From: Owenweeksia hongkongensis DSM 17368
GTDB lineage: Bacteria > Bacteroidota > Bacteroidia > Flavobacteriales > Schleiferiaceae
Length of the DNA: 64,000 nucleotides
Assembly: GCF_000236705.1 (NCBI RefSeq)
Contig: NC_016599.1
Span: 1,240,001-1,304,000, forward strand
Direction of reading: 5' to 3'
Shown here: positions 1 to 64,000 of the stretch, one piece after another
Layout: every line of letters starts with the position of its first letter
Numbering within the stretch: the stretch's first letter is position 1
Program-made: the position numbers and the translations under genes
The notes under the pieces: generated by a model
What the model was told of the DNA's origin: nothing
The model's input: only the letters and a program-made list of their open reading frames with translations
Databases searched by the model: none

Positions 1-2632
1 TTGAATCCAAATATCTAATACCTCCATATTCCCCTTCGTTCAAATACATCTGCATAAGCTTAGCCAAATCATTTGAATTGCTAAAAAGACCTGCATGTCC
101 GGCTACCCCACCAAGCATTGCTGCACCTTGGTCATGCACATAGCCTCGTAATTCTTGTCTTCTAAATAGTTTGTCATTTTCAGTAGGCACAATTCGCTGA
201 GCTGTGAATCTATCCAACGGCTTGTAGCCCATAGTGTAGGCTCCCAAATTGCTATACAACCACTCCTGAGTGTATTCATCCAAAGTTTCCTTTTCCATGT
301 TTTCAATGATTTCCATCAAAAAGTAATAGCCCAAATCACTGTATTTATATTCCTTTTTTGACAAAAGCTTAGAGTCATAAATCCTTTGGTACACCGTGTC
401 ACGAATACTTCGACAACTGTATACTCCATCCGCTACGTTACATGGATAATTAAAATCCCTGTTGCTAGAATAGTATTCAGGTCTCTGATGCTTTTTGTCA
501 TCGAGTGTTTCCAGATAAAATGGGATCCAAGGAGTAAGTCCGGCTTGATGAGCCAATACTTCTCGAATTATTAAAGAGTCTTTGTTTGTGCCTTTTAGCT
601 GTGGTAAATATTTCCCCAGTCTTTCATCCAAATCCAAGCGACCTTCTTCCACCAACTTCATTATTACCGGTAAGGTTGCGGCCATTTTGGTTATGGATGC
701 CAAATCATAAATATCATCATCATTTACGGGCATTTTCTTATCATACGTTTGGTGACCGTATGACCTATCAAAAACCACTTTTCCGTGGCGGGCAACTATT
801 ACCTGGCAACCCGGTGTGGCCTTTTGGGCAATAGCCTCTCTTACTAAAACATCAATTTTATTTAACTCATTTTCGTCCAAATCTACCTGACCTGGAAGAG
901 CATAGCCTAAACGATTCAAGCTTTCGGTATCAAAACCAAAGCCTTCTTCAAACAGCTCTCCAGTGCTCACCGGCAATCTGCCTTGAGCTCCAAGTGCTCC
1001 AAATATTATTTGTGCAGCAACGCTCTCTGCATCAGGGTGATTTTGATAGGCCATTATCAAACCGTCAGCAGCCTCAGCACCGGTAAATGTTCGCAAGCTA
1101 TAAGGATTGGCAAAAACCGTGATAATCGTTTTATTCTGACGAGCTAACCTCTTTACAAAAGCATTAATCTCGGAACTTATTTTGTACGATTTCCAAGGAG
1201 AGGCATTTGAAGTATACACTCCACCAATTACCAAATCATAATTAGAGAGGGAATTTAAAAGCTCATTATCTTTTCCCGGAGAGTAAGTGTACAAATCTAC
1301 GTTTGAATACTTTTTAAGAACTCTGTGAAACTCAGTACCGATGTCAGTTCCGGCCACCACACAAGCTATCTTTTTATCCTTCAACTCCCTAACGGGAATC
1401 AACTTTTGGCGATTAGTTAACACCGTGGTCGCCTTTTCATAAATCTCACGATTGGCTATCATTGATGATTCTGGACTGAGCTCCTTCACAATATTTTTTG
1501 GCTCAATGTATTTTTTCTCCTGAAGCCCCATCCAGCTTTTGGCCATCAGTATCTTGTACACATGCTCATTGATGGCTTCCTCGGTCAAAGTTCCCGCTTT
1601 GAGTGCTTCCTTTATTTTGGCTTTAGCCACAGGCACATCTTGTGCAAAAAGTAAAATATCATTTCCGGCAATCAGTGCCTTGGCATCTACTTCCCCTGGA
1701 GGGTACTTATCAGCCACACCACGCATATTCAATGCATCGGTAAAAACCAAACCATCATATTTCATTTGGTTTCTCAGGTAGTCGCTAATAATTTTTGGCG
1801 AAAGCGAAGATGGCGTGCCGGTGTTATCCATAGCCGGCACATTGAGGTGAGCAACCATAATAGAGCCTACTCCATTTTTTATCAAATCGCTATAAGGAGC
1901 AAGTTCCACACTTTCCAATCTAGCCATGTCATGCCCTACCGTTGGCAAAGTTTTATGCGAATCACTATCCGTATCTCCGTGGCCGGGAAAATGCTTTGCG
2001 CTTGCCAACACATGTTCATCCTGCATCCCCTTCATGTAGGCCGTTCCAAGCTTAGCTACTTTTTCAGGGCTTTCGCCAAATGACCTCGCGTTAATAATCG
2101 GATTATCGGGATTTGTATTTACATCCACCACAGGACCAAAGTTGATATGAACCCCTAATCGCTTGCAATGCTTGGCAATTTCTCTACCCATCGCATAAGC
2201 TGAAGCACTGTCATTTGTTGCTCCTACCGTAAGTGGCCATGGAAATTTAAAGGTAGAATCCAATCGCATGGAAAGCCCCCACTCGGCATCCATAGCAATC
2301 ATAAGTGGTGTAGTAGAAGCTTGCTGATAAATATTGGTAAGGTGCGCCTGACGAACCGGTCCGCCTTGAAAAAATATTAAACCACCAATCTTTTGCTCTT
2401 TGATTAATTTTAAAATTTCTGCTTTGTGAGCCGCTGTTTTATTGGAATAAGCTGCTACCATAAAAAGCTGCCCCAGCTTTTCATCCAGCGACATACTTTC
2501 TAATTTCTGTTTAGCCCAAGCGGTATCTCCCTCATATATAACTGACTGCCCGCGAGCGACAACCATAGAAATTATAAAAAGTAGGGATGTAAACAGTAGT
2601 GTTTTAATTCTTTGCATAGGGTCATTCATCAT
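1..2632 (-). CDS. Glycoside hydrolase family 3 / serine beta-lactamase-like fusion, 3' end cut by window edge
   Basis: Reading the minus strand gives one open frame of about 875 codons with no stop before base 1. It begins with a signal peptide (ATGs at 2632, 2629 and 2617; numbering here uses 2617). The N-terminal half is a NagZ-like GH3 domain: KHFPGHGDTDSDSH at residues 208-221 and FTDALNM carrying the expected Asp nucleophile. The C-terminal part is a class C beta-lactamase/PBP4-like domain with SITK (Ser641 as nucleophile) and YSD in place of the usual YxN. Known GH3 enzymes of this type remove N-acetylglucosamine from glycans such as muropeptides. The second domain is likely an esterase or peptidase. 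The product should be exported, with a role in cell-wall or glycan turnover inferred. It is transcribed divergently from the mutL operon. Confidence 0.88.
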   Translation of the reverse strand, partial: MMNDPMQRIKTLLFTSLLFIISMVVARGQSVIYEGDTAWAKQKLESMSLDEKLGQLFMVAAYSNKTAAHKAEILKLIKEQKIGGLIFFQGGPVRQAHLTNIYQQASTTPLMIAMDAEWGLSMRLDSTFKFPWPLTVGATNDSASAYAMGREIAKHCKRLGVHINFGPVVDVNTNPDNPIINARSFGESPEKVAKLGTAYMKGMQDEHVLASAKHFPGHGDTDSDSHKTLPTVGHDMARLESVELAPYSDLIKNGVGSIMVAHLNVPAMDNTGTPSSLSPKIISDYLRNQMKYDGLVFTDALNMRGVADKYPPGEVDAKALIAGNDILLFAQDVPVAKAKIKEALKAGTLTEEAINEHVYKILMAKSWMGLQEKKYIEPKNIVKELSPESSMIANREIYEKATTVLTNRQKLIPVRELKDKKIACVVAGTDIGTEFHRVLKKYSNVDLYTYSPGKDNELLNSLSNYDLVIGGVYTSNASPWKSYKISSEINAFVKRLARQNKTIITVFANPYSLRTFTGAEAADGLIMAYQNHPDAESVAAQIIFGALGAQGRLPVSTGELFEEGFGFDTESLNRLGYALPGQVDLDENELNKIDVLVREAIAQKATPGCQVIVARHGKVVFDRSYGHQTYDKKMPVNDDDIYDLASITKMAATLPVIMKLVEEGRLDLDERLGKYLPQLKGTNKDSLIIREVLAHQAGLTPWIPFYLETLDDKKHQRPEYYSSNRDFNYPCNVADGVYSCRSIRDTVYQRIYDSKLLSKKEYKYSDLGYYFLMEIIENMEKETLDEYTQEWLYSNLGAYTMGYKPLDRFTAQRIVPTENDKLFRRQELRGYVHDQGAAMLGGVAGHAGLFSNSNDLAKLMQMYLNEGEYGGIRYLDS

Positions 2633-2750
2633 TTCACGCTAAAGTAAACAGTAATATACAGCGGCAGTTCACTTGAACAATTATTATTCCACAGTGTAAG
2701 GTTGATAGCTTGTTAATACCCAAAGCTTCTTTTGGGCGTTTATTAATTGA

Positions 2751-2758
2751 TAACTTTG
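2751..2758 (+). promoter_or_regulatory. Bacteroidota -7 box TAACTTTG for the mutL operon
   Basis: TAACTTTG matches the TAnnTTTG -7 consensus of the main Bacteroidota sigma factor. A TTG lies about 16 bases upstream, slightly closer than usual. The ATG at 2773 would sit only a few bases after the start of transcription. This supports that start over an in-frame upstream TTG at 2710, which would precede the promoter. Confidence 0.5.
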
Positions 2759-2772
2759 CAAAAAACGAAGCT

Positions 2773-3048
2773 ATGGAAGCACCAAGACTACCTTCCGTCT
2801 TCAAAGCGCATCGTGCTAAGCAGTTTGATATGAAACCGCGCTATTACGATGAAAGAAAAGAGCGCATTGAGGAATTGAAGAAGAAATACGCAGACAAGGA
2901 AGTACCTCGCACTACCATTTCATTTCGTGAAAAAGTAGAGGGAAAATGGCGTCATGAACGCAGCCGAAGTGTGGGTAAATCAAACTTTAGAGTGTTGATT
3001 ATCATCGCTATCCTCACCTATATTACTTATCTAATTATCACCTATTAA
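2773..3048 (+). CDS. Small conserved membrane-anchored protein upstream of mutL
   Basis: A 91-residue protein starting MEAPRLPSVFKAHRAK. It has a basic, charged N-terminal part rich in Lys, Glu and Arg, then a single C-terminal membrane helix (about residues 70-88, VLIIIAILTYITYLIIT). I recall similar small proteins just before mutL in other Flavobacteriia, sometimes mislabelled as riboflavin synthase subunit; its function is unknown. Its TAA overlaps the mutL ATG (TAATG), so the two are translationally coupled. The start at 2773 is chosen because it follows the promoter box and gives the conserved-looking N-terminus. Confidence 0.8.
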   Translation: MEAPRLPSVFKAHRAKQFDMKPRYYDERKERIEELKKKYADKEVPRTTISFREKVEGKWRHERSRSVGKSNFRVLIIIAILTYITYLIITY

Positions 3049-4895
3049 TGTCAGACGTAATTCGTCTATTACCGGACAGCGTGGCCAACCAGATTGCTGC
3101 CGGTGAAGTAGTACAACGGCCCGCTTCTGCCGTAAAGGAGCTTTTAGAAAATAGCATCGATGCTGGTGCTGACCATATTACCCTCATTATAAAAGATGCC
3201 GGAAAAACCCTGATGCAGGTGATTGACAACGGCACAGGCATGAGCGAAACGGATGCCCGTATGGCATTTGAGCGTCATGCTACTTCCAAGATCCAAAAGG
3301 CAGAAGACATTTTTGCTATTCACACCAAAGGCTTTCGTGGTGAGGCTTTGGCAAGTATTGCCGCTGTGGCACAAGTAGAACTCAAAACCAAAAAGGAAGA
3401 TGAGGAACTTGGCGTAATGCTACGTGTGGAAGGTAGTAAGGTAATGGAGCAAGAATACTGTAATACCAAGCGCGGAACTCAACTGGAGGTAAAAAACCTT
3501 TTCTTCAATATACCTGCCCGCAGAAACTTCTTGAAATCAAACAATGTGGAACTACGCCACATTATTGATGAATTTGAACGCGTAGCCCTTGCCCACCCTG
3601 ATATTCATTTTTCGTTTGTAAATAATGGCAATGAGCTTTTTGACCTTCCTGCTGCTGGCTTGCGCCAAAGAATTGTGAATATTTTTGGAAGTAAGTTCAA
3701 TGAAAAGTTGGTTCCTGTAGATGAAGAAACACCAATTTTAAAACTTACTGGATTTATCTGTAAACCTGAGTTTTCAAAGAAAACCAGAGGTGAACAATTC
3801 TTTTTTGCCAACAACAGGTATATCCGAAATAACTACTTGCATCGTGCAGTTTGTAATGCCTTTGAAGGACTTTTGACAGAAGGGAGTCACCCCTCCTATT
3901 TTCTGTTTATGGATATTGACCCTGCGAAGATTGATGTGAATATCCATCCTACCAAAACGGAGATAAAGTTTGAAGATGAGCGCTCCATTTTCACCATTAT
4001 TCGCACGGCTGTAAAACATGCTTTGGGGCAGTACAACATTGCGCCATCACTGGATTTTGAATCAGATGTGGACTTTGTACCACAAATGAAAAAAGGGCAA
4101 ACAGTGCCACCTCCGGGTGTTCACATCAATCCTAATTTCAATCCTTTTGATGAGCAACTTGCTGGCAGGTCAAGCTCTTCGGCTACACGCCAAACGAGTT
4201 TCATTCCACAGGATGTGCACACAGGTAAAAGCCAAAAAACACAGGATTGGGAAAAGCTTTTTGAAGATATACCAGAACTTCCAGATGAGCCGAAAAGGCA
4301 GGAAACCCTGGAAATGGGCGAAACTACCGAGGTGAAGAAAAGCTACAGCCAGATTGGCAGAAAATACATTTTTACCAACCATGGCACTGGAATCATTATG
4401 ATACATCAGCAAAGAGCGCATGAGCGTATTCTTTTTGAGCGCATTTTCCAATCTCTTGAAAATAAAAACATTCCGAGCCAGCAATTGCTGTTTCCACAAA
4501 ATATAAGTTTTAGCGCAAGCGATTACCAACTCATAATTAGCCTCCTGCCATCACTCCGTGAAGTAGGTTTTGACATTGACGAATTCGGACAAAATGAAGT
4601 GATAATTAATGGTATTCCACTTTATCTTGACAGTAATTTGGTAAAAGATGTATTGGAACGGCTTTTGGAAGACGAGAAGGACCACAAAAGTGATGGCGCC
4701 AGTAAAACGCATGAGCTGATGGCAACCACTTTGGCAAAGGTTTCGGCTATAAAAACTGGCAGTCCGCTAAACACCCAGGAAATGCACAAATTGGTAGACG
4801 AACTTTTTGCTTGCGAAATGCCTTATGTGAGCCTTGCCGGAAAGCCCGTGGTAGTAAATTTGAATTTAGAAGACATCGATAAATCATTTAATTAA
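3048..4895 (+). CDS. mutL: DNA mismatch repair protein MutL
   Basis: A 615-residue MutL. The N-terminal GHKL ATPase shows NSIDAGA, DNGTGM and FRGEALASI, followed by the transducer domain; the linker covers about residues 345-430. The C-terminal dimerisation domain begins near SYSQIGRKYIF. In MutL homologues with endonuclease activity this domain carries DQHAxxExxxE. Here the matching stretch at 452-464 reads IHQQRAHERILFE, so the Asp and His are lost while both Glu remain. The CPHGRP-like motif near the C-terminus is also absent. MutL couples MutS mismatch recognition to strand removal. It overlaps the genes on both sides by a single base and so is part of a coupled operon. Confidence 0.97.
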   Translation: MSDVIRLLPDSVANQIAAGEVVQRPASAVKELLENSIDAGADHITLIIKDAGKTLMQVIDNGTGMSETDARMAFERHATSKIQKAEDIFAIHTKGFRGEALASIAAVAQVELKTKKEDEELGVMLRVEGSKVMEQEYCNTKRGTQLEVKNLFFNIPARRNFLKSNNVELRHIIDEFERVALAHPDIHFSFVNNGNELFDLPAAGLRQRIVNIFGSKFNEKLVPVDEETPILKLTGFICKPEFSKKTRGEQFFFANNRYIRNNYLHRAVCNAFEGLLTEGSHPSYFLFMDIDPAKIDVNIHPTKTEIKFEDERSIFTIIRTAVKHALGQYNIAPSLDFESDVDFVPQMKKGQTVPPPGVHINPNFNPFDEQLAGRSSSSATRQTSFIPQDVHTGKSQKTQDWEKLFEDIPELPDEPKRQETLEMGETTEVKKSYSQIGRKYIFTNHGTGIIMIHQQRAHERILFERIFQSLENKNIPSQQLLFPQNISFSASDYQLIISLLPSLREVGFDIDEFGQNEVIINGIPLYLDSNLVKDVLERLLEDEKDHKSDGASKTHELMATTLAKVSAIKTGSPLNTQEMHKLVDELFACEMPYVSLAGKPVVVNLNLEDIDKSFN

Positions 4896-5650
4896 TGTAT
4901 CAAAGACCGACCAGCTTTAAAATGCTGCCTGACGTTATAAAAAACCTCCTCATTATTAATGGGCTTTTCTTTTTGGCCACGGTGGTACTTGGGAATGTTG
5001 CAGGTTTTGACCTTGTCCAAACTTTAGGACTTTACTTGCCAGGGTCTCCACATTTCCAACCTTATCAGGTAATCACGCATATATTCATGCATGGCAATCT
5101 CACACATATATTCTTCAATATGTTCGCGTTGTGGATGTTTGGGTACACCCTCGAAAATGTATGGGGTAGCAAGCGTTTCCTCATTTATTACATGATTACA
5201 GGCTTGGGTGCAGCGGTTATCCACCTCGGGGTAAATTATTGGGAAGCAATGGCACTACAGCAAGAGCTTGTAAATGCCGGTTTTACACCACAAATGCTAA
5301 GTGACCTAATATCAAGTGGGCGCTGGGATGGTGGTGCTATTTCAGGGGTGTCGCAAGATGTAATTCAACAATATTATTACAAATACAATGTACCTACCGT
5401 TGGTGCTTCCGGTGCTGTATTTGGTGTTTTGCTTGCTTTTGGGATGATGTTTCCAAACCAATACGTTTATCTTTACTTCGCCATTCCAATTAAGGTAAAA
5501 TACTTTGTGGCAGGTTATGCTGCGCTAGAGCTTTACAGCGGAATTGCAAATGACCCTTCCAGTAATATTGCCCACTTTGCCCACCTTGGTGGGATGTTGT
5601 TTGGTTTTATTTTGATAAAATACTGGAAAAAAAGAGGAGAGCTTTATTGA
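4895..5650 (+). CDS. Rhomboid family intramembrane serine protease (first of two)
   Basis: A 251-residue polytopic membrane protein with the rhomboid catalytic dyad: GASG with Ser172 and AHFAHLGG with His230. The HGNLTHIFFNMFALWMFG stretch matches the conserved loop/TM2 region (HxxxxHxxxNM). Rhomboids cleave membrane-protein helices inside the bilayer; the substrate here is unknown. An insert of roughly 45 residues between about 125 and 170 separates TM segments and is unusual in length. Its ATG overlaps the mutL stop (TAATG). Confidence 0.93.
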   Translation: MYQRPTSFKMLPDVIKNLLIINGLFFLATVVLGNVAGFDLVQTLGLYLPGSPHFQPYQVITHIFMHGNLTHIFFNMFALWMFGYTLENVWGSKRFLIYYMITGLGAAVIHLGVNYWEAMALQQELVNAGFTPQMLSDLISSGRWDGGAISGVSQDVIQQYYYKYNVPTVGASGAVFGVLLAFGMMFPNQYVYLYFAIPIKVKYFVAGYAALELYSGIANDPSSNIAHFAHLGGMLFGFILIKYWKKRGELY

Positions 5651-5659
5651 TTAGTACGC

Positions 5660-6544
5660 ATGTCTGGAATACGAGAAGAAATAAGAACATCCTTTAAGCA
5701 GGGCGATGCCCTTACCCGATTGATACTGGTCAATTTGGCGGTATTCGTAGTTTTTTTGCTTTTGAGAATTATTGGTTTTTTGTTCCAAATTCAGCTTGCT
5801 GATATATTCACTCAATGGACTGCTCTGCCAAGTAATCTCGGCACCCTAGCCACTCGCCCATGGACGCTCTTTACCTACATGTTTCTCCATGAAGGTTTTC
5901 TACACATCTTATTTAATATGTTGTGGTTATACTTTGGTGGTCGCCTGTTTATGGAATACATGGGTGGACGCAGATTATTGAGTACCTACATTTTAGGTGG
6001 TCTGGCTGGTGGTATCCTTTATATTATAGCTTACAATTTATTCCCTTCATTTTCTGAAGCCGTGGTTATTTCAAATAATCGTGGCGCCTCAGCTGGAGTT
6101 ATGGCCATTGTAATTGGTGTAGCTACTTACGCTCCACGCTATCCTGTTAAAATATTTTTTACCCTGAATGCCCAGCTGTGGATGATTGCTGCCGCTGCGC
6201 TTTTGATGGATTTAATTTATTTGGGAGACGGCAATAATGCTGGTGGTCACATTGCTCACCTTGGCGGTGCCTTGTTTGGCTACCTTAGTGTAAGTCAGCT
6301 AAAAAATGGCAAAGACTGGACGGAAGGTTTTAGCAAGTTTATGGACAACATTGCTAATTGGTTTAAACCAAAACCTAAGATGAAAACCGTATACACCAAT
6401 ACTTCTAAGAAGGCCAACTATCGCGAAAAGCAAGTTCACAACCAGCAGCGTATGGACGAGATTTTGGACAAAATAAGCCGCAGCGGATATGAAAGTCTTT
6501 CCAAAGAAGAAAAAGATTACCTCTTCAAAATAGGTAAAGATTAA
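5660..6544 (+). CDS. Rhomboid family intramembrane serine protease (second of two), with basic C-terminal tail
   Basis: A 294-residue rhomboid. The catalytic Ser144 is in GASAG, where the more common motif has Gly directly after Ser, and His200 is in HIAHLGG. HEGFLHILFNMLWLYFGG is the conserved loop/TM2 region. After the membrane core, residues about 215-294 form a soluble, Lys-rich tail ending in a predicted helix. That tail resembles the cytoplasmic extension seen in many Bacteroidota rhomboids. The gene starts 9 bases after the first rhomboid and overlaps the next gene by one base (TAATG). Confidence 0.92.
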   Translation: MSGIREEIRTSFKQGDALTRLILVNLAVFVVFLLLRIIGFLFQIQLADIFTQWTALPSNLGTLATRPWTLFTYMFLHEGFLHILFNMLWLYFGGRLFMEYMGGRRLLSTYILGGLAGGILYIIAYNLFPSFSEAVVISNNRGASAGVMAIVIGVATYAPRYPVKIFFTLNAQLWMIAAAALLMDLIYLGDGNNAGGHIAHLGGALFGYLSVSQLKNGKDWTEGFSKFMDNIANWFKPKPKMKTVYTNTSKKANYREKQVHNQQRMDEILDKISRSGYESLSKEEKDYLFKIGKD

Positions 6545-7623
6545 TGGCCGCAGCTCGTAAAACATTCCTTGACGGACTCCTCTATTTTTTCAATGTCATT
6601 TTTGCCTTGCTCTTGCTAGGCTCTTATTTAGCCTACTATGTCCCTTCATCAGTCACCACCGTATTTTCAATTATAGCTCTGGGCTATCCGGTTTGGTTTT
6701 TTGTGAATTTAGCTTTTGCCATCTATTGGCTTATTCGGTTTAAAACCAAAGTCTTCCTTCCCATAGTTGTAATTAGTTTAGGCTATATGCATGTGGGTAG
6801 ATTGTATCAATTTGGTGGGGCCGAAAAAGTGGTTGCCAATGACCAAAAGCTCAAAGTAATGAGCTTCAACGTGCGATTATTTAATCAGTATGATTGGATT
6901 GATGACCTCACTATTGAAACACAAATTGTAGAGCTCATAAAAGACGAAAACCCTGATGTACTTATGCTTCAGGAGTATAAAAAAACGGATAAAGCCACAG
7001 CCAAAAGCTTGGGGTTTTCTTATTCTTCTTTTAAGCCAAATAGAAACGGGCAATACGGTTTGGCTATTTTTTCAAAGTTTAAAATTGAGAAAAGTGAGGC
7101 CATTATTATAGAAAACGATAGCAGCTACAATAATCAATTTCAATATGCTGATATTGTTTGGAAAAAGAAACCGATTCGCTTTATCAATGTACACCTTGCT
7201 TCCATTGGCCTGGAGTATTCTGACTATCAATTGCTTGAGAATCCAGATACCGAAAACCAGGAAAAGCTGGAAAAAGGAATAAAGTCGATAGCAAACAACC
7301 TTAGCAAAGCCTTTAAGCGAAGGGAAGTACAAATACAATCTGTGGTGCATGAAATTCAAAACAGCCCCAACCCCGTGGTGCTTGCCGGTGATTTTAATGA
7401 TGTGCCGCAGTCTTTCGTTTATCATGAAATTGACAATAAACTGGAGGACAGCTTTACCGAGTCAGGCCAAGGGTTTGGTAAGACTTACGTAAAAAGTCCT
7501 GTTCCACTTCGCATCGATTACATCTTTCACAGTGAGAACCTTCATGCTCTCAATTTTAGACACATCAAAAGAGAGCTTTCTGACCATTTTCCTATTACTG
7601 CCGATTTGGAGTGGAGACTTTAA
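6544..7623 (+). CDS. Membrane-anchored endonuclease/exonuclease/phosphatase (EEP) family protein
   Basis: A 359-residue protein. About three N-terminal membrane helices (residues 10-95) precede an EEP domain with all expected motifs: MSFNVRLFN, LQEYK with the metal-binding Glu, LAGDFNDVP, RIDYIF and SDHFPI. EEP enzymes hydrolyse phosphodiesters in nucleic acids, phosphoinositides or sphingomyelin. The exact substrate cannot be told from sequence. The catalytic domain is probably extracytoplasmic. It is the last gene of the mutL-rhomboid operon by spacing and overlap. Confidence 0.92.
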   Translation: MAAARKTFLDGLLYFFNVIFALLLLGSYLAYYVPSSVTTVFSIIALGYPVWFFVNLAFAIYWLIRFKTKVFLPIVVISLGYMHVGRLYQFGGAEKVVANDQKLKVMSFNVRLFNQYDWIDDLTIETQIVELIKDENPDVLMLQEYKKTDKATAKSLGFSYSSFKPNRNGQYGLAIFSKFKIEKSEAIIIENDSSYNNQFQYADIVWKKKPIRFINVHLASIGLEYSDYQLLENPDTENQEKLEKGIKSIANNLSKAFKRREVQIQSVVHEIQNSPNPVVLAGDFNDVPQSFVYHEIDNKLEDSFTESGQGFGKTYVKSPVPLRIDYIFHSENLHALNFRHIKRELSDHFPITADLEWRL

Positions 7624-7699
7624 ATAAAGGCTTCATAATCTCTTTTCAGGCTTTCTGCAAAAGTCTTAGATTTATCCATCGCTGATAAAAACCAAAACC

Positions 7700-9154
7700 A
7701 TGAAGCAATTTTTCTTTGCCCTTACTACCCTGTTCGCCTTTTCGGCAAACTCACAAATCTTAAAACCAGGATTTGACAGAGAGGAATATAAGGAGCTAAT
7801 GCTCATTTCTGCTCAAACCACGGCAGATTCAGAATATTCTGAAACCTTTTTAAAGCCCGAAAACTACAATATCATGTTTCGCTCCGAACCAACCGCCATG
7901 GATAATCTGTGGGACCTATGGGTTCATAATGAAGGAAACTGCGCAGTGATAAGTGTACGTGGTACTACTCCAAAAGCTGAAAGTTGGTTGTTAAATTTTT
8001 ATGCAGCCATGGTACCTGCTCAAGGGCAAATAAAATGGGGCGAGGATAACATTTTTGACTACCAACTTGCTGACGACAAACGGGCAGCCGTACATATCGG
8101 TTGGTTAATTGGAACTGCTACTTTATCAGATGATATTCTTCAGAAAGTAGACTATCTATATAAGGAAGGAATTAAAGACTTTTTTATCATAGGACACAGC
8201 CAAGGTGGTGGAATTGCTTACTTGCTCACCTCCCACTTTCTCTCCCTTCAAAAACAAAGGAAGCTTGCCAATGACATTCAATTTAAAACCTATTGCAGCG
8301 CAGCTCCCAAACCCGGGAACTTATATTATGCTTATGACTACGAGGCCAAAACACAAAATGGCTGGGCTTTTAACGTAGTAAATGCTGCGGACTGGGTGCC
8401 AGAAGTTCCCATCACTATTCAAACTTTAGATGACTTTAATGAAACTAATCCATTCATTCATGCTGATGAAATAATTTCCAAACAAAAACTGACCACCAGA
8501 ATAGTGCTAAAGCATGTTTACAAAAAGCTAAATAAGCCCACTCGCAAAGCGCAAAAGAACTATCAAAGGTATTTGGGAGATGAAGCTCATAAAATGGTAA
8601 TGGAAAAAATGGACGGCTTGGTGGTGCCCGATTATTTACCTTCCAGCAATTATGTACGTACCGGTATCCAAATTGTGCTTCAGCCAGACAATGCTTATTT
8701 TCAAGCTTTTCCATTTGATAGCACCGCCATTTTCACACATCATGTCCATAAACCATACTTATATTTAGCCGAAAAGATGGGAACACCTTTTTACCAAAAA
8801 GAAAAAACTAATCCGATGGACAGCGAATGGAATTTAGTTTCCTTTTCAGGAGCTGAAAGTGAAAATTGGGACTTTGAAACGTACCAACCCACCTTACTTT
8901 TCGATATCAATGAAGGTCGTATTTCTGGTTCCACAGGCTGCAATCGCTTTAGCGGGGCTGCTGAATATGATGGAAAATCGTTTAAAATTGCCAAAGAAAT
9001 GGTAATGACCAAGCGCGCTTGCCGAGGAGTGAATGAGCAAGCTTTTATTGATACGCTCACTAAGGCTGATTCCTATTTAATTTCAAATGAAGGCAATAGC
9101 TTGATGCTTCTGGAAGGCGACACTATCATTATGCGTTTCGGAAAAAATAATTAA
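7700..9154 (+). CDS. Secreted class 3-type lipase fused to a C-terminal META (HslJ-like) domain
   Basis: A 484-residue protein with a signal peptide (MKQFFFALTTLFAFSANSQ). Residues about 60-260 have the lipase/alpha-beta hydrolase layout with GHSQGG, where Ser167 is the likely nucleophile, followed by CSAAPKPGN and NAADWVP, the expected region of the acid residue. Residues about 370-480 form a META/HslJ-like domain (ISGSTGCNRFSG, KRACRG), a fold linked to heat-inducible outer-membrane proteins. Lipid hydrolysis in the periplasm or outside the cell is inferred. It is followed by a secreted peptidase gene 66 bases later, so the two may be co-expressed. Confidence 0.88.
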   Translation: MKQFFFALTTLFAFSANSQILKPGFDREEYKELMLISAQTTADSEYSETFLKPENYNIMFRSEPTAMDNLWDLWVHNEGNCAVISVRGTTPKAESWLLNFYAAMVPAQGQIKWGEDNIFDYQLADDKRAAVHIGWLIGTATLSDDILQKVDYLYKEGIKDFFIIGHSQGGGIAYLLTSHFLSLQKQRKLANDIQFKTYCSAAPKPGNLYYAYDYEAKTQNGWAFNVVNAADWVPEVPITIQTLDDFNETNPFIHADEIISKQKLTTRIVLKHVYKKLNKPTRKAQKNYQRYLGDEAHKMVMEKMDGLVVPDYLPSSNYVRTGIQIVLQPDNAYFQAFPFDSTAIFTHHVHKPYLYLAEKMGTPFYQKEKTNPMDSEWNLVSFSGAESENWDFETYQPTLLFDINEGRISGSTGCNRFSGAAEYDGKSFKIAKEMVMTKRACRGVNEQAFIDTLTKADSYLISNEGNSLMLLEGDTIIMRFGKNN

Positions 9155-9220
9155 ACACTTTCCACTTTAGTGATTTCACAGGCTTGCTTACCTTGCCCAC
9201 TTTATTTTTTAAAAATTACC

Positions 9221-10327
9221 ATGAAGAAAATATTTATAGCCTCGTTTATTGGTCTACTGGGCCTTTCGGCAAATGGGCAATATCAGTTTGAAGAAAAGAT
9301 AAACCTTGAAGCAACGCCCGTAATCAGCCAAGGGCGTACAGGCACATGCTGGAGTTTTAGCACTACCTCTTTTATAGAATCTGAAATCTTACGAATTGAC
9401 GATAAGGAAATCGACATTTCTGAAATGTATAATGTGCGGTTTACCTATTTGGCTAAAGCCGAAAACTACTTGATGCGTCAAGGCAAAGCTCAGTTTAGTG
9501 AAGGTGGTTTGGCTCATGATGTAATGAATTCTGTAAAGCAAAATGGCCTGGTACCACAAGTAGCCTACACAGGTTTGGATGCTGGAGCAAATACTCACAA
9601 TCATGCTGAAATGGTAGCCGTGCTTACTTCTCTACTGGACACTTACATCGAAAAGCCCACAAAACAGATGAGCGATAAATGGAAAGATGCTGTAAATGCT
9701 ATTCTTGATGTTTACCTAGGTCCTGTTCCTTCAGAGTTTGAATATGAAGGCAAAAAGTACACGCCACAGTCATTCCTTAAAATGACCAAGATAAACCCTG
9801 ATGATTACATTACTGTGACATCATTTACGCAAGCTCCATTTTACAGTAATTTCATTTTAAATATACCCGATAACTTTTCTAATGGAAGCATGTACAACGT
9901 TTCTCTTGACGAAATGATGAAGGTAATAGATGATGCTTTGGCCAATGGTTACTCTATAGAATTGGATTGTGACGTAAGCGAAGCTACCTTTTCAGCCCGT
10001 GCGGGTGTAGCTGTTATTCCGCTTGACGATAGCAAGGAAAAGGAAGCTTTGACAACTCCTATGGATGAAAAGGAAATTAATCAAGCTTATCGCCAACAGC
10101 TTTTTGAAAATCAGGAAACCACTGATGATCACTTGATGCACATCACCGGGACGTTGGTAGACCAAAACGGCACTAAATATTACAAAGTAAAAAACTCATG
10201 GGGTGATGGCCTGGCCAACGGTGGTCACGTCTATATGAGCGAATCCTATATGCGATTGAAAACTATTTCGGTGATGGTACATAAAGACGCACTTCCAAAA
10301 GTTATTCGCAAAAAGCTAAGTATCTAA
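9221..10327 (+). CDS. Secreted C1B papain-like cysteine aminopeptidase (bleomycin hydrolase/PepC type)
   Basis: A 368-residue peptidase of the PepC/bleomycin hydrolase family. The oxyanion Gln37 and nucleophile Cys43 are in SQGRTGTCWSFS. The His is in DDHLMHITG and the Asn in KVKNSWG. Unlike classic cytoplasmic PepC it carries a signal peptide, and at 368 residues it is shorter than the usual 440-450. The start at 9221 is chosen because it begins the signal peptide (MKKIFIASFIGLLGLSANG). Upstream in-frame codons add only a non-signal-like stretch. A bidirectional terminator follows. Confidence 0.9.
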   Translation: MKKIFIASFIGLLGLSANGQYQFEEKINLEATPVISQGRTGTCWSFSTTSFIESEILRIDDKEIDISEMYNVRFTYLAKAENYLMRQGKAQFSEGGLAHDVMNSVKQNGLVPQVAYTGLDAGANTHNHAEMVAVLTSLLDTYIEKPTKQMSDKWKDAVNAILDVYLGPVPSEFEYEGKKYTPQSFLKMTKINPDDYITVTSFTQAPFYSNFILNIPDNFSNGSMYNVSLDEMMKVIDDALANGYSIELDCDVSEATFSARAGVAVIPLDDSKEKEALTTPMDEKEINQAYRQQLFENQETTDDHLMHITGTLVDQNGTKYYKVKNSWGDGLANGGHVYMSESYMRLKTISVMVHKDALPKVIRKKLSI

Positions 10328-10335
10328 AACACTTG

Positions 10336-10363
10336 AAAGGCTCCAATCTGGAGCCTTTTTTAT
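10336..10363. terminator. Bidirectional rho-independent terminator
   Basis: Perfect 10-bp stem AAAGGCTCCA / TGGAGCCTTT with a 3-base loop and T-runs on the plus-strand side. It lies between the convergent peptidase and MgtC-like genes and overlaps the MgtC-like stop codon. Confidence 0.85.
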
Positions 10364-10857
10364 TTTTCATCATCCGGATCGGCATTGGATCGATCAGATA
10401 TATAGCCTCCAACAAAACGAAATACATAGTTTACTATCAGCATCATTAGAGAAACACATACTGCAAGCATATACTGCTTAAGACCTACACATATTCCAAC
10501 CGCGGCAGACATCCAAATAGTAGCTGCTGTTGTCAGAAACATTACTCGATTATTATCCGTGCTTTTTATAATGGTGCCCGCACCAATAAACCCCACACCT
10601 ACAATTACGGCATGCATAATACGAGTTGGATCAATTCCCATAGTGTCCAGCGGAGTGAGTCCTGTATAATCCACCATTATAACCCTACCCAGCGAAACAA
10701 ATAATGCAGAAGCTCCTGCAATAATCATATTGGTACGAAGTCCTGCCGGCTTACTTTGCCACTCCCTCTCAAGACCTATCATACCTCCCAGCAATAGCGC
10801 GATTGCTACATCAATGAGCACCCAAATTTCTCCTGCTTTTATTGTAAAATCTTCCAT
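10360..10857 (-). CDS. MgtC/SapB family membrane protein
   Basis: A 165-residue protein with four to five membrane helices and the family signature GLEREWQSKPAGLRT (about residues 27-41), then SLGR. MgtC-type proteins are linked to growth in low magnesium and modulate membrane ATPase activity in pathogens. In free-living bacteria the role is unclear. The short C-terminal region lacks the long ACT-like domain of Salmonella MgtC. It is a single gene facing away from the 11017 gene. Confidence 0.88.
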   Translation of the reverse strand: MEDFTIKAGEIWVLIDVAIALLLGGMIGLEREWQSKPAGLRTNMIIAGASALFVSLGRVIMVDYTGLTPLDTMGIDPTRIMHAVIVGVGFIGAGTIIKSTDNNRVMFLTTAATIWMSAAVGICVGLKQYMLAVCVSLMMLIVNYVFRFVGGYISDRSNADPDDEK

Positions 10858-11016
10858 ATTCCGTTAGAAACTGATTTTTTATGTAATTCCTAAATAAGAT
10901 AACACTCTACATACAAAAGTGTTTAACTACTAAAAGCTCTTTGGTTTATCCTTAATTACTGAAACATATTTTATATCTTAAAGGAATCAATTAAAAACAA
11001 GGGGGGAGCTTAATTG

Positions 11017-11463
11017 ATGAAATTCAAATACACCATATCAGCCGATGACCAACTTATCTTAGCTCGAATTCAGGGCTCAGTTGGTTTTGTCTTTTTTAGA
11101 CAATCCTTACTTTATGTTTGGAACCACCCTCTTTATAAACCCGAGTACAACACCATTGTAGATCTTTCTGAAGCCAACGTGAACCTTAGAACATTGGAAA
11201 TATCCGCACTGATTGAAATGCTGGTAGATCGTAAAGCTCGATTCAATTCCAAGTTTACCTTGATAGTAACAAAGCCCTTTGAAGTGGCACTTGCAATGAT
11301 TTTTGAAAGTAAACTGGTACAAAGTATGCCTACCAAAACTTTTACGAATATAGAAGATGCTGCCCAATACGTTGGTTCCACTAAAAAGCGGATCGAACAT
11401 TTATGTAGAAAAAAACCGATGGAAGTTCCTATAGATGATGTTCTAAACTTTGCGGTAAAATAA
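11017..11463 (+). CDS. STAS/SpoIIAA-like protein of unknown function
   Basis: A 148-residue soluble protein. Alternating strands and helices with YNTIVDLSEANVNL and FTLIVTKPFEVALAMIFES resemble the SpoIIAA-like/STAS fold used for anti-sigma antagonists and signalling. This is a fold-level impression only. The ATG at 11017 is chosen; a TTG lies one codon upstream. An unusually strong purine-rich site (GGGGGGAG, 11001-11008) precedes the start, rare in this phylum. A strong terminator follows. No partner gene is adjacent. Confidence 0.75.
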   Translation: MKFKYTISADDQLILARIQGSVGFVFFRQSLLYVWNHPLYKPEYNTIVDLSEANVNLRTLEISALIEMLVDRKARFNSKFTLIVTKPFEVALAMIFESKLVQSMPTKTFTNIEDAAQYVGSTKKRIEHLCRKKPMEVPIDDVLNFAVK

Positions 11464-11464
11464 A

Positions 11465-11494
11465 AAAGGGGCTCACAATAATGTGAGCCCCTTT
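11465..11494 (+). terminator. Rho-independent terminator
   Basis: Perfect 12-bp stem AAAGGGGCTCAC / GTGAGCCCCTTT with a 6-base loop, directly after the 11017 gene. A poly-A side upstream suggests it may also serve the convergent peroxiredoxin gene. Confidence 0.9.
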
Positions 11495-11520
11495 CTGATA
11501 TTTAAAAAGCTTGTGCTTTC

Positions 11521-12153
11521 TTAGTTTTGGCTAAGGTAAGAAGCAACGCCATCGTGAGTAGCGCTCATTCCTGATTTACCTTCGTCCCAGTTAGCCGGGC
11601 ATACTTCGCCTTTTTCTTCGGTAAATTGTAAAGCTTTTACTATTCTCAAAGCCTCATCTACATTTCTACCTAGCGGAAGGTCATTTACCAATTGGTGACG
11701 AACTACTTGATCCTTGTCGATAAGGAAAAGGCCACGGTAAGCGATCATTTCGCCTTCAGCCTTAAGCTCATCATTTTCATCATAATAGTAGCTTCCTGCC
11801 AATACATCGTAGTTTGCAGAAATAGTCTTGTTGGTATCAGCAACCAAAGGGTAAGTTACTCCTTGAATACCACCTTGATCTTTGGTCAATTGCAACCATC
11901 CCCAGTGAGACTGCTCAGTATCCGTAGATACTGCTACAACTTCAACATCCAGGCTACGGAATTCTTCCAATTTTGATTGGAAAGCGTGAAGCTCAGTTGG
12001 GCAAACAAAGGTGAAATCTTTTGGGTAGAAGAAAAGTACCACATACTTCTTTCCTGCAAATTGCTCTAGAGAGAAGTCATCAACTATCTCTTCTCCGTTT
12101 ACTACTGCTGCTGCAGTAAATTGTGGGGCTTTCTTTCCTACTAATACAGCCAT
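11521..12153 (-). CDS. Typical 2-Cys peroxiredoxin (AhpC/Prx1 type)
   Basis: A 210-residue thiol peroxidase reducing H2O2 and alkyl hydroperoxides. The peroxidatic Cys51 is in DFTFVCPTEL and the resolving Cys185 in GEVCPANW, the arrangement of eukaryote-like 2-Cys Prx. The C-terminal tail ends SYLSQN and lacks the YF motif linked to overoxidation sensitivity in Prx1. The electron donor is probably a thioredoxin such as the one at 39226. It appears monocistronic. Confidence 0.95.
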   Translation of the reverse strand: MAVLVGKKAPQFTAAAVVNGEEIVDDFSLEQFAGKKYVVLFFYPKDFTFVCPTELHAFQSKLEEFRSLDVEVVAVSTDTEQSHWGWLQLTKDQGGIQGVTYPLVADTNKTISANYDVLAGSYYYDENDELKAEGEMIAYRGLFLIDKDQVVRHQLVNDLPLGRNVDEALRIVKALQFTEEKGEVCPANWDEGKSGMSATHDGVASYLSQN

Positions 12154-12301
12154 ATTATTGAATTTAAATTTATTACTAGATTAAATTTGTTTTAACTATT
12201 GTTTTTCTATTTCCAATAGCGATTGCAAATATAGTTCAGCTAACTCCTTTAAGCATAGGGTTTGCATTAGTTATATCTAACAAGCTCATAGACATAACTA
12301 A

Positions 12302-13003
12302 TTAGTGGTGTGATACGCTTATCCAAGCAATTATCACCCCTAATAGAGTCACAAAAAACTTAATAAAGTTGAACTTGTGAGATTTACTGCTTTCAAAAAG
12401 TATGGTGGTAGAAATATGAATAAATACCCCCAAGGTAAGGGCCGTAAGCTGACGGTAGTATTGTTCTAAAAAGGGAAGAGTTTCTCCCAGCCAAACTCCT
12501 ATAGGAGCTATTAACGCAAACATTGCCATCCAGAAAATGATCTTAAGCTTACTACTAGTGAGCTCAGTAAGCATGGCAAAAAGAATAATACTTACAGGCA
12601 GCTTGTGAATTACAATCCCCCAGAGCAAAGTATTGCTGCTCAATTCGTGGGTATGCGCACCAATGGGTAAACTTTCTAACAGTGCATGAATAAATAAACT
12701 AATCATTACAGTAAGCGGAATGCCTTTATCCTTAAAATGCTCAGGATGGCCGTGACCATGCTCTACCCCTTTGCTAAATACTTCAAGCACCAGCTGAATA
12801 AAAAAGCCCCCCATCACCCAAAGACCGATTGTGTGGTCATGAACTTCGTAAACTTCTGGAAGCAAATGAAAAACACCCAGACTGAGCAAGTAAGCCCCAC
12901 TAAAAACCAGTAAAAACTTAATGGATACATCGCGCTGAGACTTTAGAAAAGCTGAGATTAGGCTACCTAAAAGTACCGATGCTATAAGTAAAAGGTATGT
13001 CAT
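12302..13003 (-). CDS. ZIP family divalent metal transporter
   Basis: A 233-residue protein with about seven or eight membrane helices. The binuclear metal site motifs are visible as HALLESLPIG in TM4 and IHKLP in TM5. A His-rich loop (GVEHGHGHPEH) lies between TM3 and TM4, as in ZIP importers of zinc or iron. HNxxEG is modified to HALLES, so metal preference is uncertain. Confidence 0.9.
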   Translation of the reverse strand: MTYLLLIASVLLGSLISAFLKSQRDVSIKFLLVFSGAYLLSLGVFHLLPEVYEVHDHTIGLWVMGGFFIQLVLEVFSKGVEHGHGHPEHFKDKGIPLTVMISLFIHALLESLPIGAHTHELSSNTLLWGIVIHKLPVSIILFAMLTELTSSKLKIIFWMAMFALIAPIGVWLGETLPFLEQYYRQLTALTLGVFIHISTTILFESSKSHKFNFIKFFVTLLGVIIAWISVSHH

Positions 13004-13083
13004 GCTTAGCGCTTAGTGGATATTGTCCGAATAATTTTTGGAAGGGCAAAAGTAAGGAAGTTAGTTCATTGAATGCACGACTG

Positions 13084-13527
13084 TTATTCAATGTCTATGA
13101 GCTCTTTTAGTTTTCTTTCTAGGTAATCTATTTCAGAACTAACCTGCAAGCGCATGCCCAGATATACAATGATTAACGGAAAAATAAGCAGTATAATTAT
13201 ATACCACTCTTGTGAATCAGCATATCCAAATCCAAAAAAAATCAGCACCATGCTCATAAAAAACACAACTGCTTCAGGGATCATTCCACCGCTTATCCTA
13301 ATGCTTACTTTAAGGTCTTTCACCTCTCCTTCTATTTGAGAAAAGGAAGTATTTCCAGACGGACTAAAGAGGGTCCTTTTTTTAGTTATATAAAATTTTG
13401 GGCCCAACTCCTTCGCTGTTATTCTGAAATTAAATTGCTTGCTGGTAGTAATTTTCTCTTCAAGCTCAACTAAGATTTCTTCCGGAGCTTTTTCAGATTT
13501 ATAAGTAAAGTGTTTTTCTAGAAACAT
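13084..13527 (-). CDS. Membrane protein of unknown function
   Basis: A 147-residue protein: a soluble N-terminal domain (about residues 1-78) with a beta-rich look, then two membrane helices (about 83-99 and 107-125) and a short charged C-terminal helix. I recognise no family. It starts 20 bases downstream of the small antitoxin-like ORF on the same strand, where a toxin gene would normally sit. It does not resemble RelE/ParE or other known toxins. Confidence 0.7.
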   Translation of the reverse strand: MFLEKHFTYKSEKAPEEILVELEEKITTSKQFNFRITAKELGPKFYITKKRTLFSPSGNTSFSQIEGEVKDLKVSIRISGGMIPEAVVFFMSMVLIFFGFGYADSQEWYIIILLIFPLIIVYLGMRLQVSSEIDYLERKLKELIDIE

Positions 13528-13547
13528 GAATGAAAATCAATTCCCTT

Positions 13548-13733
13548 CTAGCAATACCATTTTGCCATTTCCTCTTCAACTTCGGACTCAACCACAACTT
13601 GTCCAGCTTCCGACTGCTTATAGCCTCTTTCAATCTTATCCAGCAAAATGACTTTTTCCATAAGTTCCTCCAAGGAGAATCGATCAGGAAGATCATCAAT
13701 GGTTTTCTTCAAGTTCGCTTTTGAAATCATCAA
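13548..13733 (-). CDS. Small antitoxin-like protein without a recognisable toxin partner
   Basis: A 61-residue acidic protein with the layout DLPDRFSLEELMEKVILLDKIE..., ending EEEMAKWYC. This matches the small antitoxins paired with RelE/ParE toxins in Bacteroidota, where a 'LIVLEKIEQGL' helix and a C-terminal 'W' tail are common. No toxin frame follows; the next gene is a membrane protein. It may be an orphan antitoxin or part of a decayed module. The assignment rests on pattern memory only. Confidence 0.6.
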   Translation of the reverse strand: MMISKANLKKTIDDLPDRFSLEELMEKVILLDKIERGYKQSEAGQVVVESEVEEEMAKWYC

Positions 13734-13768
13734 ATAAATATTTTTACTAAGATAGAAAATTGCACTTT

Positions 13769-14518
13769 TTACTCCGCCACCAATATCAACCTCTCTCCAT
13801 CACGCCTATTATATTCTGACAAGTCAAAATCGCCATAAACCTGAGTGATGGTGAAACCGGCTTCCTGAAATAGTTTTTCAAAATCACCTTTATCTAATAA
13901 CTGTACCTTTTCCTCGTATTTGTAATGATGGCCTTTATCTTCAAAAGTGATTTTTTTGATTACACGCTCATCGCGAATAAATCGCTCAATGTGAAACTCA
14001 ATATTTTCCACTTGCCTTACTTCCTCTTCCACCAAACCGAGACGCACCTTATTTACATTCATAAAGTCGAGTACCAAAACTCCATCTGGTTTTAGAGCTC
14101 GCTTCATCATTTTGAGGGCACTCAAATTATCATCATAACTGTCAAAATACCCAAAACTGGTAAACAGGTTAAAAATGTAATCAAAGCGGTTTTCACCAAA
14201 AGGTTGCCGCATATCTCCTACTTCAAAGTGAAGAGTATCATTGGCAAACTGCTGAGCAAACTCAATGTTGCTTTCAGAAAGATCGATACCCGTAACATCA
14301 TACCCCAGCTCGCTCAAAAACTTAGCATGACGCCCCCGGCCACAAGCCAAATCCAGAAAATGAGCATTGTGATCTGGCTTCAAATTGTCGATCATGTTTT
14401 TAATAAAAAAGCGTGCTTCTTTATCGTCTCTATCTTGATATAGCAAATGGTAGTAAGTGGTATCAAACCACGATTCAAACCAAGCTTCTTTTTTTTTAAT
14501 CAAACCTTCCTTCATCAT
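13769..14518 (-). CDS. Class I SAM-dependent methyltransferase
   Basis: A 249-residue Rossmann methyltransferase. Motif I is FLDLACGRGRHAKFL with the acidic strand-2 end VTGIDLS, then VGDMRQPF and FDYIFNLFTSFGYF. The closest general type is the methyltransferase-25 group acting on small molecules; the substrate is unknown. Its ATGATG start overlaps the stop of the upstream TauE/SafE gene by 4 bases, so the two are translationally coupled. Confidence 0.9.
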   Translation of the reverse strand: MMKEGLIKKKEAWFESWFDTTYYHLLYQDRDDKEARFFIKNMIDNLKPDHNAHFLDLACGRGRHAKFLSELGYDVTGIDLSESNIEFAQQFANDTLHFEVGDMRQPFGENRFDYIFNLFTSFGYFDSYDDNLSALKMMKRALKPDGVLVLDFMNVNKVRLGLVEEEVRQVENIEFHIERFIRDERVIKKITFEDKGHHYKYEEKVQLLDKGDFEKLFQEAGFTITQVYGDFDLSEYNRRDGERLILVAE

Positions 14519-15303
14519 AAATCAAATAAACCCATCATCCACTCAGGGATTCTCAGCAATACTATTGACGATACCGTAAGTATTACTATTAAAAGCCAGC
14601 GCACGTATAAGTTAGCCTTGGGCAAAAACAAAATATAACGTGCACCTATAACCGCTCCTATCGATTGCCCCACCGCCAAAGTAATTCCTGGAATCCACTC
14701 CATACCTCCTGTATAGAGAAACACAAAAAAGGCTGGCATTACAAAGGTTACCGCCAAAACTAACTTGATAATATTGGCATCCCGAAGGCTATATTTAGCA
14801 ATAAGCACCAAAATACTGAGGAGCATAATTCCTATTCCCATTTGGAGGAAACCACCATAAATCGCTACCAGAAATACCAAAATAGCATTAATCCAGGTTT
14901 TTCGGTTTTTAGAAACATCTGTAGCGATATTCCACTTTTTAGGATTAGTAACTAAGGTAATTAGCAGCAGCAGCATAATACCTCCGATAATCATTTTTAG
15001 CAAGCCCGGGTCTATCTCTACAGCAATGATGGCGCCCACTATAGACCCTATGATAGAAGGAATGAAAAACCAATAGCTATCATTAAATAGCATCTTGGTA
15101 CGCGGTGTTCGCTTTAAGCTAAAAACTGCGGTAATAGTTTGTGCCAAGGCTCCAATCCTATTTGTGGCGTTTGACACATCAGCTGGAAAACCCATAAAAA
15201 TGAGAATTGACAAAGTGATGGCAGATCCATTTCCCGCAAGGGTATTGATAATACCAGCCATAAGGCCTCCCAAAAGAAGTAATATATATTCCCAGATTTC
15301 CAA
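14515..15303 (-). CDS. TauE/SafE family sulfite/organosulfur exporter-like permease
   Basis: A 262-residue integral membrane protein with about eight helices. It has the family duplication: GGLMAGIINTLAGNGSAIT in the first half and GGFLQMGIGIMLL in the second. Members export sulfite or sulfonate-derived anions or act as general anion permeases. Coupling to the methyltransferase downstream is seen in the sequence; a shared substrate is only inference. Confidence 0.9.
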   Translation of the reverse strand: MEIWEYILLLLGGLMAGIINTLAGNGSAITLSILIFMGFPADVSNATNRIGALAQTITAVFSLKRTPRTKMLFNDSYWFFIPSIIGSIVGAIIAVEIDPGLLKMIIGGIMLLLLITLVTNPKKWNIATDVSKNRKTWINAILVFLVAIYGGFLQMGIGIMLLSILVLIAKYSLRDANIIKLVLAVTFVMPAFFVFLYTGGMEWIPGITLAVGQSIGAVIGARYILFLPKANLYVRWLLIVILTVSSIVLLRIPEWMMGLFDL

Positions 15304-15389
15304 GGCCGCGAAGGTAGAGTGATAGCTTTGGTTTATGAAGATTTGATAAATAAATTTATTTCACCTGTCTTTTGAGGGTTTTACAACTC

Positions 15390-15755
15390 TTAATCCTTCG
15401 CCACCATATAAGAAACTAGCTTTTTTATTTTGGGATTTTTGAACCCCGAAAACTCATACACATCGCAAAATCCGTAGGTCTTCAGCTTTCCTGAATTATC
15501 TTTCATTTTCATTTCACCATTGGCCGAAGCTACTTTTCCATGGGTAATGATGTGGTGGATTTCGAGCGAGTCAAGTCCTGCATCTTCAGGCATTGCATCA
15601 AAAAAATCCTTTAGCTTTTCCTTACCATCAAGAATACGATCTCCCACCATTTCCCAATACACATCTTCGGTTACGCTTTCTAGAATAAACGAGATATCAT
15701 TTGCCAAAAAGGCCTGATTAAACTTGCGAACGAATTCTTCTTTTAGATTATTCAT
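15390..15755 (-). CDS. SnoaL/NTF2-like fold protein
   Basis: A 121-residue protein from the ATG at 15755. An alternative in-frame ATG at 15782 adds nine residues and overlaps the upstream gene by 17 bases. The pattern FVRKFNQAFLANDISFILESVTEDVYWEMVGD is typical of SnoaL-like NTF2 folds, followed by the curved sheet. Members are isomerases, hydrolases or simple binding proteins, so no reaction can be assigned. It is probably co-transcribed with the VOC protein just upstream. Confidence 0.83.
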   Translation of the reverse strand: MNNLKEEFVRKFNQAFLANDISFILESVTEDVYWEMVGDRILDGKEKLKDFFDAMPEDAGLDSLEIHHIITHGKVASANGEMKMKDNSGKLKTYGFCDVYEFSGFKNPKIKKLVSYMVAKD

Positions 15756-15765
15756 GCTATTCTTT

Positions 15766-16191
15766 TCAGCTCTGCTCTTCATTAAAGTTCACCATCCAAA
15801 ATACACCATATTTATCTTTGAGGCTACCGAAGTAATCACCCCAAAACTGATCTTCCATGGGCTTCTCTACTTCTCCACCATTTGAGAGGGCTTCAAAAAT
15901 ACGGTCGGCTTCCTCTCTGCTTTCCGGGTGTAGTGATATGTAATTGCCATTTCCTTGATGGAGGGTTTGCCCCCAAGATTGTACGATATCCGAAGCCATC
16001 AAAATGGTATCCTTTCCAATAGGCAGTGAAATGTGCATAAGCCGGTTTTTATCTTCTTCAGGGAGTTTGTCACCATCAGGTGCTTCGCTCATTTTCATTT
16101 TAGAAGAAAACTCCCCACCAAACACATTTTTGTAAAAATTGAAAGCTTCTTCGGCCTGGCCGTCAAAATTTAAGTATGGATGTACTTTCAT
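15766..16191 (-). CDS. VOC family (PhnB/glyoxalase-like) protein
   Basis: A 141-residue protein with the PhnB-like VOC pattern: HPYLNFDGQAEEAFNFYKNVFGG at the start and DQFWGDYFGSLKDKYGVFWMVN at the end. PhnB-like proteins often lack full metal ligands and have no defined reaction. The start at 16191 is chosen because the family begins with this MKVHPYL-type segment. An 18-residue upstream extension to 16245 looks non-coding. It sits 10 bases ahead of the NTF2-like gene. Confidence 0.87.
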   Translation of the reverse strand: MKVHPYLNFDGQAEEAFNFYKNVFGGEFSSKMKMSEAPDGDKLPEEDKNRLMHISLPIGKDTILMASDIVQSWGQTLHQGNGNYISLHPESREEADRIFEALSNGGEVEKPMEDQFWGDYFGSLKDKYGVFWMVNFNEEQS

Positions 16192-16303
16192 AGTAAAAGG
16201 TTTAAGATTGAACCTTAAAGCTATGTACAAAGTTTGGTATTGCAAAGCAGGCTACATTATGTAAAAAAATACAGCCCCAAAACATAAATTCTGCTTGCCC
16301 GAG

Positions 16304-18082
16304 TTAAATCTCAGCCTTTTTCATTCCCCACCTTAGAGCCACAAAGCCAATAATAGCCAAGGCCAGCCAAGTGTAAAATAAAGTCCATTCTTCGAAAATG
16401 AAGTAGCCCATAAAAAAGAGTATGGAATAAACCATGAGTACTCCTGAAAGCCAGGACACAAAGAGATAAGGTGTCAATCGATTGTTGTTTTCATCACCTC
16501 TGTAGTACCTCCAAAAACCACCCGGCTGCACACGGTCGTAAAAACGTTTTAAGGTTTCTCCATCCGTAGGGGAAGTGAGAAAAGTTACCGTTAGCCAAGA
16601 AATAGTGGTAAATAAAACAGTGAAAATAAAATCACCATTATTGGTGTAAAATGTTTCGGGAACGTAGCTAGGCAGTACAAATTTGGCGAAAGCCAGACCT
16701 ATAAAAGGTGCAATTGTAGCTACCAACTCGCTCCAGGCATTGATGCGCCACCAGTACCAGCGCAGAATAAGCACCATTCCTAATCCGGCACCACTTGCTA
16801 TAAGAAACTGTGCAGCGCTGTCTATAGTGGTGATTTGCGTGGTAACGCCCAAACCTACCAACATCACAAAAATAGTGATGAGCCTTCCGGCAAATACATA
16901 GTGTTTTTGCGCCTTTTCTTCGTTTTCAAACTGGTCTTCCTTCTTAATAAAACGCTTGTACAAATCGTTGGTTAGGTAGCTCGAACCCCAATTGAGCTGA
17001 GTAGAAATAGTACTCATATAGGCAGATAAAAAGCCAACAAACAAAAGTCCTTTGATACCGTCAGGCAGGTAATCGCGCATTACCATAATGAAGCCTTTTC
17101 GGGATTCCTCAACAGGTAAGTCTGGGTAAAGAACCAAAGCACAAAGGCCCACAATAATCCATGGCCATGGGCGCAAAGCGTAATGTGCAATTTGAAAAAA
17201 CAGGCTAGAATAAACGGCATTCTTTTCATCTTTAGCCCCCATCATACGTTGAGAAATATAACCGCCACCACCGGGCTCAGCTCCTGGATACCAGCTGGCC
17301 CACCATTGTAAAAATATGTAGGACAAAAAGGCTCCCGTGGTCAGTGAGAATGTTCCGATTAAGGCATCTCCAGCTCCATCAATTTTTGGGAAAAAGCTCA
17401 ATCGCCAGGCTGGTAGTTTTGCTTTCAAACCTTCTACCCCTCCCACTTCGGGTGCGTTCAAAACTATTACTGCAAGGATAATACAGCCCGTCATAGCGAT
17501 TATAAACTGGGCAAAATCGGTAATGGCAATTCCCAAAAGGCCTGCAATGGAACTATAAATAAGTACCAAAAACATAACGCAGGTGACTACCCAAAAAGCA
17601 GTTTCGTAAGGCACTTCAAAAAACACTTCTATGATGGAAATCAAAGCGGCATTTACCCAGGCGATAATTACTACATTGAGAAAAAGCCCAAGGTAAACAG
17701 CCTTTACACCACGCAGCAACCGCGCAATGGGACCACTATATCTAAGTTCTAAAAGTTCAAGTTCGGTGAGGATATTTGCCCTTCGCCACATTCGTGCAAA
17801 AAAGAAGGTGGTGAGCATTCCTCCAATAAGCATGTTCCACCAAAGCCAGTTTCCTGAGATACCGTGCTGAGCAATTTTTTCGGTTACCCAAAGAGGTGTA
17901 TCAGCCGCAAAGGTGGTAGCCACCATACTTACCCCAGCAAGATACCAGGGCATGTTTCTTCCACCCAGAAAGAAGTCAGTAAGAGACGAACCCGCTTTTC
18001 CGCGAAAGCGGATACCTATAAAAATGAATAAGGTGAGAAAGAAGATTACAACTATCCAGTCGAGTATTGTGAGGTTTGCCAT
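16304..18082 (-). CDS. Sodium:solute symporter (SSS family)
   Basis: A 592-residue protein with about 13 membrane helices and the SSS core: DFFLGGRNMPWYLAGVSMVATTFAADTP in TM1-TM2, and FVGFLSAYMSTISTQLNWGSSYLTNDLY around TM8, where Na+-site hydroxyl residues (STISTQ) are seen. SSS proteins bring in sugars, amino acids, sialic acid or carboxylates with Na+. The substrate is not evident. It is preceded on its own strand by a long non-coding region carrying a dyad. Confidence 0.92.
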   Translation of the reverse strand: MANLTILDWIVVIFFLTLFIFIGIRFRGKAGSSLTDFFLGGRNMPWYLAGVSMVATTFAADTPLWVTEKIAQHGISGNWLWWNMLIGGMLTTFFFARMWRRANILTELELLELRYSGPIARLLRGVKAVYLGLFLNVVIIAWVNAALISIIEVFFEVPYETAFWVVTCVMFLVLIYSSIAGLLGIAITDFAQFIIAMTGCIILAVIVLNAPEVGGVEGLKAKLPAWRLSFFPKIDGAGDALIGTFSLTTGAFLSYIFLQWWASWYPGAEPGGGGYISQRMMGAKDEKNAVYSSLFFQIAHYALRPWPWIIVGLCALVLYPDLPVEESRKGFIMVMRDYLPDGIKGLLFVGFLSAYMSTISTQLNWGSSYLTNDLYKRFIKKEDQFENEEKAQKHYVFAGRLITIFVMLVGLGVTTQITTIDSAAQFLIASGAGLGMVLILRWYWWRINAWSELVATIAPFIGLAFAKFVLPSYVPETFYTNNGDFIFTVLFTTISWLTVTFLTSPTDGETLKRFYDRVQPGGFWRYYRGDENNNRLTPYLFVSWLSGVLMVYSILFFMGYFIFEEWTLFYTWLALAIIGFVALRWGMKKAEI

Positions 18083-18104
18083 GCGTGTTATGTAGTATCA
18101 CGAA

Positions 18105-18135
18105 ATCAACAAAATTGGTTTTTGAATTTGTTGAT
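18105..18135. promoter_or_regulatory. Inverted repeat upstream of the symporter gene
   Basis: ATCAACAAA (18105-18113) and TTTGTTGAT (18127-18135) are perfect 9-base arms separated by 13 bases, located 23-53 bases before the symporter start codon. It could be an operator or a leader hairpin. No regulator is adjacent. Confidence 0.35.
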
Positions 18136-18256
18136 TCAAATTTTCGGCAATATGAAAATTTAGATTGACTCATTCAATAGAATGTTTATAATGACAGGGA
18201 TTTGGTGAACAAGTAATCTTTGTATTCCTACTATACATCATGACTTCTATTGAGTC

Positions 18257-18396
18257 CACCCCCGCCTTTCAGGCACCCCCTACTTCAACAAGCTCAGCAC
18301 ATGTTCTCGCGTGGGATACGGTACAAAATATAATTCTCTAAGGTTTTTCATGAGGCTATCCTCCTTTGGAGGAGGTGCCCGCAGGACGGAGGAGGA
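18257..18396. repeat. REP-like intergenic repeat (CCTCC/GGAGG hairpins)
   Basis: A CCACCCCCGCCTTTCAGGC-type segment (from 18257) is followed by TCCTCC-TTT-GGAGGA (18359-18373) and GTGCCCGCAGGACGGAGGAGG. From memory, near-identical 'CTCCTCCAAAGGAGGAG' hairpins are scattered in intergenic DNA of many Bacteroidota. No second copy is seen in this window. Confidence 0.4.
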
Positions 18397-18534
18397 AAAG
18401 ATAAAAACTAACAAAAAAATCACAGCTACTTAATTTCTACCTTTGGCCACACAATTTTCAAGCCTTCTTTGATGAATACTCGTCAAGAAAGGCAAATAAA
18501 TTCACCACATTAAATATTAAATCTGTTTTTTGAT

Positions 18535-18879
18535 ATGAAACATTGGTTGTTCGTTTTCTCGGCAGGGATGCTTGCCGCCTGTTCCGTTTCTAATTCTGAA
18601 GAAATTTCTGATTCTCACATGGTGTCTGAAGAGGTTTTTAAAACTAAACTAGGCAACAAGGAAGTATATGGTGTGAGGCTAATGCTCACCACACCAGAAC
18701 CCATTGAGGCCATGGAGTACCGAGTTCAGCTTTCACGAAATGAAGCTGTATGGATTGACACGGTAGGTGTAGAGATTGAACAAGATGATACTGTAGAAAC
18801 AGAAGTGATATTTAGCGAAGCTGTGGCTGAGCCAAACGATAAAGTAGAAATTCAAACCGAGCGACTTGACAGAAAATAA
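18535..18879 (+). CDS. Small lipoprotein of unknown function
   Basis: A 114-residue protein with an SPII signal and lipobox (LAAC, Cys16). The remainder is acidic and looks like a small beta-sandwich (YGVRLMLTTPEPIEAMEYRVQLSRNEAVWIDT). It probably sits on the periplasmic or outer face of a membrane. Its 3' end overlaps the next gene by 14 bases if that gene uses its TTG start. No family recognised. Confidence 0.75.
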   Translation: MKHWLFVFSAGMLAACSVSNSEEISDSHMVSEEVFKTKLGNKEVYGVRLMLTTPEPIEAMEYRVQLSRNEAVWIDTVGVEIEQDDTVETEVIFSEAVAEPNDKVEIQTERLDRK

Positions 18880-20032
18880 GAACTTCAGGATGATGGCCAA
18901 AACCATGCAGGGCCTGGAAGAAGTATTGGTAAAAGAATTGCGCCAACTAGGTGCTATGGATGTAGAGCCCGTAAAGCGTGGTGCAACTTTTAAAGGTGAC
19001 ATTGGTTTTATGTACAAGGCCAATCTTTGGCTGCGCACCGCCCTTCGTGTTTTGGTTCCCATCAAGGAGTTTAAAGCTCGAAATGAAGATGAGATTTACA
19101 AAAAGGTAAAAGACATTGCCTGGGAAGATCTATTTGACAAAGACAGAACAATAGTGGTAGATACCACAATTTATGCCCAGCAATACAACCACACCTTATA
19201 CATGTCGCAAAAGGTGAAAGATGCCATTGTTGATCGCTTTCGCGAAAAAACAGGAAGCCGCCCTTCTGTTGACACCAAAAACCCTGATATCCGCATTGAC
19301 GTTTATATTTATAATGAAAACGTAATCGTTTCTATGGACAGCTCCGGAAACTCGCTACACAAACGTGGGTACCGCACCGAAGCTGATGTGGCCCCAATTA
19401 ACGAAGTACTTGCAGCAGGTATTTTAAAGCTTGCTGGTTGGGATGGTTTGGGTAGCCTGATTGACCCAATGTGTGGCTCGGGCACCTTCCTTATTGAAGG
19501 CGCCATGATTGCCCACAATATTCCTCCGGGCGTTTTCCGCAAAGACTTTGCTTTCAAAAACTGGAACAACTTTGACAAAGAACTTTACGACCTGCTTTTC
19601 AATAAAGCTTTGGAAAAAGAAAAGAACTTCTATTACGGCATTTATGGTTTTGACAAAGACCCTCGCGTTTTACTAAAGGCTAGAAGCAACGTAAAAAGCG
19701 CTTTGATGACAGAACAGGTAAAGTTGGAGAAGGCCGACTTTATGAACTTTAGAAGTAGTCGCGAACTCAAACGCCCGGGCATGTTGGTTTTCAACCCTCC
19801 CTATGGTGTAAAAATAGAAGCTGATATCCCCGAATTATATCGCGGTATTGGCGACACCCTAAAGCGTGATTTTGCAGGATATACCGCTTGGATGATTACC
19901 TCCAGCCGTGAAGGACTGAAACATGTAGGCTTACGCCCTTCCCAAAAAATACCAATGATAAACGGTAGCCTTGAAAGCTGGTTGGTACGTTATGATTTGT
20001 ACGAAGGAAGTAGGAAGGCGAAGAAGCAATAA
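18866..20032 (+). CDS. THUMP-domain class I RNA methyltransferase (RlmL/RlmKL N-terminal type)
   Basis: A 388-residue protein: a THUMP RNA-binding domain (about 45-160), then the UPF0020 methyltransferase domain with IDPMCGSGTFLIEGA as the SAM site and VFNPPYG as the catalytic NPPY. This is the family that makes m2G2445 in 23S rRNA (RlmL). The TTG at 18866 gives MTENKNFRMMAKT, matching the N-terminus I recall for relatives, so it is preferred over ATG 18890, although it overlaps the upstream gene. A purine-rich repeat tract follows the stop. Confidence 0.92.
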   Translation: MTENKNFRMMAKTMQGLEEVLVKELRQLGAMDVEPVKRGATFKGDIGFMYKANLWLRTALRVLVPIKEFKARNEDEIYKKVKDIAWEDLFDKDRTIVVDTTIYAQQYNHTLYMSQKVKDAIVDRFREKTGSRPSVDTKNPDIRIDVYIYNENVIVSMDSSGNSLHKRGYRTEADVAPINEVLAAGILKLAGWDGLGSLIDPMCGSGTFLIEGAMIAHNIPPGVFRKDFAFKNWNNFDKELYDLLFNKALEKEKNFYYGIYGFDKDPRVLLKARSNVKSALMTEQVKLEKADFMNFRSSRELKRPGMLVFNPPYGVKIEADIPELYRGIGDTLKRDFAGYTAWMITSSREGLKHVGLRPSQKIPMINGSLESWLVRYDLYEGSRKAKKQ

Positions 20033-20075
20033 GGAGCATGAGTAGGGAGTTGGTAGTAAGCAGTAGAGAAAATTC
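20033..20075. repeat. Purine-rich AGTAGGGAGT-type intergenic tract
   Basis: Directly after the stop of the methyltransferase gene: AAGGAGCATGAGTAGGGAGT, then TGGTAGTAAGCAGTAGAG. The same motif recurs at other 3' gene ends in this window. Confidence 0.5.
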
Positions 20076-20084
20076 ACTAACAAT

Positions 20085-20519
20085 ATGAAATTCAACCAAG
20101 GAACAAAATTCTACCAATTTTTTACAGGGCTATTTATCACTATAACGTTTGTTTCCTGTAATACAGATGTCGACTTCAACGATGTAATTAATGTAAACGA
20201 ACCCTACCTTCTGTACGAATATTCATACAACGATAACGACAAGCTAACCCATTCGGTTCTAGATACAATACTTGTTAATTCAAGCTTGCACAACCAATTC
20301 ACAAAATTCTTGAAAGATCACAACAATGAGTGGCAAGCAACACCAGCTTCCTATATCTGTGATTTTTCAGTTCAACAAAATAATTTTAGGTTACTGGGGT
20401 GGAAAAATAGTGAAACTATCATTGTATCCTTCATAGATCAGAAAGGCATCCCTAAACAACTGTACAGAAAAGTAAACCCAAGAGAATTAGAATTTATTAC
20501 TCAGTTGTTCATCCCTTAA
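20085..20519 (+). CDS. Lipoprotein of unknown function
   Basis: A 144-residue protein with an SPII signal ending in FVSC (Cys near 25). The mature part is polar and Asn/Asp rich, without a recognised family. A short WGLK-like core (DFSVQQNNFRLLGWKNSETIIVSF) suggests a small beta-fold. No operon partner is evident. Confidence 0.65.
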   Translation: MKFNQGTKFYQFFTGLFITITFVSCNTDVDFNDVINVNEPYLLYEYSYNDNDKLTHSVLDTILVNSSLHNQFTKFLKDHNNEWQATPASYICDFSVQQNNFRLLGWKNSETIIVSFIDQKGIPKQLYRKVNPRELEFITQLFIP

Positions 20520-20620
20520 AAGCATTTCTCTTTCTTGGCAAAGAAAGAAGAGCTGGAGTCTAGCATGGGCACTAAAGCACTCTTTTCCTCGTTGTTTAAT
20601 CATCATTAACCAAGTCAGCA

Positions 20621-20989
20621 ATGATGAGCAAACTCAAACAAATAGCCCTCCAAATTCCGGAATATCTATTAATAGCTTCTGTAATTTTTTACTGGGGTTC
20701 GGCTGGTTGGGGCCTCAATCCTATCGCGACATCTCTCCTCCTCAGTTTAGTTCTCCAAATCATTTTCAAAAACAGAATTTTAGGATTGCTTATTCCAGGT
20801 ATTTTGATACTTACCTGCCTGTACATGCTTTTAGCCTTGATGTCTGAATTTCGAGAATTCCCAAGCTTCAATCAGGAAGCTCAAATATTCCTGTTCGTTG
20901 GCCTCTCTTATTTTATCTCTACTATGCTGGTTTCGGGGCTTATGATTTATAAATATTTTTTACGTGAGGGTAAACTCCCTACTCAATAA
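20621..20989 (+). CDS. Small integral membrane protein of unknown function
   Basis: A 122-residue protein with four predicted membrane helices (about residues 12-30, 34-50, 54-75, 88-112) and a short basic C-terminus. No family recognised. The ATG at 20621 or the one directly after may be used. The 3' end runs into a purine/pyrimidine repeat tract, so the last few codons are made of repeat sequence. Confidence 0.6.
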   Translation: MMSKLKQIALQIPEYLLIASVIFYWGSAGWGLNPIATSLLLSLVLQIIFKNRILGLLIPGILILTCLYMLLALMSEFREFPSFNQEAQIFLFVGLSYFISTMLVSGLMIYKYFLREGKLPTQ

Positions 20990-21010
20990 TCCCTACTCCC
21001 TACTCTTCTC
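20975..21010. repeat. AGTAGGGAGT-type tract, reverse orientation, between convergent genes
   Basis: CCCTACTCAATAATCCCTAC, then TCCCTACTCTTC. Read on the minus strand this is the same GAGTAGGGAGTAGGG motif as elsewhere. It covers the last codons and stop of the 20621 gene and reaches the stop of the ArsC/Spx gene. Confidence 0.5.
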
Positions 21011-21356
21011 AAAAAACTTCCTTGGCAGCCTCAACCTCTTTCTTTGCGTTACCTACAAATATTTGGTCGCCCGCAATTATTACAGGACGTTTTAAAAAAG
21101 TGTATTCATCCAAAATCAATTGACGATAATCTTGCTCCGAAAGATTTTTATCCTTCAAGCCCATACTTTTGTACTTCATTGCTCTTCGGCTAAAAAGCGC
21201 TTCGTAAGAACCGGCCATTTTTGCCATTTCATCAATTTGGGCTTCGGTAATTTTCTCAGTTTTAATATCCTGCAAAATCACATCCTCACTTGGGTTGAGT
21301 TCTTTGATAATACGAATGCAGGTAGAGCAAGTTGCTAAATGGTAAATCTTTTTCAT
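21009..21356 (-). CDS. ArsC/Spx-family thioredoxin-fold protein
   Basis: A 115-residue protein. TCSTC (Cys10 and Cys13) gives the CX2C site at the start of the fold, and the family's FLKRPVI (Leu-x-Lys/Arg-Pro) is near the C-terminus. Classical ArsC uses one Cys and three Arg. The CX2C arrangement and the small size fit YffB/Spx-like proteins better than true arsenate reductase, so the reaction is uncertain. The start at 21356 gives MKKIYHLATCSTC. Confidence 0.87.
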   Translation of the reverse strand: MKKIYHLATCSTCIRIIKELNPSEDVILQDIKTEKITEAQIDEMAKMAGSYEALFSRRAMKYKSMGLKDKNLSEQDYRQLILDEYTFLKRPVIIAGDQIFVGNAKKEVEAAKEVF

Positions 21357-21405
21357 ACAGCAAATATAGCATTGCACATCAACTGAACTTTGTCGTCATT
21401 GTAAT

Positions 21406-21413
21406 TACATTTG
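21406..21413 (+). promoter_or_regulatory. -7 box TACATTTG for priA
   Basis: TACATTTG matches TAnnTTTG and lies 6 bases before the priA ATG, implying a nearly leaderless transcript. No good -33 element at the usual distance. Confidence 0.4.
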
Positions 21414-21419
21414 CACCCT

Positions 21420-23888
21420 ATGCCACAGTACGCAGAAGTAATTCTTCCATTAGCCCTACCCCAAAACTACACCTATCGTATTCCCTTCGATATTGCCGAA
21501 GATGTGGCGCCTGGTAAGCGGGTAATTGTACAATTTGGTAAGCGAAAACTGTACACAGCACTTGTATTTTCTGTGCATGATAATGCACCCGAAGGTTTTC
21601 AACCGAAAGACATTATTGAGGTAGAAGATAAAAATCCAATCGTTGGTCCGCTACAATTAAAGCTATGGCAATGGATGGCAGATTATTACCTCTGCACCAT
21701 GGGTGAGATCATGACTGCTGCTCTACCCTCCGGTCTCAAATTAGAAAGTGAAACGGTAGTGCTTCGTAATCATCTCAAAAAGATTGAAGACTCAGAACTC
21801 AACGATAACGAGTTTTTGATTGTTGAGGCTCTTACTTCTCAGGATGCTTTGAGCATAAAAGAGATTGGGGACATCACGGGTTTTAAAAATCCGCTTAAGC
21901 TCATTCATAGCCTTCTCGGCAAAAGATATATCGTACTTGAAGAAGAATTAAAAAACGGTTATCGACCGGTCCAAAAGCGCTTGGTACGTTTAGCCGATAA
22001 ATACTCAGGTTCTGGCTTAAGTGAGTTGTTCGAAGAACTAAGCCGTGCTCCTAAGCAAAAAGATGTGCTTCTCTCCTATTTTAAACTAATGGGTGAAGCC
22101 TCCAGAGAAGATAATGATGCACCCAAACCAATAGTCGCTAGCAAACTACTGAAAGCCGCTAATTCTTCAGATTCTTCATTAAAAGGACTTGCCGAAAAAG
22201 GGATTTTTGAAATTTACTACGACCAACCGGAAGAAGATTCAAAAGGCGGATCTACTCATGATTTTTATGAACTGAACGAACATCAACAAAAAGCTCATTC
22301 AGAAATAAAACAACACTTTGAAGATAAAGACGTGTGTTTACTTCACGGTGTAACTTCTTCGGGTAAAACCGAGATATACGTTCGTTTCATCAAGGAAATG
22401 CTCGATCAGCAAAAGCAGGTTCTCTATTTAGTTCCTGAAATAGCCCTAACCACACAGCTCATCACACGAATGCGAAGGTATTTTGGTGAGCACGTTTTGG
22501 TTTTCCATTCGCGCTTTAGCGATAGAGAACGAGTAGAAACCTGGCTCAAGCTAATTGAAAATCCTGAAACGCCTTATTTGGTAATTGGTGCCAGAAGCAG
22601 TCTTTTTCTCCCCTTTCAAAACCTTGGTTTTGTGATAGTGGATGAAGAGCACGAAACGAGCTTTAAGCAGTTTGACCCAGCACCGCGTTACCACGCCCGC
22701 GACACAGCTATTTTGCTGGCAAGCATGAGCAAGGCCAAAGTACTACTGGGCTCCGCCACTCCTAGCATTGAAGCTTATACCAATGCCCTTGCCGGGAAAT
22801 TTGGTTTAGCCACAATGAGCAAGCGTCACGCAGATTTACCAATGCCCGAGATACAATGTGTGGATCTGAAACGTGCGCGCAATAAAAAGGAGATGCATGG
22901 GAATTTTAGCCATGAGCTTGTAGAGGAGATAAAAGCAACGCTGGCCAATAAAAAGCAGGTTATCCTTTTTCAAAACAGACGTGGCTTTAGTACTATGATT
23001 CAATGTCAAAATTGTGCACATGTAAATCAGTGCAAAAACTGCGACATCAGCCTTACTTATCACAAACACATAGATATGCTTAGGTGCCATTATTGTGGCT
23101 ATACACGCCAGGTTCCTTCGCGCTGTCCAGCCTGTGGAAGCTATGAAGTAAAGGCTCTGGGCTTTGGCACCGAAAAATTGGAAGACGATTTAAAGTTGAT
23201 GATTCCCGAGGCTAATATCAAACGAATGGACTTGGATACAACACGAAAAAAAAACGCCTACCTCAACCTTATTACCGAATTTGAAGATGGCGAAATAGAC
23301 ATACTTATCGGAACTCAAATGGTAACCAAAGGTTTGGATTTTGAAAATGTAGCTTTAGTAGGAATCCTCAACGCAGACTCGCTTCTCAACTTTCCTGATT
23401 TTAGGAGTCATGAGCGTGCTTTTCAGCTAATGGCACAGGTAGCCGGTAGGGCCGGTAGAAAAAACCAACGGGGAAAAGTACTCATTCAAACTGCCGATCC
23501 TTATCATAATATTATCCGTAAGGTGATGGATAATGCTTATGACAAAATGTATGAGGATGAGCGATATGAGCGTAAAAACTTTAAGTACCCTCCTTACTAT
23601 AGAATGGTAAAGCTTACGCTAAAGCATCGAGACAGACAACATCTCTCCAACTCCGCAATCGCACTAGGAAAGGAATTACGAGGTGTTTTTGGAGAAAGAA
23701 TACTTGGCCCTGAGTTTCCACTAGTTGCTCGGCTGCGCAATTTTTATCAGATGGAAATTATTCTGAAATTTGAACGCTCAGTTTCCCTGAACAAAGCCAA
23801 GGAAAGTTTACTAGAGACCATTAATATTTTTCTGAGCAAAAACCCAGATAAAAAAATCCAGGTCATTTACGATGTGGATCCTATGTAA
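21420..23888 (+). CDS. priA: Primosomal replication restart helicase PriA
   Basis: An 822-residue superfamily 2 helicase. The N-terminal 3'-DNA-binding domain is followed by the helicase with HGVTSSGKTEIY (Walker A) and VDEEHETSFKQ (DEEH). Two zinc-binding sites are seen in CQNCAHVNQCKNC and LRCHYCGYTRQVPSRCPACG, and the C-terminal helicase motif VAGRAGR is present. PriA reloads the replicative helicase at stalled forks. The ATG at 21420 is preferred over the TTG three codons upstream. The FKBP gene follows 9 bases later. Confidence 0.97.
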   Translation: MPQYAEVILPLALPQNYTYRIPFDIAEDVAPGKRVIVQFGKRKLYTALVFSVHDNAPEGFQPKDIIEVEDKNPIVGPLQLKLWQWMADYYLCTMGEIMTAALPSGLKLESETVVLRNHLKKIEDSELNDNEFLIVEALTSQDALSIKEIGDITGFKNPLKLIHSLLGKRYIVLEEELKNGYRPVQKRLVRLADKYSGSGLSELFEELSRAPKQKDVLLSYFKLMGEASREDNDAPKPIVASKLLKAANSSDSSLKGLAEKGIFEIYYDQPEEDSKGGSTHDFYELNEHQQKAHSEIKQHFEDKDVCLLHGVTSSGKTEIYVRFIKEMLDQQKQVLYLVPEIALTTQLITRMRRYFGEHVLVFHSRFSDRERVETWLKLIENPETPYLVIGARSSLFLPFQNLGFVIVDEEHETSFKQFDPAPRYHARDTAILLASMSKAKVLLGSATPSIEAYTNALAGKFGLATMSKRHADLPMPEIQCVDLKRARNKKEMHGNFSHELVEEIKATLANKKQVILFQNRRGFSTMIQCQNCAHVNQCKNCDISLTYHKHIDMLRCHYCGYTRQVPSRCPACGSYEVKALGFGTEKLEDDLKLMIPEANIKRMDLDTTRKKNAYLNLITEFEDGEIDILIGTQMVTKGLDFENVALVGILNADSLLNFPDFRSHERAFQLMAQVAGRAGRKNQRGKVLIQTADPYHNIIRKVMDNAYDKMYEDERYERKNFKYPPYYRMVKLTLKHRDRQHLSNSAIALGKELRGVFGERILGPEFPLVARLRNFYQMEIILKFERSVSLNKAKESLLETINIFLSKNPDKKIQVIYDVDPM

Positions 23889-23897
23889 AGCATAATT

Positions 23898-24341
23898 ATG
23901 AAAAAATTATTTTTCCTTTTATTTTTAGCCACAGCCTTCTTTTCTTGTAAAAAGGAAGATCAGGATAAGATTGACCAAGATATAATTACCAAGTACATCG
24001 CTGACCAAAATCTTGATGCCAAGGCAACCGGATCAGGGTTGTATTATGTAATAGAAGAAGAAGGCACTGGCCGCCATCCGGAATCAAACAGTTATGTAAA
24101 AGTAGCTTACAAAGGCTACCTAACAGATGGAACCGTGTTCGACCAAAGTTCTGCCGCAGGAATTAAGTTTAAACTTACCCAAGTAATAGAGGGCTGGACG
24201 GAAGGAATTCCACTTTTTAAAGTAGGGGGAAAAGGAAAGCTAATTATTCCTTCCAAACTTGGCTATGGCGATCAATCAACCTCAGGGATCCCCGCAAACT
24301 CCGTATTGATTTTTGACATTGAGCTTCTTCAAGTGTATTAA
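23898..24341 (+). CDS. FKBP-type peptidyl-prolyl isomerase lipoprotein
   Basis: A 147-residue lipoprotein (lipobox FFSC, Cys17) with an FKBP domain: VKVAYKGYLTDGTVFDQS, KLIIPSKLGYG and IPANSVLIFDIELLQV. FKBPs of this type speed proline isomerisation of proteins outside the cytoplasm and are very common in Bacteroidota. It sits directly after priA, probably co-transcribed. It overlaps the convergent lysoplasmalogenase gene by four bases. Confidence 0.93.
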   Translation: MKKLFFLLFLATAFFSCKKEDQDKIDQDIITKYIADQNLDAKATGSGLYYVIEEEGTGRHPESNSYVKVAYKGYLTDGTVFDQSSAAGIKFKLTQVIEGWTEGIPLFKVGGKGKLIIPSKLGYGDQSTSGIPANSVLIFDIELLQVY

Positions 24342-25006
24342 TCCCCTCTCCCTTTTTCGAGATAATCATTTATCGATAATACTATACAGTATTGCGCCAA
24401 ACCGTAAGTAAGCATTACCGCTATGCTCAGATACACTGTACTTTCGTTAAATTTATTAAAGGCCAGAATTAAATCTGAGATCAAAAACAAAAAAGCTCCT
24501 AAAGCACTCAGCCATTGCAAGCCTTTATTAGCGTAAGCAAAAAGCAAGCTTATCACAAAATGCAGCCCTAGAACAATACCGTACACATACAAATAGAGCT
24601 CTAGCTCGGGCGGTGTATTTACATAGGTATACAGAGTCCATAAACCAGCTCCAGCTATAGCCCCACCTCCTGCTAAAGCCGCTAAACTCACCTTTAGCTT
24701 TTGGCCAAAGTAAAATAGAAGGTAAAATACATGCGCAATTAAAAAGGCGGCCATTCCACCTAAAAAGAAAAACTCTCCATCCCGCATTAATAATACATCC
24801 CCAGCCAATGAAAGAGCTAATGCCGCAGCTACTTGTTTTATGGAAACTGTGGTAAATCCATTTCTATTGATAAAAAATACAGCAAGGCTGAAAAGTAGTA
24901 AAGGCTTACTCAGGTAATATAATTCAACGCTGTCCGGCTTATAAATTACCACCAAGTGCAGCAATAGTATAGACAAGTATATTTTGGAAAAATCTTTTGT
25001 TTTCAA
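24338..25006 (-). CDS. YhhN/TMEM86-family lysoplasmalogenase
   Basis: A 222-residue membrane protein with about seven or eight helices. The YhhN pattern is seen in AGDVLLM (conserved Gly-Asp), HVFYLLFYFG and FLFLISDLILAFNKF (SD-A-N motif). Lysoplasmalogenases hydrolyse the vinyl-ether bond of lysoplasmalogens; for bacterial members the physiological lipid is not settled. It overlaps the FKBP stop and is transcribed toward it. Confidence 0.88.
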   Translation of the reverse strand: MKTKDFSKIYLSILLLHLVVIYKPDSVELYYLSKPLLLFSLAVFFINRNGFTTVSIKQVAAALALSLAGDVLLMRDGEFFFLGGMAAFLIAHVFYLLFYFGQKLKVSLAALAGGGAIAGAGLWTLYTYVNTPPELELYLYVYGIVLGLHFVISLLFAYANKGLQWLSALGAFLFLISDLILAFNKFNESTVYLSIAVMLTYGLAQYCIVLSINDYLEKGRGD

Positions 25007-25105
25007 TGTCGCTTTATTAAATGATCAATCAGAGGTTATTTTCCTGACGAAATGATGGTCAAACTCAAGCAAAACAGACATACCGTCAGTATTGCTTTGT
25101 AAGAA

Positions 25106-25120
25106 CAGACACTTTGTCTG
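25106..25120. promoter_or_regulatory. Short dyad upstream of hsp20
   Basis: CAGAC-ACTTT-GTCTG, a perfect 5-base inverted repeat about 85 bases before the Hsp20 start. It may be an operator for heat-shock control; the evidence is only symmetry and position. Confidence 0.25.
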
Positions 25121-25205
25121 AGCGCTTCTCGTAAAACACCCACATTTTGCCTTTGGTATTTAGTTTGACTAATCCTCAGCAAATAAAACATTAAAACAAA
25201 CGATT

Positions 25206-25652
25206 ATGAAACTTATAAAGAGAGAAGAAATGAATCCAAGAATTAATCCACTATTTGGCAGTTTTCTATCTGATGATTTTTTCAACTGGCCAGCCACTAA
25301 TGTTGAAAGAACCAGAGGCTATTCACCAGCAGTAAATATTGCTGAAGATGAAAATGGCTTTACACTTGACATAGCTGCACCAGGGCTAAAAAAGGAAGAT
25401 TTCAATATTTCAGTTGAAGATAATTTACTTACCATTTCTGCGGAAGTAAGAACAGAGAGCGAGGATAAAACTCCGAACTACACAAGAAAAGAGTTTGGAT
25501 TCAAGAGTTTTAAAAGATCATTCAGAATTACTGAAGATCAGATAAATCAAGAGGATATTAAAGCAAGTTATGAAAACGGAGTATTGAGCATTGCACTCCC
25601 AAAAAAGGAAGAGGCAAAACCTCAACCAGCTCGTGCTATTAGTATTTCTTAG
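25206..25652 (+). CDS. Hsp20/alpha-crystallin small heat-shock protein
   Basis: A 148-residue ATP-independent holdase. The alpha-crystallin domain runs from about residue 40 (YSPAVNIAEDENGFTLDIAA) to 135, with GLKKEDFNISVEDNLLTISAE and the conserved ASYENGVLSIALPK. The C-terminus ends with an AISIS tail fitting the IxI oligomerisation motif. It has a 200-base upstream region with its own signals and a terminator after it, so it is likely monocistronic. Confidence 0.96.
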   Translation: MKLIKREEMNPRINPLFGSFLSDDFFNWPATNVERTRGYSPAVNIAEDENGFTLDIAAPGLKKEDFNISVEDNLLTISAEVRTESEDKTPNYTRKEFGFKSFKRSFRITEDQINQEDIKASYENGVLSIALPKKEEAKPQPARAISIS

Positions 25653-25694
25653 AAAAGACTTTTCATAGAGGTTGATTAGATTAGGTTAATGGTT

Positions 25695-25730
25695 AATAGG
25701 GGTGAAAGAAATTTCATCCCTATTTTTTTA
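25695..25730 (+). terminator. Rho-independent terminator after hsp20
   Basis: Thirteen-base arms (AATAGGGGTGAAA / TTTCATCCCTATT, one G-T wobble) with a GAAA loop and a T-run. Confidence 0.85.
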
Positions 25731-26402
25731 CCAATCCAAATGATCTAAAAAGGCGTTAATGTTTCCACTGTATGAAGTAACAGCTATTACTTCACCATTA
25801 TTCATCATTAGTGAAAAATCATTATCACCACCTGCCGTAACGCGCACGACATCTGCTAGAGCATAGACCTTTTCTGCTTGCAACATTTGTCGAGTGTATA
25901 TTTTATCACCATCTATTTTTAGATACACGTTAAACTGAAGTGCCACCAAAACCAACGCTGGAATTAGCGTCATAGCCGAAAAAATTCTAGTGAAAACCTT
26001 GCGACTAGCGGTGCTATAGGAAGCGTAAGCCGGAAGCATAGACAAAGATTTTACTCCAAAAAAATGGGCATATACAGCCTTGGAAGATTGAGTGCTTATA
26101 TAAAAACCAATAATCAACGATGGTGCAAATAGGCCAACCTGCTCCGCTACCAGCACTCCACTATAATGACCCAAGCTGTGAAAAATATTGAATGCGATAT
26201 AAATGACCCAAAAAGCGATAAATGAAAACACTACACCCGAAAACAGAAAGATAAATGAATATGCAGCTCTGTTGAGAATACCTAATTGTTTTTGAGTGTT
26301 CTCTACTTTCGATAGTCCCATTGATTTGAAAACAAATCTTTTAAAAATAAAAAACAGACCTACAAGAAGACTAACTTCTAAAGCAAATTTGAGGATAAAC
26401 AT
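25728..26402 (-). CDS. Integral membrane protein of unknown function
   Basis: A 224-residue protein with about four or five membrane helices (residues about 4-25, 45-70, 90-110, 135-155) and a soluble C-terminal part with a PH-like pattern (KIDGDKIYTRQMLQAEKVYALADVVRV). No family recognised. It lies 20 bases downstream of the RluA-type gene on the same strand and could be the last gene of the panB operon. Confidence 0.7.
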   Translation of the reverse strand: MFILKFALEVSLLVGLFFIFKRFVFKSMGLSKVENTQKQLGILNRAAYSFIFLFSGVVFSFIAFWVIYIAFNIFHSLGHYSGVLVAEQVGLFAPSLIIGFYISTQSSKAVYAHFFGVKSLSMLPAYASYSTASRKVFTRIFSAMTLIPALVLVALQFNVYLKIDGDKIYTRQMLQAEKVYALADVVRVTAGGDNDFSLMMNNGEVIAVTSYSGNINAFLDHLDW

Positions 26403-26422
26403 GACGAGTGAGAATTAGAGTT

Positions 26423-27106
26423 TCAAACAAATTTCCAAATGTTTTCTCCTGTCGGCAGTGGAGCCTCAAACGTTAAAGACTCTCCTGAAACAGGATGGTC
26501 AAATATAACCTTTTTAGCATGCAAGCACACACTAGCGTCTTTGTTACTCCTTGAAAACCCGTACTTTAAGTCTCCTTTTATCGGACACCCTATCGCAGAA
26601 AGTTGCACTCTAATTTGATGGTGTCTCCCCGTTTCCAATCTGATTTCCAAAACACTGTATTGCTCCAATTTTTTGACCACTTGGTAATTTAGAGCCGCTC
26701 TTTTTCCACCCTTTATAGGTTTAAAAAAATACTCAGATTTATTCTTTTTCTCATTTTTCTTGAGGAAATGCTCCAGATGATCGGCCTCTTTTGGTGGGAA
26801 ACCCTTTACAATAGCCCAATATATTTTCTCAACTTCCCGTTTTTCGAAGATCGCATTCATCCTTGTCAAAGCTTTGGAAGTTTTGGCAAAAACCACAATT
26901 CCAGAGGTAGGCCTATCCAAGCGATGCACCAATCCTGTGAAAACATTTCCGGGCTTGTTGTACTTATCCTTTATATATTCTCTTACTTTTTCAAGCAAAG
27001 GTTTGTCTCCTGTAAAGTCACCTTGCACTAATTCGCCAGCAAGCTTATTTACCACAATAAGATGATTATCCTCAAAGAGGATTCTTTTTGATACTGGTTT
27101 TTCCAA
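26423..27106 (-). CDS. RluA-family RNA pseudouridine synthase
   Basis: A 227-residue pseudouridine synthase with catalytic Asp64 in HRLDRPTSGIVVFAKT and the later motifs KIYWAIVKG and ETGRHHQIRVQLS. It lacks an S4 domain, which fits the short TruC/RluA-type subgroup acting on tRNA or 23S rRNA. The target base cannot be fixed. It begins 4 bases after panB ends, so the two form an operon. Confidence 0.94.
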   Translation of the reverse strand: MEKPVSKRILFEDNHLIVVNKLAGELVQGDFTGDKPLLEKVREYIKDKYNKPGNVFTGLVHRLDRPTSGIVVFAKTSKALTRMNAIFEKREVEKIYWAIVKGFPPKEADHLEHFLKKNEKKNKSEYFFKPIKGGKRAALNYQVVKKLEQYSVLEIRLETGRHHQIRVQLSAIGCPIKGDLKYGFSRSNKDASVCLHAKKVIFDHPVSGESLTFEAPLPTGENIWKFV

Positions 27107-27110
27107 ACTG

Positions 27111-27929
27111 CTAGTATTGTTCTTTCTCGTTCGGAAAGTCTGAAGACTTCACATCTGTAATATAGTTCTGTACGGCACCATTTATATCTTCATAAAGGTT
27201 AAGATACCTACGTAAGAATCTTGGGTGAAACTCATGAGTCATTCCCAGCATATCATGCAATACCAGCACTTGGCCATCTACATCGCCACCAGCACCAATA
27301 CCTATCACGGGAATAGAAATAGCTTTCGCTACTTTAGCGGCAAGCTTAGCTGGAATTTTTTCTAACACTAAGGCAAAACAACCGGCTTCCTCCAATTTCT
27401 TAGCATCCGAAATTAACTTTTCCGCCTCTTCTTCCTCTTTTGCTCTTACAGTATATGTTCCAAATTTGTAGATTGACTGTGGAGTCAACCCCAAATGACC
27501 CATCACAGGAATACCAGCAGTCAAAATTCTCCTTACTGAAGTAAGAACCTCTACTCCACCTTCCAATTTTACAGCATGAGCGCCACTCTCCTTCATTATT
27601 TTAATAGAAGAGTTAAGGGCTGTTTTGGAATTTCCCTGATAACTACCAAAAGGAAGATCCACCACCACAAGGGCTCTTTCTACTGCTCGAACCACTGAAC
27701 TGGCGTGATAAATCATTTGATCTAAAGTAATGGGGAGTGTGGTTTCATGACCAGCCATCACATTAGAAGCAGAATCACCAACTAATATTACATCAATCCC
27801 TGCACTATCAATTATTTTGGCAAGAGTAAAATCATAGGCGGTAAGCATAGATATCTTCTCACCATTTTGCTTCATCTCCTGCACGGAATTGGTAGTTACT
27901 TTCTTAAAATCTGACTTTGCGACTGACAT
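27111..27929 (-). CDS. panB: 3-methyl-2-oxobutanoate hydroxymethyltransferase
   Basis: A 272-residue PanB, the first enzyme of pantothenate (vitamin B5, then coenzyme A) synthesis, adding a hydroxymethyl group from methylene-THF to ketoisovalerate. Visible are the metal-site segment [45 protein letters not shown] and [21 protein letters not shown]. Length fits the family. It is the first gene ahead of rluA-like. Confidence 0.97.
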
Positions 27930-27955
27930 AATATTTTTTTAGAGCTACAAAATTA

Positions 27956-27963
27956 TACTTTTG
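27956..27963 (+). promoter_or_regulatory. -7 box TACTTTTG upstream of the 28031 lipoprotein gene
   Basis: Matches TAnnTTTG on the plus strand in the panB/28031 divergent region. It is about 68 bases ahead of the start codon and no clear -33 motif is seen. Confidence 0.35.
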
Positions 27964-28030
27964 CGGCAGAAGGCCGTTATTTTAAATATTTATCAGGCCA
28001 CCCTATTTCGACTTAGCAGTCTATGAATAA

Positions 28031-29158
28031 ATGATTATGTCAAAAAAACGGATGAAGTACTTAACTATATTTTCCCTTCTAGCTTTTATCACCTTGTTTT
28101 CGTCATCATGTGATAACGACTTTAATATTAATGACGATTGGGCAGATATAACAGTGGTGTATGGTTTATTAGACCCTGCTGCTGATACCAACTGGATTCG
28201 CGTGCAAAGAGCTTATCTTGGAGAAGCCGCTGCATCAGCTTCTTATGGAGAGCCAGATTCAGTTTATTATGATACTACTGCCATTTCAGTTTACCTGGAG
28301 GCTTATTCACGTGGTGCTGATGGTTCTTTAGGAACCCCAGTAAATACTATCTTTTTGAAACCTGACTTTACAAGTAGAAAACTTGATGATGGCATTTACA
28401 GTACAGACGACTTTCGCCTATACCGCACAACCGAAACCATAGAAGAGGATAAAACCTACAAACTTGTGGTAGAAAAGAGCAATGCTAAACACCCTGAAGC
28501 ATCTTCAATAACAGAAATTGTAGGTATTCAGCAATCCAGTAATTCTGGGTTTAGATTTGTATTACCAAACCCTAATGTAATCGCAGCACGTACCTTTAAT
28601 GGCAATTTAAAGTGGTATCAAAGTGATCAGGCTGAAATTTATGAGGTTGATGTTTACTTTTACTATAAAGAAGTGAATCGCCAAACTGGTGCTGTTGAGC
28701 ATTTAGTGCAAAAGCTAGACTACACTACTATTGAAGGAGCCCAAATCCCAGCTGACCCATTTGAAACTATTGATGTAGATGGTTCGCCTAATAATATTTA
28801 CACTCTACTTGCAAGCAACTTACCTGAACTAAAACCAAATACTCTACGATTTTTCAAAAGCTTTACTGTTATTATATGGGCCGGTGGAGAAGATTTAGCA
28901 AAGTACATTGACCTTAACAGACCAACTGAAGGAGTTAACAACAGTAAGCCTGAATTTCCAGACATTGAGAACGGTACGGGCTTATTTTCATCGCGCACAA
29001 GCATTATGCTTGACGAAGTTGCAATGAGCCAGCAAATGGCTACCACCTACTATTTATCCAGTACACTTTGCGAAAAAGGATTTGCCATAGTAACAAGTGG
29101 CGACACTTGCTATTGCGAGCGCATTCCTGGTATCGGGCCTGAGCGCGTATGTGACTAA
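28031..29158 (+). CDS. Large lipoprotein, possibly DUF4249-like, function unknown
   Basis: A 375-residue lipoprotein with lipobox SSSC and a long acidic mature part. The early stretch ITVVYGLLDPAADTNWIRVQRAYLG and later GIYSTDDF/TYKLVVEKSNAKHPEASSITEIVG resemble the layout of Bacteroidota lipoproteins tied to TonB-dependent transporters (DUF4249), but the match is loose. A Cys-rich C-terminus (CEKGFAIVTSGDTCYC...VCD) suggests disulfides. A second in-frame ATG lies at 28037. It is followed by a strong terminator. Confidence 0.75.
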   Translation: MIMSKKRMKYLTIFSLLAFITLFSSSCDNDFNINDDWADITVVYGLLDPAADTNWIRVQRAYLGEAAASASYGEPDSVYYDTTAISVYLEAYSRGADGSLGTPVNTIFLKPDFTSRKLDDGIYSTDDFRLYRTTETIEEDKTYKLVVEKSNAKHPEASSITEIVGIQQSSNSGFRFVLPNPNVIAARTFNGNLKWYQSDQAEIYEVDVYFYYKEVNRQTGAVEHLVQKLDYTTIEGAQIPADPFETIDVDGSPNNIYTLLASNLPELKPNTLRFFKSFTVIIWAGGEDLAKYIDLNRPTEGVNNSKPEFPDIENGTGLFSSRTSIMLDEVAMSQQMATTYYLSSTLCEKGFAIVTSGDTCYCERIPGIGPERVCD

Positions 29159-29210
29159 TAAAAACTGACAGATAGACATTTTCGATATTTCAATGTCTGA
29201 CGTAAATAAT

Positions 29211-29243
29211 AGAAACCCTGACAAAACTGTCAGGGTTTCTTAT
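29211..29243 (+). terminator. Rho-independent terminator
   Basis: Perfect 13-base arms AGAAACCCTGACA / TGTCAGGGTTTCT around AAAC, then TTATTTAT. Confidence 0.88.
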
Positions 29244-29316
29244 TTATATGCCACTGGCATAATGCTTGACATTAGCTGAGCAAGAATTTGAATAACCAAG
29301 ATTTAAATAAACAATA

Positions 29317-31227
29317 ATGGGAAAGATCATAGGAATAGACTTGGGTACTACCAACTCCTGCGTAGCCGTAATGGAAGGTAATGAGCCAGTAGTAATCCCT
29401 AACAGCGAAGGAAAACGCACCACACCATCAATCATTGCATTTGTGGAAGGTGGCGAACGTAAAGTAGGTGATCCCGCAAAAAGACAAGCTATTACAAACC
29501 CACAAAAAACTATCTCTTCAATCAAGAGATTTATGGGTTCTTCTTTTAGCGAAGTTGAAAAAGAAAAAGATCGCGTATCATATAAACTTGTGAAAGGTGA
29601 AAACAACACCCCACGTGTAGATATTGACGGTAGAATGTATACTCCTCAGGAGCTTTCAGCAATGGTGCTTCAAAAAATGAAGAAAACTGCTGAAGATTAC
29701 CTAGGAACAACTGTAGACGAAGCGGTTATCACGGTACCAGCATACTTTAACGACTCTCAGCGCCAAGCTACTAAAGAAGCTGGTGAGATTGCAGGTCTTA
29801 AAGTAAGACGTATTATTAACGAACCTACAGCCGCATCTTTGGCTTACGGTATCGACAAAAAAGGTATTGACCAAAAAGTAGTAGTATTTGACTGCGGTGG
29901 TGGTACGCATGATGTATCTATCCTTGAACTAGGAGATGGTGTATTTGAAGTACTTTCAACAGACGGAGATACTCACCTTGGTGGTGATGACTTTGACCAA
30001 GTACTTATTGACTGGTTGGCAGACGAGTTTAAGAGCGAAGAAGACATGGATCTTAAGAAAGACCCAATGGCACTTCAACGTCTTAAAGAAGCTGCTGAGA
30101 AAGCTAAGATTGAGCTTTCATCGTCAAACTCTACTGAAATCAACTTGCCATACATTACAGCAACAGCTAGTGGTCCTAAGCACTTAGTGCGTACGCTTAG
30201 CCGTAGCAAGTTTGAGCAATTGGTAGACAGCCTTGTAAAGAGAACTATCGCTCCTTGCGAAAATGCTCTTAAGCAAGCTGGACTTTCTAAGTCTGACATT
30301 GACCAGGTAATTCTTGTAGGTGGTAGTACTCGTATTCCTGCTGTACAGGATGCTGTAAAAAACTTCTTTGGAAAAGAGCCTTCAAAAGGTGTAAACCCTG
30401 ATGAAGTGGTAGCTTTAGGTGCTGCTATTCAAGGTGGTGTTTTGGCTGGTGATGTAAAAGATGTATTGCTTCTTGATGTTACTCCACTATCACTAGGTAT
30501 CGAAACTATGGGTGGTGTATTGACTAAATTGATCGAAGCAAACACAACTATCCCTACCAAAAAGTCAGAGACATTCTCTACTGCCAGCGATAATCAGCCT
30601 TCTGTAGAAATTCACGTTCTACAAGGTGAGCGCCCAATGGCTAAGGATAACAAGACAATTGGAAGATTCCACTTGGCAGATATTCCACCAGCACCAAGAG
30701 GTGTACCTCAAATTGAAGTAACATTTGACATTGATGCTAACGGTATCTTGCATGTAGCTGCTAAGGATAAAGCTACCGGTAAAGAGCAAAGCATCCGCAT
30801 CGAAGCTTCTTCAGGATTGAGCCAGGAAGAAATCGAAAAAATGAAGCAGGAAGCTGAAGCAAATGCTGATGCTGACAATGCTGCAAAAGAGAAAGTAGAT
30901 AAGCTAAATGCTGCTGACGGAATGGTTTTCCAAACTGAAAAGCAACTTAAAGAATTTGGCGACAAGCTTTCTGCTGATAAAAAAGAGCCTATTGAAAGCG
31001 CTTTGACCGAGCTTAAAACCGCTCACCAAAGCCAAGACATTGCTGCAATTGACGCTGCAATGGAGAAAATCAACGAGGCTTGGAAAAATGCTTCTGAAGA
31101 AATGTACAAAGCACAAGAAGGTGCTCAAGGCCAGCCGGGCGATGCCGCTCCAGGTGCCGAGGGTGAAGCTTCTGCTGATGATGTGACTGACGTAGAATTT
31201 GAAGAAGTAGACGAAGAGAAGAAGTAG
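29317..31227 (+). CDS. dnaK: Molecular chaperone DnaK (Hsp70)
   Basis: A 636-residue Hsp70 with the phosphate-1 motif [11 protein letters not shown] at the start, [17 protein letters not shown] (phosphate 2), and [11 protein letters not shown] (adenosine). The substrate domain begins near [17 protein letters not shown], and the lid ends [15 protein letters not shown]. It folds and protects proteins with DnaJ and GrpE, which are not adjacent here. It has its own transcription unit between two terminators; no CIRCE element was noticed upstream. Confidence 0.98.
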
Positions 31228-31270
31228 TCTTTTGAGTATTGAGTAGTTAGTACTGAGTATTTAGACAGCT
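31228..31270. repeat. GAGTAGTTAGTACTGAGTAT-type tract after dnaK
   Basis: Starts just after the dnaK stop and contains GAGTATTGAGTAGTTAGTAC, a degenerate copy of the purine-rich motif found at other 3' ends in this window. Confidence 0.4.
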
Positions 31271-31287
31271 GCACTTTATAAATAAAT

Positions 31288-31320
31288 AAACCCCGTTTCG
31301 ATTACTCGAGACGGGGTTTT
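31288..31320. terminator. Rho-independent terminator after dnaK
   Basis: AAACCCCGT / ACGGGGTTT arms with an inner CGA/TCG pairing and flanking A and T runs; probably bidirectional between dnaK and the convergent LamG gene. Confidence 0.85.
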
Positions 31321-31340
31321 GTATTTATAGGGATTGAGTC

Positions 31341-32300
31341 CTAATCCTTGTAAAATATTTTCTTCGCCACTATGCTTTCATCAGAAAGTAAAGAAAGTAA
31401 GTAGCCTCCTTTGGGAAGCGAGGAAATGTCTACTTCCAAAACCTCATCACCTGACACAAGCCCCGAAAACACCTTCTTACCTCCCATATCAAGTACCTGA
31501 TACTGATGGATTCCTTCCAAATCACCATCCACAGACAAATGGTTAGAAGCTGGATTTGGATAAATCTTAAAGTCTATTGTAGAAAATTCTTTGATGTCAA
31601 TAGAGTGGGTATAGAGAACGTTTATCTCGGCAGGGGTTAATACTCGATTGTAGATGAGGATGTAGTCCATTGAGCCTTCAAAGTGATGACCTGCATAACT
31701 ATTTCTTCCTATTTCTACATCAGCTGAAGTTACGGCCGATTTTGCTGAATTGAAGGTATTACATGATTTCGTCTTTAAACCGTTTATCCAGATATTCACT
31801 TGACTACTAGCTCCTTCAACCGAAACAACACAAAAATTCCAATCGTAAATCTTTATGCTCAGGCTATCTTCCATACAATCGTAAGTTGAATAATTTTTTT
31901 CACTTCCAAAGTCCATGAAACCGTTTAACATTCTTATTCCCCAATCCTTATTAGGATCATTTAGAAACTTTGAAATTATGGGTCTGTTTCCAGAGAATTC
32001 TTCAGGTTTAAACCAAAAAGCAAATGAGAACATAATATTAGGCCCTCCTTTTAAAGCAGTTTTGTCCAGCACTTGAATATAGCTCTGCCCATCAAAGTGA
32101 TAAGCCTCATTCGGTTGTCCAAAGCGGTTGGTGTCCAACTGCATATTACCAACCGTGGTGCCGTGATAGGAACTTCCAGAAGTATCCAATGGATTCCCAT
32201 CCATAGGGTAAGCGGCAATTAAACCTTGGCTAAGGTTTACCTGGGCGTACATCTGTGAGAAGCCAAGGATGAGTGAAATAAAAAATAATTTTGTCTTCAT
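31341..32300 (-). CDS. Secreted LamG (concanavalin-like) domain protein with T9SS sorting tail
   Basis: A 319-residue protein with a signal peptide, then a LamG/concanavalin-like domain (about 25-225: LIAAYPMDGNPLDTSG, YHFDGQSYIQV, FWFKPEEF, MDYILIYNRVLTPAEINVLY), and a C-terminal type IX secretion signal (FKIYPNPASNHLSV ... GGYLLSLLS...VAKKIFYKD). The product is likely exported by the gliding-associated T9SS and attached or released at the surface. The ligand is probably a carbohydrate, but this is inference. Confidence 0.92.
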   Translation of the reverse strand: MKTKLFFISLILGFSQMYAQVNLSQGLIAAYPMDGNPLDTSGSSYHGTTVGNMQLDTNRFGQPNEAYHFDGQSYIQVLDKTALKGGPNIMFSFAFWFKPEEFSGNRPIISKFLNDPNKDWGIRMLNGFMDFGSEKNYSTYDCMEDSLSIKIYDWNFCVVSVEGASSQVNIWINGLKTKSCNTFNSAKSAVTSADVEIGRNSYAGHHFEGSMDYILIYNRVLTPAEINVLYTHSIDIKEFSTIDFKIYPNPASNHLSVDGDLEGIHQYQVLDMGGKKVFSGLVSGDEVLEVDISSLPKGGYLLSLLSDESIVAKKIFYKD

Positions 32301-32427
32301 GGTTAAAGGTTTATTGGTTTTTAAAGCATTATAAATCTATACATTTAGGAGCAAAATGCCTGCTTATCAAGAAGGTTAAATAATATTTTTACCACCCAAT
32401 TTCACAAATCAACTCATTAACCAATCC

Positions 32428-32967
32428 ATGGACCTCCTCTCCCAACTTTACCAAATTATAAATCAAACACCGGATTCATGGAAAGGTGAGCTTTCGCTAA
32501 AGCGGAATGAATACCTGAAGGTAAAAGGAAGTACAGACACCAATTTGTATTATGTAAAATCCGGTTGTTCGCGAGTGTTTATAGAAGATGAATTTGAGGA
32601 ACACACCATCCGCTTTGGTTATGAAGGAAATTTTATTGCCGCCCTGGATTCACACATTACGGAAAAGCCCTCCCCTTTTTATATTCAAGCTCTTCGCAAA
32701 ACGGAGCTGAAGGTGATTAGCAAAGAGACTTTTATGCAAATCATAAATAGCAAAACAGAGTATTTACAACTTTGGCAGCAAATGCTCGCTGGTTTGATTT
32801 ATCAGCAGCTTGAGCGCGAAGTAGATATCCTCACCCATTCTCCTGCTGAGCGATATAGAAGAGTTTTGGAGCGCAGCCCTCAGCTGTTTCAAGAGGTACC
32901 GGCCAAGTATATTGCCTCTTATTTACGGATGACTCCTGAAACACTCTCTCGCCTCAAGAAATCTTGA
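32428..32967 (+). CDS. Crp/Fnr-family transcriptional regulator
   Basis: A 179-residue regulator with an N-terminal cNMP-binding-like beta-barrel (YLKVKGSTDTNLYYVKSGCSRVFI) and a C-terminal winged helix (KYIASYLRMTPETLSRLKK). It belongs to the short Bacteroidota clade that usually does not bind cAMP. It is 57 bases ahead of the DinB gene, which is a plausible target. Confidence 0.9.
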   Translation: MDLLSQLYQIINQTPDSWKGELSLKRNEYLKVKGSTDTNLYYVKSGCSRVFIEDEFEEHTIRFGYEGNFIAALDSHITEKPSPFYIQALRKTELKVISKETFMQIINSKTEYLQLWQQMLAGLIYQQLEREVDILTHSPAERYRRVLERSPQLFQEVPAKYIASYLRMTPETLSRLKKS

Positions 32968-33024
32968 TTTCAATCAATGTTTACTTTTTCGGCAATCGTG
33001 ACCTTTGAATAAATTCAAAAAGAC

Positions 33025-33621
33025 ATGAAGATTTCACAAGAAGAACTAATTGATGATTTAGTAAACAGAACCCATAAAATTCTGAATGAAGCTGAGGAAT
33101 TAAAAGAGCTTTCGGAAAAAGCCTTGCAGTGGCGGCAAGCCCCAGAAAGCTGGAGTGTATTGGAATGTCTCGAACACCTAAATCTTTATGGTCAGTTTTA
33201 CCTTCCAGAAATTACAAAGCGTTTGAATTCTGCAAAAGCCTCAAAACCTAATCAAATCTTTAAAAGCGGTTTATTAGGAAACTATTTTGCCTTGAGTATG
33301 CTTCCCAAAGAAAAGCTCAATACCATGAATACTTTTAAGAATATGAACCCTATTCATAGTACTTTGGGAAAAGATGTGATTGATGAATTTATCCTACAAC
33401 AAAAGAAAATGCTGAGCCTTTTGGAAGCTTGTCGCAAAATTGACCTCAACAAAACCAAAACATCCATCAGTATTTCGAGCTTTATAAAACTAAAATTGGG
33501 AGATACCCTGCGTGTGGTTATTTTTCATAATCAAAGACACATGGTTCAAATTGACGGTGTGCGTTTTTTAATCCCATCTACTAAAGATAGCCATCTAAAA
33601 TTGAAGTCTATGCGCATATGA
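33025..33621 (+). CDS. DinB/YfiT-family four-helix putative metal-dependent hydrolase
   Basis: A 198-residue DinB_2-type protein. The pattern APESWSVLECLEHLNLYGQFY gives the first His, and IFHNQRHMVQIDGVR gives the paired His residues of the metal site. Members transfer thiols or act as detoxifying enzymes. It probably forms a unit with the Crp regulator. Its last 27 bases overlap the convergent gene. Confidence 0.87.
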   Translation: MKISQEELIDDLVNRTHKILNEAEELKELSEKALQWRQAPESWSVLECLEHLNLYGQFYLPEITKRLNSAKASKPNQIFKSGLLGNYFALSMLPKEKLNTMNTFKNMNPIHSTLGKDVIDEFILQQKKMLSLLEACRKIDLNKTKTSISISSFIKLKLGDTLRVVIFHNQRHMVQIDGVRFLIPSTKDSHLKLKSMRI

Positions 33622-34545
33622 TCGCACATTCCATGCATAAATGAATAGAGGACTTGTATCCGATTCTGCGCCAGGTCTACCAATTCCAAGTGTAACTGCG
33701 TATGGATGCTTCCAGCCTTTTTGGGAAACTATAAAAACTGATTCTTCAATACTTCCATCTTTTGTTTTTTGCCAATTGAAAGGTTGAGACTTAATACCAT
33801 TTTCCATAAAGGTGAGCTTCCATCTTCCATTTACAAATGTGTCTATCTCCAGAGAAAAATCCATTTCCTGACCTTTATCATTGAGATATGGAATAGGTTC
33901 TTTTAGATTAAACATTTCTCTTTTTTCGAGAGGACTCGCTCCTGAAACCGGCCATATTTTTCCTTTAGTTGCATCTAATACTACCTTGCCAATGGCGGTA
34001 GACGGATTACCATAGGTTACTACCAATTCCCCTTCATCATTTCCTTCCAAGGAAAAATTCACTTTCAATGGCTTGTCTTTGTTAAGTCCATACAAGCGCC
34101 CCAGTGATGGAAATGACTCTATTAATTCTTTTATTGTTTCTGCATTTTGTCCCTTGAGATCGTGATAGTTTTCCGAAATTTTGACATTCACCCAATCTCC
34201 AGTAGAATCTATCTTAACTATTTCTAGTGGCAAAGTTGATTGTCTGGCCAAATCTATAAATGACTTATCTAGCGCAATTTCGCTAGAACGGCCTGCCATA
34301 TTGAGTGCAATAAAAATGCCTCCGGCTAGCAGTACCACCACCAAACCAGAAATAATCCACTTATAAATTCGATTGTCTGAAACTCTCTGCTTCATCTGCC
34401 CAAAAATCTGTTGATGCTCAGGACTCCATTCCGAACCAGCTTGAGACGCAACATATTGTTTTAGGGCCTCGAGATACTCATCTGTTTCCTTCTTATTATC
34501 GCCCTTTAACTGGTTTAATTTGGCTAATAGTTGAGTTATATCCAT
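33595..34545 (-). CDS. Membrane-anchored protein of unknown function
   Basis: A 316-residue protein from the ATG at 34545 (an extra 12 residues to 34581 look non-coding). The cytoplasmic N-terminus is Lys-rich, one membrane helix spans about 66-88 (WIISGLVVVLLAGGIFIALN), and a long soluble beta-rich domain follows. No family recognised. It could be an anti-sigma-type membrane sensor, but no sigma factor is adjacent. The 3' end overlaps the DinB gene tail-to-tail. Confidence 0.75.
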   Translation of the reverse strand: MDITQLLAKLNQLKGDNKKETDEYLEALKQYVASQAGSEWSPEHQQIFGQMKQRVSDNRIYKWIISGLVVVLLAGGIFIALNMAGRSSEIALDKSFIDLARQSTLPLEIVKIDSTGDWVNVKISENYHDLKGQNAETIKELIESFPSLGRLYGLNKDKPLKVNFSLEGNDEGELVVTYGNPSTAIGKVVLDATKGKIWPVSGASPLEKREMFNLKEPIPYLNDKGQEMDFSLEIDTFVNGRWKLTFMENGIKSQPFNWQKTKDGSIEESVFIVSQKGWKHPYAVTLGIGRPGAESDTSPLFIYAWNVRSYAHRLQF

Positions 34546-34654
34546 AGTCTCGGTTTGTATGGGTAAAGTAAACAAAATCATCTTTCCTAAATCTCAAGCG
34601 CCACATGGCTACTGGCAGAAAATAATTCTCTAAATTCATAAAAAAGCTTTAGAG

Positions 34655-35494
34655 ATGAAAAAGTTGGCCATGCTCCTTATTCGCGGCTCAGGTTCCCCTG
34701 GATTTGAAAGTCAGGAAGAGTTTTTAAATAAATTCTTTAAGCAATTGCAAAGAAAAGGTATGCCCCGCGAAGCCATTGAATATGAGTTTCTGGATTGGTA
34801 CACACCATTAGAATCTCAACAACTAGAGCTTTTGAAAAGGCTGGAAAAAAGTGAAACCCCGGTTAAAGGGATGGCTCTCCGCACATTTCTGCTCACCAAC
34901 ATTGCCGACTTAATCAATTACCGAGGCGGAAGTGTTTTCAATAGCATTTCCTATTTAGAAGTACACAAGGCTGTTCATAAAAACATAAAAGACCTGCAAG
35001 CACGGGTAGCCCCAGATACTCCGTTGGTCATCATTGCGTCCTCCATGGGTACGGAGATAATAAACAACCATATTTGGGATAGACAACATTGGGCTGACAA
35101 GCACAATAATGAACCTGACCCTTTTGGCTCAACTCCTTTTGAAAGACTGGAAACACTTATTGGCTTTTTTACTTTAGGAAACAACATTCCCATTTTTGCC
35201 TCTACCTATAATTTGGATGACCTGCAGCCCATTTCCTTTCCAGGAAAAGCCCTTACCAACCAACATAAAGCACGTAGCTTTTGGGAAAACATTTATGACA
35301 AAAATGACCCGATGGGCTACCCTATTAAGTTCATTAACACGAATTATAAGCTTTCTCCTTTAAAGGACATTGAGATAAATGTGGGCGGTTTGCTTACTTT
35401 TTGGAATCTAGGTTCACATCTTAAATATTGGTCATCCAACAGATTGCGCAAGCACATCGTCAACAGAGTTTATAATCTATGGGAGATTTTATAA
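34655..35494 (+). CDS. Alpha/beta hydrolase-like protein of unknown function
   Basis: A 279-residue soluble protein that begins like an alpha/beta hydrolase (LAMLLIRGSGSPGF) and has LVIIASSMGTEII where a GxSxG nucleophile elbow would be. The Ser is present but the first Gly is Ala (ASSMG). No obvious catalytic Asp and His pair was traced, so it may be inactive or a different fold. I recall similar proteins scattered across bacteria as hypothetical proteins. Confidence 0.8.
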   Translation: MKKLAMLLIRGSGSPGFESQEEFLNKFFKQLQRKGMPREAIEYEFLDWYTPLESQQLELLKRLEKSETPVKGMALRTFLLTNIADLINYRGGSVFNSISYLEVHKAVHKNIKDLQARVAPDTPLVIIASSMGTEIINNHIWDRQHWADKHNNEPDPFGSTPFERLETLIGFFTLGNNIPIFASTYNLDDLQPISFPGKALTNQHKARSFWENIYDKNDPMGYPIKFINTNYKLSPLKDIEINVGGLLTFWNLGSHLKYWSSNRLRKHIVNRVYNLWEIL

Positions 35495-35538
35495 TTCCAC
35501 TCGTCTACTCCAGTTGATTTGTCGAATTTTGCTCATCT

Positions 35539-36342
35539 ATGACGAAGTATTACTATCTCATCCGTATCCAATACCTTGGATTTAGATATCATGGCTGGGC
35601 CACACAAAAGCATCATAAAACCGTGCAAAGCATGGTGGACAAAACAGTAGCTTTTGTTCTCGGCCACGATGATTTTAGAACAATGGGAGGCAGCCGTACT
35701 GATTCTAAAGTATCGGCCAATGAGATGGCTTTTCAGCTATTTACCAAAGAGCCGCTAGATTGCAAATCATTCCTTAAGGATTTTGACACCAACCTTCCCA
35801 CCGACATTCGTGCCTTGGGTATGGAAGAAGTCGATTCCAAATTCAACATAATACAAGCCCCTCGCCTTAAGGAATACCTCTATTTATTTTCCTTTGGGGA
35901 GAAAGCACATCCTTTTAGCGCATCCTTAGTTTCCACCTTTCCAGGAAATTTAGACATAGAACTGATGAAACAAGGAGCCAAATTGTACCAAGGCACTAAA
36001 AACTTTAAAGCTTACTGCGCCAGTCCAAAAGAAAACCAGCAGTTTACCAGAGAAATTCTTTTGAGCCAAATTGAGGAAAACACAGAATACACGGCCAGTT
36101 TTTTTCCAAAAGACACTTACGCATTTAAAGTTCAGGGTAAAGGTTTTCTACGTTATCAAATACGTTTGATGATGGCACAGCTTGTTCGCCTTGGGCGTAA
36201 TGAAATTACGCTTGATGAAATGAAGCAATCTCTTAATGGTGAAAATGAACAGCATATTCCTAGCATTGCACCAGCTTCAGCTTTAATACTTCAAAAAACG
36301 GTTTTTGACTCTTCCTCTAAAAAAGATCAAAATCAGAATTAG
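35539..36342 (+). CDS. TruA-like tRNA pseudouridine synthase (divergent)
   Basis: A 267-residue TruA-family protein: YYYLIRIQYLGFRYHGWATQK, then GGSRTDSKVSA with catalytic Asp55, where canonical TruA has GRTDxGVHA. Other family elements are FKAYCASPKE and FLRYQIRLMMAQLVRLG. TruA makes pseudouridine at positions 38-40 of tRNA. The variant motif suggests a paralogue with a possibly different target, and a standard truA may lie elsewhere. Confidence 0.88.
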   Translation: MTKYYYLIRIQYLGFRYHGWATQKHHKTVQSMVDKTVAFVLGHDDFRTMGGSRTDSKVSANEMAFQLFTKEPLDCKSFLKDFDTNLPTDIRALGMEEVDSKFNIIQAPRLKEYLYLFSFGEKAHPFSASLVSTFPGNLDIELMKQGAKLYQGTKNFKAYCASPKENQQFTREILLSQIEENTEYTASFFPKDTYAFKVQGKGFLRYQIRLMMAQLVRLGRNEITLDEMKQSLNGENEQHIPSIAPASALILQKTVFDSSSKKDQNQN

Positions 36343-36436
36343 ATAAGCTTTATCGAATCTCCAATAAAACTGCTTCGATATTCAAACATTGACACCTACC
36401 TTTGGTTAAATTCAAAAACAATAAACCAACATAATA

Positions 36437-36934
36437 ATGGCACAAATAACATTAGGCGGAAAGCCTGCGAATACATCAGGAAACATCCCTCAAAAAGGTG
36501 ATGGGTTAAAAGATTTTAAATTGGTAAATCCATCCATGGAAACCAAAACCCTGAACGATTATAAGGGCAAGAAATTGGTTCTAAACATTTTCCCTAGTGT
36601 GGATACCGGAATATGCGCCAAGTCTGTGCATGAGTTCAACAAAAGGGCTGGATCTGCTGACAACACAATGGTGCTAAACATTAGCAAAGATTTGCCATTT
36701 GCGCAAAAACGCTTTTGTGGAGCTGAAGGGTTGGAAAATGTAGAAATGCTTTCTGATTACCGTTTTAATCAATTTGACGAAGGTTATCATACCCAAATCA
36801 CCGATGGTGCTTTTGAAGGATTGATGAGCCGCGTGGTAATTGTAGCTGACGAAAACGGAACAGTACAATACTCCGAACAAGTACCAGAAGTTGGACAAGA
36901 GCCAGATTATGAAAGTGCTTTGAAGCATTTATAG
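36437..36934 (+). CDS. tpx: Thiol peroxidase Tpx
   Basis: A 165-residue atypical 2-Cys peroxiredoxin. The peroxidatic Cys60 is in FPSVDTGICAKSV and the resolving Cys94 in QKRFCGAEG, close to Cys61 and Cys95 of E. coli Tpx. It reduces peroxides, with thioredoxin as reductant. The gene stands alone with a strong terminator. Confidence 0.97.
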   Translation: MAQITLGGKPANTSGNIPQKGDGLKDFKLVNPSMETKTLNDYKGKKLVLNIFPSVDTGICAKSVHEFNKRAGSADNTMVLNISKDLPFAQKRFCGAEGLENVEMLSDYRFNQFDEGYHTQITDGAFEGLMSRVVIVADENGTVQYSEQVPEVGQEPDYESALKHL

Positions 36935-36956
36935 TTTTCAACTAAAGAGACTTTAG

Positions 36957-36990
36957 AATCCGATTGATACTCTTCAATCGGATTTTTTAT
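36957..36990 (+). terminator. Rho-independent terminator after tpx
   Basis: Perfect 11-base arms AATCCGATTGA / TCAATCGGATT with a 6-base loop, then TTTTTAT. Confidence 0.88.
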
Positions 36991-37060
36991 TGCTTACAAT
37001 TCCCTATTTGAAAATGGATAGTAGATTTGAATTCTGTAAAAATCTTGCCCCTAGTATTTC

Positions 37061-38002
37061 ATGAACGCACTGTACTACGCCAAAAGTTTCATTTATAATG
37101 CTCTGCCCTCCTTCTTCTTTAGATGGAAATATGGCCAGCTAAAACGCTTTGAAAAAACTTGCAATCAGAAGGAACTAGATACTCGGTTGGATTACTACTT
37201 TAAAGTTCAAAACAAGTATCCCATTCCTAAAGAAGCAACTGCTGTAAAAGATGTAAAAAGAGGAAAAGGCACTGCTTACTTTTTAGACCTAAAAGAGTTT
37301 TTACATTACTTTACCAAAGAAGCTCGTTTTGCCTACTACTTTGGTGACGACACAAATGTAAACCCTTACCCTACTTTATTTAAAGCTCGTCCCATTAGAA
37401 ATGGAAATGAAAACTCCATTCTTTTTAAGCTCAATAAGAGGAGGCATTTTAAGTGGGTAAATGATACTATTCCATACACCGAGAAAAAGGATATGATGGT
37501 ATGGCGTGGTGGTGCCTATCGTGCTTTGCGAAGAGAGATGATTGAAAAAATATGGGACCATCCGCTCTGCAATGTGGGGCAAACTAACAAGCCAGTAGAA
37601 GATATGCCCTGGCAAAAGGAACACCTCCCAATAGAAGAGCAGTTGAAATATAAAATCATTTTTTGCCCTGAGGGCAATGATGTAGCCACCAACCTAAAAT
37701 GGGTAATGTCTTCCAATTCACTGTGCTTTATGCCCAAACCCCGCTATGAAACCTGGTTTATGGAAGGAACTCTAAAACCCGGTGTCCACTATGTAGAGGT
37801 AAATGCCCCGTATGATGATTTGGGTGAGAAAATAGAATACTACTCAAAACACACTGATGAAGCTCAAGAAATCATTAAGAATGCCAATCAGCATGTTGCT
37901 CGTTTTCAGGATGAAATGATGGAAGATTTACTTTGTCTAAAGGTATTGGAAAGATATGCTGAATGCAGTGGGCAAGAAAATGAAATTAAGTTTAGAGCTT
38001 AA
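37061..38002 (+). CDS. CAP10/GT90-family glycosyltransferase
   Basis: A 313-residue protein with the GT90 (CAP10-like, LPS A protein) features: KDMMVWRGGAYRALRREM, PIEEQLKYKIIFCPEGNDVATNLKWVMSSNSLCFMPKPRYETWF, and LEPGVHYV-type LKPGVHYVEV. Family members add xylose or glucose to glycans; bacterial ones act in LPS or capsule assembly. No other polysaccharide gene is adjacent. Confidence 0.9.
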   Translation: MNALYYAKSFIYNALPSFFFRWKYGQLKRFEKTCNQKELDTRLDYYFKVQNKYPIPKEATAVKDVKRGKGTAYFLDLKEFLHYFTKEARFAYYFGDDTNVNPYPTLFKARPIRNGNENSILFKLNKRRHFKWVNDTIPYTEKKDMMVWRGGAYRALRREMIEKIWDHPLCNVGQTNKPVEDMPWQKEHLPIEEQLKYKIIFCPEGNDVATNLKWVMSSNSLCFMPKPRYETWFMEGTLKPGVHYVEVNAPYDDLGEKIEYYSKHTDEAQEIIKNANQHVARFQDEMMEDLLCLKVLERYAECSGQENEIKFRA

Positions 38003-38082
38003 CTCTAAAGACTAAGTTGAAGTTTTAACATTTTGGTTTTTACAAAACCTCTACATTTATATCAACTAAAACTTCTTAAACT

Positions 38083-38919
38083 ATGAAAAGACTAATCGCA
38101 ATATCTCTCTTGCTCTCGCTATCCTTTTTATCCAAGGCACAGGAAACTGAAAATCCAAAGTTCTTTAACGCTGCAGACCCAACACAGCTTTACACTAATG
38201 TAAATTTGAATGCTGGGATTACTTTTAGTGGAAGAAGTGCCGAGGCCATGGCGGCTGATTATTGGCAGGTGAACTTGGGTGGAAAATTTGCCGTAAAAAA
38301 GTTCAACTTTGGCTTTAATATACCTTTTAGCAATCTTGGAAACTTTTATACAGGGATAGTAGAAGTAGACTTACACGCAGGCTTCCAACCTTTTAATAGG
38401 AACAAGTTCTTTAAGTCATCACTTATCACAGCAGGTGTTGTTTTGCCTTCACATGATGGATACGGTTATTTTGAAGGTTTAAATTCAAATAGAGTATTCT
38501 ATCTGGATTATACTGCTTCGCTTAAATTCAACGATAAGATTTCTGTATTCCCAAAAGTAGGTTTAGAAAAAGGAAGCAATGTAGATGAAAACGCGCCAAG
38601 GTTTAACCTAACATCTTATAAGGCTAGCCTAGGTGGAAGTTATCAAATTAATGCTAAAAATTTCCTCAAGCTTAACTTAAGCTACGCTCACACCACCCGT
38701 GTCCTTGTTAATGAAAATTATGCCTTCTACGGTTTTGAGAACAGCTTAGAAAGTAACTCCCTACTCACCTCATTAAAATACCAATACGCAATTACTCCTA
38801 AGGCACAAGCTTACTCAAAGCTAAATGTTGATTTTGGTGAACGATTTGAAAATAACTACTATGGCTATAACCTTACCCAGCCTGGAATATTTCTTGGCTT
38901 CCAATATTTTATAAAATAG
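38083..38919 (+). CDS. Outer-membrane beta-barrel protein
   Basis: A 278-residue protein with a signal peptide (MKRLIAISLLLSLSFLSKAQ) and many alternating amphipathic strands separated by Gly/Asn turns, ending in a Phe-Ile-Lys that fits an outer-membrane strand signal. No known family. It looks like a 12-14-stranded porin-like or DUF-type outer-membrane protein. An upstream TACATTTA box suggests its own promoter, and a terminator follows. Confidence 0.78.
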   Translation: MKRLIAISLLLSLSFLSKAQETENPKFFNAADPTQLYTNVNLNAGITFSGRSAEAMAADYWQVNLGGKFAVKKFNFGFNIPFSNLGNFYTGIVEVDLHAGFQPFNRNKFFKSSLITAGVVLPSHDGYGYFEGLNSNRVFYLDYTASLKFNDKISVFPKVGLEKGSNVDENAPRFNLTSYKASLGGSYQINAKNFLKLNLSYAHTTRVLVNENYAFYGFENSLESNSLLTSLKYQYAITPKAQAYSKLNVDFGERFENNYYGYNLTQPGIFLGFQYFIK

Positions 38920-38939
38920 ACCATCATTTAGCGCACAAA

Positions 38940-38966
38940 AAAGGGAGCCAATTGGCTCCCTTTTTC
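38940..38966. terminator. Rho-independent terminator
   Basis: Perfect 10-base arms AAAGGGAGCC / GGCTCCCTTT with AATT loop between convergent genes; likely serves both. Confidence 0.88.
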
Positions 38967-38984
38967 TTTATCTAAAACTTAGTT

Positions 38985-39224
38985 CTAACTTATCGAGTTC
39001 CGAACCTTCTGGGTAAAAGCCCGCAATGCTGATTTTTCATCCATGGCTCCGCTGGCAACTTGTTCTTTTATCCAAATGGCGCCAAAGATGTGTGTCAGTT
39101 TTTCGCCTTCATCATCACCTTCTACTTCTATGGAAAGGGCACGCTCCTCGGCTAAATCTTCCTCTGCCTTCTGAAGCGTTTCAATATCCACGCTCAATAG
39201 TTTTCGGATGGCTCCTAATTTCAT
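38985..39224 (-). CDS. DUF6952-type small protein co-transcribed with thioredoxin
   Basis: A 79-residue acidic, helix-rich protein (MKLGAIRKLLSVDIETLQKAEEDL) I recall as the Bacteroidota DUF6952 family, usually next to a thioredoxin and peroxiredoxin. No catalytic residues are visible. It starts 1 base after the thioredoxin stop, so the two are one operon. Function unknown; a redox-partner role is inference from context. Confidence 0.82.
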   Translation of the reverse strand: MKLGAIRKLLSVDIETLQKAEEDLAEERALSIEVEGDDEGEKLTHIFGAIWIKEQVASGAMDEKSALRAFTQKVRNSIS

Positions 39225-39225
39225 A

Positions 39226-39543
39226 CTAGTTCAATTTTGCGATAAGTGAACGCAAGTACTCTTCTTTGCTACCCGCGCTTCCTTCTACAAGCTCACCATC
39301 TTTGAAAGCTGCCAAAAATGGAAGGTTATCCACTCCTGCGGCTTTGCGCGCTTCTGGATTTTTTTCAGCATCCACTTCCAAGAAAACCACATCCTGAAGC
39401 TCGTCTTCATTACTCACTCTTTTATACTTTGGTGAAAACAAACGGCAGCTACCACACCAGTCGGCATAATACTTTACCACTACCTTTTTATTTCCCTCTA
39501 ATTCCTTTTTAAATTCTGCGTCAGTTACTGTTAATACAGCCAT
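39226..39543 (-). CDS. Thioredoxin family protein with WCGSC active site
   Basis: A 105-residue thioredoxin fold. The active site is DWCGSC (Cys30, Cys33) instead of the common WCGPC, and the cis-Pro lies in NLPFLAAF. The Ser in place of Pro normally makes the disulfide more oxidising and changes stability. It probably reduces a specific partner. The first gene of a two-gene operon with the DUF6952-type protein; a TATCTTTG box precedes it. Confidence 0.92.
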   Translation of the reverse strand: MAVLTVTDAEFKKELEGNKKVVVKYYADWCGSCRLFSPKYKRVSNEDELQDVVFLEVDAEKNPEARKAAGVDNLPFLAAFKDGELVEGSAGSKEEYLRSLIAKLN

Positions 39544-39580
39544 GTCAAATATATTTTGGTGTTAATTTTATTTTCGGTGA

Positions 39581-39588
39581 CAAAGATA
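39581..39588 (-). promoter_or_regulatory. -7 box TATCTTTG for the thioredoxin operon
   Basis: Plus-strand CAAAGATA reads TATCTTTG on the minus strand, about 38 bases before the thioredoxin start. No clear -33 element. Confidence 0.35.
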
Positions 39589-39636
39589 AAATCAACCTGT
39601 GTTATTAAAAAAATATTGTGATTGATAAAATTTATA

Positions 39637-40536
39637 TCAATTATCCCCAAGGATATTTTCCTTGTATAGATGACGCACCATCCCATCAGCCAAACCTCGC
39701 TTAGGAACCAGCATCCTTTCCGATTTTGCCCAGTTCATGGCTGACTTATAAATCTTCAGTGCATGGGTAATTACGTCCGCTCTATCAGGGTTTAAGTCAA
39801 ACTTCACCATTCTTTCCTGGGGGGTAAACTTTTGAAGTAATTCGTAGGTATTTTCGATGTAGGCTATATCCAAAGGATGTCCCATATTTCTACCTGAAAG
39901 TTTGAAAGTACGGTTAATGTTACCACCAGAACCTACCATAAGGATATCACTAATTCCTTTGGTGTTTTCCTTTATCCAGGCCTTCATTTCATCCCAGTTT
40001 TCTTTGCTCACCATTCCCTTCAATAAACGAATAGTTCCAATTTTAAAGGAACGGCTGGCTATAATTTCATCCTTGTAAAATAAGGTAAGCTCCGTGCTAC
40101 CTCCCCCTACGTCAATATATAAGAAGCTATCTTCAAGATCGCGAATGCTCTCAATCATATCAGAATTGAAAATAATCTTGGCCTCTTCCTTTCCATCAAT
40201 CAACTCAATGTCAATTCCCGTTTTTTCAAAAACCTCCTTCACCACCTGTTTACCATTAGTAGATTCGCGCAAAGCGGAAGTAGCGCAGGCACGGTACATC
40301 TCCACTTCATGCACCTCCATAATGCGTGCATAAGCCTGCATACCGGTCACCAGCTTCTGCATATTCTTCTTGCTGATTTTGCCACTGCTAAAGGCATCCG
40401 CGCCCAAGCGAATAGGCAAACGTGTAAGTGATGATTTTTTAAAAAGGGTAACTTTTTTATCTGCAATTACGTTGCTCACGAGCAATCGCACTGAGTTGGA
40501 CCCAATATCTATTCCTGCTATTTTATGAACTTTCAC
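39637..40536 (-). CDS. ppx: Ppx/GppA-type exopolyphosphatase (single-domain form)
   Basis: A 299-residue ASKHA-fold phosphatase with AGIDIGSNSVRLLV at the start and YIDVGGGSTEL in the second phosphate site. The C-terminal HD-like domain of the large proteobacterial enzymes is absent. It degrades polyphosphate or the pppGpp 5'-phosphate; context with ppk1 favours polyphosphate. Its start overlaps the ppk1 stop by one base. Confidence 0.93.
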   Translation of the reverse strand: MKVHKIAGIDIGSNSVRLLVSNVIADKKVTLFKKSSLTRLPIRLGADAFSSGKISKKNMQKLVTGMQAYARIMEVHEVEMYRACATSALRESTNGKQVVKEVFEKTGIDIELIDGKEEAKIIFNSDMIESIRDLEDSFLYIDVGGGSTELTLFYKDEIIASRSFKIGTIRLLKGMVSKENWDEMKAWIKENTKGISDILMVGSGGNINRTFKLSGRNMGHPLDIAYIENTYELLQKFTPQERMVKFDLNPDRADVITHALKIYKSAMNWAKSERMLVPKRGLADGMVRHLYKENILGDN

Positions 40537-42599
40537 TATCCTCTCTTTTGCTGGGTTTTCACATATTCATACAAGGCATACTGCGAACGGATTTTTGGCC
40601 CCTTAATAGTTCGATACTCATTATCCTGAGCCTCATTGTGCCAACGACTCTTTACATTGTCTTTCCAAATAATCTCCATGTGGTCTCGCAGCTGTCGCTT
40701 AATGCTATCTTCGTAAACAGGCACTGTGATTTCCACACGATAATCCAGATTTCGCGGCATCCAATCTGCTGAAGATATAAAATATGCAGGGTTTCCTCCG
40801 TTTTCAAAGATCATAACACGTGAATGCTCCAAAAAGCGATCGATTATGCTAATGGCTTCTATGTTTTCACTCATACCTTTTACGCCAGGTACCAGCGAAC
40901 AAATTCCTCTGATGATCAATCTAATTTTCACACCATAGCTACTCGCTTCATATAGCTTTTCGATAAGCTTTACATCGCAAAGACTGTTTAGCTTTAGCGT
41001 AATACCAGCTGGTGCTCCACGTTTGGCATGACTTATTTCGCGCTCTATCAGTCTTAAGAATGACTTGCGTGTGCCGTGCGGAGAAACAAAAAGATGATTG
41101 TACTTAAAACGCTTGTAGTTGCTTTGCAAAAAGCTAAATACCTTCTCTACCTCGTTGCAAATTTCTTTGTTGGAAGTAAGCAAGTGATAGTCTGTGTAAA
41201 GCTTTGATGTAGACTCATTGAAGTTTCCGGTACCGATGCTGGCATAGTGCTTTAAGGTACCGCCTTCTTTTCTAGTAATAAGGAAAAGTTTACTGTGCAC
41301 CTTCAATCCTGGCACACCAAAGATTACGGTCACACCTTCCGTTTGCAACTCCTGTGTCCACTTAATGTTAGCTTCTTCATCAAAACGGGCACGAAGCTCA
41401 ATTACCACGGTTACTTGCTTTCCATTTTTGGCCGCATTCACCAAGGCACTGATCACACGCGACTTATCCGCTAATCGGTACAATGTGGTTTGAATACTTA
41501 CCACATTGGGATCAATGGCTGCTTCACGCAAAGTTCTTATCAGGTAAGAGAAGCTGTGGTACGGCATAAATAGAAGAACATCCTTTTTACGAATTACATT
41601 CAAGATGCTTCGATCCATGTCCAAATCAGGATGCTGCAAAGCTGGCATCGCTTCAAAGTCTAACCTCTTGTCTCCAATATTTGGGAATTTTATGTAGTCC
41701 TTTTTATTGTGGTATCGCCCTCCGGGAATCAAGCTATCATAGCTGTCCAAGTCCATGCGTTGCATCAAAAACTGCAACATATCAGATGAAATAGTTTTGT
41801 CATAAACAAAACGCACTGGCTCACCAATTCTACGCTGCTTTACAGACTTACTCATTTTCTCAAGAAATCCTTTGGAAACATCATCATCCAGATCGAGCTC
41901 GGCATCACGCGTAATTTTTACAGTATGAGCCTCTATTCTATCAAATTCATAGGTAAAGAAAATGTACTCCAAATTGTAACGAATTACGTCTTCCAAGTAC
42001 ATTACATAGTGATTTCCATATTTGGGTAATTCCCAAAAACGCCCAACAAGTTCAGAAGGAACTTCAATCAAAGCGTACTGAGGATCATCTGGCTCAGCAT
42101 TTTTTATGAGCTTTATTGCCAAATAAATAGACTTGTCTTTAAGTTCAGGTACGTTCTTTTTATCTGCCAGTATAAGCGTGAAGATGGTTGGACTTATCTT
42201 ATCGATAAACACCTTGTGCACATGCTCCTTTTGACCAGCAGTCAGAGATTTTTCGTCCACAAACTCAATCCCGTTTTCCTCTAGCTCTTCTAAAAGCAAA
42301 TCATTGGTGCGCTGGGCCTCTGCCTGCATATACACCACCTTTTCAGAAATTTCGGCAAGCAAATCACTTGGTGCTGTATCTCCCAGTCTCTTTTTGGGTG
42401 TATCACTAAGCTGGCTCAGTCTTTTGATACTGGCATATCTCACTCTAAAAAACTCATCCATATTACTGGAAAAAATTCCCAGAAAACGTAGTCTCTCTAC
42501 AAGTGGATTTGATTTATCAAGTGCCTCTTGCAGCACTCTCTCATTAAACAATAGCCAGCTTACATCACGAGCTATTATTTTTGGTTTAGGCTTTCTCAA
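40536..42599 (-). CDS. ppk1: Polyphosphate kinase 1
   Basis: A 687-residue PPK1. The two catalytic histidines fall at the same numbers as in E. coli: His435 in KVHSKLFLITRKEG, the residue that becomes phosphorylated, and His592 in FLEHSRVMIFENGG. Other conserved elements are YASIGTGNFNES and SSADWMPRNLDYR. The enzyme makes polyphosphate from ATP at the membrane. It overlaps sixA-like by 4 bases and ppx by 1, forming a three-gene operon. Confidence 0.97.
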   Translation of the reverse strand: MRKPKPKIIARDVSWLLFNERVLQEALDKSNPLVERLRFLGIFSSNMDEFFRVRYASIKRLSQLSDTPKKRLGDTAPSDLLAEISEKVVYMQAEAQRTNDLLLEELEENGIEFVDEKSLTAGQKEHVHKVFIDKISPTIFTLILADKKNVPELKDKSIYLAIKLIKNAEPDDPQYALIEVPSELVGRFWELPKYGNHYVMYLEDVIRYNLEYIFFTYEFDRIEAHTVKITRDAELDLDDDVSKGFLEKMSKSVKQRRIGEPVRFVYDKTISSDMLQFLMQRMDLDSYDSLIPGGRYHNKKDYIKFPNIGDKRLDFEAMPALQHPDLDMDRSILNVIRKKDVLLFMPYHSFSYLIRTLREAAIDPNVVSIQTTLYRLADKSRVISALVNAAKNGKQVTVVIELRARFDEEANIKWTQELQTEGVTVIFGVPGLKVHSKLFLITRKEGGTLKHYASIGTGNFNESTSKLYTDYHLLTSNKEICNEVEKVFSFLQSNYKRFKYNHLFVSPHGTRKSFLRLIEREISHAKRGAPAGITLKLNSLCDVKLIEKLYEASSYGVKIRLIIRGICSLVPGVKGMSENIEAISIIDRFLEHSRVMIFENGGNPAYFISSADWMPRNLDYRVEITVPVYEDSIKRQLRDHMEIIWKDNVKSRWHNEAQDNEYRTIKGPKIRSQYALYEYVKTQQKRG

Positions 42600-43093
42600 T
42601 TCTCTCTTCTTCTTTTCGGATAGTCAAAAAATACCAGCTCGGCTTTCTTATCCAGATTTTTCCATTCATCTATATCAAAGCGCAAGCAGGCCACACCTGT
42701 GGTAGGTACATTATCAATGCGATGATCAATACATTTGTTTACCACATCAGTTATGGTAGGGTTGTGCCCAAATAGCATTACAGAGCTATGCTCATCGCTA
42801 AGATTGCGAATTATCTGCAGCAAATCTTTGGTATTAGCATGATAAATACCCGGTTCCATCTGTATTTCATTTGCATGAATACTCAGGTTTTTGGAAAATA
42901 TTATTGCTGTGTGAAGTGCTCTAGTGGCGGGGCTAGAAACAATATGTTCAGGTATACAATTTTGCTCACGAAGCCATTCTGAAGTGCTATATGCATCTCT
43001 TACTCCCCTGCCCTTTAGTGGCCTGTCCATGTCCTGCACACCTTCAACTTTCCATGATGATTTTGCGTGTCTTACCAGATAAAGTGTTTTCAT
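42596..43093 (-). CDS. SixA-like histidine phosphatase (RHG superfamily)
   Basis: A 165-residue phosphatase with YLVRHAKSSW (Arg8, His9), EHIVSSPATRALHTA and MLFGHNPTITD, the SixA/PGM-like pattern. SixA-type proteins remove phosphate from phosphohistidine. It is the first gene of the ppk1-ppx operon, with a 4-base overlap into ppk1. PPK1 works through a phosphohistidine, which makes PPK1 an attractive, unproven substrate. Confidence 0.92.
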   Translation of the reverse strand: MKTLYLVRHAKSSWKVEGVQDMDRPLKGRGVRDAYSTSEWLREQNCIPEHIVSSPATRALHTAIIFSKNLSIHANEIQMEPGIYHANTKDLLQIIRNLSDEHSSVMLFGHNPTITDVVNKCIDHRIDNVPTTGVACLRFDIDEWKNLDKKAELVFFDYPKRRREN

Positions 43094-43165
43094 AAGCTAC
43101 GAGCTCAATTCTTTAGCTTTCGAAAATAGATAATTGCAGGCAGCTACAGCTAATCTTAAAAATAA

Positions 43166-43208
43166 AATAACCGGATGTTTATATTGTATTAATAAACAAC
43201 CGGTTATT
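43166..43208 (-). terminator. Terminator-like hairpin between the MORN-like and sixA genes
   Basis: ATAACCGGATGTTTAT / ATAAACAACCGGTTAT arms (one mismatch) with about a 10-base loop; on the minus strand a T-rich run follows. It likely ends the def-mazG-MORN unit before the polyphosphate operon. Confidence 0.65.
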
Positions 43209-43245
43209 GAAAAATGTACGGTACTATTTTATGGTTTTCTATCGG

Positions 43246-43887
43246 TTACTCATTTTTCATTTTCTTCGATTCTAGATCATACCAGCTCTTAGAAGTAATC
43301 TTACCATTTATGTCAAATTCAATTTTCATAAATACTACGTCCATCTGGTAATGAGTCACACTTTTGACACCTCCGCCATCGTACCACTCCGTCCAAAGAC
43401 CATTTTGAAAACCACCAACTTTTTGTCCTCTGAGTTTCATATGACCTGAAGGATACTCTATTCTAATTACCTGCTCCGCTTGAATCGGATCTATTGATTT
43501 TTTAGAATGAGTCAGAATAAGGTTCTCGTCAACTAGCATCTTTTTCCTGTTCAATATTAGAGAATCCCTTGTCAGGCGCTTCACCTTATAGATAATATCC
43601 CCTATTTGAAGAGTAGAGTCCAACAATTGATAGTCATATTTAAATTGTTCACCAAATTGCCGCACATCCACCTTTCCATTATTTTGGAAAAAGAACATAT
43701 CTTTAGGCTCCGTATCTTTTTGCTCGCCTGAGTTGTTACCGAAAATATCAACTTTTTCAATTGGATTGTTGTCAATCCTTTCTTGAAGCTCCCAAGTCCC
43801 AATAATTAATTTTTTAAAACCGGTTTGAGCAATTATCGGTGCAGAAAAGAATAGGGCCATCAGAACTATAGTTTTCTTCATTTTCAA
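43246..43887 (-). CDS. Secreted MORN-like repeat protein
   Basis: A 213-residue protein with a signal peptide (MKKTIVLMALFFSAPIIAQ). After an unassigned lipocalin-like segment (FKKLIIGTWELQERI), the C-terminal 65 residues read like MORN/'toxin-antitoxin YwqK' repeats (YPSGHMKLRGQKVGGFQNGLWTEWYDGG, IEFDINGKITSKSWYD). Function unknown. It starts 18 bases after mazG and may be its operon partner. Confidence 0.75.
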   Translation of the reverse strand: MKMKKTIVLMALFFSAPIIAQTGFKKLIIGTWELQERIDNNPIEKVDIFGNNSGEQKDTEPKDMFFFQNNGKVDVRQFGEQFKYDYQLLDSTLQIGDIIYKVKRLTRDSLILNRKKMLVDENLILTHSKKSIDPIQAEQVIRIEYPSGHMKLRGQKVGGFQNGLWTEWYDGGGVKSVTHYQMDVVFMKIEFDINGKITSKSWYDLESKKMKNE

Positions 43888-43905
43888 AATTATGGTAATT
43901 TATTA

Positions 43906-44679
43906 CTACAACTTCTTAGCCTCATTCCAAAAAACGTCCATCTCCGCCAAGGTCATATCACCCAGGCTTTTTCCGCTTTTTGAAGCTTGAGCTTCCAAAT
44001 ACTGAAATCGCTTTATAAACTTCTTATTGGTGCGCTCCAAGGCTGATTCTGGGTCTACTTTAAGAAAGCGCGAAAGGTTAATAATGGAAAACAAAAAGTC
44101 TCCAAATTCCTCTTCCGTCTTCTCTTGGTTTCCTGCAGCTATTTCAGCTTTCAACTCATTGAGTTCTTCATCTACCTTTTCCCACACCTGATTGGTTTCT
44201 TCCCAATCAAAGCCAATACCCCGTGCTTTTTCTTGAATACGCGTAGCTTTTATCATAGCTGGCAATGAACGAGGCACGCCCTCCAGCACCGACTTCTTAC
44301 CTTCCTTAAGCTTTAGCTTTTCCCAATTGGTTTTTACTTCTTCCTCATCGGCCACATTTACATCTCCATATATATGAGGATGGCGGCTAATGAGTTTTTC
44401 GCAAATTCCATTGAGCACATCGGCTATATCAAAGGCATTTTTCTCGCTACCTATTTTGGCATAAAACACCATGTGAAGCATAATGTCACCCAACTCCTTG
44501 CGCACCTCTTCCAAATCATTGTCCAAAATAGCATCACCCAGTTCATACGTTTCCTCTATGGTAAGAGGACGCAATGTTTCAAGGGTCTGCTTCATATCCC
44601 ACGGGCACTTAGCGCGCAGGTCGTCCATAATGTCCAAAAGACGGCCAAAAGCCTGTAACTTATCTTCTCGGGTATTCAC
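43906..44679 (-). CDS. mazG: Nucleoside triphosphate pyrophosphohydrolase MazG
   Basis: A 257-residue all-alpha NTP pyrophosphatase with two MazG modules. The first has PWDMKQTLETLRPLTIEETYELGDAI and ELGDIMLHMVFYAKI; the second has EELNELKAEIA and EFGDFLFSIINLSRFL. It hydrolyses NTPs, including non-canonical ones, and can lower ppGpp signalling in E. coli. It is 0 bases from the DUF5606 gene, part of the def-DUF5606-mazG operon. Confidence 0.95.
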   Translation of the reverse strand: MNTREDKLQAFGRLLDIMDDLRAKCPWDMKQTLETLRPLTIEETYELGDAILDNDLEEVRKELGDIMLHMVFYAKIGSEKNAFDIADVLNGICEKLISRHPHIYGDVNVADEEEVKTNWEKLKLKEGKKSVLEGVPRSLPAMIKATRIQEKARGIGFDWEETNQVWEKVDEELNELKAEIAAGNQEKTEEEFGDFLFSIINLSRFLKVDPESALERTNKKFIKRFQYLEAQASKSGKSLGDMTLAEMDVFWNEAKKL

Positions 44680-45120
44680 TTATTTGCTTTCTTCTTCAGA
44701 GCTCACCTCTTCCGCTGGCTCCTCAGTTTTCTCTTCAGCTTTAGTCACCAAACCGTTTTCCTGAAGTATGTTGTACCACTGAAAAAGTTTTTTCAAATCT
44801 GAATTGTAAACTCTTTCCTGATCGTAATCTTCAAGAATTTCCAGCATATAGCTACGAAGAGCCTCTGGCTTTTCTTTGTGGCTAATAGCCTGTCCCAGAT
44901 TTTCTTTATCCGCAATCTTTTGAAACACATCGGCCAAAGGCACTTCTTCATTGTATGTGTAGATAGCGATATCTTTTAAAGCACTTACGTTGCTTGCCTG
45001 TGTTACAGGAAATTTTTTATCATCAATAAGCGATGAAACAATTACACCACCACGGCTTTGTGCCACCAATTTGTAAAGGCCCGGCTTACCGCCAATTGCC
45101 AAAATTCCTTCTAATTCCAT
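44680..45120 (-). CDS. DUF5606 family protein
   Basis: A 146-residue protein beginning [19 protein letters not shown], the signature of DUF5606 in Bacteroidota. It has a small barrel-like N-terminal half and an acidic C-terminal tail (KTEEPAEEVSSEEES). Function unknown. Conserved placement between def and mazG argues for a housekeeping role. Overlaps the TPR lipoprotein stop by 1 base. Confidence 0.9.
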   Translation of the reverse strand: MELEGILAIGGKPGLYKLVAQSRGGVIVSSLIDDKKFPVTQASNVSALKDIAIYTYNEEVPLADVFQKIADKENLGQAISHKEKPEALRSYMLEILEDYDQERVYNSDLKKLFQWYNILQENGLVTKAEEKTEEPAEEVSSEEESK

Positions 45121-45659
45121 TATTCTCCTTTAGGGTTAGTATCTTTTTTACTTTCAGCTTCCTTCATCCACTTTGCCACCAATTCTTCATCGGTAAGCGT
45201 ATCCTGGGCTATAGCCAAAAGACTTTTTGCATCATCTGCTAGTTCATTGTTAGGATAAGTATCCAAAAAATGTTGGTAAGACTTTGCCGCACGATCTTTG
45301 TCATGTAGCTTTTCGTCAAATACATATCCAATCATAAAAACCGAACGAGCGGCCAACGGGTGATCTTTATATTCCACCACAATCTTGTTGTACACATTTA
45401 CAGACTTCAGCACCTTACCGTCCATTTCTTTATAGATATCTGCAGCACGGCTAAGGTAAACAGGCGCTAATGAATCCTGTGGATTTGCTTTAGCGTATGC
45501 CATGTAAGCAGCAGTAAGATCATTGGCAATAGCCGTGTCCATTTCTGCATGCTTTTTAATCTCTGTTTCCATCTTTACGATGGAGCTATTCAAATCGGGC
45601 TCTTGGGCCTGGCAGGCGCTAAACACAACCACCAGAGCCATCCATTTTAAGTTTCTCAT
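45120..45659 (-). CDS. TPR-repeat lipoprotein
   Basis: A 179-residue lipoprotein (lipobox FSAC, Cys15) with helical repeats of the tetratricopeptide/Sel1 type ([72 protein letters not shown]). It resembles YbgF/BamD-like scaffolds. A role in envelope assembly is inferred only. It overlaps def by four bases and DUF5606 by one. Confidence 0.85.
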
Positions 45660-46228
45660 TTCGATTTTGGGAATCTCATTTTATAATTCACAGAAACCTT
45701 GCCTTTGCTAATGTTATTAAGCTTTCCTTTAATGATGCGCTTACGCAAAGGAGAAAGATAATCTGTAAATAATACTCCATCAATATGGTCATATTCGTGC
45801 TGAATAACGCGCGCTTTCAAGCCATCATATACTTCATCGTGCTCATTAAAGTCACTATCCAAATATTTGATTCGGATTCTTTCTGGACGCACCACATCCT
45901 CACGCACATCAGGAATACTCAAACAGCCTTCATTAAAAGCCCATTCTTCGCCATCTTCCTCTATAATCTCTGCATTGATAAATACTTTTTTGAAACCTTC
46001 CAGTCCCTCTTCATCCTCTTCATCTTCGTCCACAAAGCCACCGGCATCAATCACAAACAAACGGATACCGCGACCAATTTGAGGAGCAGCTAAGCCCACT
46101 CCACTGGCGCTGTACATGGTCTCCCACATGTTGTCAATAAGCTCTTGTAGTTTTGGAAAATCCTTATCAATGTCTTCTCCCCTTTTTCTTAATACGGGGT
46201 CGCCATAGGCCACAATCGGTAATATCAT
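45656..46228 (-). CDS. def: Peptide deformylase
   Basis: A 190-residue deformylase with all three metal/active-site motifs: [22 protein letters not shown] and [12 protein letters not shown]. It removes the formyl group from new proteins. The start at 46228 ([15 protein letters not shown]) fits the family; the 15-residue extension to 46273 would overlap the promoter. A 17-residue acidic insert ([15 protein letters not shown]) in the middle is typical of Bacteroidota deformylases. First gene of the def operon. Confidence 0.97.
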
Positions 46229-46243
46229 GCAAAAAATTTGCGG

Positions 46244-46273
46244 CAAAGGTAATGATTGAATTGCGCAATGCAA
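46244..46273 (-). promoter_or_regulatory. Promoter of the def operon (TTG-N19-TACCTTTG)
   Basis: On the minus strand a TTG at 46273-46271 is followed by exactly 19 bases and TACCTTTG at 46251-46244, a full match to the Bacteroidota -33/-7 consensus. The ATG at 46228 lies 16 bases beyond the -7 box, so the leader is short. Confidence 0.7.
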
Positions 46274-46294
46274 TCGCTATTATAAAGCGGTTTA

Positions 46295-46411
46295 CTAAAT
46301 CTGCTCAGCACCTACCTCGATATACTCCTGGGTAGGTAAAAATTTTTCATCTTGCCGGTAATAAACAATAGCCTTTCGTTTACCAACGGGAAGGTAACTA
46401 TACCCAGACAT
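46295..46411 (-). CDS. 38-residue small ORF, possible small protein or gene remnant
   Basis: An ATG at 46411 and a TAG at 46295-46297 enclose 38 codons reading MSGYSYLPVGKRKAIVYYRQ and on to LPTQEYIEVGAEQI. The composition looks protein-like: Tyr-rich, balanced charge, ordinary codons. A stop codon lies just upstream of the ATG. It is on the def strand, ends just before the def promoter and is divergent from the 46437 gene, 25 bases away. It could be a real small protein or the tail of a lost gene. Confidence 0.35.
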   Translation of the reverse strand: MSGYSYLPVGKRKAIVYYRQDEKFLPTQEYIEVGAEQI

Positions 46412-46436
46412 TGTGCGGAATTCGATTCAATATACT

Positions 46437-47099
46437 ATGAGAGCGTTGATTACATTAGGTTTGTTACTGCTTTGTAAGCTTTCTTTAGCAGGAATTCATA
46501 TTACATTTTCGGACTATATTATTTTTGGTGGAGATACATTAACACTGTCTAATAGGCCTTTGGACTCGTATTTTGACTTATACCCAGAGCTTATGCCCAT
46601 TCCGGAAGAACCATTCACACATGCAAACAATCAGTATACAGCCGTATTTGAAATAAAAGATTCATCACTTTACTTGACAGCTATTTATACTGACAAAACA
46701 GATACTGATAATACTAATGGCCGTAAAAATTTAATTTCCGAAGTCTTTGAAGGTCAAAAGGAAGTTCGAATGAATTGGTTTTCAACATCTCTAGTTTTCG
46801 GAACATCAAGTTTAGGAAGGTCTAAAAGAATTTATGGAAATCAGCGGAACGAAAAATTTTACCTTGCTCTAATAAACGATGGAAAAGTCTCATCCATTAA
46901 GGAATCAAAAGCGAAAAAAATTAAGCGGCTAAGACACCGGCTTTTCAAAGAGTTTTCCAAAACGCCTCAATACATTGCTTTAGAAAATACAGGGTTTGGT
47001 CCAGATAGTGACCTTAAACCAAAGGAGATTGAAAAATACCTTCAGAACAAAATATTTGATTACACATCACAAACTAAAAAAGAAAAAACTACCCGATAG
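46437..47099 (+). CDS. Exported protein of unknown function
   Basis: A 220-residue protein with a signal peptide (MRALITLGLLLLCKLSLAG). An alternative GTG at 46413 adds eight residues. The mature part is polar and AT-rich in codons, with no family recognised; a basic Lys-rich tail ends RAKKIKRLRHRLFKEF... and DYTSQTKKEKTTR. The TAG stop is supplied by the inverted repeat that starts at 47097. Confidence 0.6.
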   Translation: MRALITLGLLLLCKLSLAGIHITFSDYIIFGGDTLTLSNRPLDSYFDLYPELMPIPEEPFTHANNQYTAVFEIKDSSLYLTAIYTDKTDTDNTNGRKNLISEVFEGQKEVRMNWFSTSLVFGTSSLGRSKRIYGNQRNEKFYLALINDGKVSSIKESKAKKIKRLRHRLFKEFSKTPQYIALENTGFGPDSDLKPKEIEKYLQNKIFDYTSQTKKEKTTR

Positions 47100-47161
47100 C
47101 GCGGATTTGCAATCCGTACGCACATAACACCACTTTGCTGCACGGATTACAAATCCGCGCC
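47097..47161. repeat. REP-like inverted repeat with 19-base arms
   Basis: GCGCGGATTTGCAATCCGT (47099-47117) and ACGGATTACAAATCCGCGC (47142-47160) are inverted copies with one difference, separated by 24 bases. Each arm is itself partly palindromic (GGATTTGCAATCC). From memory, 'GCGCGGATTTGCAATCC' hairpins recur in Bacteroidota genomes, often tied to REP-associated Y1 transposases. No transposase is near. Confidence 0.6.
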
Positions 47162-47319
47162 ACCCAAGGTTAACAACTCTGACCTGAATTTGGTTAGATA
47201 AATTAAAAACCCCTTCCCCTTCATATTAAAACTCCACAATAACAACTACCCTTTCAACGTAAAACTCCCGTCTGTAAATTTACCTCCGTAATATTGCATC
47301 CATAGCACTGCGCAATTTA

Positions 47320-47853
47320 GTGCTCTGCAAAAACAATCTTGAAAATATGCTTTTCGAAAAAAGCTTAACAAAAACGGTAAAAAAAGGGACAATCCTTCAG
47401 CGGGAAGGCGATACACATCTAAAATCTTTTGCCGTGGTAAAAGGCCTGCTCCGTAGCTACATTATAGACGCTAAAGGCAAAGAACACATTTATATGTTTG
47501 GGCCCGAAGATTGGATTGTGGGCGATTTACAAGCCGCTTTTATAAAAGGCCCTACAAAGTTATTTGTAGATGCACTTGAGGATTCTGAAGTTGTAGAACT
47601 AGAACCCTCACCAGAAATTACAGACGAAATGGCGAAAAAAGGTCTCGAAAAAGCCATTCGCAGAGTGGGCACATTACAAAACCGAGTGCTTATGCTGATG
47701 AGTGCTACGGCATGGGAACGCTACCAATTTTTTCTAGATGAATACCCCGACTTGTACAACCGCGTACCTCAAAAAATGATTGCTTCTTATTTAGGCATCA
47801 CTCCCCAAGCGTTAAGCCGAATTAGAGGTGAGTGGGCAAGGTCAAAAAAATAA
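47320..47853 (+). CDS. Crp/Fnr-family transcriptional regulator (second)
   Basis: A 177-residue regulator. The cNMP-like barrel begins KTVKKGTILQREGDTHLKSFAVVKGLLRSYIID, and the winged helix ends KMIASYLGITPQALSRIRGEW. The GTG at 47320 is chosen because it gives the N-terminal helix expected ahead of LFEKSL; an ATG at 47347 is the alternative. It is followed by a dyad and then yceI and doxX, which it probably controls. Confidence 0.9.
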   Translation: MLCKNNLENMLFEKSLTKTVKKGTILQREGDTHLKSFAVVKGLLRSYIIDAKGKEHIYMFGPEDWIVGDLQAAFIKGPTKLFVDALEDSEVVELEPSPEITDEMAKKGLEKAIRRVGTLQNRVLMLMSATAWERYQFFLDEYPDLYNRVPQKMIASYLGITPQALSRIRGEWARSKK

Positions 47854-47870
47854 ACACCACTGTATTTGTT

Positions 47871-47892
47871 AACCTATGTGAATGCACAGGTT
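47871..47892. promoter_or_regulatory. Palindrome upstream of yceI, candidate Crp-family operator
   Basis: AACCTATGTG-AA-TGCACAGGTT: AACCT.TG matches its inverted copy with symmetric spacing, a typical Crp/Fnr dyad size. It lies between the Crp-family gene and yceI, 43 bases before the YceI start. Confidence 0.45.
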
Positions 47893-47934
47893 TTGATTTA
47901 GGGAGATGTTTGCATCATAATTGAAAAGAAAATT

Positions 47935-48459
47935 ATGATGAAGCACATTTTCATTTGGGCCCTTGCTCTACTTAGCACGCAAGCATCTTTTGCTCAACAA
48001 ACCGTCAACACGGCTAGCTCTACTGTAAAATTTGAAATTTCCAATTGGTCTATAAAAACTGTAGAGGGCACTTTTAGCGGTATGACTGGGATTTTTAACC
48101 TGAATACTAACGACCTGGCAAACTCTAATTTTAATGTATGCATTGATGCGGCCACTATCAACACCGAAAATGAGCAACGTGATGAGCATCTTAAAACAGA
48201 TGACTTTTTTGATGTAGAAAAATACCCAAACATTTGTTTTAAATCTACTTCGATTACAAAGTCCGATAATGGATACACAACCACCGGAACGCTCACCATG
48301 CATGGAGTTTCTAAAAAAGTAAACATCCCTTTTACATATAACAACAACACATTTACTGGTACCCTGGAAATTGACCGTACTGATTTTGGAGTTGGCTCTG
48401 ATGGCGGCTTTATGGTTGGAGAGGAAGTTTCTCTGGAGATCATTTGTGTAGTGAAGTAA
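47935..48459 (+). CDS. YceI-family periplasmic lipid-binding protein
   Basis: A 174-residue protein with a signal peptide (MKHIFIWALALLSTQASFAQ). The YceI lipocalin-like barrel shows SSTVKFEISNWSIKTVEGTFSGMTG, RDEHLKTDDFFDVEKYPNICFKSTSI and GTLTMHGVSKKVNIPF. YceI proteins bind isoprenoid lipids in a hydrophobic pocket and are stress-induced in E. coli. It is probably co-transcribed with doxX 21 bases downstream. Confidence 0.93.
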   Translation: MMKHIFIWALALLSTQASFAQQTVNTASSTVKFEISNWSIKTVEGTFSGMTGIFNLNTNDLANSNFNVCIDAATINTENEQRDEHLKTDDFFDVEKYPNICFKSTSITKSDNGYTTTGTLTMHGVSKKVNIPFTYNNNTFTGTLEIDRTDFGVGSDGGFMVGEEVSLEIICVVK

Positions 48460-48479
48460 TTATTAAAAAAAACTAAACC

Positions 48480-48866
48480 ATGAATTCAAAAACGATAAAC
48501 ATCATCACCTGGGTATTGCAAGGAATAATGACCCTAGTATTCTTGATGGCAGGCGCCATGAAAGTGTTTACACCATTCGACCAATACGTAGAAACGATGC
48601 CTTATGCCGCTAAACTTTCTGCTGGAATCATCAAACTTATTGGCACTCTGGAAATTTTGGGCGCCATCGGGATGAGCCTCCCATTTTTGATCAAGAAATG
48701 GTATTTCCTTTCACCTTTGGCAGCTCTAGGTTTGGCAGCAACTATGATCGGTGCCATTGTAACACATGCAGGAAGAAATGAGCCTTTTGTAATGCAAATT
48801 GCCTTTTTCGCTATTCTTGTAATCATTGCATTTGTACGCAATAAGCAGATTAAAGCAGCGAGATAA
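48480..48866 (+). CDS. DoxX-family membrane protein
   Basis: A 128-residue four-helix membrane protein (VLQGIMTLVFLMAGAMKVFTP, LSAGIIKLIGTLEILGAIGM, PLAALGLAATMIGAIVTHAG). DoxX-like proteins are tied to thiosulfate:quinone reductase and redox stress, but for most members no activity is shown. It follows yceI and ends in a terminator, giving a Crp-yceI-doxX group. Confidence 0.88.
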   Translation: MNSKTINIITWVLQGIMTLVFLMAGAMKVFTPFDQYVETMPYAAKLSAGIIKLIGTLEILGAIGMSLPFLIKKWYFLSPLAALGLAATMIGAIVTHAGRNEPFVMQIAFFAILVIIAFVRNKQIKAAR

Positions 48867-48899
48867 CTTCGGTTTCAAAATTCGCAAACTAATATTTAC

Positions 48900-48937
48900 A
48901 ACCTCTGTCAAAGTTTCAAGCTTCGGCAGAGGTTTTT
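48900..48937 (+). terminator. Rho-independent terminator after doxX
   Basis: AACCTCTG / CAGAGGTT arms with partial inner pairing, then TTTTTTG. Confidence 0.75.
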
Positions 48938-49070
48938 TGTTTGCCCCTTTTTATTTCTTTTCTAATATCAAATTTCTTCCGCACACCAAAAAGTATACAC
49001 CTTTCGAAAATGTGTATAACACGGTAAGCTGCATCTGCACTCATCTTTGTATCAACAAAATAAAACAGAG

Positions 49071-50024
49071 ATGAATACTACAAATCCATTTGGCAAAAAA
49101 GGCTGGACGCCTGATAGAATAAAAGACTTAAGCGGTAAAACATTTGTAATTACCGGAACTACCAGCGGTACCGGATTTGAAGCCGCACGCATTCTACTTT
49201 CTAAAAATGCCCGAGTAGTGATGCTGAACCGCAATCCTCAAAAAGCTTCTGACACCACGGCACAACTCAAAAAAATACTTGGAAATAGAATTGATGTCAT
49301 CAACATTACTATGGACTTGGGTGTGCAAGCTTCTGTAAAAAAGGCTGCTACCGAAGTGTTGGAAAAAGTAGGTCGCATTGATGCCTTAATGTGCAACGGT
49401 GCCATTGCTCAAGTGCCCAAGCAACAAATCACAAAAGATGGCTGGGAAAGCCAAATGGGGGTGAATTTTTTCGGGCATTTCACCTTGCAAGCTTTGTTAT
49501 TTCCATTGATTGAAAAATCTAACGGACGCATCGTAACCGTAGGAAGTTTAGGCTATGACATGGGCATTAAAGCCATTAAATTTGATGACTTAAATTGGGA
49601 CAAAGACTACACGCCGAACGATGCTTATAGCCAAAGTAAGCTCGCGCAAATCATGACCCTTTACGAACTGCAAGACCGATTAGCTGCCGCAGGAAAAATG
49701 GGGGTTAAAGCTTATGCCTGTCACCCAGGTTCTTCTAGGACATCGCTCATCAGCACCAGCGGAAGCTTTATGATGAAAATGATTTTTGGCCTGATGAAAC
49801 TATCTCCACTAACGCAACCAGCAGAAAATGGCGCTTATCCTGAATTGATGTGTGCTACCGAACCTGAGTTAGACCAATCTGCTTTTTACGGCCCCACCGG
49901 CCGAAGCAATTGGGTGGGTCCTGTAGGGCCGCACGAACTAAAACCTCACGCCAAGGATAAAGTGGCCGCTAACAAATTGTGGGAACTTGCGGAAAAAGAA
50001 ACAGGCGTAAGTTGGAATGTATAA
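49071..50024 (+). CDS. Short-chain dehydrogenase/reductase (protochlorophyllide reductase-like layout)
   Basis: A 317-residue SDR. The nucleotide site is TGTTSGTGFEAAR, the Ser is in VTVGSLGYD, and YSQSKLAQ carries the YxxxK pair. The long form with a C-terminal insert (NWVGPVGPHELKPHA) resembles plant-type/retinol-dehydrogenase-like SDRs. The substrate is unknown. The start at 49071 is an ATG directly before NTTNPFGKKGW. It is followed by a membrane protein and an AraC regulator that may control it. Confidence 0.92.
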   Translation: MNTTNPFGKKGWTPDRIKDLSGKTFVITGTTSGTGFEAARILLSKNARVVMLNRNPQKASDTTAQLKKILGNRIDVINITMDLGVQASVKKAATEVLEKVGRIDALMCNGAIAQVPKQQITKDGWESQMGVNFFGHFTLQALLFPLIEKSNGRIVTVGSLGYDMGIKAIKFDDLNWDKDYTPNDAYSQSKLAQIMTLYELQDRLAAAGKMGVKAYACHPGSSRTSLISTSGSFMMKMIFGLMKLSPLTQPAENGAYPELMCATEPELDQSAFYGPTGRSNWVGPVGPHELKPHAKDKVAANKLWELAEKETGVSWNV

Positions 50025-50051
50025 ATTGAGAACCTTTTAACACAGAACATC

Positions 50052-50564
50052 ATGGACATATTAAAAGCAGCCACCGATTGGGCCAAAGCCGAACTTGTTT
50101 CCACGCCATTTTTTGTGCTAGCAGGTGTGATTTTTCTAGCAGCCAGCCTTGGGTTTTGGCAAGTGGGTAAAACCGATTTAGCCAAAGCGTACATCATTCC
50201 CACCTTAGTGGCCGGCACCTTATTGGTGATTATTGGCCTCGGGCTTTTCTTTACCAATAAATCTAGAGTCACTCAATTTGAAACCGCTTACCAAGAAAAC
50301 GCGTTAACCTTTGTAGATGCAGAGTTAGAACGAGCCGAAGCCACATTGAAGGAATACAAAAACGTGGTTTTCACTGGAATTCCTATCATCATTGTCATTT
50401 GTGCTGCTGTACTTTTCTTTGTCAACGCCCCCGTTTGGCGCGCCAGCATGATTACCACTATCGCGATGCTTTCGGTGATTCTATTTATAGATGGATTGGC
50501 ACATGCGCGCATTGATGCCTACAAGCAGCAATTAGTACAGGCAAAACAAGAATTGAACACATAA
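50052..50564 (+). CDS. Four-helix membrane protein of unknown function
   Basis: A 170-residue protein. Membrane helices lie near residues 20-37, 46-68, 108-127 and 130-150, with a coiled soluble stretch (FETAYQENALTFVDAELERAEATLKEYK) between TM2 and TM3. No family recognised. It is flanked by the SDR gene (27 bases) and the AraC gene (1 base), so the three form one unit. Confidence 0.78.
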   Translation: MDILKAATDWAKAELVSTPFFVLAGVIFLAASLGFWQVGKTDLAKAYIIPTLVAGTLLVIIGLGLFFTNKSRVTQFETAYQENALTFVDAELERAEATLKEYKNVVFTGIPIIIVICAAVLFFVNAPVWRASMITTIAMLSVILFIDGLAHARIDAYKQQLVQAKQELNT

Positions 50565-50565
50565 G

Positions 50566-51477
50566 ATGCAACACTTTAAAACACTTTCGGCTTATCTCGA
50601 ATATTTGGAATTGCCTCGTCCAGAGCACCCCATGATTAGCGTATTTACCGCCATGGGCGATGGTTTTTTGCCCTGCCCAAAAGCGAGCTCGCCCCCCATT
50701 ACGAACGATTGCTACACTATCAGTTTTAAAAAGTTTGTGACAGGTGAGTTAAGCTATGGCCGTACCAAATACGATTTTACCAACGGAGCTTTGTTTTTTA
50801 TCGCGCCAAGACAAGTGTTGCAGTGGAATGATGCAGCAGTGTTTGAGCAAAAAGGCTTTTCCATCAACTTTCACGAAGATTTTTTGAAAGGAACTGAACT
50901 GGCGCATCAGATTAAAAAATATGGTTTCTTCTCCTATTCGGCCAACGAAGCCCTGCACCTTTCGCCCAAAGAAGAAAAGCAGATCGAAGCCATCGTGCAG
51001 AGTATAGACATGGAATACCAAAACAATCAAGATGAGTTTAGCAAAGACATTATTCTTTCACAGTTAAGCACGCTTTTTAAATATGCCAATCGCTTTTACG
51101 AACGTCAGTTTATCAACCGTAAGGAACTTTCAAATAATTTATTGGAGCAGTTTAACCAGAAGCTTGAAGAATATTTTGACTCAGGGAAGCTACAAGAAAA
51201 CGGCATTCCGAGCATTGAGCAAATGGCCGAAAGCTTGTCGGTTTCGCAGCGCTACCTGAGCGACACCCTAAAAAAAGAAACCGGCAAAACCAGCACTGAG
51301 CATCTGCAATTGTATTTGATAGACGAAGCCAAAAACAAACTGCTAGACCCCAACAAAAGTGTAGCCGAAGTAGCTTACGCTTTGGGCTTTGAGTACCCGC
51401 CTTATTTTTCGCGCTTATTTAAAAAGAAAGAAGGCATTAGCCCTACGGAGTATAGAGAGAAGTACAGCATGAATTAG
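50566..51477 (+). CDS. AraC-family transcriptional regulator
   Basis: A 303-residue regulator with an N-terminal cupin-like sensor region and a C-terminal double HTH: GIPSIEQMAESLSVSQRYLSDTLKKETGKT, then SVAEVAYALGFEYPPYFSRLFKKKEGISPTEYR. It starts one base after the membrane gene and probably regulates the SDR-membrane-AraC unit, which is a common local arrangement. Confidence 0.92.
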   Translation: MQHFKTLSAYLEYLELPRPEHPMISVFTAMGDGFLPCPKASSPPITNDCYTISFKKFVTGELSYGRTKYDFTNGALFFIAPRQVLQWNDAAVFEQKGFSINFHEDFLKGTELAHQIKKYGFFSYSANEALHLSPKEEKQIEAIVQSIDMEYQNNQDEFSKDIILSQLSTLFKYANRFYERQFINRKELSNNLLEQFNQKLEEYFDSGKLQENGIPSIEQMAESLSVSQRYLSDTLKKETGKTSTEHLQLYLIDEAKNKLLDPNKSVAEVAYALGFEYPPYFSRLFKKKEGISPTEYREKYSMN

Positions 51478-51512
51478 ATTTCAATGCAACTTTCCCTATT
51501 CATCACTTTTAC

Positions 51513-51537
51513 ATATCGGTAATTATAGATATATTTG
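51513..51537 (+). promoter_or_regulatory. Dyad plus -7 box TATATTTG before the ArsR-type gene
   Basis: ATATC (51513-51517) pairs with GATAT (51529-51533), overlapping TATATTTG (51530-51537), just before the ATG at 51542. It looks like an autoregulatory site. The half-site TAGATAT recurs at 51874-51880. Confidence 0.4.
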
Positions 51538-51541
51538 CATC

Positions 51542-51844
51542 ATGGAAATACGAACTGCTACTGAAATTGGGAAATGTCTTTCAAACCAAACGCGTATGCA
51601 AATATTGGAATGGTTGAAAGAGCCTGAGAAAAACTTCCCACCGCATGAAACGCTAGAGCATTTTAATGATGGAGTTTGTGTAACCTATATTCAGGAAAAG
51701 GCGGGCTTATCGCAGTCTACTATTTCTACTTATTTAACCAATATGGAAAAATGCGGCTTGCTCATTTCCACCCGTCATGGAAAATGGTCGTACCTAAAAC
51801 GGAATGAAGAGGTAATAAAGCAGTTTACGGATTTTATCAGTTAA
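51542..51844 (+). CDS. ArsR-family winged-helix regulator
   Basis: A 100-residue ArsR-fold regulator: TEIGKCLSNQTRMQILEWLKE, then VCVTYIQEKAGLSQSTISTYLTNMEKCGLLISTRHGKWSYLKRNE. There is no obvious CxC metal site in the alpha-3 region; a lone Cys in DGVCVTYI and one in EKCGLL are seen, so the ligand may be redox or a small molecule. It is followed by the CBU_0592-type and SDR genes. Confidence 0.92.
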   Translation: MEIRTATEIGKCLSNQTRMQILEWLKEPEKNFPPHETLEHFNDGVCVTYIQEKAGLSQSTISTYLTNMEKCGLLISTRHGKWSYLKRNEEVIKQFTDFIS

Positions 51845-51862
51845 AAAAATTTACCACAATAC

Positions 51863-51878
51863 ATCTACATATTTAGAT
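51863..51878. promoter_or_regulatory. Second dyad ATCTA-N6-TAGAT
   Basis: ATCTACATATTTAGAT is a nearly perfect palindrome between the ArsR gene and the 51889 gene. It shares TAGATAT with the dyad in front of the ArsR gene, suggesting two operators of the same regulator. Confidence 0.4.
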
Positions 51879-51888
51879 ATTTAATAAT

Positions 51889-52158
51889 ATGAAAGTTTTA
51901 ATCGACATACTTGGATGGACTGGATCGGGATTGATAATTTTAGCTTATGCCCTCACCTTATTAAAAAGCAGCGACTACCTTTCCTACAGCAAGTATTTAA
52001 ATTTATTGGGAGGAATATTAATCGCGATAAATTGCTACTACTATCAGGCCATTCCACCTTTTATTACCAATTTGCTATGGAGCGTGATTGCTACGCTAAC
52101 TATATATAAAACCAGAAGGGCTAAAGCAAAGTGCAGAAAATCTGAATGTTTCACATAA
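51889..52158 (+). CDS. CBU_0592-like small membrane protein
   Basis: An 89-residue protein with three membrane helices: ILGWTGSGLIILAYALTLLKSS, YLNLLGGILIAINCYYY, and FITNLLWSVIATLTIYK. This pattern fits the CBU_0592 family of small membrane proteins; the function is unknown. The C-terminal RAKAKCRKSECFT tail has two Cys. It is 10 bases from the SDR gene. Confidence 0.8.
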   Translation: MKVLIDILGWTGSGLIILAYALTLLKSSDYLSYSKYLNLLGGILIAINCYYYQAIPPFITNLLWSVIATLTIYKTRRAKAKCRKSECFT

Positions 52159-52168
52159 ATAACGCGAT

Positions 52169-52771
52169 ATGAGAATTTTAATAATTGGAGGTAAAGGCAC
52201 AATTGGAAGTGTAGTTACATCACATTTTGAAAAAACGAATGATGTACTAATTGCCGGAAGAACGAGTGGTGATGTAACGGTGGATATTGCCGACTCTAAA
52301 TCCATAAAAGCCATGTTTGAAAAAACGGGAAAGCTTGATGCCTTTATATGTATTGCGGGAGAGGCTAAGTGGGGAGATTTTGATGACTTAACAGAAGAGG
52401 ATTATTACGTGGGGCTAAAAAGCAAGTTGATGGGTCAGGTAAACCTTGTAAGAATTGGTCAAAATTATTTGACGGCAAATGGTTCTATCACCCTATCTAC
52501 GGGTATTTTGGCTGATGATCCAGTTGTAAAGACCACCAGTGCTGCCATGGTAAATGGCGCTATTCACAGTTTTGTAAAAGCTGTAAATCTGGAGATAAAA
52601 AATGGCATTCGTGTAAATGTGGTTTCATCGGGTATGGTGGAAGCGGCTTATGATAAATACAAAGACTACTTCCCTGGGCATAACCCAATCCCCATGACCA
52701 AGGTAGTGAATGCTTATGTTCGCAGTGTAAATGGAAAAGGTAAAGGTGAAATTATAAGAATTTATGATTGA
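52169..52771 (+). CDS. Short SDR-family oxidoreductase
   Basis: A 200-residue Rossmann protein. The nucleotide site is IIGGKGTIGSVV, and the catalytic-like region is TLSTGI with NGAIHSFVKAVN. The typical YxxxK Tyr is not obvious (MVNGAIHSFVK keeps only the Lys), so catalysis may be altered. Similar small SDRs are common in Bacteroidota. It is probably in one unit with the preceding ArsR and CBU_0592-type genes. Confidence 0.87.
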   Translation: MRILIIGGKGTIGSVVTSHFEKTNDVLIAGRTSGDVTVDIADSKSIKAMFEKTGKLDAFICIAGEAKWGDFDDLTEEDYYVGLKSKLMGQVNLVRIGQNYLTANGSITLSTGILADDPVVKTTSAAMVNGAIHSFVKAVNLEIKNGIRVNVVSSGMVEAAYDKYKDYFPGHNPIPMTKVVNAYVRSVNGKGKGEIIRIYD

Positions 52772-52849
52772 TACTTTTCAGCCAAGATAGACGAGCACAG
52801 AGTTTGCTCTGAAAATGAAATCCTTAAACTTCAAGAAATCAATAACCGA

Positions 52850-53698
52850 ATGATTTTAAAAAATCAAAGTTTTACTTACAAGGAAAAAGTGATTATTGAG
52901 AAAGTCGTTTTAAAACCTCCTTACCGTCACGGCCGGGTGTTTCACAACGAAGGTTGCTTTATGTACTTAAAAGGTGCTCAAGGAAAAATGATGTCTTCTG
53001 AAGACAACTACAATTTTAAAGAAGAACCCAAAGAGGCGCTGCTACTAAAATGTGATACTTACTTTTTAGATTTTGTGAAATCCGCCTCAAATGAAGAGGT
53101 TGAAATCATCGCTATTCATCTGTATCCAGATATTTTAAAAGAGTTGTATAGCACCGAGCTTCCCGCTATTATTCAACAAAGTGTGAAGCATCCTCAAACA
53201 AAAAAACTGGCTGACGACACTACAATAACCAGGTTTATAGAGTCACTCGACTTTTATTTTGACAATCCAAATTTGGTGAATGACGACCTCCTTGAATTAA
53301 AAGTTCGCGAATTGATTTTACTATTGGTACAAACCAAAAATGCAAACTCGGTATTAGAGCTCATCCAGGGCTTGTATGATTATAGAAACATTGATCTCAA
53401 AAAAATTGTAAACCTGCATCAGTATAATAACCTCAGCATTGAAGAGCTGGCTGCGCTAGCTAGTGTAAGTGTATCTTCTTTTAAACGTGCATTTAAGAAA
53501 GAGTTTAATGATACGCCTGCACACTATTTCAACGTACAGAAAATTAAAAAAGCCAAAGAGCTTTTATCACTTACCGATATGGCTATTAGTCAAATAGCTT
53601 ATGAAATCGGTTTTAACGACCCGCTTTATTTTACGCGCCTGTTTAAAAAAAGTGAAACCCTTACCCCATCAGAATATCGAAGCAAGAATCACGCCTAG
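52850..53698 (+). CDS. AraC-family transcriptional regulator (second)
   Basis: A 282-residue regulator with a sensor-like N-terminus and a double HTH C-terminus: NLSIEELAALASVSVSSFKRAFKKEFNDTPAHYFNVQKI, then AISQIAYEIGFNDPLYFTRLFKKSETLTPSEYRSK. It sits between an SDR gene upstream and the carboxymuconolactone-type gene downstream; the latter 89 bases away is a likely target. Confidence 0.92.
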   Translation: MILKNQSFTYKEKVIIEKVVLKPPYRHGRVFHNEGCFMYLKGAQGKMMSSEDNYNFKEEPKEALLLKCDTYFLDFVKSASNEEVEIIAIHLYPDILKELYSTELPAIIQQSVKHPQTKKLADDTTITRFIESLDFYFDNPNLVNDDLLELKVRELILLLVQTKNANSVLELIQGLYDYRNIDLKKIVNLHQYNNLSIEELAALASVSVSSFKRAFKKEFNDTPAHYFNVQKIKKAKELLSLTDMAISQIAYEIGFNDPLYFTRLFKKSETLTPSEYRSKNHA

Positions 53699-53787
53699 CC
53701 CCTCCATATACTTGAACTTTTTGTCCATATTCTAGCAGATTAGTTGGCGGAAATTTGTCCTCAGATAATTAATAACAAAGAATAACA

Positions 53788-54351
53788 ATGGACAATTTCA
53801 AAATTCATTCAATAGAATCAGCTCCGGAAAAGAGCAAAGCCCAATTAGTAGAATCGCAAAAAGCATTTGGCATGCTTCCAAATTTGCATGCTGTAATGGC
53901 AGAGTCGCCAGCGGCTCTGGAAGCCTATAAAACCCTTCATAGATTGTTTTCTGAAGAAACGGCTTTTAATGCAGAAGAGCTTACCGTTGTCTGGCAAACT
54001 ATAAACGTAGAAAATGGCTGCCACTATTGCGTACCGGCACACACGGGTATTGCTCATTCTATGAAAGTTGACCCAGCAATTACAGAGGCTTTACGCGATG
54101 AAAAACCTTTGGCTAATGACGAACTAGAAGCATTGCGCACCGCAACACTTAAAGTAATTCGAAACCGTGGTATCCTCAGCGAAAACGATTTAGAAGCATT
54201 TTATAATGCAGGTTATACTAAGCAGCAATTGCTTGAAATTTTCTTGGGCTATTCGCAAAAGATTTTGAGCAACTACACCAACCACGTGGCTAACACGCCA
54301 GTAGATGCTCCTTTTAAAAGCTTTGCTTGGGAAAAAGAAACTGTAGCGTAA
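53788..54351 (+). CDS. AhpD/carboxymuconolactone decarboxylase-like protein
   Basis: A 187-residue all-helical CMD/AhpD-fold protein with ENGCHYCVPAHTGIAHS, the CxxC...H site of AhpD-type disulfide reductases. AhpD-like proteins move electrons to peroxiredoxins and respond to peroxide or electrophile stress. The gene follows an AraC regulator and ends with a hairpin terminator. Confidence 0.9.
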   Translation: MDNFKIHSIESAPEKSKAQLVESQKAFGMLPNLHAVMAESPAALEAYKTLHRLFSEETAFNAEELTVVWQTINVENGCHYCVPAHTGIAHSMKVDPAITEALRDEKPLANDELEALRTATLKVIRNRGILSENDLEAFYNAGYTKQQLLEIFLGYSQKILSNYTNHVANTPVDAPFKSFAWEKETVA

Positions 54352-54401
54352 ATTGTAGAGAAGTCTACTAAAACACCACACAGGTTTGGGGAATATAAAT
54401 T

Positions 54402-54436
54402 GCGCCATCATTCTAAAGAGTGATGGCGCTACTTTT
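54402..54436 (+). terminator. Rho-independent terminator
   Basis: GCGCCATCA / TGATGGCGC perfect 9-base arms with a 10-base loop, then CTACTTTTTAG. Confidence 0.8.
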
Positions 54437-54644
54437 TAGGTTACACCCTCACTATATCCGAGCATCTCAATTGGGCAAATCAATTTAATATCTGTCAAAA
54501 TAATTTTCCCACGTCTTGCATAAATTTGCAAATTAGGCGATTCATTGAAGAGCTTTTACATTTCAGTGGATATTAAAGATCAAGTCCAAAATCACTTCTT
54601 TTAAAATTCCTGCCTTTTTGTAATTGACTATAAAAAGTTTAAAA

Positions 54645-55499
54645 ATGAAAATAGCCGTAACATCCGCCAGTGGGCAATTAGGAGCCGCTATCACCAAGGC
54701 ACTAATCCAAGAAATTGGGAAAGAAAATGTGGTGGCCATTGCGCGCACCACTTCTAAAGCAGAACACTTGGGCGTAGAAGTGCGTAAAGGCGATTATAAC
54801 ATCCGTGAAGATTTTAACGAAGCACTAAAAAGCATTGACAAAGTATTGTTGATTTCAGGCATGGACGATCCGCAAAAACGCATTCCACAACACCGCAATG
54901 TAATAGAAGCCGCTAAGCAAAATGGCGTGCAAAAGATTGTATACACCAGTATTGTGGGCGATGAAGAAAACACGGCTTTCAGCCCCGTGGTGCAGAGCAA
55001 CCGCCAAACCGAAGAAGATGTACGCAACTCTGGTCTGGATTATGTGATTGGCCGTAACGGCATTTACATCGAGCCTGATTTGGAATACATTGACACGTAC
55101 GTGAAAGAAGGCGGCATCATCAACTGTGCAGCAGATGGAAAATGTGGCTACACCAGCCGCGAAGAGTTAGGTTTTGCCTACGCTCAAATGTTGCTCAACG
55201 ACAACTTAAATGGCGAGACGCTAAACTTGGTGGGTGAGCCGATTACGCAAAGTCAATTGGCAGAATACATCAATCAGGTGTATGGAAAGACACTTTCTTT
55301 CAAATCTATTTCTGTAGAAGAATACAAAAAAGAGCGTCAACTGGCCTTGGGCGCTTTTATAGGAACTATCATCGCTGGCATATATGAAGGCATTCGCAAT
55401 GGTGCCAACAATGTACCTTCTGATTTTGAAAAGGCATCAGGCAGAGCGCACAAGGATCCGTTGGAGATGATACGTGAGTTTTACAATGCTAAGGAGTAG
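54645..55499 (+). CDS. NmrA/atypical SDR NAD(P)-binding protein
   Basis: A 284-residue Rossmann protein with VTSASGQLGAAITKAL (GxxGxxG-like) at the start, VLLISGMDDPQKRIPQHRNVIEAAKQNGVQKIVYTSIVGDEE in the middle and the C-terminal DPLEMIREFY. It resembles quinone oxidoreductase QorB (YtfG). Reduction of quinones or similar electrophiles is inferred. The start at 54645 begins the Rossmann strand; TTG 54624 is a weaker choice. Confidence 0.9.
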   Translation: MKIAVTSASGQLGAAITKALIQEIGKENVVAIARTTSKAEHLGVEVRKGDYNIREDFNEALKSIDKVLLISGMDDPQKRIPQHRNVIEAAKQNGVQKIVYTSIVGDEENTAFSPVVQSNRQTEEDVRNSGLDYVIGRNGIYIEPDLEYIDTYVKEGGIINCAADGKCGYTSREELGFAYAQMLLNDNLNGETLNLVGEPITQSQLAEYINQVYGKTLSFKSISVEEYKKERQLALGAFIGTIIAGIYEGIRNGANNVPSDFEKASGRAHKDPLEMIREFYNAKE

Positions 55500-55730
55500 C
55501 CGAGCCAACTTAGATAAAAACAGTCCGTTCAGAAAGGTTTGAACATTTTAAAGCAATTGTGATTAGCAAAGGTTTGCGAAATCTCTAGGGTCTTGGCTTC
55601 TCTAAGCTTTTTGGGTTTGTCCAAAATTCTACATCTTGCTAGTTTCAAACACTTACCTTTCCGTTTACACATAAATAAGGAAAATATACCCATGCTGCAC
55701 CTTATCTAACTAAATATCCTAACAATTTAA

Positions 55731-57683
55731 ATGTACCTAAAAGAATTCTACATTGACAACTTTCGAGGCTATCGAAAATTCAAAATAAAAACAGATAGTA
55801 ATACAAATATACTAACAGGTGTAAATAATAGCGGTAAGACCACAATTCTTGAAGCAATTTCCCTATGGAATGAAATTTTTAGTCACTTAGTTATCCTAGC
55901 ACGAAAGAGAGATCGAAATCTAAATATTTTTTCTGGAGACTATAGGTTTGGTAAAAAAGGACAGAATTATATAGATTATAGAGAAATAAATTCTGTCAGA
56001 AGTTTTGGCTATAAAGATATTTTTTACAACTTAAATAATAGAGCAACTATTAAATTATCAGCAAAGGTATATTTTAACGATACAAATGAAATTGAGATTG
56101 GATTTATTATGAAAGAGGCTAACGGGAATAATTATAATGTTTACTTAGACAACCACGATAACTTTGATTTCCGTTCTTTTAATACACAGTTTAGAAATCC
56201 CCCTCAATGTATTGGGTGTTATTTTTCAACGCCTGTAGCCACAATACCATCGTTTGAAGAATTTGCAATTGCACCAAAAATTAAAGAAGGTATAAAGATT
56301 AGGCAATCTTCTTTATTTTTCAGAAATCGTCTTTTCAATCTATCGAAAGGAGATGACTTCGCAGACTTTAAATCAAATTTGTCCAGGATTCTTTATAATG
56401 AAACAGATTGCATAGATTTCAATATTAAAGGTGATAAATCAAATGACATTTATGTTTCGATTGATATCAACATTAAAAACAGTGGATTAAGAAATATCTC
56501 GTTATTAGGAAGTGGAACAATACAAATTATAGAAATTCTACTTCATCTTTACGAATCAAAAAAAGAACTCAACATTATTTTACTTGATGAGCCTGATAGT
56601 CACATTCATAGAGATATTCAAAAACGATTGCTCAGTTTTTTAAAGCTGAGTGATGTTCAAGTATTTTTAACAACTCATAACGAGTCACTTATTAGAAGCG
56701 CTAATCCAAATAATTTGTTTTTTGTAGATGAAGAAGTTTCATCTACGACCCCAACAATAATTGAAGCAATTGGAAAAATTAAACTACCGCAAAGGAAAAT
56801 AGGGATTGAATCTTCTCATCATTCCAAAATTATTAATCAAATAGGTAGCGAAACCTCTCTAGACATCCTAAATGCACTTGAAGCCGATAAGATAATCTTT
56901 GTTGAGGGAGTTGATGATTCAGAATATATTCAAAAACTCATGGATGTTAAGAGAATAGATAAGGAATGCGTTTTCTGGTCATTTGGCGGTTTAGATAATT
57001 TACTGAGCAAAATAAAACACTATAAAGAATTTTTTGAAAGTTTAGGTTCAAATCAGTCCATTTGGGACAAATGTTCCATCATAATTGATGCAGATTTTAT
57101 GACTGATACACAAAAAGAAAAGCTTAAAAATGAGCTTAAAAATAAGCTCGGCATTTCAGTTTTTATTTGGAAATCATATACAATTGAGGGAACAATACTT
57201 CTGGATGATACAAAATTAGAACAACTTATTACAATGGAATGCTCAAAACAGGCAGTTTCCAAAAACCAATTAGAAATCAAAGGAAGTATCGCTAATGCAA
57301 TAGCTGAGATAAAAACGGAGAAGTTGAGATTATTAAATAATGATGCTGATTTAGGAAGACGAGTAACCGGTCAAATAGAAAGTCGAATTAAAAATTTAGA
57401 TGATAATTTAAACATTCCAAGAAGAAGAGTATATGATAATGTCACTCTTCCCAACTTATTTAATCATTACCGGATCTTTTCTACTCAAGAATTGAACTCT
57501 AACAGAGTATCCCATATTTGCAATAAAGAAGATGTTGAAAAAATACTTGAATCTATCTATGTGGAACTGAGCTTAGTAAAAAACCCAGTATTTATCAATT
57601 ATTTTTCGTCCGTCTTAAATACTGTCGACTTTAGTTCAATAAATAGTGAATGGCAAGAGTTATTGGATTTTATAGGCGAATAA
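55731..57683 (+). CDS. OLD-family-like ATPase with TOPRIM domain; candidate anti-phage nuclease
   Basis: A 650-residue protein. The N-terminal SMC/ABC-like ATPase has GVNNSGKTT (Walker A, 30-38), a GSGTIQ signature, LLDEPDSHIH (Walker B, Asp286, Glu287) and TTHNES. It is followed by a TOPRIM-like domain: FVEGVDDSEY (Glu392, Asp395/396), IIIDADF (Asp453, Asp455) and TIEG (Glu486). The remainder is helical. This is the OLD/GajA-like plan of a DNA-cutting nuclease; a fused PARIS-like protein (DUF4435-type TOPRIM) is the alternative. The gene is visibly more AT-rich than its neighbours and has no adjacent helicase partner. Confidence 0.87.
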   Translation: MYLKEFYIDNFRGYRKFKIKTDSNTNILTGVNNSGKTTILEAISLWNEIFSHLVILARKRDRNLNIFSGDYRFGKKGQNYIDYREINSVRSFGYKDIFYNLNNRATIKLSAKVYFNDTNEIEIGFIMKEANGNNYNVYLDNHDNFDFRSFNTQFRNPPQCIGCYFSTPVATIPSFEEFAIAPKIKEGIKIRQSSLFFRNRLFNLSKGDDFADFKSNLSRILYNETDCIDFNIKGDKSNDIYVSIDINIKNSGLRNISLLGSGTIQIIEILLHLYESKKELNIILLDEPDSHIHRDIQKRLLSFLKLSDVQVFLTTHNESLIRSANPNNLFFVDEEVSSTTPTIIEAIGKIKLPQRKIGIESSHHSKIINQIGSETSLDILNALEADKIIFVEGVDDSEYIQKLMDVKRIDKECVFWSFGGLDNLLSKIKHYKEFFESLGSNQSIWDKCSIIIDADFMTDTQKEKLKNELKNKLGISVFIWKSYTIEGTILLDDTKLEQLITMECSKQAVSKNQLEIKGSIANAIAEIKTEKLRLLNNDADLGRRVTGQIESRIKNLDDNLNIPRRRVYDNVTLPNLFNHYRIFSTQELNSNRVSHICNKEDVEKILESIYVELSLVKNPVFINYFSSVLNTVDFSSINSEWQELLDFIGE

Positions 57684-57754
57684 AAATAACACATGAGAAT
57701 GGATAGACAAAATATGGCAAATTCAAAAATAACATAGGATCTTTACTTAGTCTT

Positions 57755-57780
57755 CAAGTTTTTAAACTTGTTTATAATTT
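57755..57780 (+). terminator. Weak terminator-like hairpin after the OLD-like gene
   Basis: CAAGTT / AACTTG arms with a short loop, followed by TTTATAATTT. A weak stem; other structure possible. Confidence 0.4.
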
Positions 57781-57868
57781 AATGCGAAGAACATTGTTTT
57801 CAATTACATTACTTTTCCTTTTAATCCTACAAAGCAATACACTCCAACCCAAGACAGAACGTTTTATT

Positions 57869-58285
57869 TTAAAAAGAACCAGCCTCCATATAGGACTGCA
57901 AAATAATTGCAGCGCTTACCTTGTCTATCTCCCCTTTTTCGCGTCTCTTCATCTTTTTCATGCCTGAGTCAATCATGCTTTGCATTGCCATTTTTGAAGA
58001 AAAGCGCTCATCCTGAAGTACCACTTTCATTTTAGGAAAAACATTTTGAAGCTTGGTGGTTAGCTTACGTACTCGCTCTGAATTGTCAGAATCACCGCCA
58101 TCCAAATTTTTCGGATCACCTATTACAATGGTTTCATAGCTATCAGTAGCAAATAGTTGCCTCAAATAATCCAACAACTTTGAAGTTTCTACCGTGTCCT
58201 TTGGTGTGGCTATTATTTGCATAGGATCTGTTTCCGCTATGCCTGTTCTTTTACCACCGATGTCTAAAGCTACTATTCTTGCCAA
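57869..58285 (-). CDS. ruvX: YqgF/RuvX Holliday junction resolvase-like protein
   Basis: A 138-residue RNase H-fold protein with VALDIGGKRTGIA (Asp active-site strand), TIVIGDPKNLDGGDSDNSE, VLQDERFSSKMA and the C-terminal DKVSAAIILQSYM, where the last Asp fits the catalytic D. YqgF is involved in rRNA processing and possibly recombination. It runs divergently from dapD. The gene expected after it, def, is 11.6 kb away. Confidence 0.94.
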   Translation of the reverse strand: MARIVALDIGGKRTGIAETDPMQIIATPKDTVETSKLLDYLRQLFATDSYETIVIGDPKNLDGGDSDNSERVRKLTTKLQNVFPKMKVVLQDERFSSKMAMQSMIDSGMKKMKRREKGEIDKVSAAIILQSYMEAGSF

Positions 58286-58294
58286 TGTGTTTCA

Positions 58295-58302
58295 TACTTT
58301 TG
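58295..58302 (+). promoter_or_regulatory. -7 box TACTTTTG for dapD
   Basis: Matches TAnnTTTG on the plus strand, 88 bases before the GTG start of dapD. No convincing -33 element. Confidence 0.4.
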
Positions 58303-58389
58303 CGCGAAGTTAGAGTTTAGAAATTAGACGTGAGATTTTAGACTTTCAACTAATAAACCATTTACAAATTCACATTTACACATTACATC

Positions 58390-59205
58390 GTGAGCGATTT
58401 ACAGCAATTGATAGAGCAAGCTTGGGAAGACAGAAGCATGCTAGAAGACACCAAGGTAGTGGAAGCTATCGAAAGCATTATTGAAGATATTGACAAAGGC
58501 AGATTGAGATGTGCCGAGCCTACCGAAAACGGATGGCAAGTGAATGAATGGGTAAAGAAGGCGGTAATCCTTTATTTCCCAACTCGTAAAATGGAAACTA
58601 TAGAAGCAGGTCCATTGGAGTTTCACGATAAAATTCCATTGAAGACCGGTTACAAAGAACTGGGAATTCGCGTGGTGCCTCACGCTGTAGCGCGTTATGG
58701 AGCGTACATCAGCAAAGGTGTAATTATGATGCCTTCTTATGTAAACATCGGTGCACATGTAGACGAAGGAACTATGGTGGACACTTGGGCTACAGTAGGT
58801 AGCTGTGCCCAAATTGGTAAAAATGTTCACCTGAGTGGTGGTGTGGGTATTGGTGGTGTTTTGGAGCCTGTACAAGCTGCTCCTGTAATCATCGAAGACA
58901 ACTGCTTTATCGGTTCTCGCTGTATAGTTGTAGAAGGTATTCGCTTAGAAACTGAGGCTGTGCTTGGTGCTAATGTGGTGCTTACGGCTTCTACCAAAAT
59001 TATTGATGTAACTGGTGATGAGCCCAAAGAAATCAAAGGATATGTTCCTGCTCGTTCGGTAGTAATTCCAGGAAGCTACACTAAGAAATTCCCAGCTGGT
59101 GATTTTCAAGTGCCATGTGCTTTGATTATTGGTACACGTAAAGAAAGCACCAATAAGAAGACCTCTTTGAACGATGCTTTGAGAGAATACGGAGTGTCAG
59201 TGTAA
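58390..59205 (+). CDS. dapD: 2,3,4,5-tetrahydropyridine-2,6-dicarboxylate N-succinyltransferase
   Basis: A 271-residue DapD of lysine and meso-diaminopimelate synthesis, needed for peptidoglycan. The left-handed beta-helix hexapeptide repeats run from about 100 to 240 (VNIGAHVDEGTMVDTWATVGSCAQIGKNVHLSGGVGIGGVLEP, then IEDNCFIGSRCIVVEGIRL). The start is GTG at 58390, giving MSDLQQLIEQAWEDR, which fits the family; no nearer ATG gives the full N-terminus. Confidence 0.97.
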   Translation: MSDLQQLIEQAWEDRSMLEDTKVVEAIESIIEDIDKGRLRCAEPTENGWQVNEWVKKAVILYFPTRKMETIEAGPLEFHDKIPLKTGYKELGIRVVPHAVARYGAYISKGVIMMPSYVNIGAHVDEGTMVDTWATVGSCAQIGKNVHLSGGVGIGGVLEPVQAAPVIIEDNCFIGSRCIVVEGIRLETEAVLGANVVLTASTKIIDVTGDEPKEIKGYVPARSVVIPGSYTKKFPAGDFQVPCALIIGTRKESTNKKTSLNDALREYGVSV

Positions 59206-59284
59206 GTAATAATAAGGAGTAAGGAATAAGTAGTAGAGACGTATAACCGCTCCCTATTACTTACTCCCCACTCCCTACTCAATA
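59206..59284. repeat. AGTAAGGAGT/ACTCCCTACT repeat pair between convergent genes
   Basis: After the dapD stop: AATAAGGAGTAAGGAATAAG, then about 20 bases, then TTACTCCCCACTCCCTACTC running into the next gene's stop. The right side is the same motif as at 20-21 kb; the two sides are partly complementary. Confidence 0.5.
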
Positions 59285-60036
59285 CTAAGTTCATCCCACG
59301 CCAACTGCATCCCTTTCGGTAAATCTTTACTCACCTCAGCATGAAGTCCAAGTTGGTGGCTAATATGCGTGAAGTAAGCATTTTCCACATCTAGCTCCTT
59401 GGTGAGTTCTATCGCCTCATCCAGCGTAAAATGTGAATGGTGATTCTTTTTACGCAAAGCATTTACAACAAAATGCTTGCTTCCTTTTATCAGGTTCTTT
59501 TCGGTTTCTCCAATATAGTTAGCGTCCGTCACATAAGTGAAATCGCCCATTCTAAATCCTAAAACCGGCAATTGCCCATGCATCACTTTTATAGGTATAA
59601 ATTTGATATCACCTATGGTGAAAGGTGTTTTCATATCAATGGTTTTTAGCACCACCTGTGGCACTCCAGGATAATCACCATTTTGAAAAATATAGGAATA
59701 TTGCTCGCGGAGTCTTTTCTGTACACGCTCGGTGGCATATATCTCCATCGGCTTGTTTTGAATAAAATTAAAAGCTCGAACCTCATCCAAACCAGCAGTA
59801 TGATCCATGTGTTCATGGGTAATAATAATGGCATCCATTTTCATCACTCCTGCCCTTAGCATTTGATACCTAAAATCCGGTCCGGCATCAATGTTTACCG
59901 TGGTATTTTTGCTTTGCACTAATAATGAACTCCTTAGCCTTTTATCTTTTTTATCATCCGAAGTGCACACCTTACACGTACATCCTATTATAGGTATACC
60001 TTGAGAAGTTCCTGATCCAAGAAATGTGAATTTCAT
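59275..60036 (-). CDS. PhnP-like metallo-beta-lactamase fold phosphodiesterase
   Basis: A 253-residue MBL-fold hydrolase with HEHMDH at 74-79. The N-terminus GSGTSQGIPIIGCTCKVC...RLRSS matches the PhnP/cyclic phosphodiesterase group, which has an extra zinc site using early Cys residues. PhnP opens ribosyl 1,2-cyclic phosphate in phosphonate use, but many Bacteroidota copies stand alone, so the reaction is uncertain. It converges with dapD. Confidence 0.92.
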   Translation of the reverse strand: MKFTFLGSGTSQGIPIIGCTCKVCTSDDKKDKRLRSSLLVQSKNTTVNIDAGPDFRYQMLRAGVMKMDAIIITHEHMDHTAGLDEVRAFNFIQNKPMEIYATERVQKRLREQYSYIFQNGDYPGVPQVVLKTIDMKTPFTIGDIKFIPIKVMHGQLPVLGFRMGDFTYVTDANYIGETEKNLIKGSKHFVVNALRKKNHHSHFTLDEAIELTKELDVENAYFTHISHQLGLHAEVSKDLPKGMQLAWDELSIE

Positions 60037-60102
60037 ACAATTGCGTTTAGTAAAAGCGTTTAAAATAATGAGGAAAAAAGGACATTGACCCTATTAAACT
60101 AG

Positions 60103-60110
60103 TAATTTTG
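60103..60110 (+). promoter_or_regulatory. -7 box TAATTTTG for the 60134 gene
   Basis: Matches TAnnTTTG and lies 23 bases before the ATG. A TTGACC about 15 bases upstream is somewhat close for a -33 element. Confidence 0.45.
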
Positions 60111-60133
60111 TACTGCAAACTTAAAATATAGTC

Positions 60134-61591
60134 ATGGAGCGTGTTGTATTGACCACGAGTCAGAAAGCTTTAAAGATAAATCTCAACGAAAACATTTATG
60201 GAACTTTCGCAGAAATAGGTGCCGGGCAAGAAGTTGTGCGTCACTTTTTTAGAGCGGGCGGTGCCTCGGGTACTGTAGCAAAAACCATGAGTGCTTACGA
60301 CAAAGATTTTAGTGATGCCATTTATGGTCGCGAAATAGACGGCCGCTACGTTACAGAGGCGCGCTTGCGCAAAATGCTGGACCATGAATACAGCCTTATT
60401 GAGCAGCGATTGAGCCGTGATAAATTTCCTAACAAGTGCTACTTCACATTTTCAGATACCATTGCCACTATAAACTTTACTAAGAAGTTTAAAGGCCATG
60501 GTTGGATGGGATTGCGTTTTCAATTGGATCCGGATCAAGCTCCAAATGACGTGATCTTTCACGTAAGAATGAAAGAAGAGGAAGCATACCTACAGCAGGA
60601 AACTATCGGTATTATGGGCGTAAACCTGATTTACGGGTGCTTCCATATTCGTAATAATCCTGAGGAATTGCTTCGCTCACTTTACGATAACATCGCAAAG
60701 TATAAGGTGGAAATCGACATGGTTCACTTTGAGGGACCAGAGTTTCAGAGTGTGGATAACCGATTGATGTCACTCCAGTTGATTAAAAACGGAATGACCG
60801 ATGCTGTGATTTTTGGCCCTGAAGGGAAAAACATTTTACCAGCGGCACTGCTTTACAAGAAAAACATACTTGCCCTAAGAGGTAGCTTTAGACCTGCCAC
60901 TAAAGTGAATATTGACATGATCAAAAAAGGCTTTGGCTACTTTGTAGACGAGCGTAAAGTAGATCGTGAAAATATGGTGGTTCTTTTTGAAATCACCTTG
61001 AACAATCTGAAATCTGAAGGTCAGATTGACGAACAAGACTTTTTGGATAGAGCCGAAATACTTTGTTCTCTAGGGCAAACGGTACTTATTTCAAACTACC
61101 AACAGTATTATAAACTGGTAGAATATTTTACCAGATATACTGAAGAGCGTATGGGCCTTATTATGGGGGTTACCAACCTCAGAGAGTTGTTTGATGAAAA
61201 GTACTACCGTGATTTGAAAGGTGGAATTTTGGAAGCTTTTGGTATTCTTTATTCAACAGACCTCAAGCTTTACATTTATCCATCACAAACCACTCCTGAT
61301 GAAGAAGTGGAAACCAGCAAATCGGTTAAAATCCACCCAAGGTTGAAACCTCTTTTTGATTACCTAATGTTCAATCGCAGGATTGTAGACATTGAAAATT
61401 ACGATCCAGAGATTCTTCAAATATTCTCTAGAGATGTGCTTCAACACATTAGAAATGGCGATGGCCAATGGGAAAACGCCTTGCCTGCTTATGTAGATAA
61501 TATTATTCGAGACAAAGAACTTTTTGGCTACAAAGCCGATAGTGAAAAGTCAAAAAAGGATAAAGAGATAGAAGAGAGCGAGGCACAATAG
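60134..61591 (+). CDS. Conserved protein of unknown function (often mislabelled in databases)
   Basis: A 485-residue soluble protein beginning MERVVLTTSQKALKINLNEN, with IYGTFAEIGAGQEVVRHFFRAGGASGTVAKTMSAYDKDFSDAIYG as a strongly conserved-looking segment. I recall the family as widespread in Bacteroidota and cyanobacteria, annotated variously as TonB-dependent receptor or nucleotidyltransferase without support. It has no signal peptide and no membrane segment. GAGQE and GGASGTVAK resemble nucleotide-binding loops but no known motif fits. A C-terminal Lys/Glu tail ends the protein. Confidence 0.88.
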   Translation: MERVVLTTSQKALKINLNENIYGTFAEIGAGQEVVRHFFRAGGASGTVAKTMSAYDKDFSDAIYGREIDGRYVTEARLRKMLDHEYSLIEQRLSRDKFPNKCYFTFSDTIATINFTKKFKGHGWMGLRFQLDPDQAPNDVIFHVRMKEEEAYLQQETIGIMGVNLIYGCFHIRNNPEELLRSLYDNIAKYKVEIDMVHFEGPEFQSVDNRLMSLQLIKNGMTDAVIFGPEGKNILPAALLYKKNILALRGSFRPATKVNIDMIKKGFGYFVDERKVDRENMVVLFEITLNNLKSEGQIDEQDFLDRAEILCSLGQTVLISNYQQYYKLVEYFTRYTEERMGLIMGVTNLRELFDEKYYRDLKGGILEAFGILYSTDLKLYIYPSQTTPDEEVETSKSVKIHPRLKPLFDYLMFNRRIVDIENYDPEILQIFSRDVLQHIRNGDGQWENALPAYVDNIIRDKELFGYKADSEKSKKDKEIEESEAQ

Positions 61592-61613
61592 CGCAGTTCA
61601 TCTTCAAACAAAA

Positions 61614-61650
61614 AAGCCCCGAAATGACTGACATCTCGGGGCTTCTTATT
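61614..61650. terminator. Rho-independent terminator
   Basis: AAGCCCCGAAATG / CATCTCGGGGCTT arms (one mismatch) and a 5-base loop, then CTTATTTT. Serves the 60134 gene and possibly the convergent cysteine desulfurase. Confidence 0.85.
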
Positions 61651-61666
61651 TTATAAGTAATCTTAT

Positions 61667-62830
61667 CTATGCTGGCACTGGTACCATCATATTTTTAAGC
61701 GTTTCTATTACATAATCTAATTCCTCACGGGTATTATTTTTACCGAAAGAAAAACGAATAATGGCACATTGATTATCAGGATCAATAGCCTCAATTACGT
61801 GAGACCCCTTTTGACTGCCACTAGTACAAGCACTTCCACCGCTCACCATTACACCATTCATATCTAATGTAAATAGATACATGCCGTCTTTTGGCAAACA
61901 TGGCAGGCTGCAGCTTAGCACCGTAAGCAAACTTTTATCAAGCTGATCGCTCAATCCATTAAAGCGAACATCTGTAACTTCCGCCTTCAGCTGATCAATC
62001 ATATATTGCTTTAGATCTGTTATGTGTGCGTTTTCCGCTTCCATATTTTCAATAGAAAGTTGGAAAGCTTTGTGCAAGCCAGCAATACCAAGAACATTCT
62101 CCGTACCACCTCTCATATTTCTTTCTTGAGAGCCTCCGCTGATGAATGAGTGACATTTTACGCGATGATTTACGTACATAAATCCTACTCCTTTTGGTCC
62201 GTAGAACTTATGCGCTGAGGCAGCCAAAAAGTCAATTGGTAGCTCACTTAAATCAAGTTCGCAATGTGCCATAGTTTGCACTGTATCCGTATGGAAATAA
62301 GCATTGTGCGCTCGGCACATCGTTCCCACAGTTTTCAAATCAAGTAAGTTTCCTACTTCATTGTTTCCATGCATCAACGAAACTAAAGTTGGAGTACCTT
62401 CTTTAAGAAGCTCTTCAAGGTGATTAAGATCAACCACCCCTTTGTCCAAAAGATTTACAAAGACTAATTCTACACCAAAGTTTTTAGCCAATGCCTCAGC
62501 AGTGTGAAGCACAGCATGGTGTTCCATTTTTGAAGTAATGATTCTCTTAACTCCGCAATCTCTTACTGCTAAAGTAAGGGCCGCGTTATCGGCTTCGGTT
62601 CCACCTGAAGTAAAAACGATTTCATTTCCTGTGCATCCTAAAGTTTTAGAAATATACTTTCTGGCTTCTTCCACCACGCTTTTAGCCTTGCGGCCAAATT
62701 GGTGTGTAGATGATGGATTCCCGAATGGGCCATTCATGACTTCCAGCATATATTGCTTTACTTCTTCCCTGATTGGCGTTGTTGCCGCGTTATCTAAATA
62801 AATCCTCCTCTTACTTTCCAAACCAGTCAT
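61667..62830 (-). CDS. Cysteine desulfurase (NifS/IscS type)
   Basis: A 387-residue PLP enzyme. The PLP Lys208 is in SAHKFYGPKGVGF, and the catalytic Cys335 is in SGGSACTSGS on a long mobile loop, as in IscS/NifS. The N-terminus is YLDNAATTPIREEV. It moves sulfur from cysteine to persulfide for Fe-S clusters or tRNA thiolation. The ATG at 62830 overlaps the upstream aminotransferase gene by 20 bases, so the two are translated together. Confidence 0.95.
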   Translation of the reverse strand: MTGLESKRRIYLDNAATTPIREEVKQYMLEVMNGPFGNPSSTHQFGRKAKSVVEEARKYISKTLGCTGNEIVFTSGGTEADNAALTLAVRDCGVKRIITSKMEHHAVLHTAEALAKNFGVELVFVNLLDKGVVDLNHLEELLKEGTPTLVSLMHGNNEVGNLLDLKTVGTMCRAHNAYFHTDTVQTMAHCELDLSELPIDFLAASAHKFYGPKGVGFMYVNHRVKCHSFISGGSQERNMRGGTENVLGIAGLHKAFQLSIENMEAENAHITDLKQYMIDQLKAEVTDVRFNGLSDQLDKSLLTVLSCSLPCLPKDGMYLFTLDMNGVMVSGGSACTSGSQKGSHVIEAIDPDNQCAIIRFSFGKNNTREELDYVIETLKNMMVPVPA

Positions 62831-64000
62831 TTACTATTTGTTCTTCTCGTCCTTTAAACGTTTTATGCTCATACTCATTGGTTTTGCAATGGTACTCATA
62901 ATCTTTTTTATACTTATTATGATTTAATGCAATATCCTCAATCGCATCGCAAATCATTTCCACCTCAGCATTAGTCATAGTGGGGTGCAAAGATAATCTA
63001 ACCCAACCTGGTTTGCGAGAAAGATCACCATGATCTATCATAGTGGTCACTTCACGACTCATGTCCTCAGTTACATGCAACAAATAATGGCCGTAAGTAC
63101 CTGCGCAACTGCAACCGCCACGCACTTGAATGCCATACATATCATTGAGCAATTTTACATAAAGATTAAAGTGCAAATCATCTACATAAAATGAAATTGC
63201 ACCCAAACGATCATGAATATTGCCTGCCAAAATATTCATTCCAGGGATTGTAGACATTCTGGAAAGAGTATACTGCACAATCTCATTTTCACGATCATGC
63301 ATTTCTTTTACCCCCATTTCATCCTTTAGCTTTATAGCTAATGCGGCTTTTATGGTTTGTAAAAACCCTGGTGTTCCACCGTCTTCCCTGGTTTCGATGT
63401 CTGCAAAATAGCTATGTCCACCCCAAGGGTTTGTCCAGCTTACAGTTCCCCCTCCAGGCTGATCGGGTACTTTATTATTATAAAGGCTACTGCAAAACAC
63501 CAATATACCGGGTGTGCCCGGGCCGCCTAAAAATTTATGAGGAGAGAAAAAGATGGCGTCCAACTTACATTCTTCATCTTCAGGGTGCATGTCAATTTCT
63601 ACATAAGGACCGCTACAAGCAAAATCCACAAAGCAATAGCCACCATTTTGATGCATGATTTTGGCTACATCATAATAAGGAGTAGAAATACCGGTAACGT
63701 TGCTGCATGAAGTAATACTCGCAATTTTCACCTTGCGGGACTTATACTGCTCCATCAAAGTTTTCAGGTGGTCTAAATCCATCAAACCATCATCATCGGC
63801 ATTTATCACTATTACTTCGGCAACCGTTTCGAGCCAGGAGGTTTGGTTAGAATGATGCTCCATGTGACTTATAAATACCACAGGTAAATCATCACCATGC
63901 AAAGCCACGCTTTCTTGAAAACGTTCTGGAACTTTTAGCCCAAGCATTCTTTGCAGCTTAAGTACTGCACCTGTCATCCCTGTTCCCACAGGAATAAGGG
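62811..64000 (-). CDS. Class V aminotransferase-fold PLP enzyme, 5' end beyond the window
   Basis: The frame is open to the right edge (reading ...LIPVGTGMTGAV), so the true start lies outside; a GTG at 63989 is not the start. At least 396 residues are present. PLP-binding is seen in DAIFFSPHKFLGGPGTPG, with VDFACSGPYVEID giving the Asp. RGGCSCAGTYGHYLL carries two Cys where group II desulfurases have their catalytic loop. The reaction may be cysteine desulfurase-like. It overlaps the NifS gene by 20 bases. Confidence 0.9.
   Translation of the reverse strand, partial: LIPVGTGMTGAVLKLQRMLGLKVPERFQESVALHGDDLPVVFISHMEHHSNQTSWLETVAEVIVINADDDGLMDLDHLKTLMEQYKSRKVKIASITSCSNVTGISTPYYDVAKIMHQNGGYCFVDFACSGPYVEIDMHPEDEECKLDAIFFSPHKFLGGPGTPGILVFCSSLYNNKVPDQPGGGTVSWTNPWGGHSYFADIETREDGGTPGFLQTIKAALAIKLKDEMGVKEMHDRENEIVQYTLSRMSTIPGMNILAGNIHDRLGAISFYVDDLHFNLYVKLLNDMYGIQVRGGCSCAGTYGHYLLHVTEDMSREVTTMIDHGDLSRKPGWVRLSLHPTMTNAEVEMICDAIEDIALNHNKYKKDYEYHCKTNEYEHKTFKGREEQIVNDWFGK

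What the first reader, a model, noticed from the sequence alone, without database searches (positions are those of the whole stretch)
55731..57683. Lone OLD-like ATPase-TOPRIM gene: candidate defence nuclease, possibly a fused PARIS-type protein
Sequence shows an ABC/SMC-type ATPase (Walker A 30-38, Walker B 286-287) joined to a TOPRIM-like domain (Glu392, Asp396, Asp453, Asp455, Glu486). Known families with this plan are OLD nucleases and GajA of Gabija. PARIS uses a similar ATPase plus a DUF4435 TOPRIM protein and exists in fused form. No helicase (GajB) follows. The gene is AT-rich and sits at the end of a regulator-rich block, which suggests acquisition.
Basis: partly seen in the sequence, partly recalled or inferred. 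Interest (0 to 1): 0.65.

Follow-up and report, generated by a model that had tools for sequence, protein, structure and literature searches.

The report
Mobile one-gene ATPase–TOPRIM defence nuclease
This is a single horizontally acquired gene whose protein joins a sensing ATPase to a nuclease domain predicted to resemble the one in the PARIS antiviral system, so it is probably a one-protein phage defence; it belongs to a little-studied branch of a known defence family rather than to a new kind.

Summary
Transfer is well supported: AT-rich, no orthologue in 3 of 3 same-genus genomes, inside a 6.4-kb block missing from G001, and 84% identical to copies in two MAGs whose single tested housekeeping proteins are only 67% and 68% identical to this genome's. 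Shared DNA with those copies is essentially just the ORF. More distant relatives occur at type I R-M, BREX, BREX-related and prophage loci. Likely function: phage defence by abortive infection (inferred).
Type: ATPase plus TOPRIM in one chain, as in OLD proteins, but the C-terminal domain model resembles AriB, the PARIS tRNase (Z 11.5), more than OLD or Gabija TOPRIMs (Z 7.9 or less). Trees put it in its own clade (100/100), apart from two-gene PARIS and from AriAB fusions. 'Fused PARIS' is not met as membership: no DUF4435 hit, partial and lower AriAB score, separate clade. Best reading: a standalone OLD-family variant that works like PARIS in one polypeptide; tRNA as target is inference. The same genome carries a two-gene PARIS elsewhere.

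The parts
55731..57683 (+). standalone ATPase-TOPRIM gene, 650 aa (P0001)
   Evidence: DNA homology to L002, L003 and L004 starts at or within 1 nt of the ATG
55731..56780 (+). N-terminal ABC/SMC-type ATPase domain, about residues 1-350
   Evidence: Pfam AAA_21/AAA_15; structural alignment to a PtuA chain Z 18.3, SMC and Rad50 heads Z 15.6-17.4, AriA Z 15.9
55818..55841 (+). Walker A, residues 30-37 GVNNSGKT
   Evidence: K36 kept in all 44 aligned rows, G30-x4-GK[ST] in 8 of 8 clade rows
56574..56594 (+). Walker B, residues 282-288 IILLDEP (D286, E287)
   Evidence: D286 and E287 kept in 8 of 8 clade rows
56880..57200 (+). TOPRIM core, residues 384-490, with E392, D396, D453, D455, Y483, E486
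   Evidence: DUF3226 match; all six residues kept in 7 of 8 clade rows; domain model closest to AriB
57201..57680 (+). C-terminal helical region, residues 491-650, within the range aligned to AriB; residues 501-650 are the fastest-evolving part
   Evidence: model mdba8829f7b2f, 8ux9_A aligned over model 1..275; dN 0.248 against 0.081 (1-350) and 0.055 (351-500) versus L002
51476..57867 (.). 6.4-kb block present here and absent from G001, ending next to ruvX
   Evidence: blastn of window against L032: 47315-51475 and 57868-63999 are 26 nt apart in G001
57869..58285 (-). ruvX, right-hand neighbour (not part of the system)
   Evidence: Pfam RuvX 116.7 bits

Best explanation
A horizontally mobile, single-gene anti-phage system. 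The N-terminal SMC/Rad50-like ATPase dimerises or oligomerises and senses a phage-induced event, most likely a phage protein that inhibits a host restriction or repair machine. It then releases or activates the AriB-like TOPRIM domain in the same chain. The two-metal TOPRIM site cuts nucleic acid, most likely host tRNA, stops translation and aborts infection. In effect it does in one polypeptide what AriA and AriB do as two. Shown here: architecture, intact motifs, purifying selection, lateral transfer with only the ORF shared, and defence-locus association of some distant relatives. Inferred: defence role of this copy, trigger, oligomer, RNA target, abortive outcome.
For: Architecture: full-length model's first Foldseek matches are Thermus OLD (E 2.6e-12) and GajA (5.3e-12). 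C-terminal model (pLDDT 74, pTM 0.71) matches AriB 8ux9_A at Z 11.5, rmsd 4.4, 217 aligned, and 8v46_D at Z 10.7, ahead of PH0156 8.4, B. pseudomallei OLD 7.9, Eco8 7.7 and GajA 6.3. Motifs kept in 7 of 8 clade rows. Lateral transfer: 84% protein identity to L002 and L003 against 67% for GreA of L002 and 68% for FabI of L003 versus this genome (one protein each); homologous DNA limited to the ORF and up to 17 nt beyond; empty site in G001. Defence or prophage loci of clade members: Picosynechococcus plasmid copy between an SNF2-type helicase and genes annotated DUF1156 and DUF499, resembling the Type-1 BREX-related components in what I read of PMC12839542; G015 copy in the same stretch as HsdM, HsdS and HsdR; prophage copy between a tail-fibre assembly gene and the sheath gene. 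Related but outside the clade: Nostoc copy between pglX and pglZ, Methylobacter copy after type I R and SprT genes. tRNA cleavage is known for AriB (passages of PMC12409363) and reported for P2 Old (stated in PMC13261556 and PMC13096335; Govande 2025 itself not held).
Against: No functional data. The window copy, L002, L003 and G373 lie among genes in which I recognised no defence gene when reading the ORF lists (only the window neighbours were profile-scanned). Foldseek alone gives no match at E <= 0.001 for the C-terminal model, with AriB at E 0.13-0.20, and the model rests on 5 sequences. The full-length model is weak (pLDDT 65.6) and its TM-scores to Thermus OLD are only 0.30/0.36. By HMM-HMM the TOPRIM is about equally close to OLD (94.3%, 75 columns) and AriB (91.5%, 104 columns). 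G677, inside the clade, lacks E392 and D396. YbjD, a Class 1 OLD, shows anti-phage effects without its TOPRIM domain (PMC13261556), and retron Eco8 and GajA are reported to cut DNA (abstract starts), so RNA cleavage is not assured.
Confidence: 0.6

Rival explanations
1. A Class 1-like OLD DNA nuclease: the same ATPase-TOPRIM chain nicks or degrades phage DNA, as reported for Vibrio cholerae OLD (title only seen, in a reference list) and for Gabija and Eco8 effectors, rather than tRNA.
For: Full-length model's first matches are Thermus OLD and GajA, with Eco8 at rank 8 after SMC and PtuA chains. Standalone gene as in Class 1. Relatives beside restriction and BREX genes; PMC12839542 groups TOPRIM/OLD proteins among suicidal endoDNase backups.
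Against: C-terminal domain model closer to AriB than to any OLD TOPRIM listed; Pfam OLD-like_TOPRIM below cut-off in the 4 of 6 members where it is listed, and not listed in the other 2; does not group with P2 Old or YbjD.
Confidence: 0.25
2. A bona fide fused PARIS (AriAB) that profiles merely score badly.
For: Top PADLOC hit is AriAB, 90.3 bits; AriB-like C-terminal fold; Y-x-[ILF]-E motif shared with 5 of 8 PARIS/AriAB rows. L114, which groups with PARIS, scores only 104.8 bits on the same profile, and the Nostoc relative, which does not, scores 110.6, so the score alone does not decide.
Against: No DUF4435 hit up to E=1; 1 of 8 clade members above 80 bits on PDLC02981, against 217.8 and 172.1 for L111 and L112; fused L094 scores 466 bits on the other AriAB profile, PDLC02982; two-gene PARIS and both fusion types form one clade (8 rows, 92.5/92) that excludes the window clade (100/100).
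Confidence: 0.08
3. A vertically inherited or host-function gene (repair or cell cycle, like archaeal Cran1).
For: OLD-family proteins can have non-defence roles (Cran1, passages of PMC12796447).
Against: Only 3 of 395 genomes sampled in the order, this one included, match at E <= 1e-30 with the family profile; absent at the syntenic site in G001; gene more alike between lineages than the GreA and FabI tested.
Confidence: 0.04
4. A selfish or mobile-element maintenance gene (toxin-like nuclease carried for its own spread) with no net phage defence.
For: Appears as a lone ORF between unrelated genes.
Against: No antitoxin-like partner shares DNA with it in L002 or L003 within the 400 nt on each side that were compared; distant members are embedded in R-M and BREX loci.
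Confidence: 0.05

Closest known systems
PARIS (AriA + AriB, including single-gene AriAB fusions; 'Class 4 OLD')
   Same: ABC ATPase plus TOPRIM effector; C-terminal domain model closest to AriB; Y-x-[ILF]-E motif
   Different: One gene; no DUF4435 match; ATPase nearer PtuA than AriA by Z (18.3 against 15.9); outside the clade of two-gene PARIS and AriAB fusions
Class 1 OLD proteins (P2 Old, Thermus OLD, YbjD)
   Same: Standalone gene, N-terminal ATPase and C-terminal TOPRIM; Thermus OLD is the first full-length Foldseek match
   Different: Below the OLD-like_TOPRIM cut-off; does not group with P2 Old or YbjD
TOPRIM-linked OLD-ABC 'backup effectors' of BREX and BREX-related systems (PMC12839542)
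   Same: A clade member lies in a helicase/DUF1156/DUF499 cluster
   Different: Window copy stands alone; I recognised no BREX gene when reading the ORFs listed for 34-64 kb, 8 of whose proteins were scanned with Pfam
DUF3226 (PF11536) proteins such as PH0156 (2p62; that PH0156 is a DUF3226 protein is recalled)
   Same: TOPRIM region 387-490 matches at 28.7 bits; 2p62 Z 8.4
   Different: Pfam gives DUF3226 as a 208-position domain of unknown function; here it is joined to an ATPase; the other 5 members scanned stay below its cut-off

Membership tests
PARIS / fused AriAB | ATPase matching AAA_15 or AAA_21 (Rousset 2022 thresholds 32 and 27 bits) | tested here: met
   55.5 and 67.7 bits; thresholds from passages of PMC9122126
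PARIS / fused AriAB | DUF4435 (PF14491) domain over 27 bits | tested here: not met
   Not listed for P0001 up to E=1; of 6 members only G015 shows it, at 15.8 bits
PARIS / fused AriAB | Match to a fused AriAB profile | tested here: inconclusive
   90.3 bits over 243-527 only; 1 of 8 clade members above 80 bits; fusions of that type 217.8, 172.1 and 104.8 bits. Whether PDLC02981 is the profile to which Rousset's 80-bit threshold applies was not verified
PARIS / fused AriAB | AriB-like fold of the nuclease domain | tested here: met
   8ux9_A Z 11.5, rmsd 4.4, 217 residues; next non-AriB row Z 8.4; low-depth model, Foldseek E 0.13-0.20
PARIS / fused AriAB | Groups with AriA-AriB and AriAB fusions in a tree | tested here: not met
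   Window clade of 8 rows 99.8/100 (44 rows) and 100/100 (47 rows); 4 two-gene PARIS plus 4 fusions together 92.5/92. TOPRIM-only tree unresolved
PARIS / fused AriAB | Activated by Ocr-type proteins and cleaves tRNA | not testable with these tools
   Needs experiment
OLD Class 1 | Standalone gene with no helicase, RT or separate TOPRIM gene | tested here: met
   Neighbours; DNA shared with L002 and L003 limited to the ORF and up to 17 nt beyond, within 400-nt flanks
OLD Class 1 | N-terminal ABC ATPase and C-terminal TOPRIM with two-metal acidic residues | tested here: met
OLD Class 1 | OLD-like_TOPRIM (PF20469) over cut-off | tested here: not met
   13.9 bits against 23.2
OLD Class 1 | Groups with P2 Old or YbjD | tested here: not met
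   the 26 sampled OLD rows hold together only weakly (76.8/46) in the 44-row tree and not in the others
Gabija (OLD Class 2) | Adjacent UvrD-like helicase GajB | tested here: not met
   Next gene is ruvX on the opposite strand; previous gene NmrA-like
Retron-linked OLD (Class 3) | Adjacent reverse transcriptase and ncRNA | tested here: not met
   No RT among the 8 neighbouring proteins scanned with Pfam, two of which matched no family; no Rfam match at 50-60 kb; shared DNA ends at the ORF

The most novel reading that the evidence does not exclude
This clade is a distinct OLD class: a PARIS-like guard in one polypeptide, with an AriB-type tRNase fixed in cis to a PtuA/Rad50-like sensor ATPase, spreading as a single gene and recruited repeatedly beside restriction and BREX genes to kill the cell when a phage disables them.
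Probability: 0.3. Interest if true: 0.55.

Novelty: new variant of a known kind. Interest (0 to 1): 0.42.

Why it matters
[quoted passage not shown] A lone gene with an AriB-like effector in cis, apparently moving as one ORF, makes both testable with a one-gene clone. It also warns that profile-based 'fused PARIS' calls near an 80-bit cut-off could flip between 84%-identical proteins (90.3 against 79.0 bits).

Tried and rejected
Gabija and retron membership were rejected for lack of partners. An accessory ncRNA or second gene was looked for by DNA comparison of the gene and 400 nt on each side with L002, L003 and L004 and by Rfam; none found. Promoter scan gave 14 sites against 11.8 +/- 3.7 expected, uninformative. 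Repeats at the block edges: none convincing. P0001 alone found no relative in viral contigs or phages; profile scans of viral contigs gave 10 loci and 7 loci of which 5 were repeats. Scans with the L049 protein found only itself and its near-identical copy, with the G015 protein nothing. L049 DNA gave no match in E. coli genomes in either mode, nor its protein in phages. The TOPRIM-only tree (113 columns) does not resolve PARIS or OLD. The VIA list for the full-length model shows no OLD or GajA row among its 50; the ATPase fills that list, so this says little.

Rows left out. OLD rows of the trees: 17 of the 25 loci (L071, L073, L078, L081, L082, L085, L086 and L088 dropped by hand: short, near-duplicate, or frame or motif not cleanly found), 3 loci (L043, L046, L047 dropped; L042 is the window gene), 4 viral loci (L050-L053 and L058 dropped), YbjD and P2 Old: 26 in all. 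The weak hits L006-L016 were not used. L003 was left out because its gene is frameshifted, L113 because its longest frame runs on at the N-terminus. L109 and L110 were not used. Plasmid neighbourhoods were read for 6 of the 12 distinct records matched; Cupriavidus, Nitrosomonas, Paraburkholderia, Burkholderia, Streptomyces and Corynebacterium were not opened. The output list of each PADLOC scan with over 25 families is capped at 25.
Full report
What is there. The frame at 55731-57683 (+) is intact and 650 aa long. Searched with its own protein, the 4.0-Mb genome G000 gives one match, the gene itself. Pfam finds an ABC/SMC-type ATPase (AAA_21 67.7 bits, AAA_15 55.5 bits) and a DUF3226 match at 387-490 (28.7 bits, cut-off 27); OLD-like_TOPRIM stays below its cut-off and DUF4435 is not listed. 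Of the 6 members scanned only the window protein passes the DUF3226 cut-off. G677, the eighth, keeps the ATPase, D-x-D and E486 positions but not E392 or D396. Substitution rates against L002 (dN/dS about 0.06, dS saturated) show purifying selection on ATPase and TOPRIM core, with residues 501-650 evolving faster.

Fold. The full-length model is moderate (pLDDT 65.6, pTM 0.49, 9 rows). Its first Foldseek matches are Thermus OLD (E 2.6e-12, but TM-scores only 0.30/0.36) and GajA (5.3e-12), then SMC and PtuA chains, with retron Eco8 at rank 8. VIA-align puts residues 1-378 on PtuA (Z 18.3, rmsd 3.7, 271 aligned), SMC and Rad50 heads, and AriA (Z 15.9). The C-terminal domain predicted alone is better (pLDDT 74, pTM 0.71, 5 rows). 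Foldseek alone is weak (no match at E <= 0.001; AriB chains at E 0.13 and 0.20), but VIA-align ranks AriB first: 8ux9_A Z 11.5, rmsd 4.4, 217 residues; 8v46_D Z 10.7; then PH0156 8.4, B. pseudomallei OLD 7.9, Eco8 7.7, GajA 6.3. The lead over the next non-AriB row exceeds the tie margin of 1, and the aligned range is model 1..275 of 276.

Sequence relationship. HMM-HMM comparison of the TOPRIM region is a tie: OLD 94.3% over 75 columns, AriB 91.5% over 104 columns. The Y-x-[ILF]-E motif at Y483-E486 is present in 7 of 8 clade rows and 0 of 26 OLD rows of one alignment, and in 5 of 8 PARIS or AriAB rows. The maximum-likelihood tree of 44 rows and 503 columns gives the clade {window, L002, L004, G373, Picosynechococcus, G015, prophage L049, G677} 99.8/100 (SH-aLRT/UFBoot), a wider group of 13 rows with the R-M- and BREX-associated plasmid proteins 96/99, and PARIS (four two-gene, one fused) 90.4/95; P2 Old and YbjD lie with the other OLD rows (76.8/46). 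With three better AriAB matches added (47 rows, 500 columns) the clade has 100/100, and the four two-gene PARIS plus four fusions form a group of 8 at 92.5/92 that excludes it. On the ATPase alone the clade has 98.7/100 and PARIS 84.9/78; on the TOPRIM alone the clade without G677 has 93.1/94, but PARIS and OLD are unresolved. All these branches are long and the alignment is hard, so depth beyond the clade should be read with care.

PARIS call. PADLOC's best hit is AriAB (PDLC02981, 90.3 bits), but only for residues 243-527. Clade relatives score 79.0 (L002), 70.9 (L004), 77.2 (G373), 49.1 (Picosynechococcus), 71.9 (G015), 66.6 (L049) and 53.1 (G677). Thus 1 of 8 would pass an 80-bit cut-off such as that given for AAA_15+DUF4435 fusions in PMC9122126 (passages); that PDLC02981 is that profile was not checked. 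Controls: the fusions L111, L112 and L114 score 217.8, 172.1 and 104.8 on it, and L094 from G216 scores 466 bits on PDLC02982 but 62.8 on PDLC02981. Against a simple reading of the score, the Nostoc relative outside PARIS reaches 110.6. G000 itself also carries a two-gene PARIS at 944.2-946.4 kb (AriB 79.6 bits) and an OLD protein near the contig end (PADLOC Old 120 bits).

Mobility. The gene has GC 30.2% against 39.5% for the window; in 7 of 7 relatives measured the gene is lower in GC than its flanks, though only slightly in G015 (37.0 against 38.7%). A search of 99 related genomes found E <= 0.001 matches in 11, G000 itself included; apart from G000 the only strong one was G015 at 28% identity (E 1.5e-28), and of the 3 other same-genus genomes G001 shows only a weak ATPase match and G002 and G003 none. 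In the phylum 2 of 395 genomes matched at E <= 1e-25 and in the order 3 of 395 with the family profile at E <= 1e-30, G000 included in both; these samples overlap. L002 and L003, MAGs titled Flavobacterium sp. and uncultured Saccharospirillaceae bacterium, carry 84%-identical copies, while GreA of L002 and FabI of L003 are 67% and 68% identical to those of G000. With 400 nt of window flank on each side, DNA homology with L002 runs from the ATG to 3 nt past the stop, with L003 from 1 nt before the ATG to 17 nt past the stop, and with L004 from the ATG over the first 1458 nt. So one ORF is the shared unit. In G001 (RuvX 98% identical) the window stretches 47315-51475 and 57868-63999 lie 26 nt apart, so 51476-57867 is missing there. 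In five further genomes that I fetched out of the 57 with a RuvX match (G002, G003, G017, G043, G056) the alignments that end at about 46.25 kb (deformylase) and begin at about 57.9 kb (ruvX) are 21 to 85 nt apart, which argues for gain here rather than loss there. Whether the gene came with the rest of the block or separately is not resolved.

Neighbourhoods of relatives. No defence gene recognised beside the window gene, L002, L003 (only 1 kb known on its right) and G373, judged by reading ORF lists; L004 lies on a short contig and G677 in a stretch with no defence gene that I recognised. In defence or prophage context within the clade: Picosynechococcus plasmid, between a helicase with a NO VEIN domain and genes annotated DUF1156, followed by DUF499 (Pfam confirms DUF499 but gives no family for the DUF1156-annotated protein); G015, in one stretch with HsdM, HsdS and HsdR and followed by a PD-(D/E)XK protein; L049, in what looks by gene order like a P2-type prophage, between a tail-fibre assembly gene and the sheath gene. 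So 3 of 8 clade members have such a context. Outside the clade but related: Nostoc between pglX and pglZ of BREX-1, Methylobacter after type I R and SprT genes, Rhizobium near a cytosine methyltransferase and Vsr genes; Emticicia and Croceicoccus copies lie near transposases. These plasmid loci are 6, the Picosynechococcus one included, of 12 matched records.

Mechanism. Established for PARIS: AriA sequesters AriB and releases it on sensing phage proteins such as Ocr, and AriB cuts tRNA (PMC12409363, passages). Reported for P2 Old: activation on RecBC inhibition and tRNA cleavage (PMC13261556, first of two parts of the text; PMC13096335, passages; PMC12904381, passages; the Govande 2025 paper is not held). 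Against a universal RNA target: YbjD's effect does not need its TOPRIM, and Eco8 and GajA are reported to cut DNA (abstract starts). From these I take a cis-acting ATPase sensor with an AriB-like nuclease, tRNA as the more likely target, at moderate confidence.

Novelty. PMC12796447 (passages) reports at least 11 uncharacterised OLD clades, and PMC12839542 (passages and part 1 of 2 of one section) describes TOPRIM-linked OLD-ABC proteins in BREX and related loci. This clade probably falls within such unstudied diversity; I could not match it to a named clade. Three literature searches listed 3, 12 and 10 papers (of 3, 13 and 8,700 found); in the titles and abstract starts I saw none on a standalone protein with an AriB-like TOPRIM. 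That is a thin search of a partial library. I rate it a new variant of a known kind.

Noticed in passing
G000:C1 944.2-946.4 kb (L089 6210-8400, +): Two-gene PARIS: 446-aa AriA-type ATPase followed by 282-aa DUF4435 AriB. The genome thus has a second, different ATPase-plus-TOPRIM system.
   Followed up: partly
G000:C1 3998.2-4000.1 kb (L090 8213-10051, -): A third such protein, 612 aa with an OLD-like TOPRIM (PADLOC Old 120 bits), next to uncharacterised large genes that may form a further defence locus.
   Followed up: no
window 46274-57868: The site between def and ruvX has grown in this lineage: the two are nearly adjacent in 5 other genomes fetched, about 5 kb apart in G001 and 11.6 kb here.
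   Followed up: partly
L003 10001-11954: This 84%-identical copy is split by a frameshift in a MAG contig, possibly an assembly error; the MAG is titled Saccharospirillaceae, yet its FabI is 68% identical to that of this genome, so contig or bin may be mislabelled.
   Followed up: no
L049 5038-6939: Relative in what looks like a P2-type prophage, between the tail-fibre assembly and sheath genes, a position where P2-like phages are known (recalled) to carry variable genes.
   Followed up: partly
L108 6986-8863 (Nostoc plasmid): A related ATPase-TOPRIM gene sits inside a BREX-1 operon between pglX and pglZ; it scores 110.6 bits on PADLOC AriAB, more than the window protein, yet does not group with PARIS.
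   Followed up: partly
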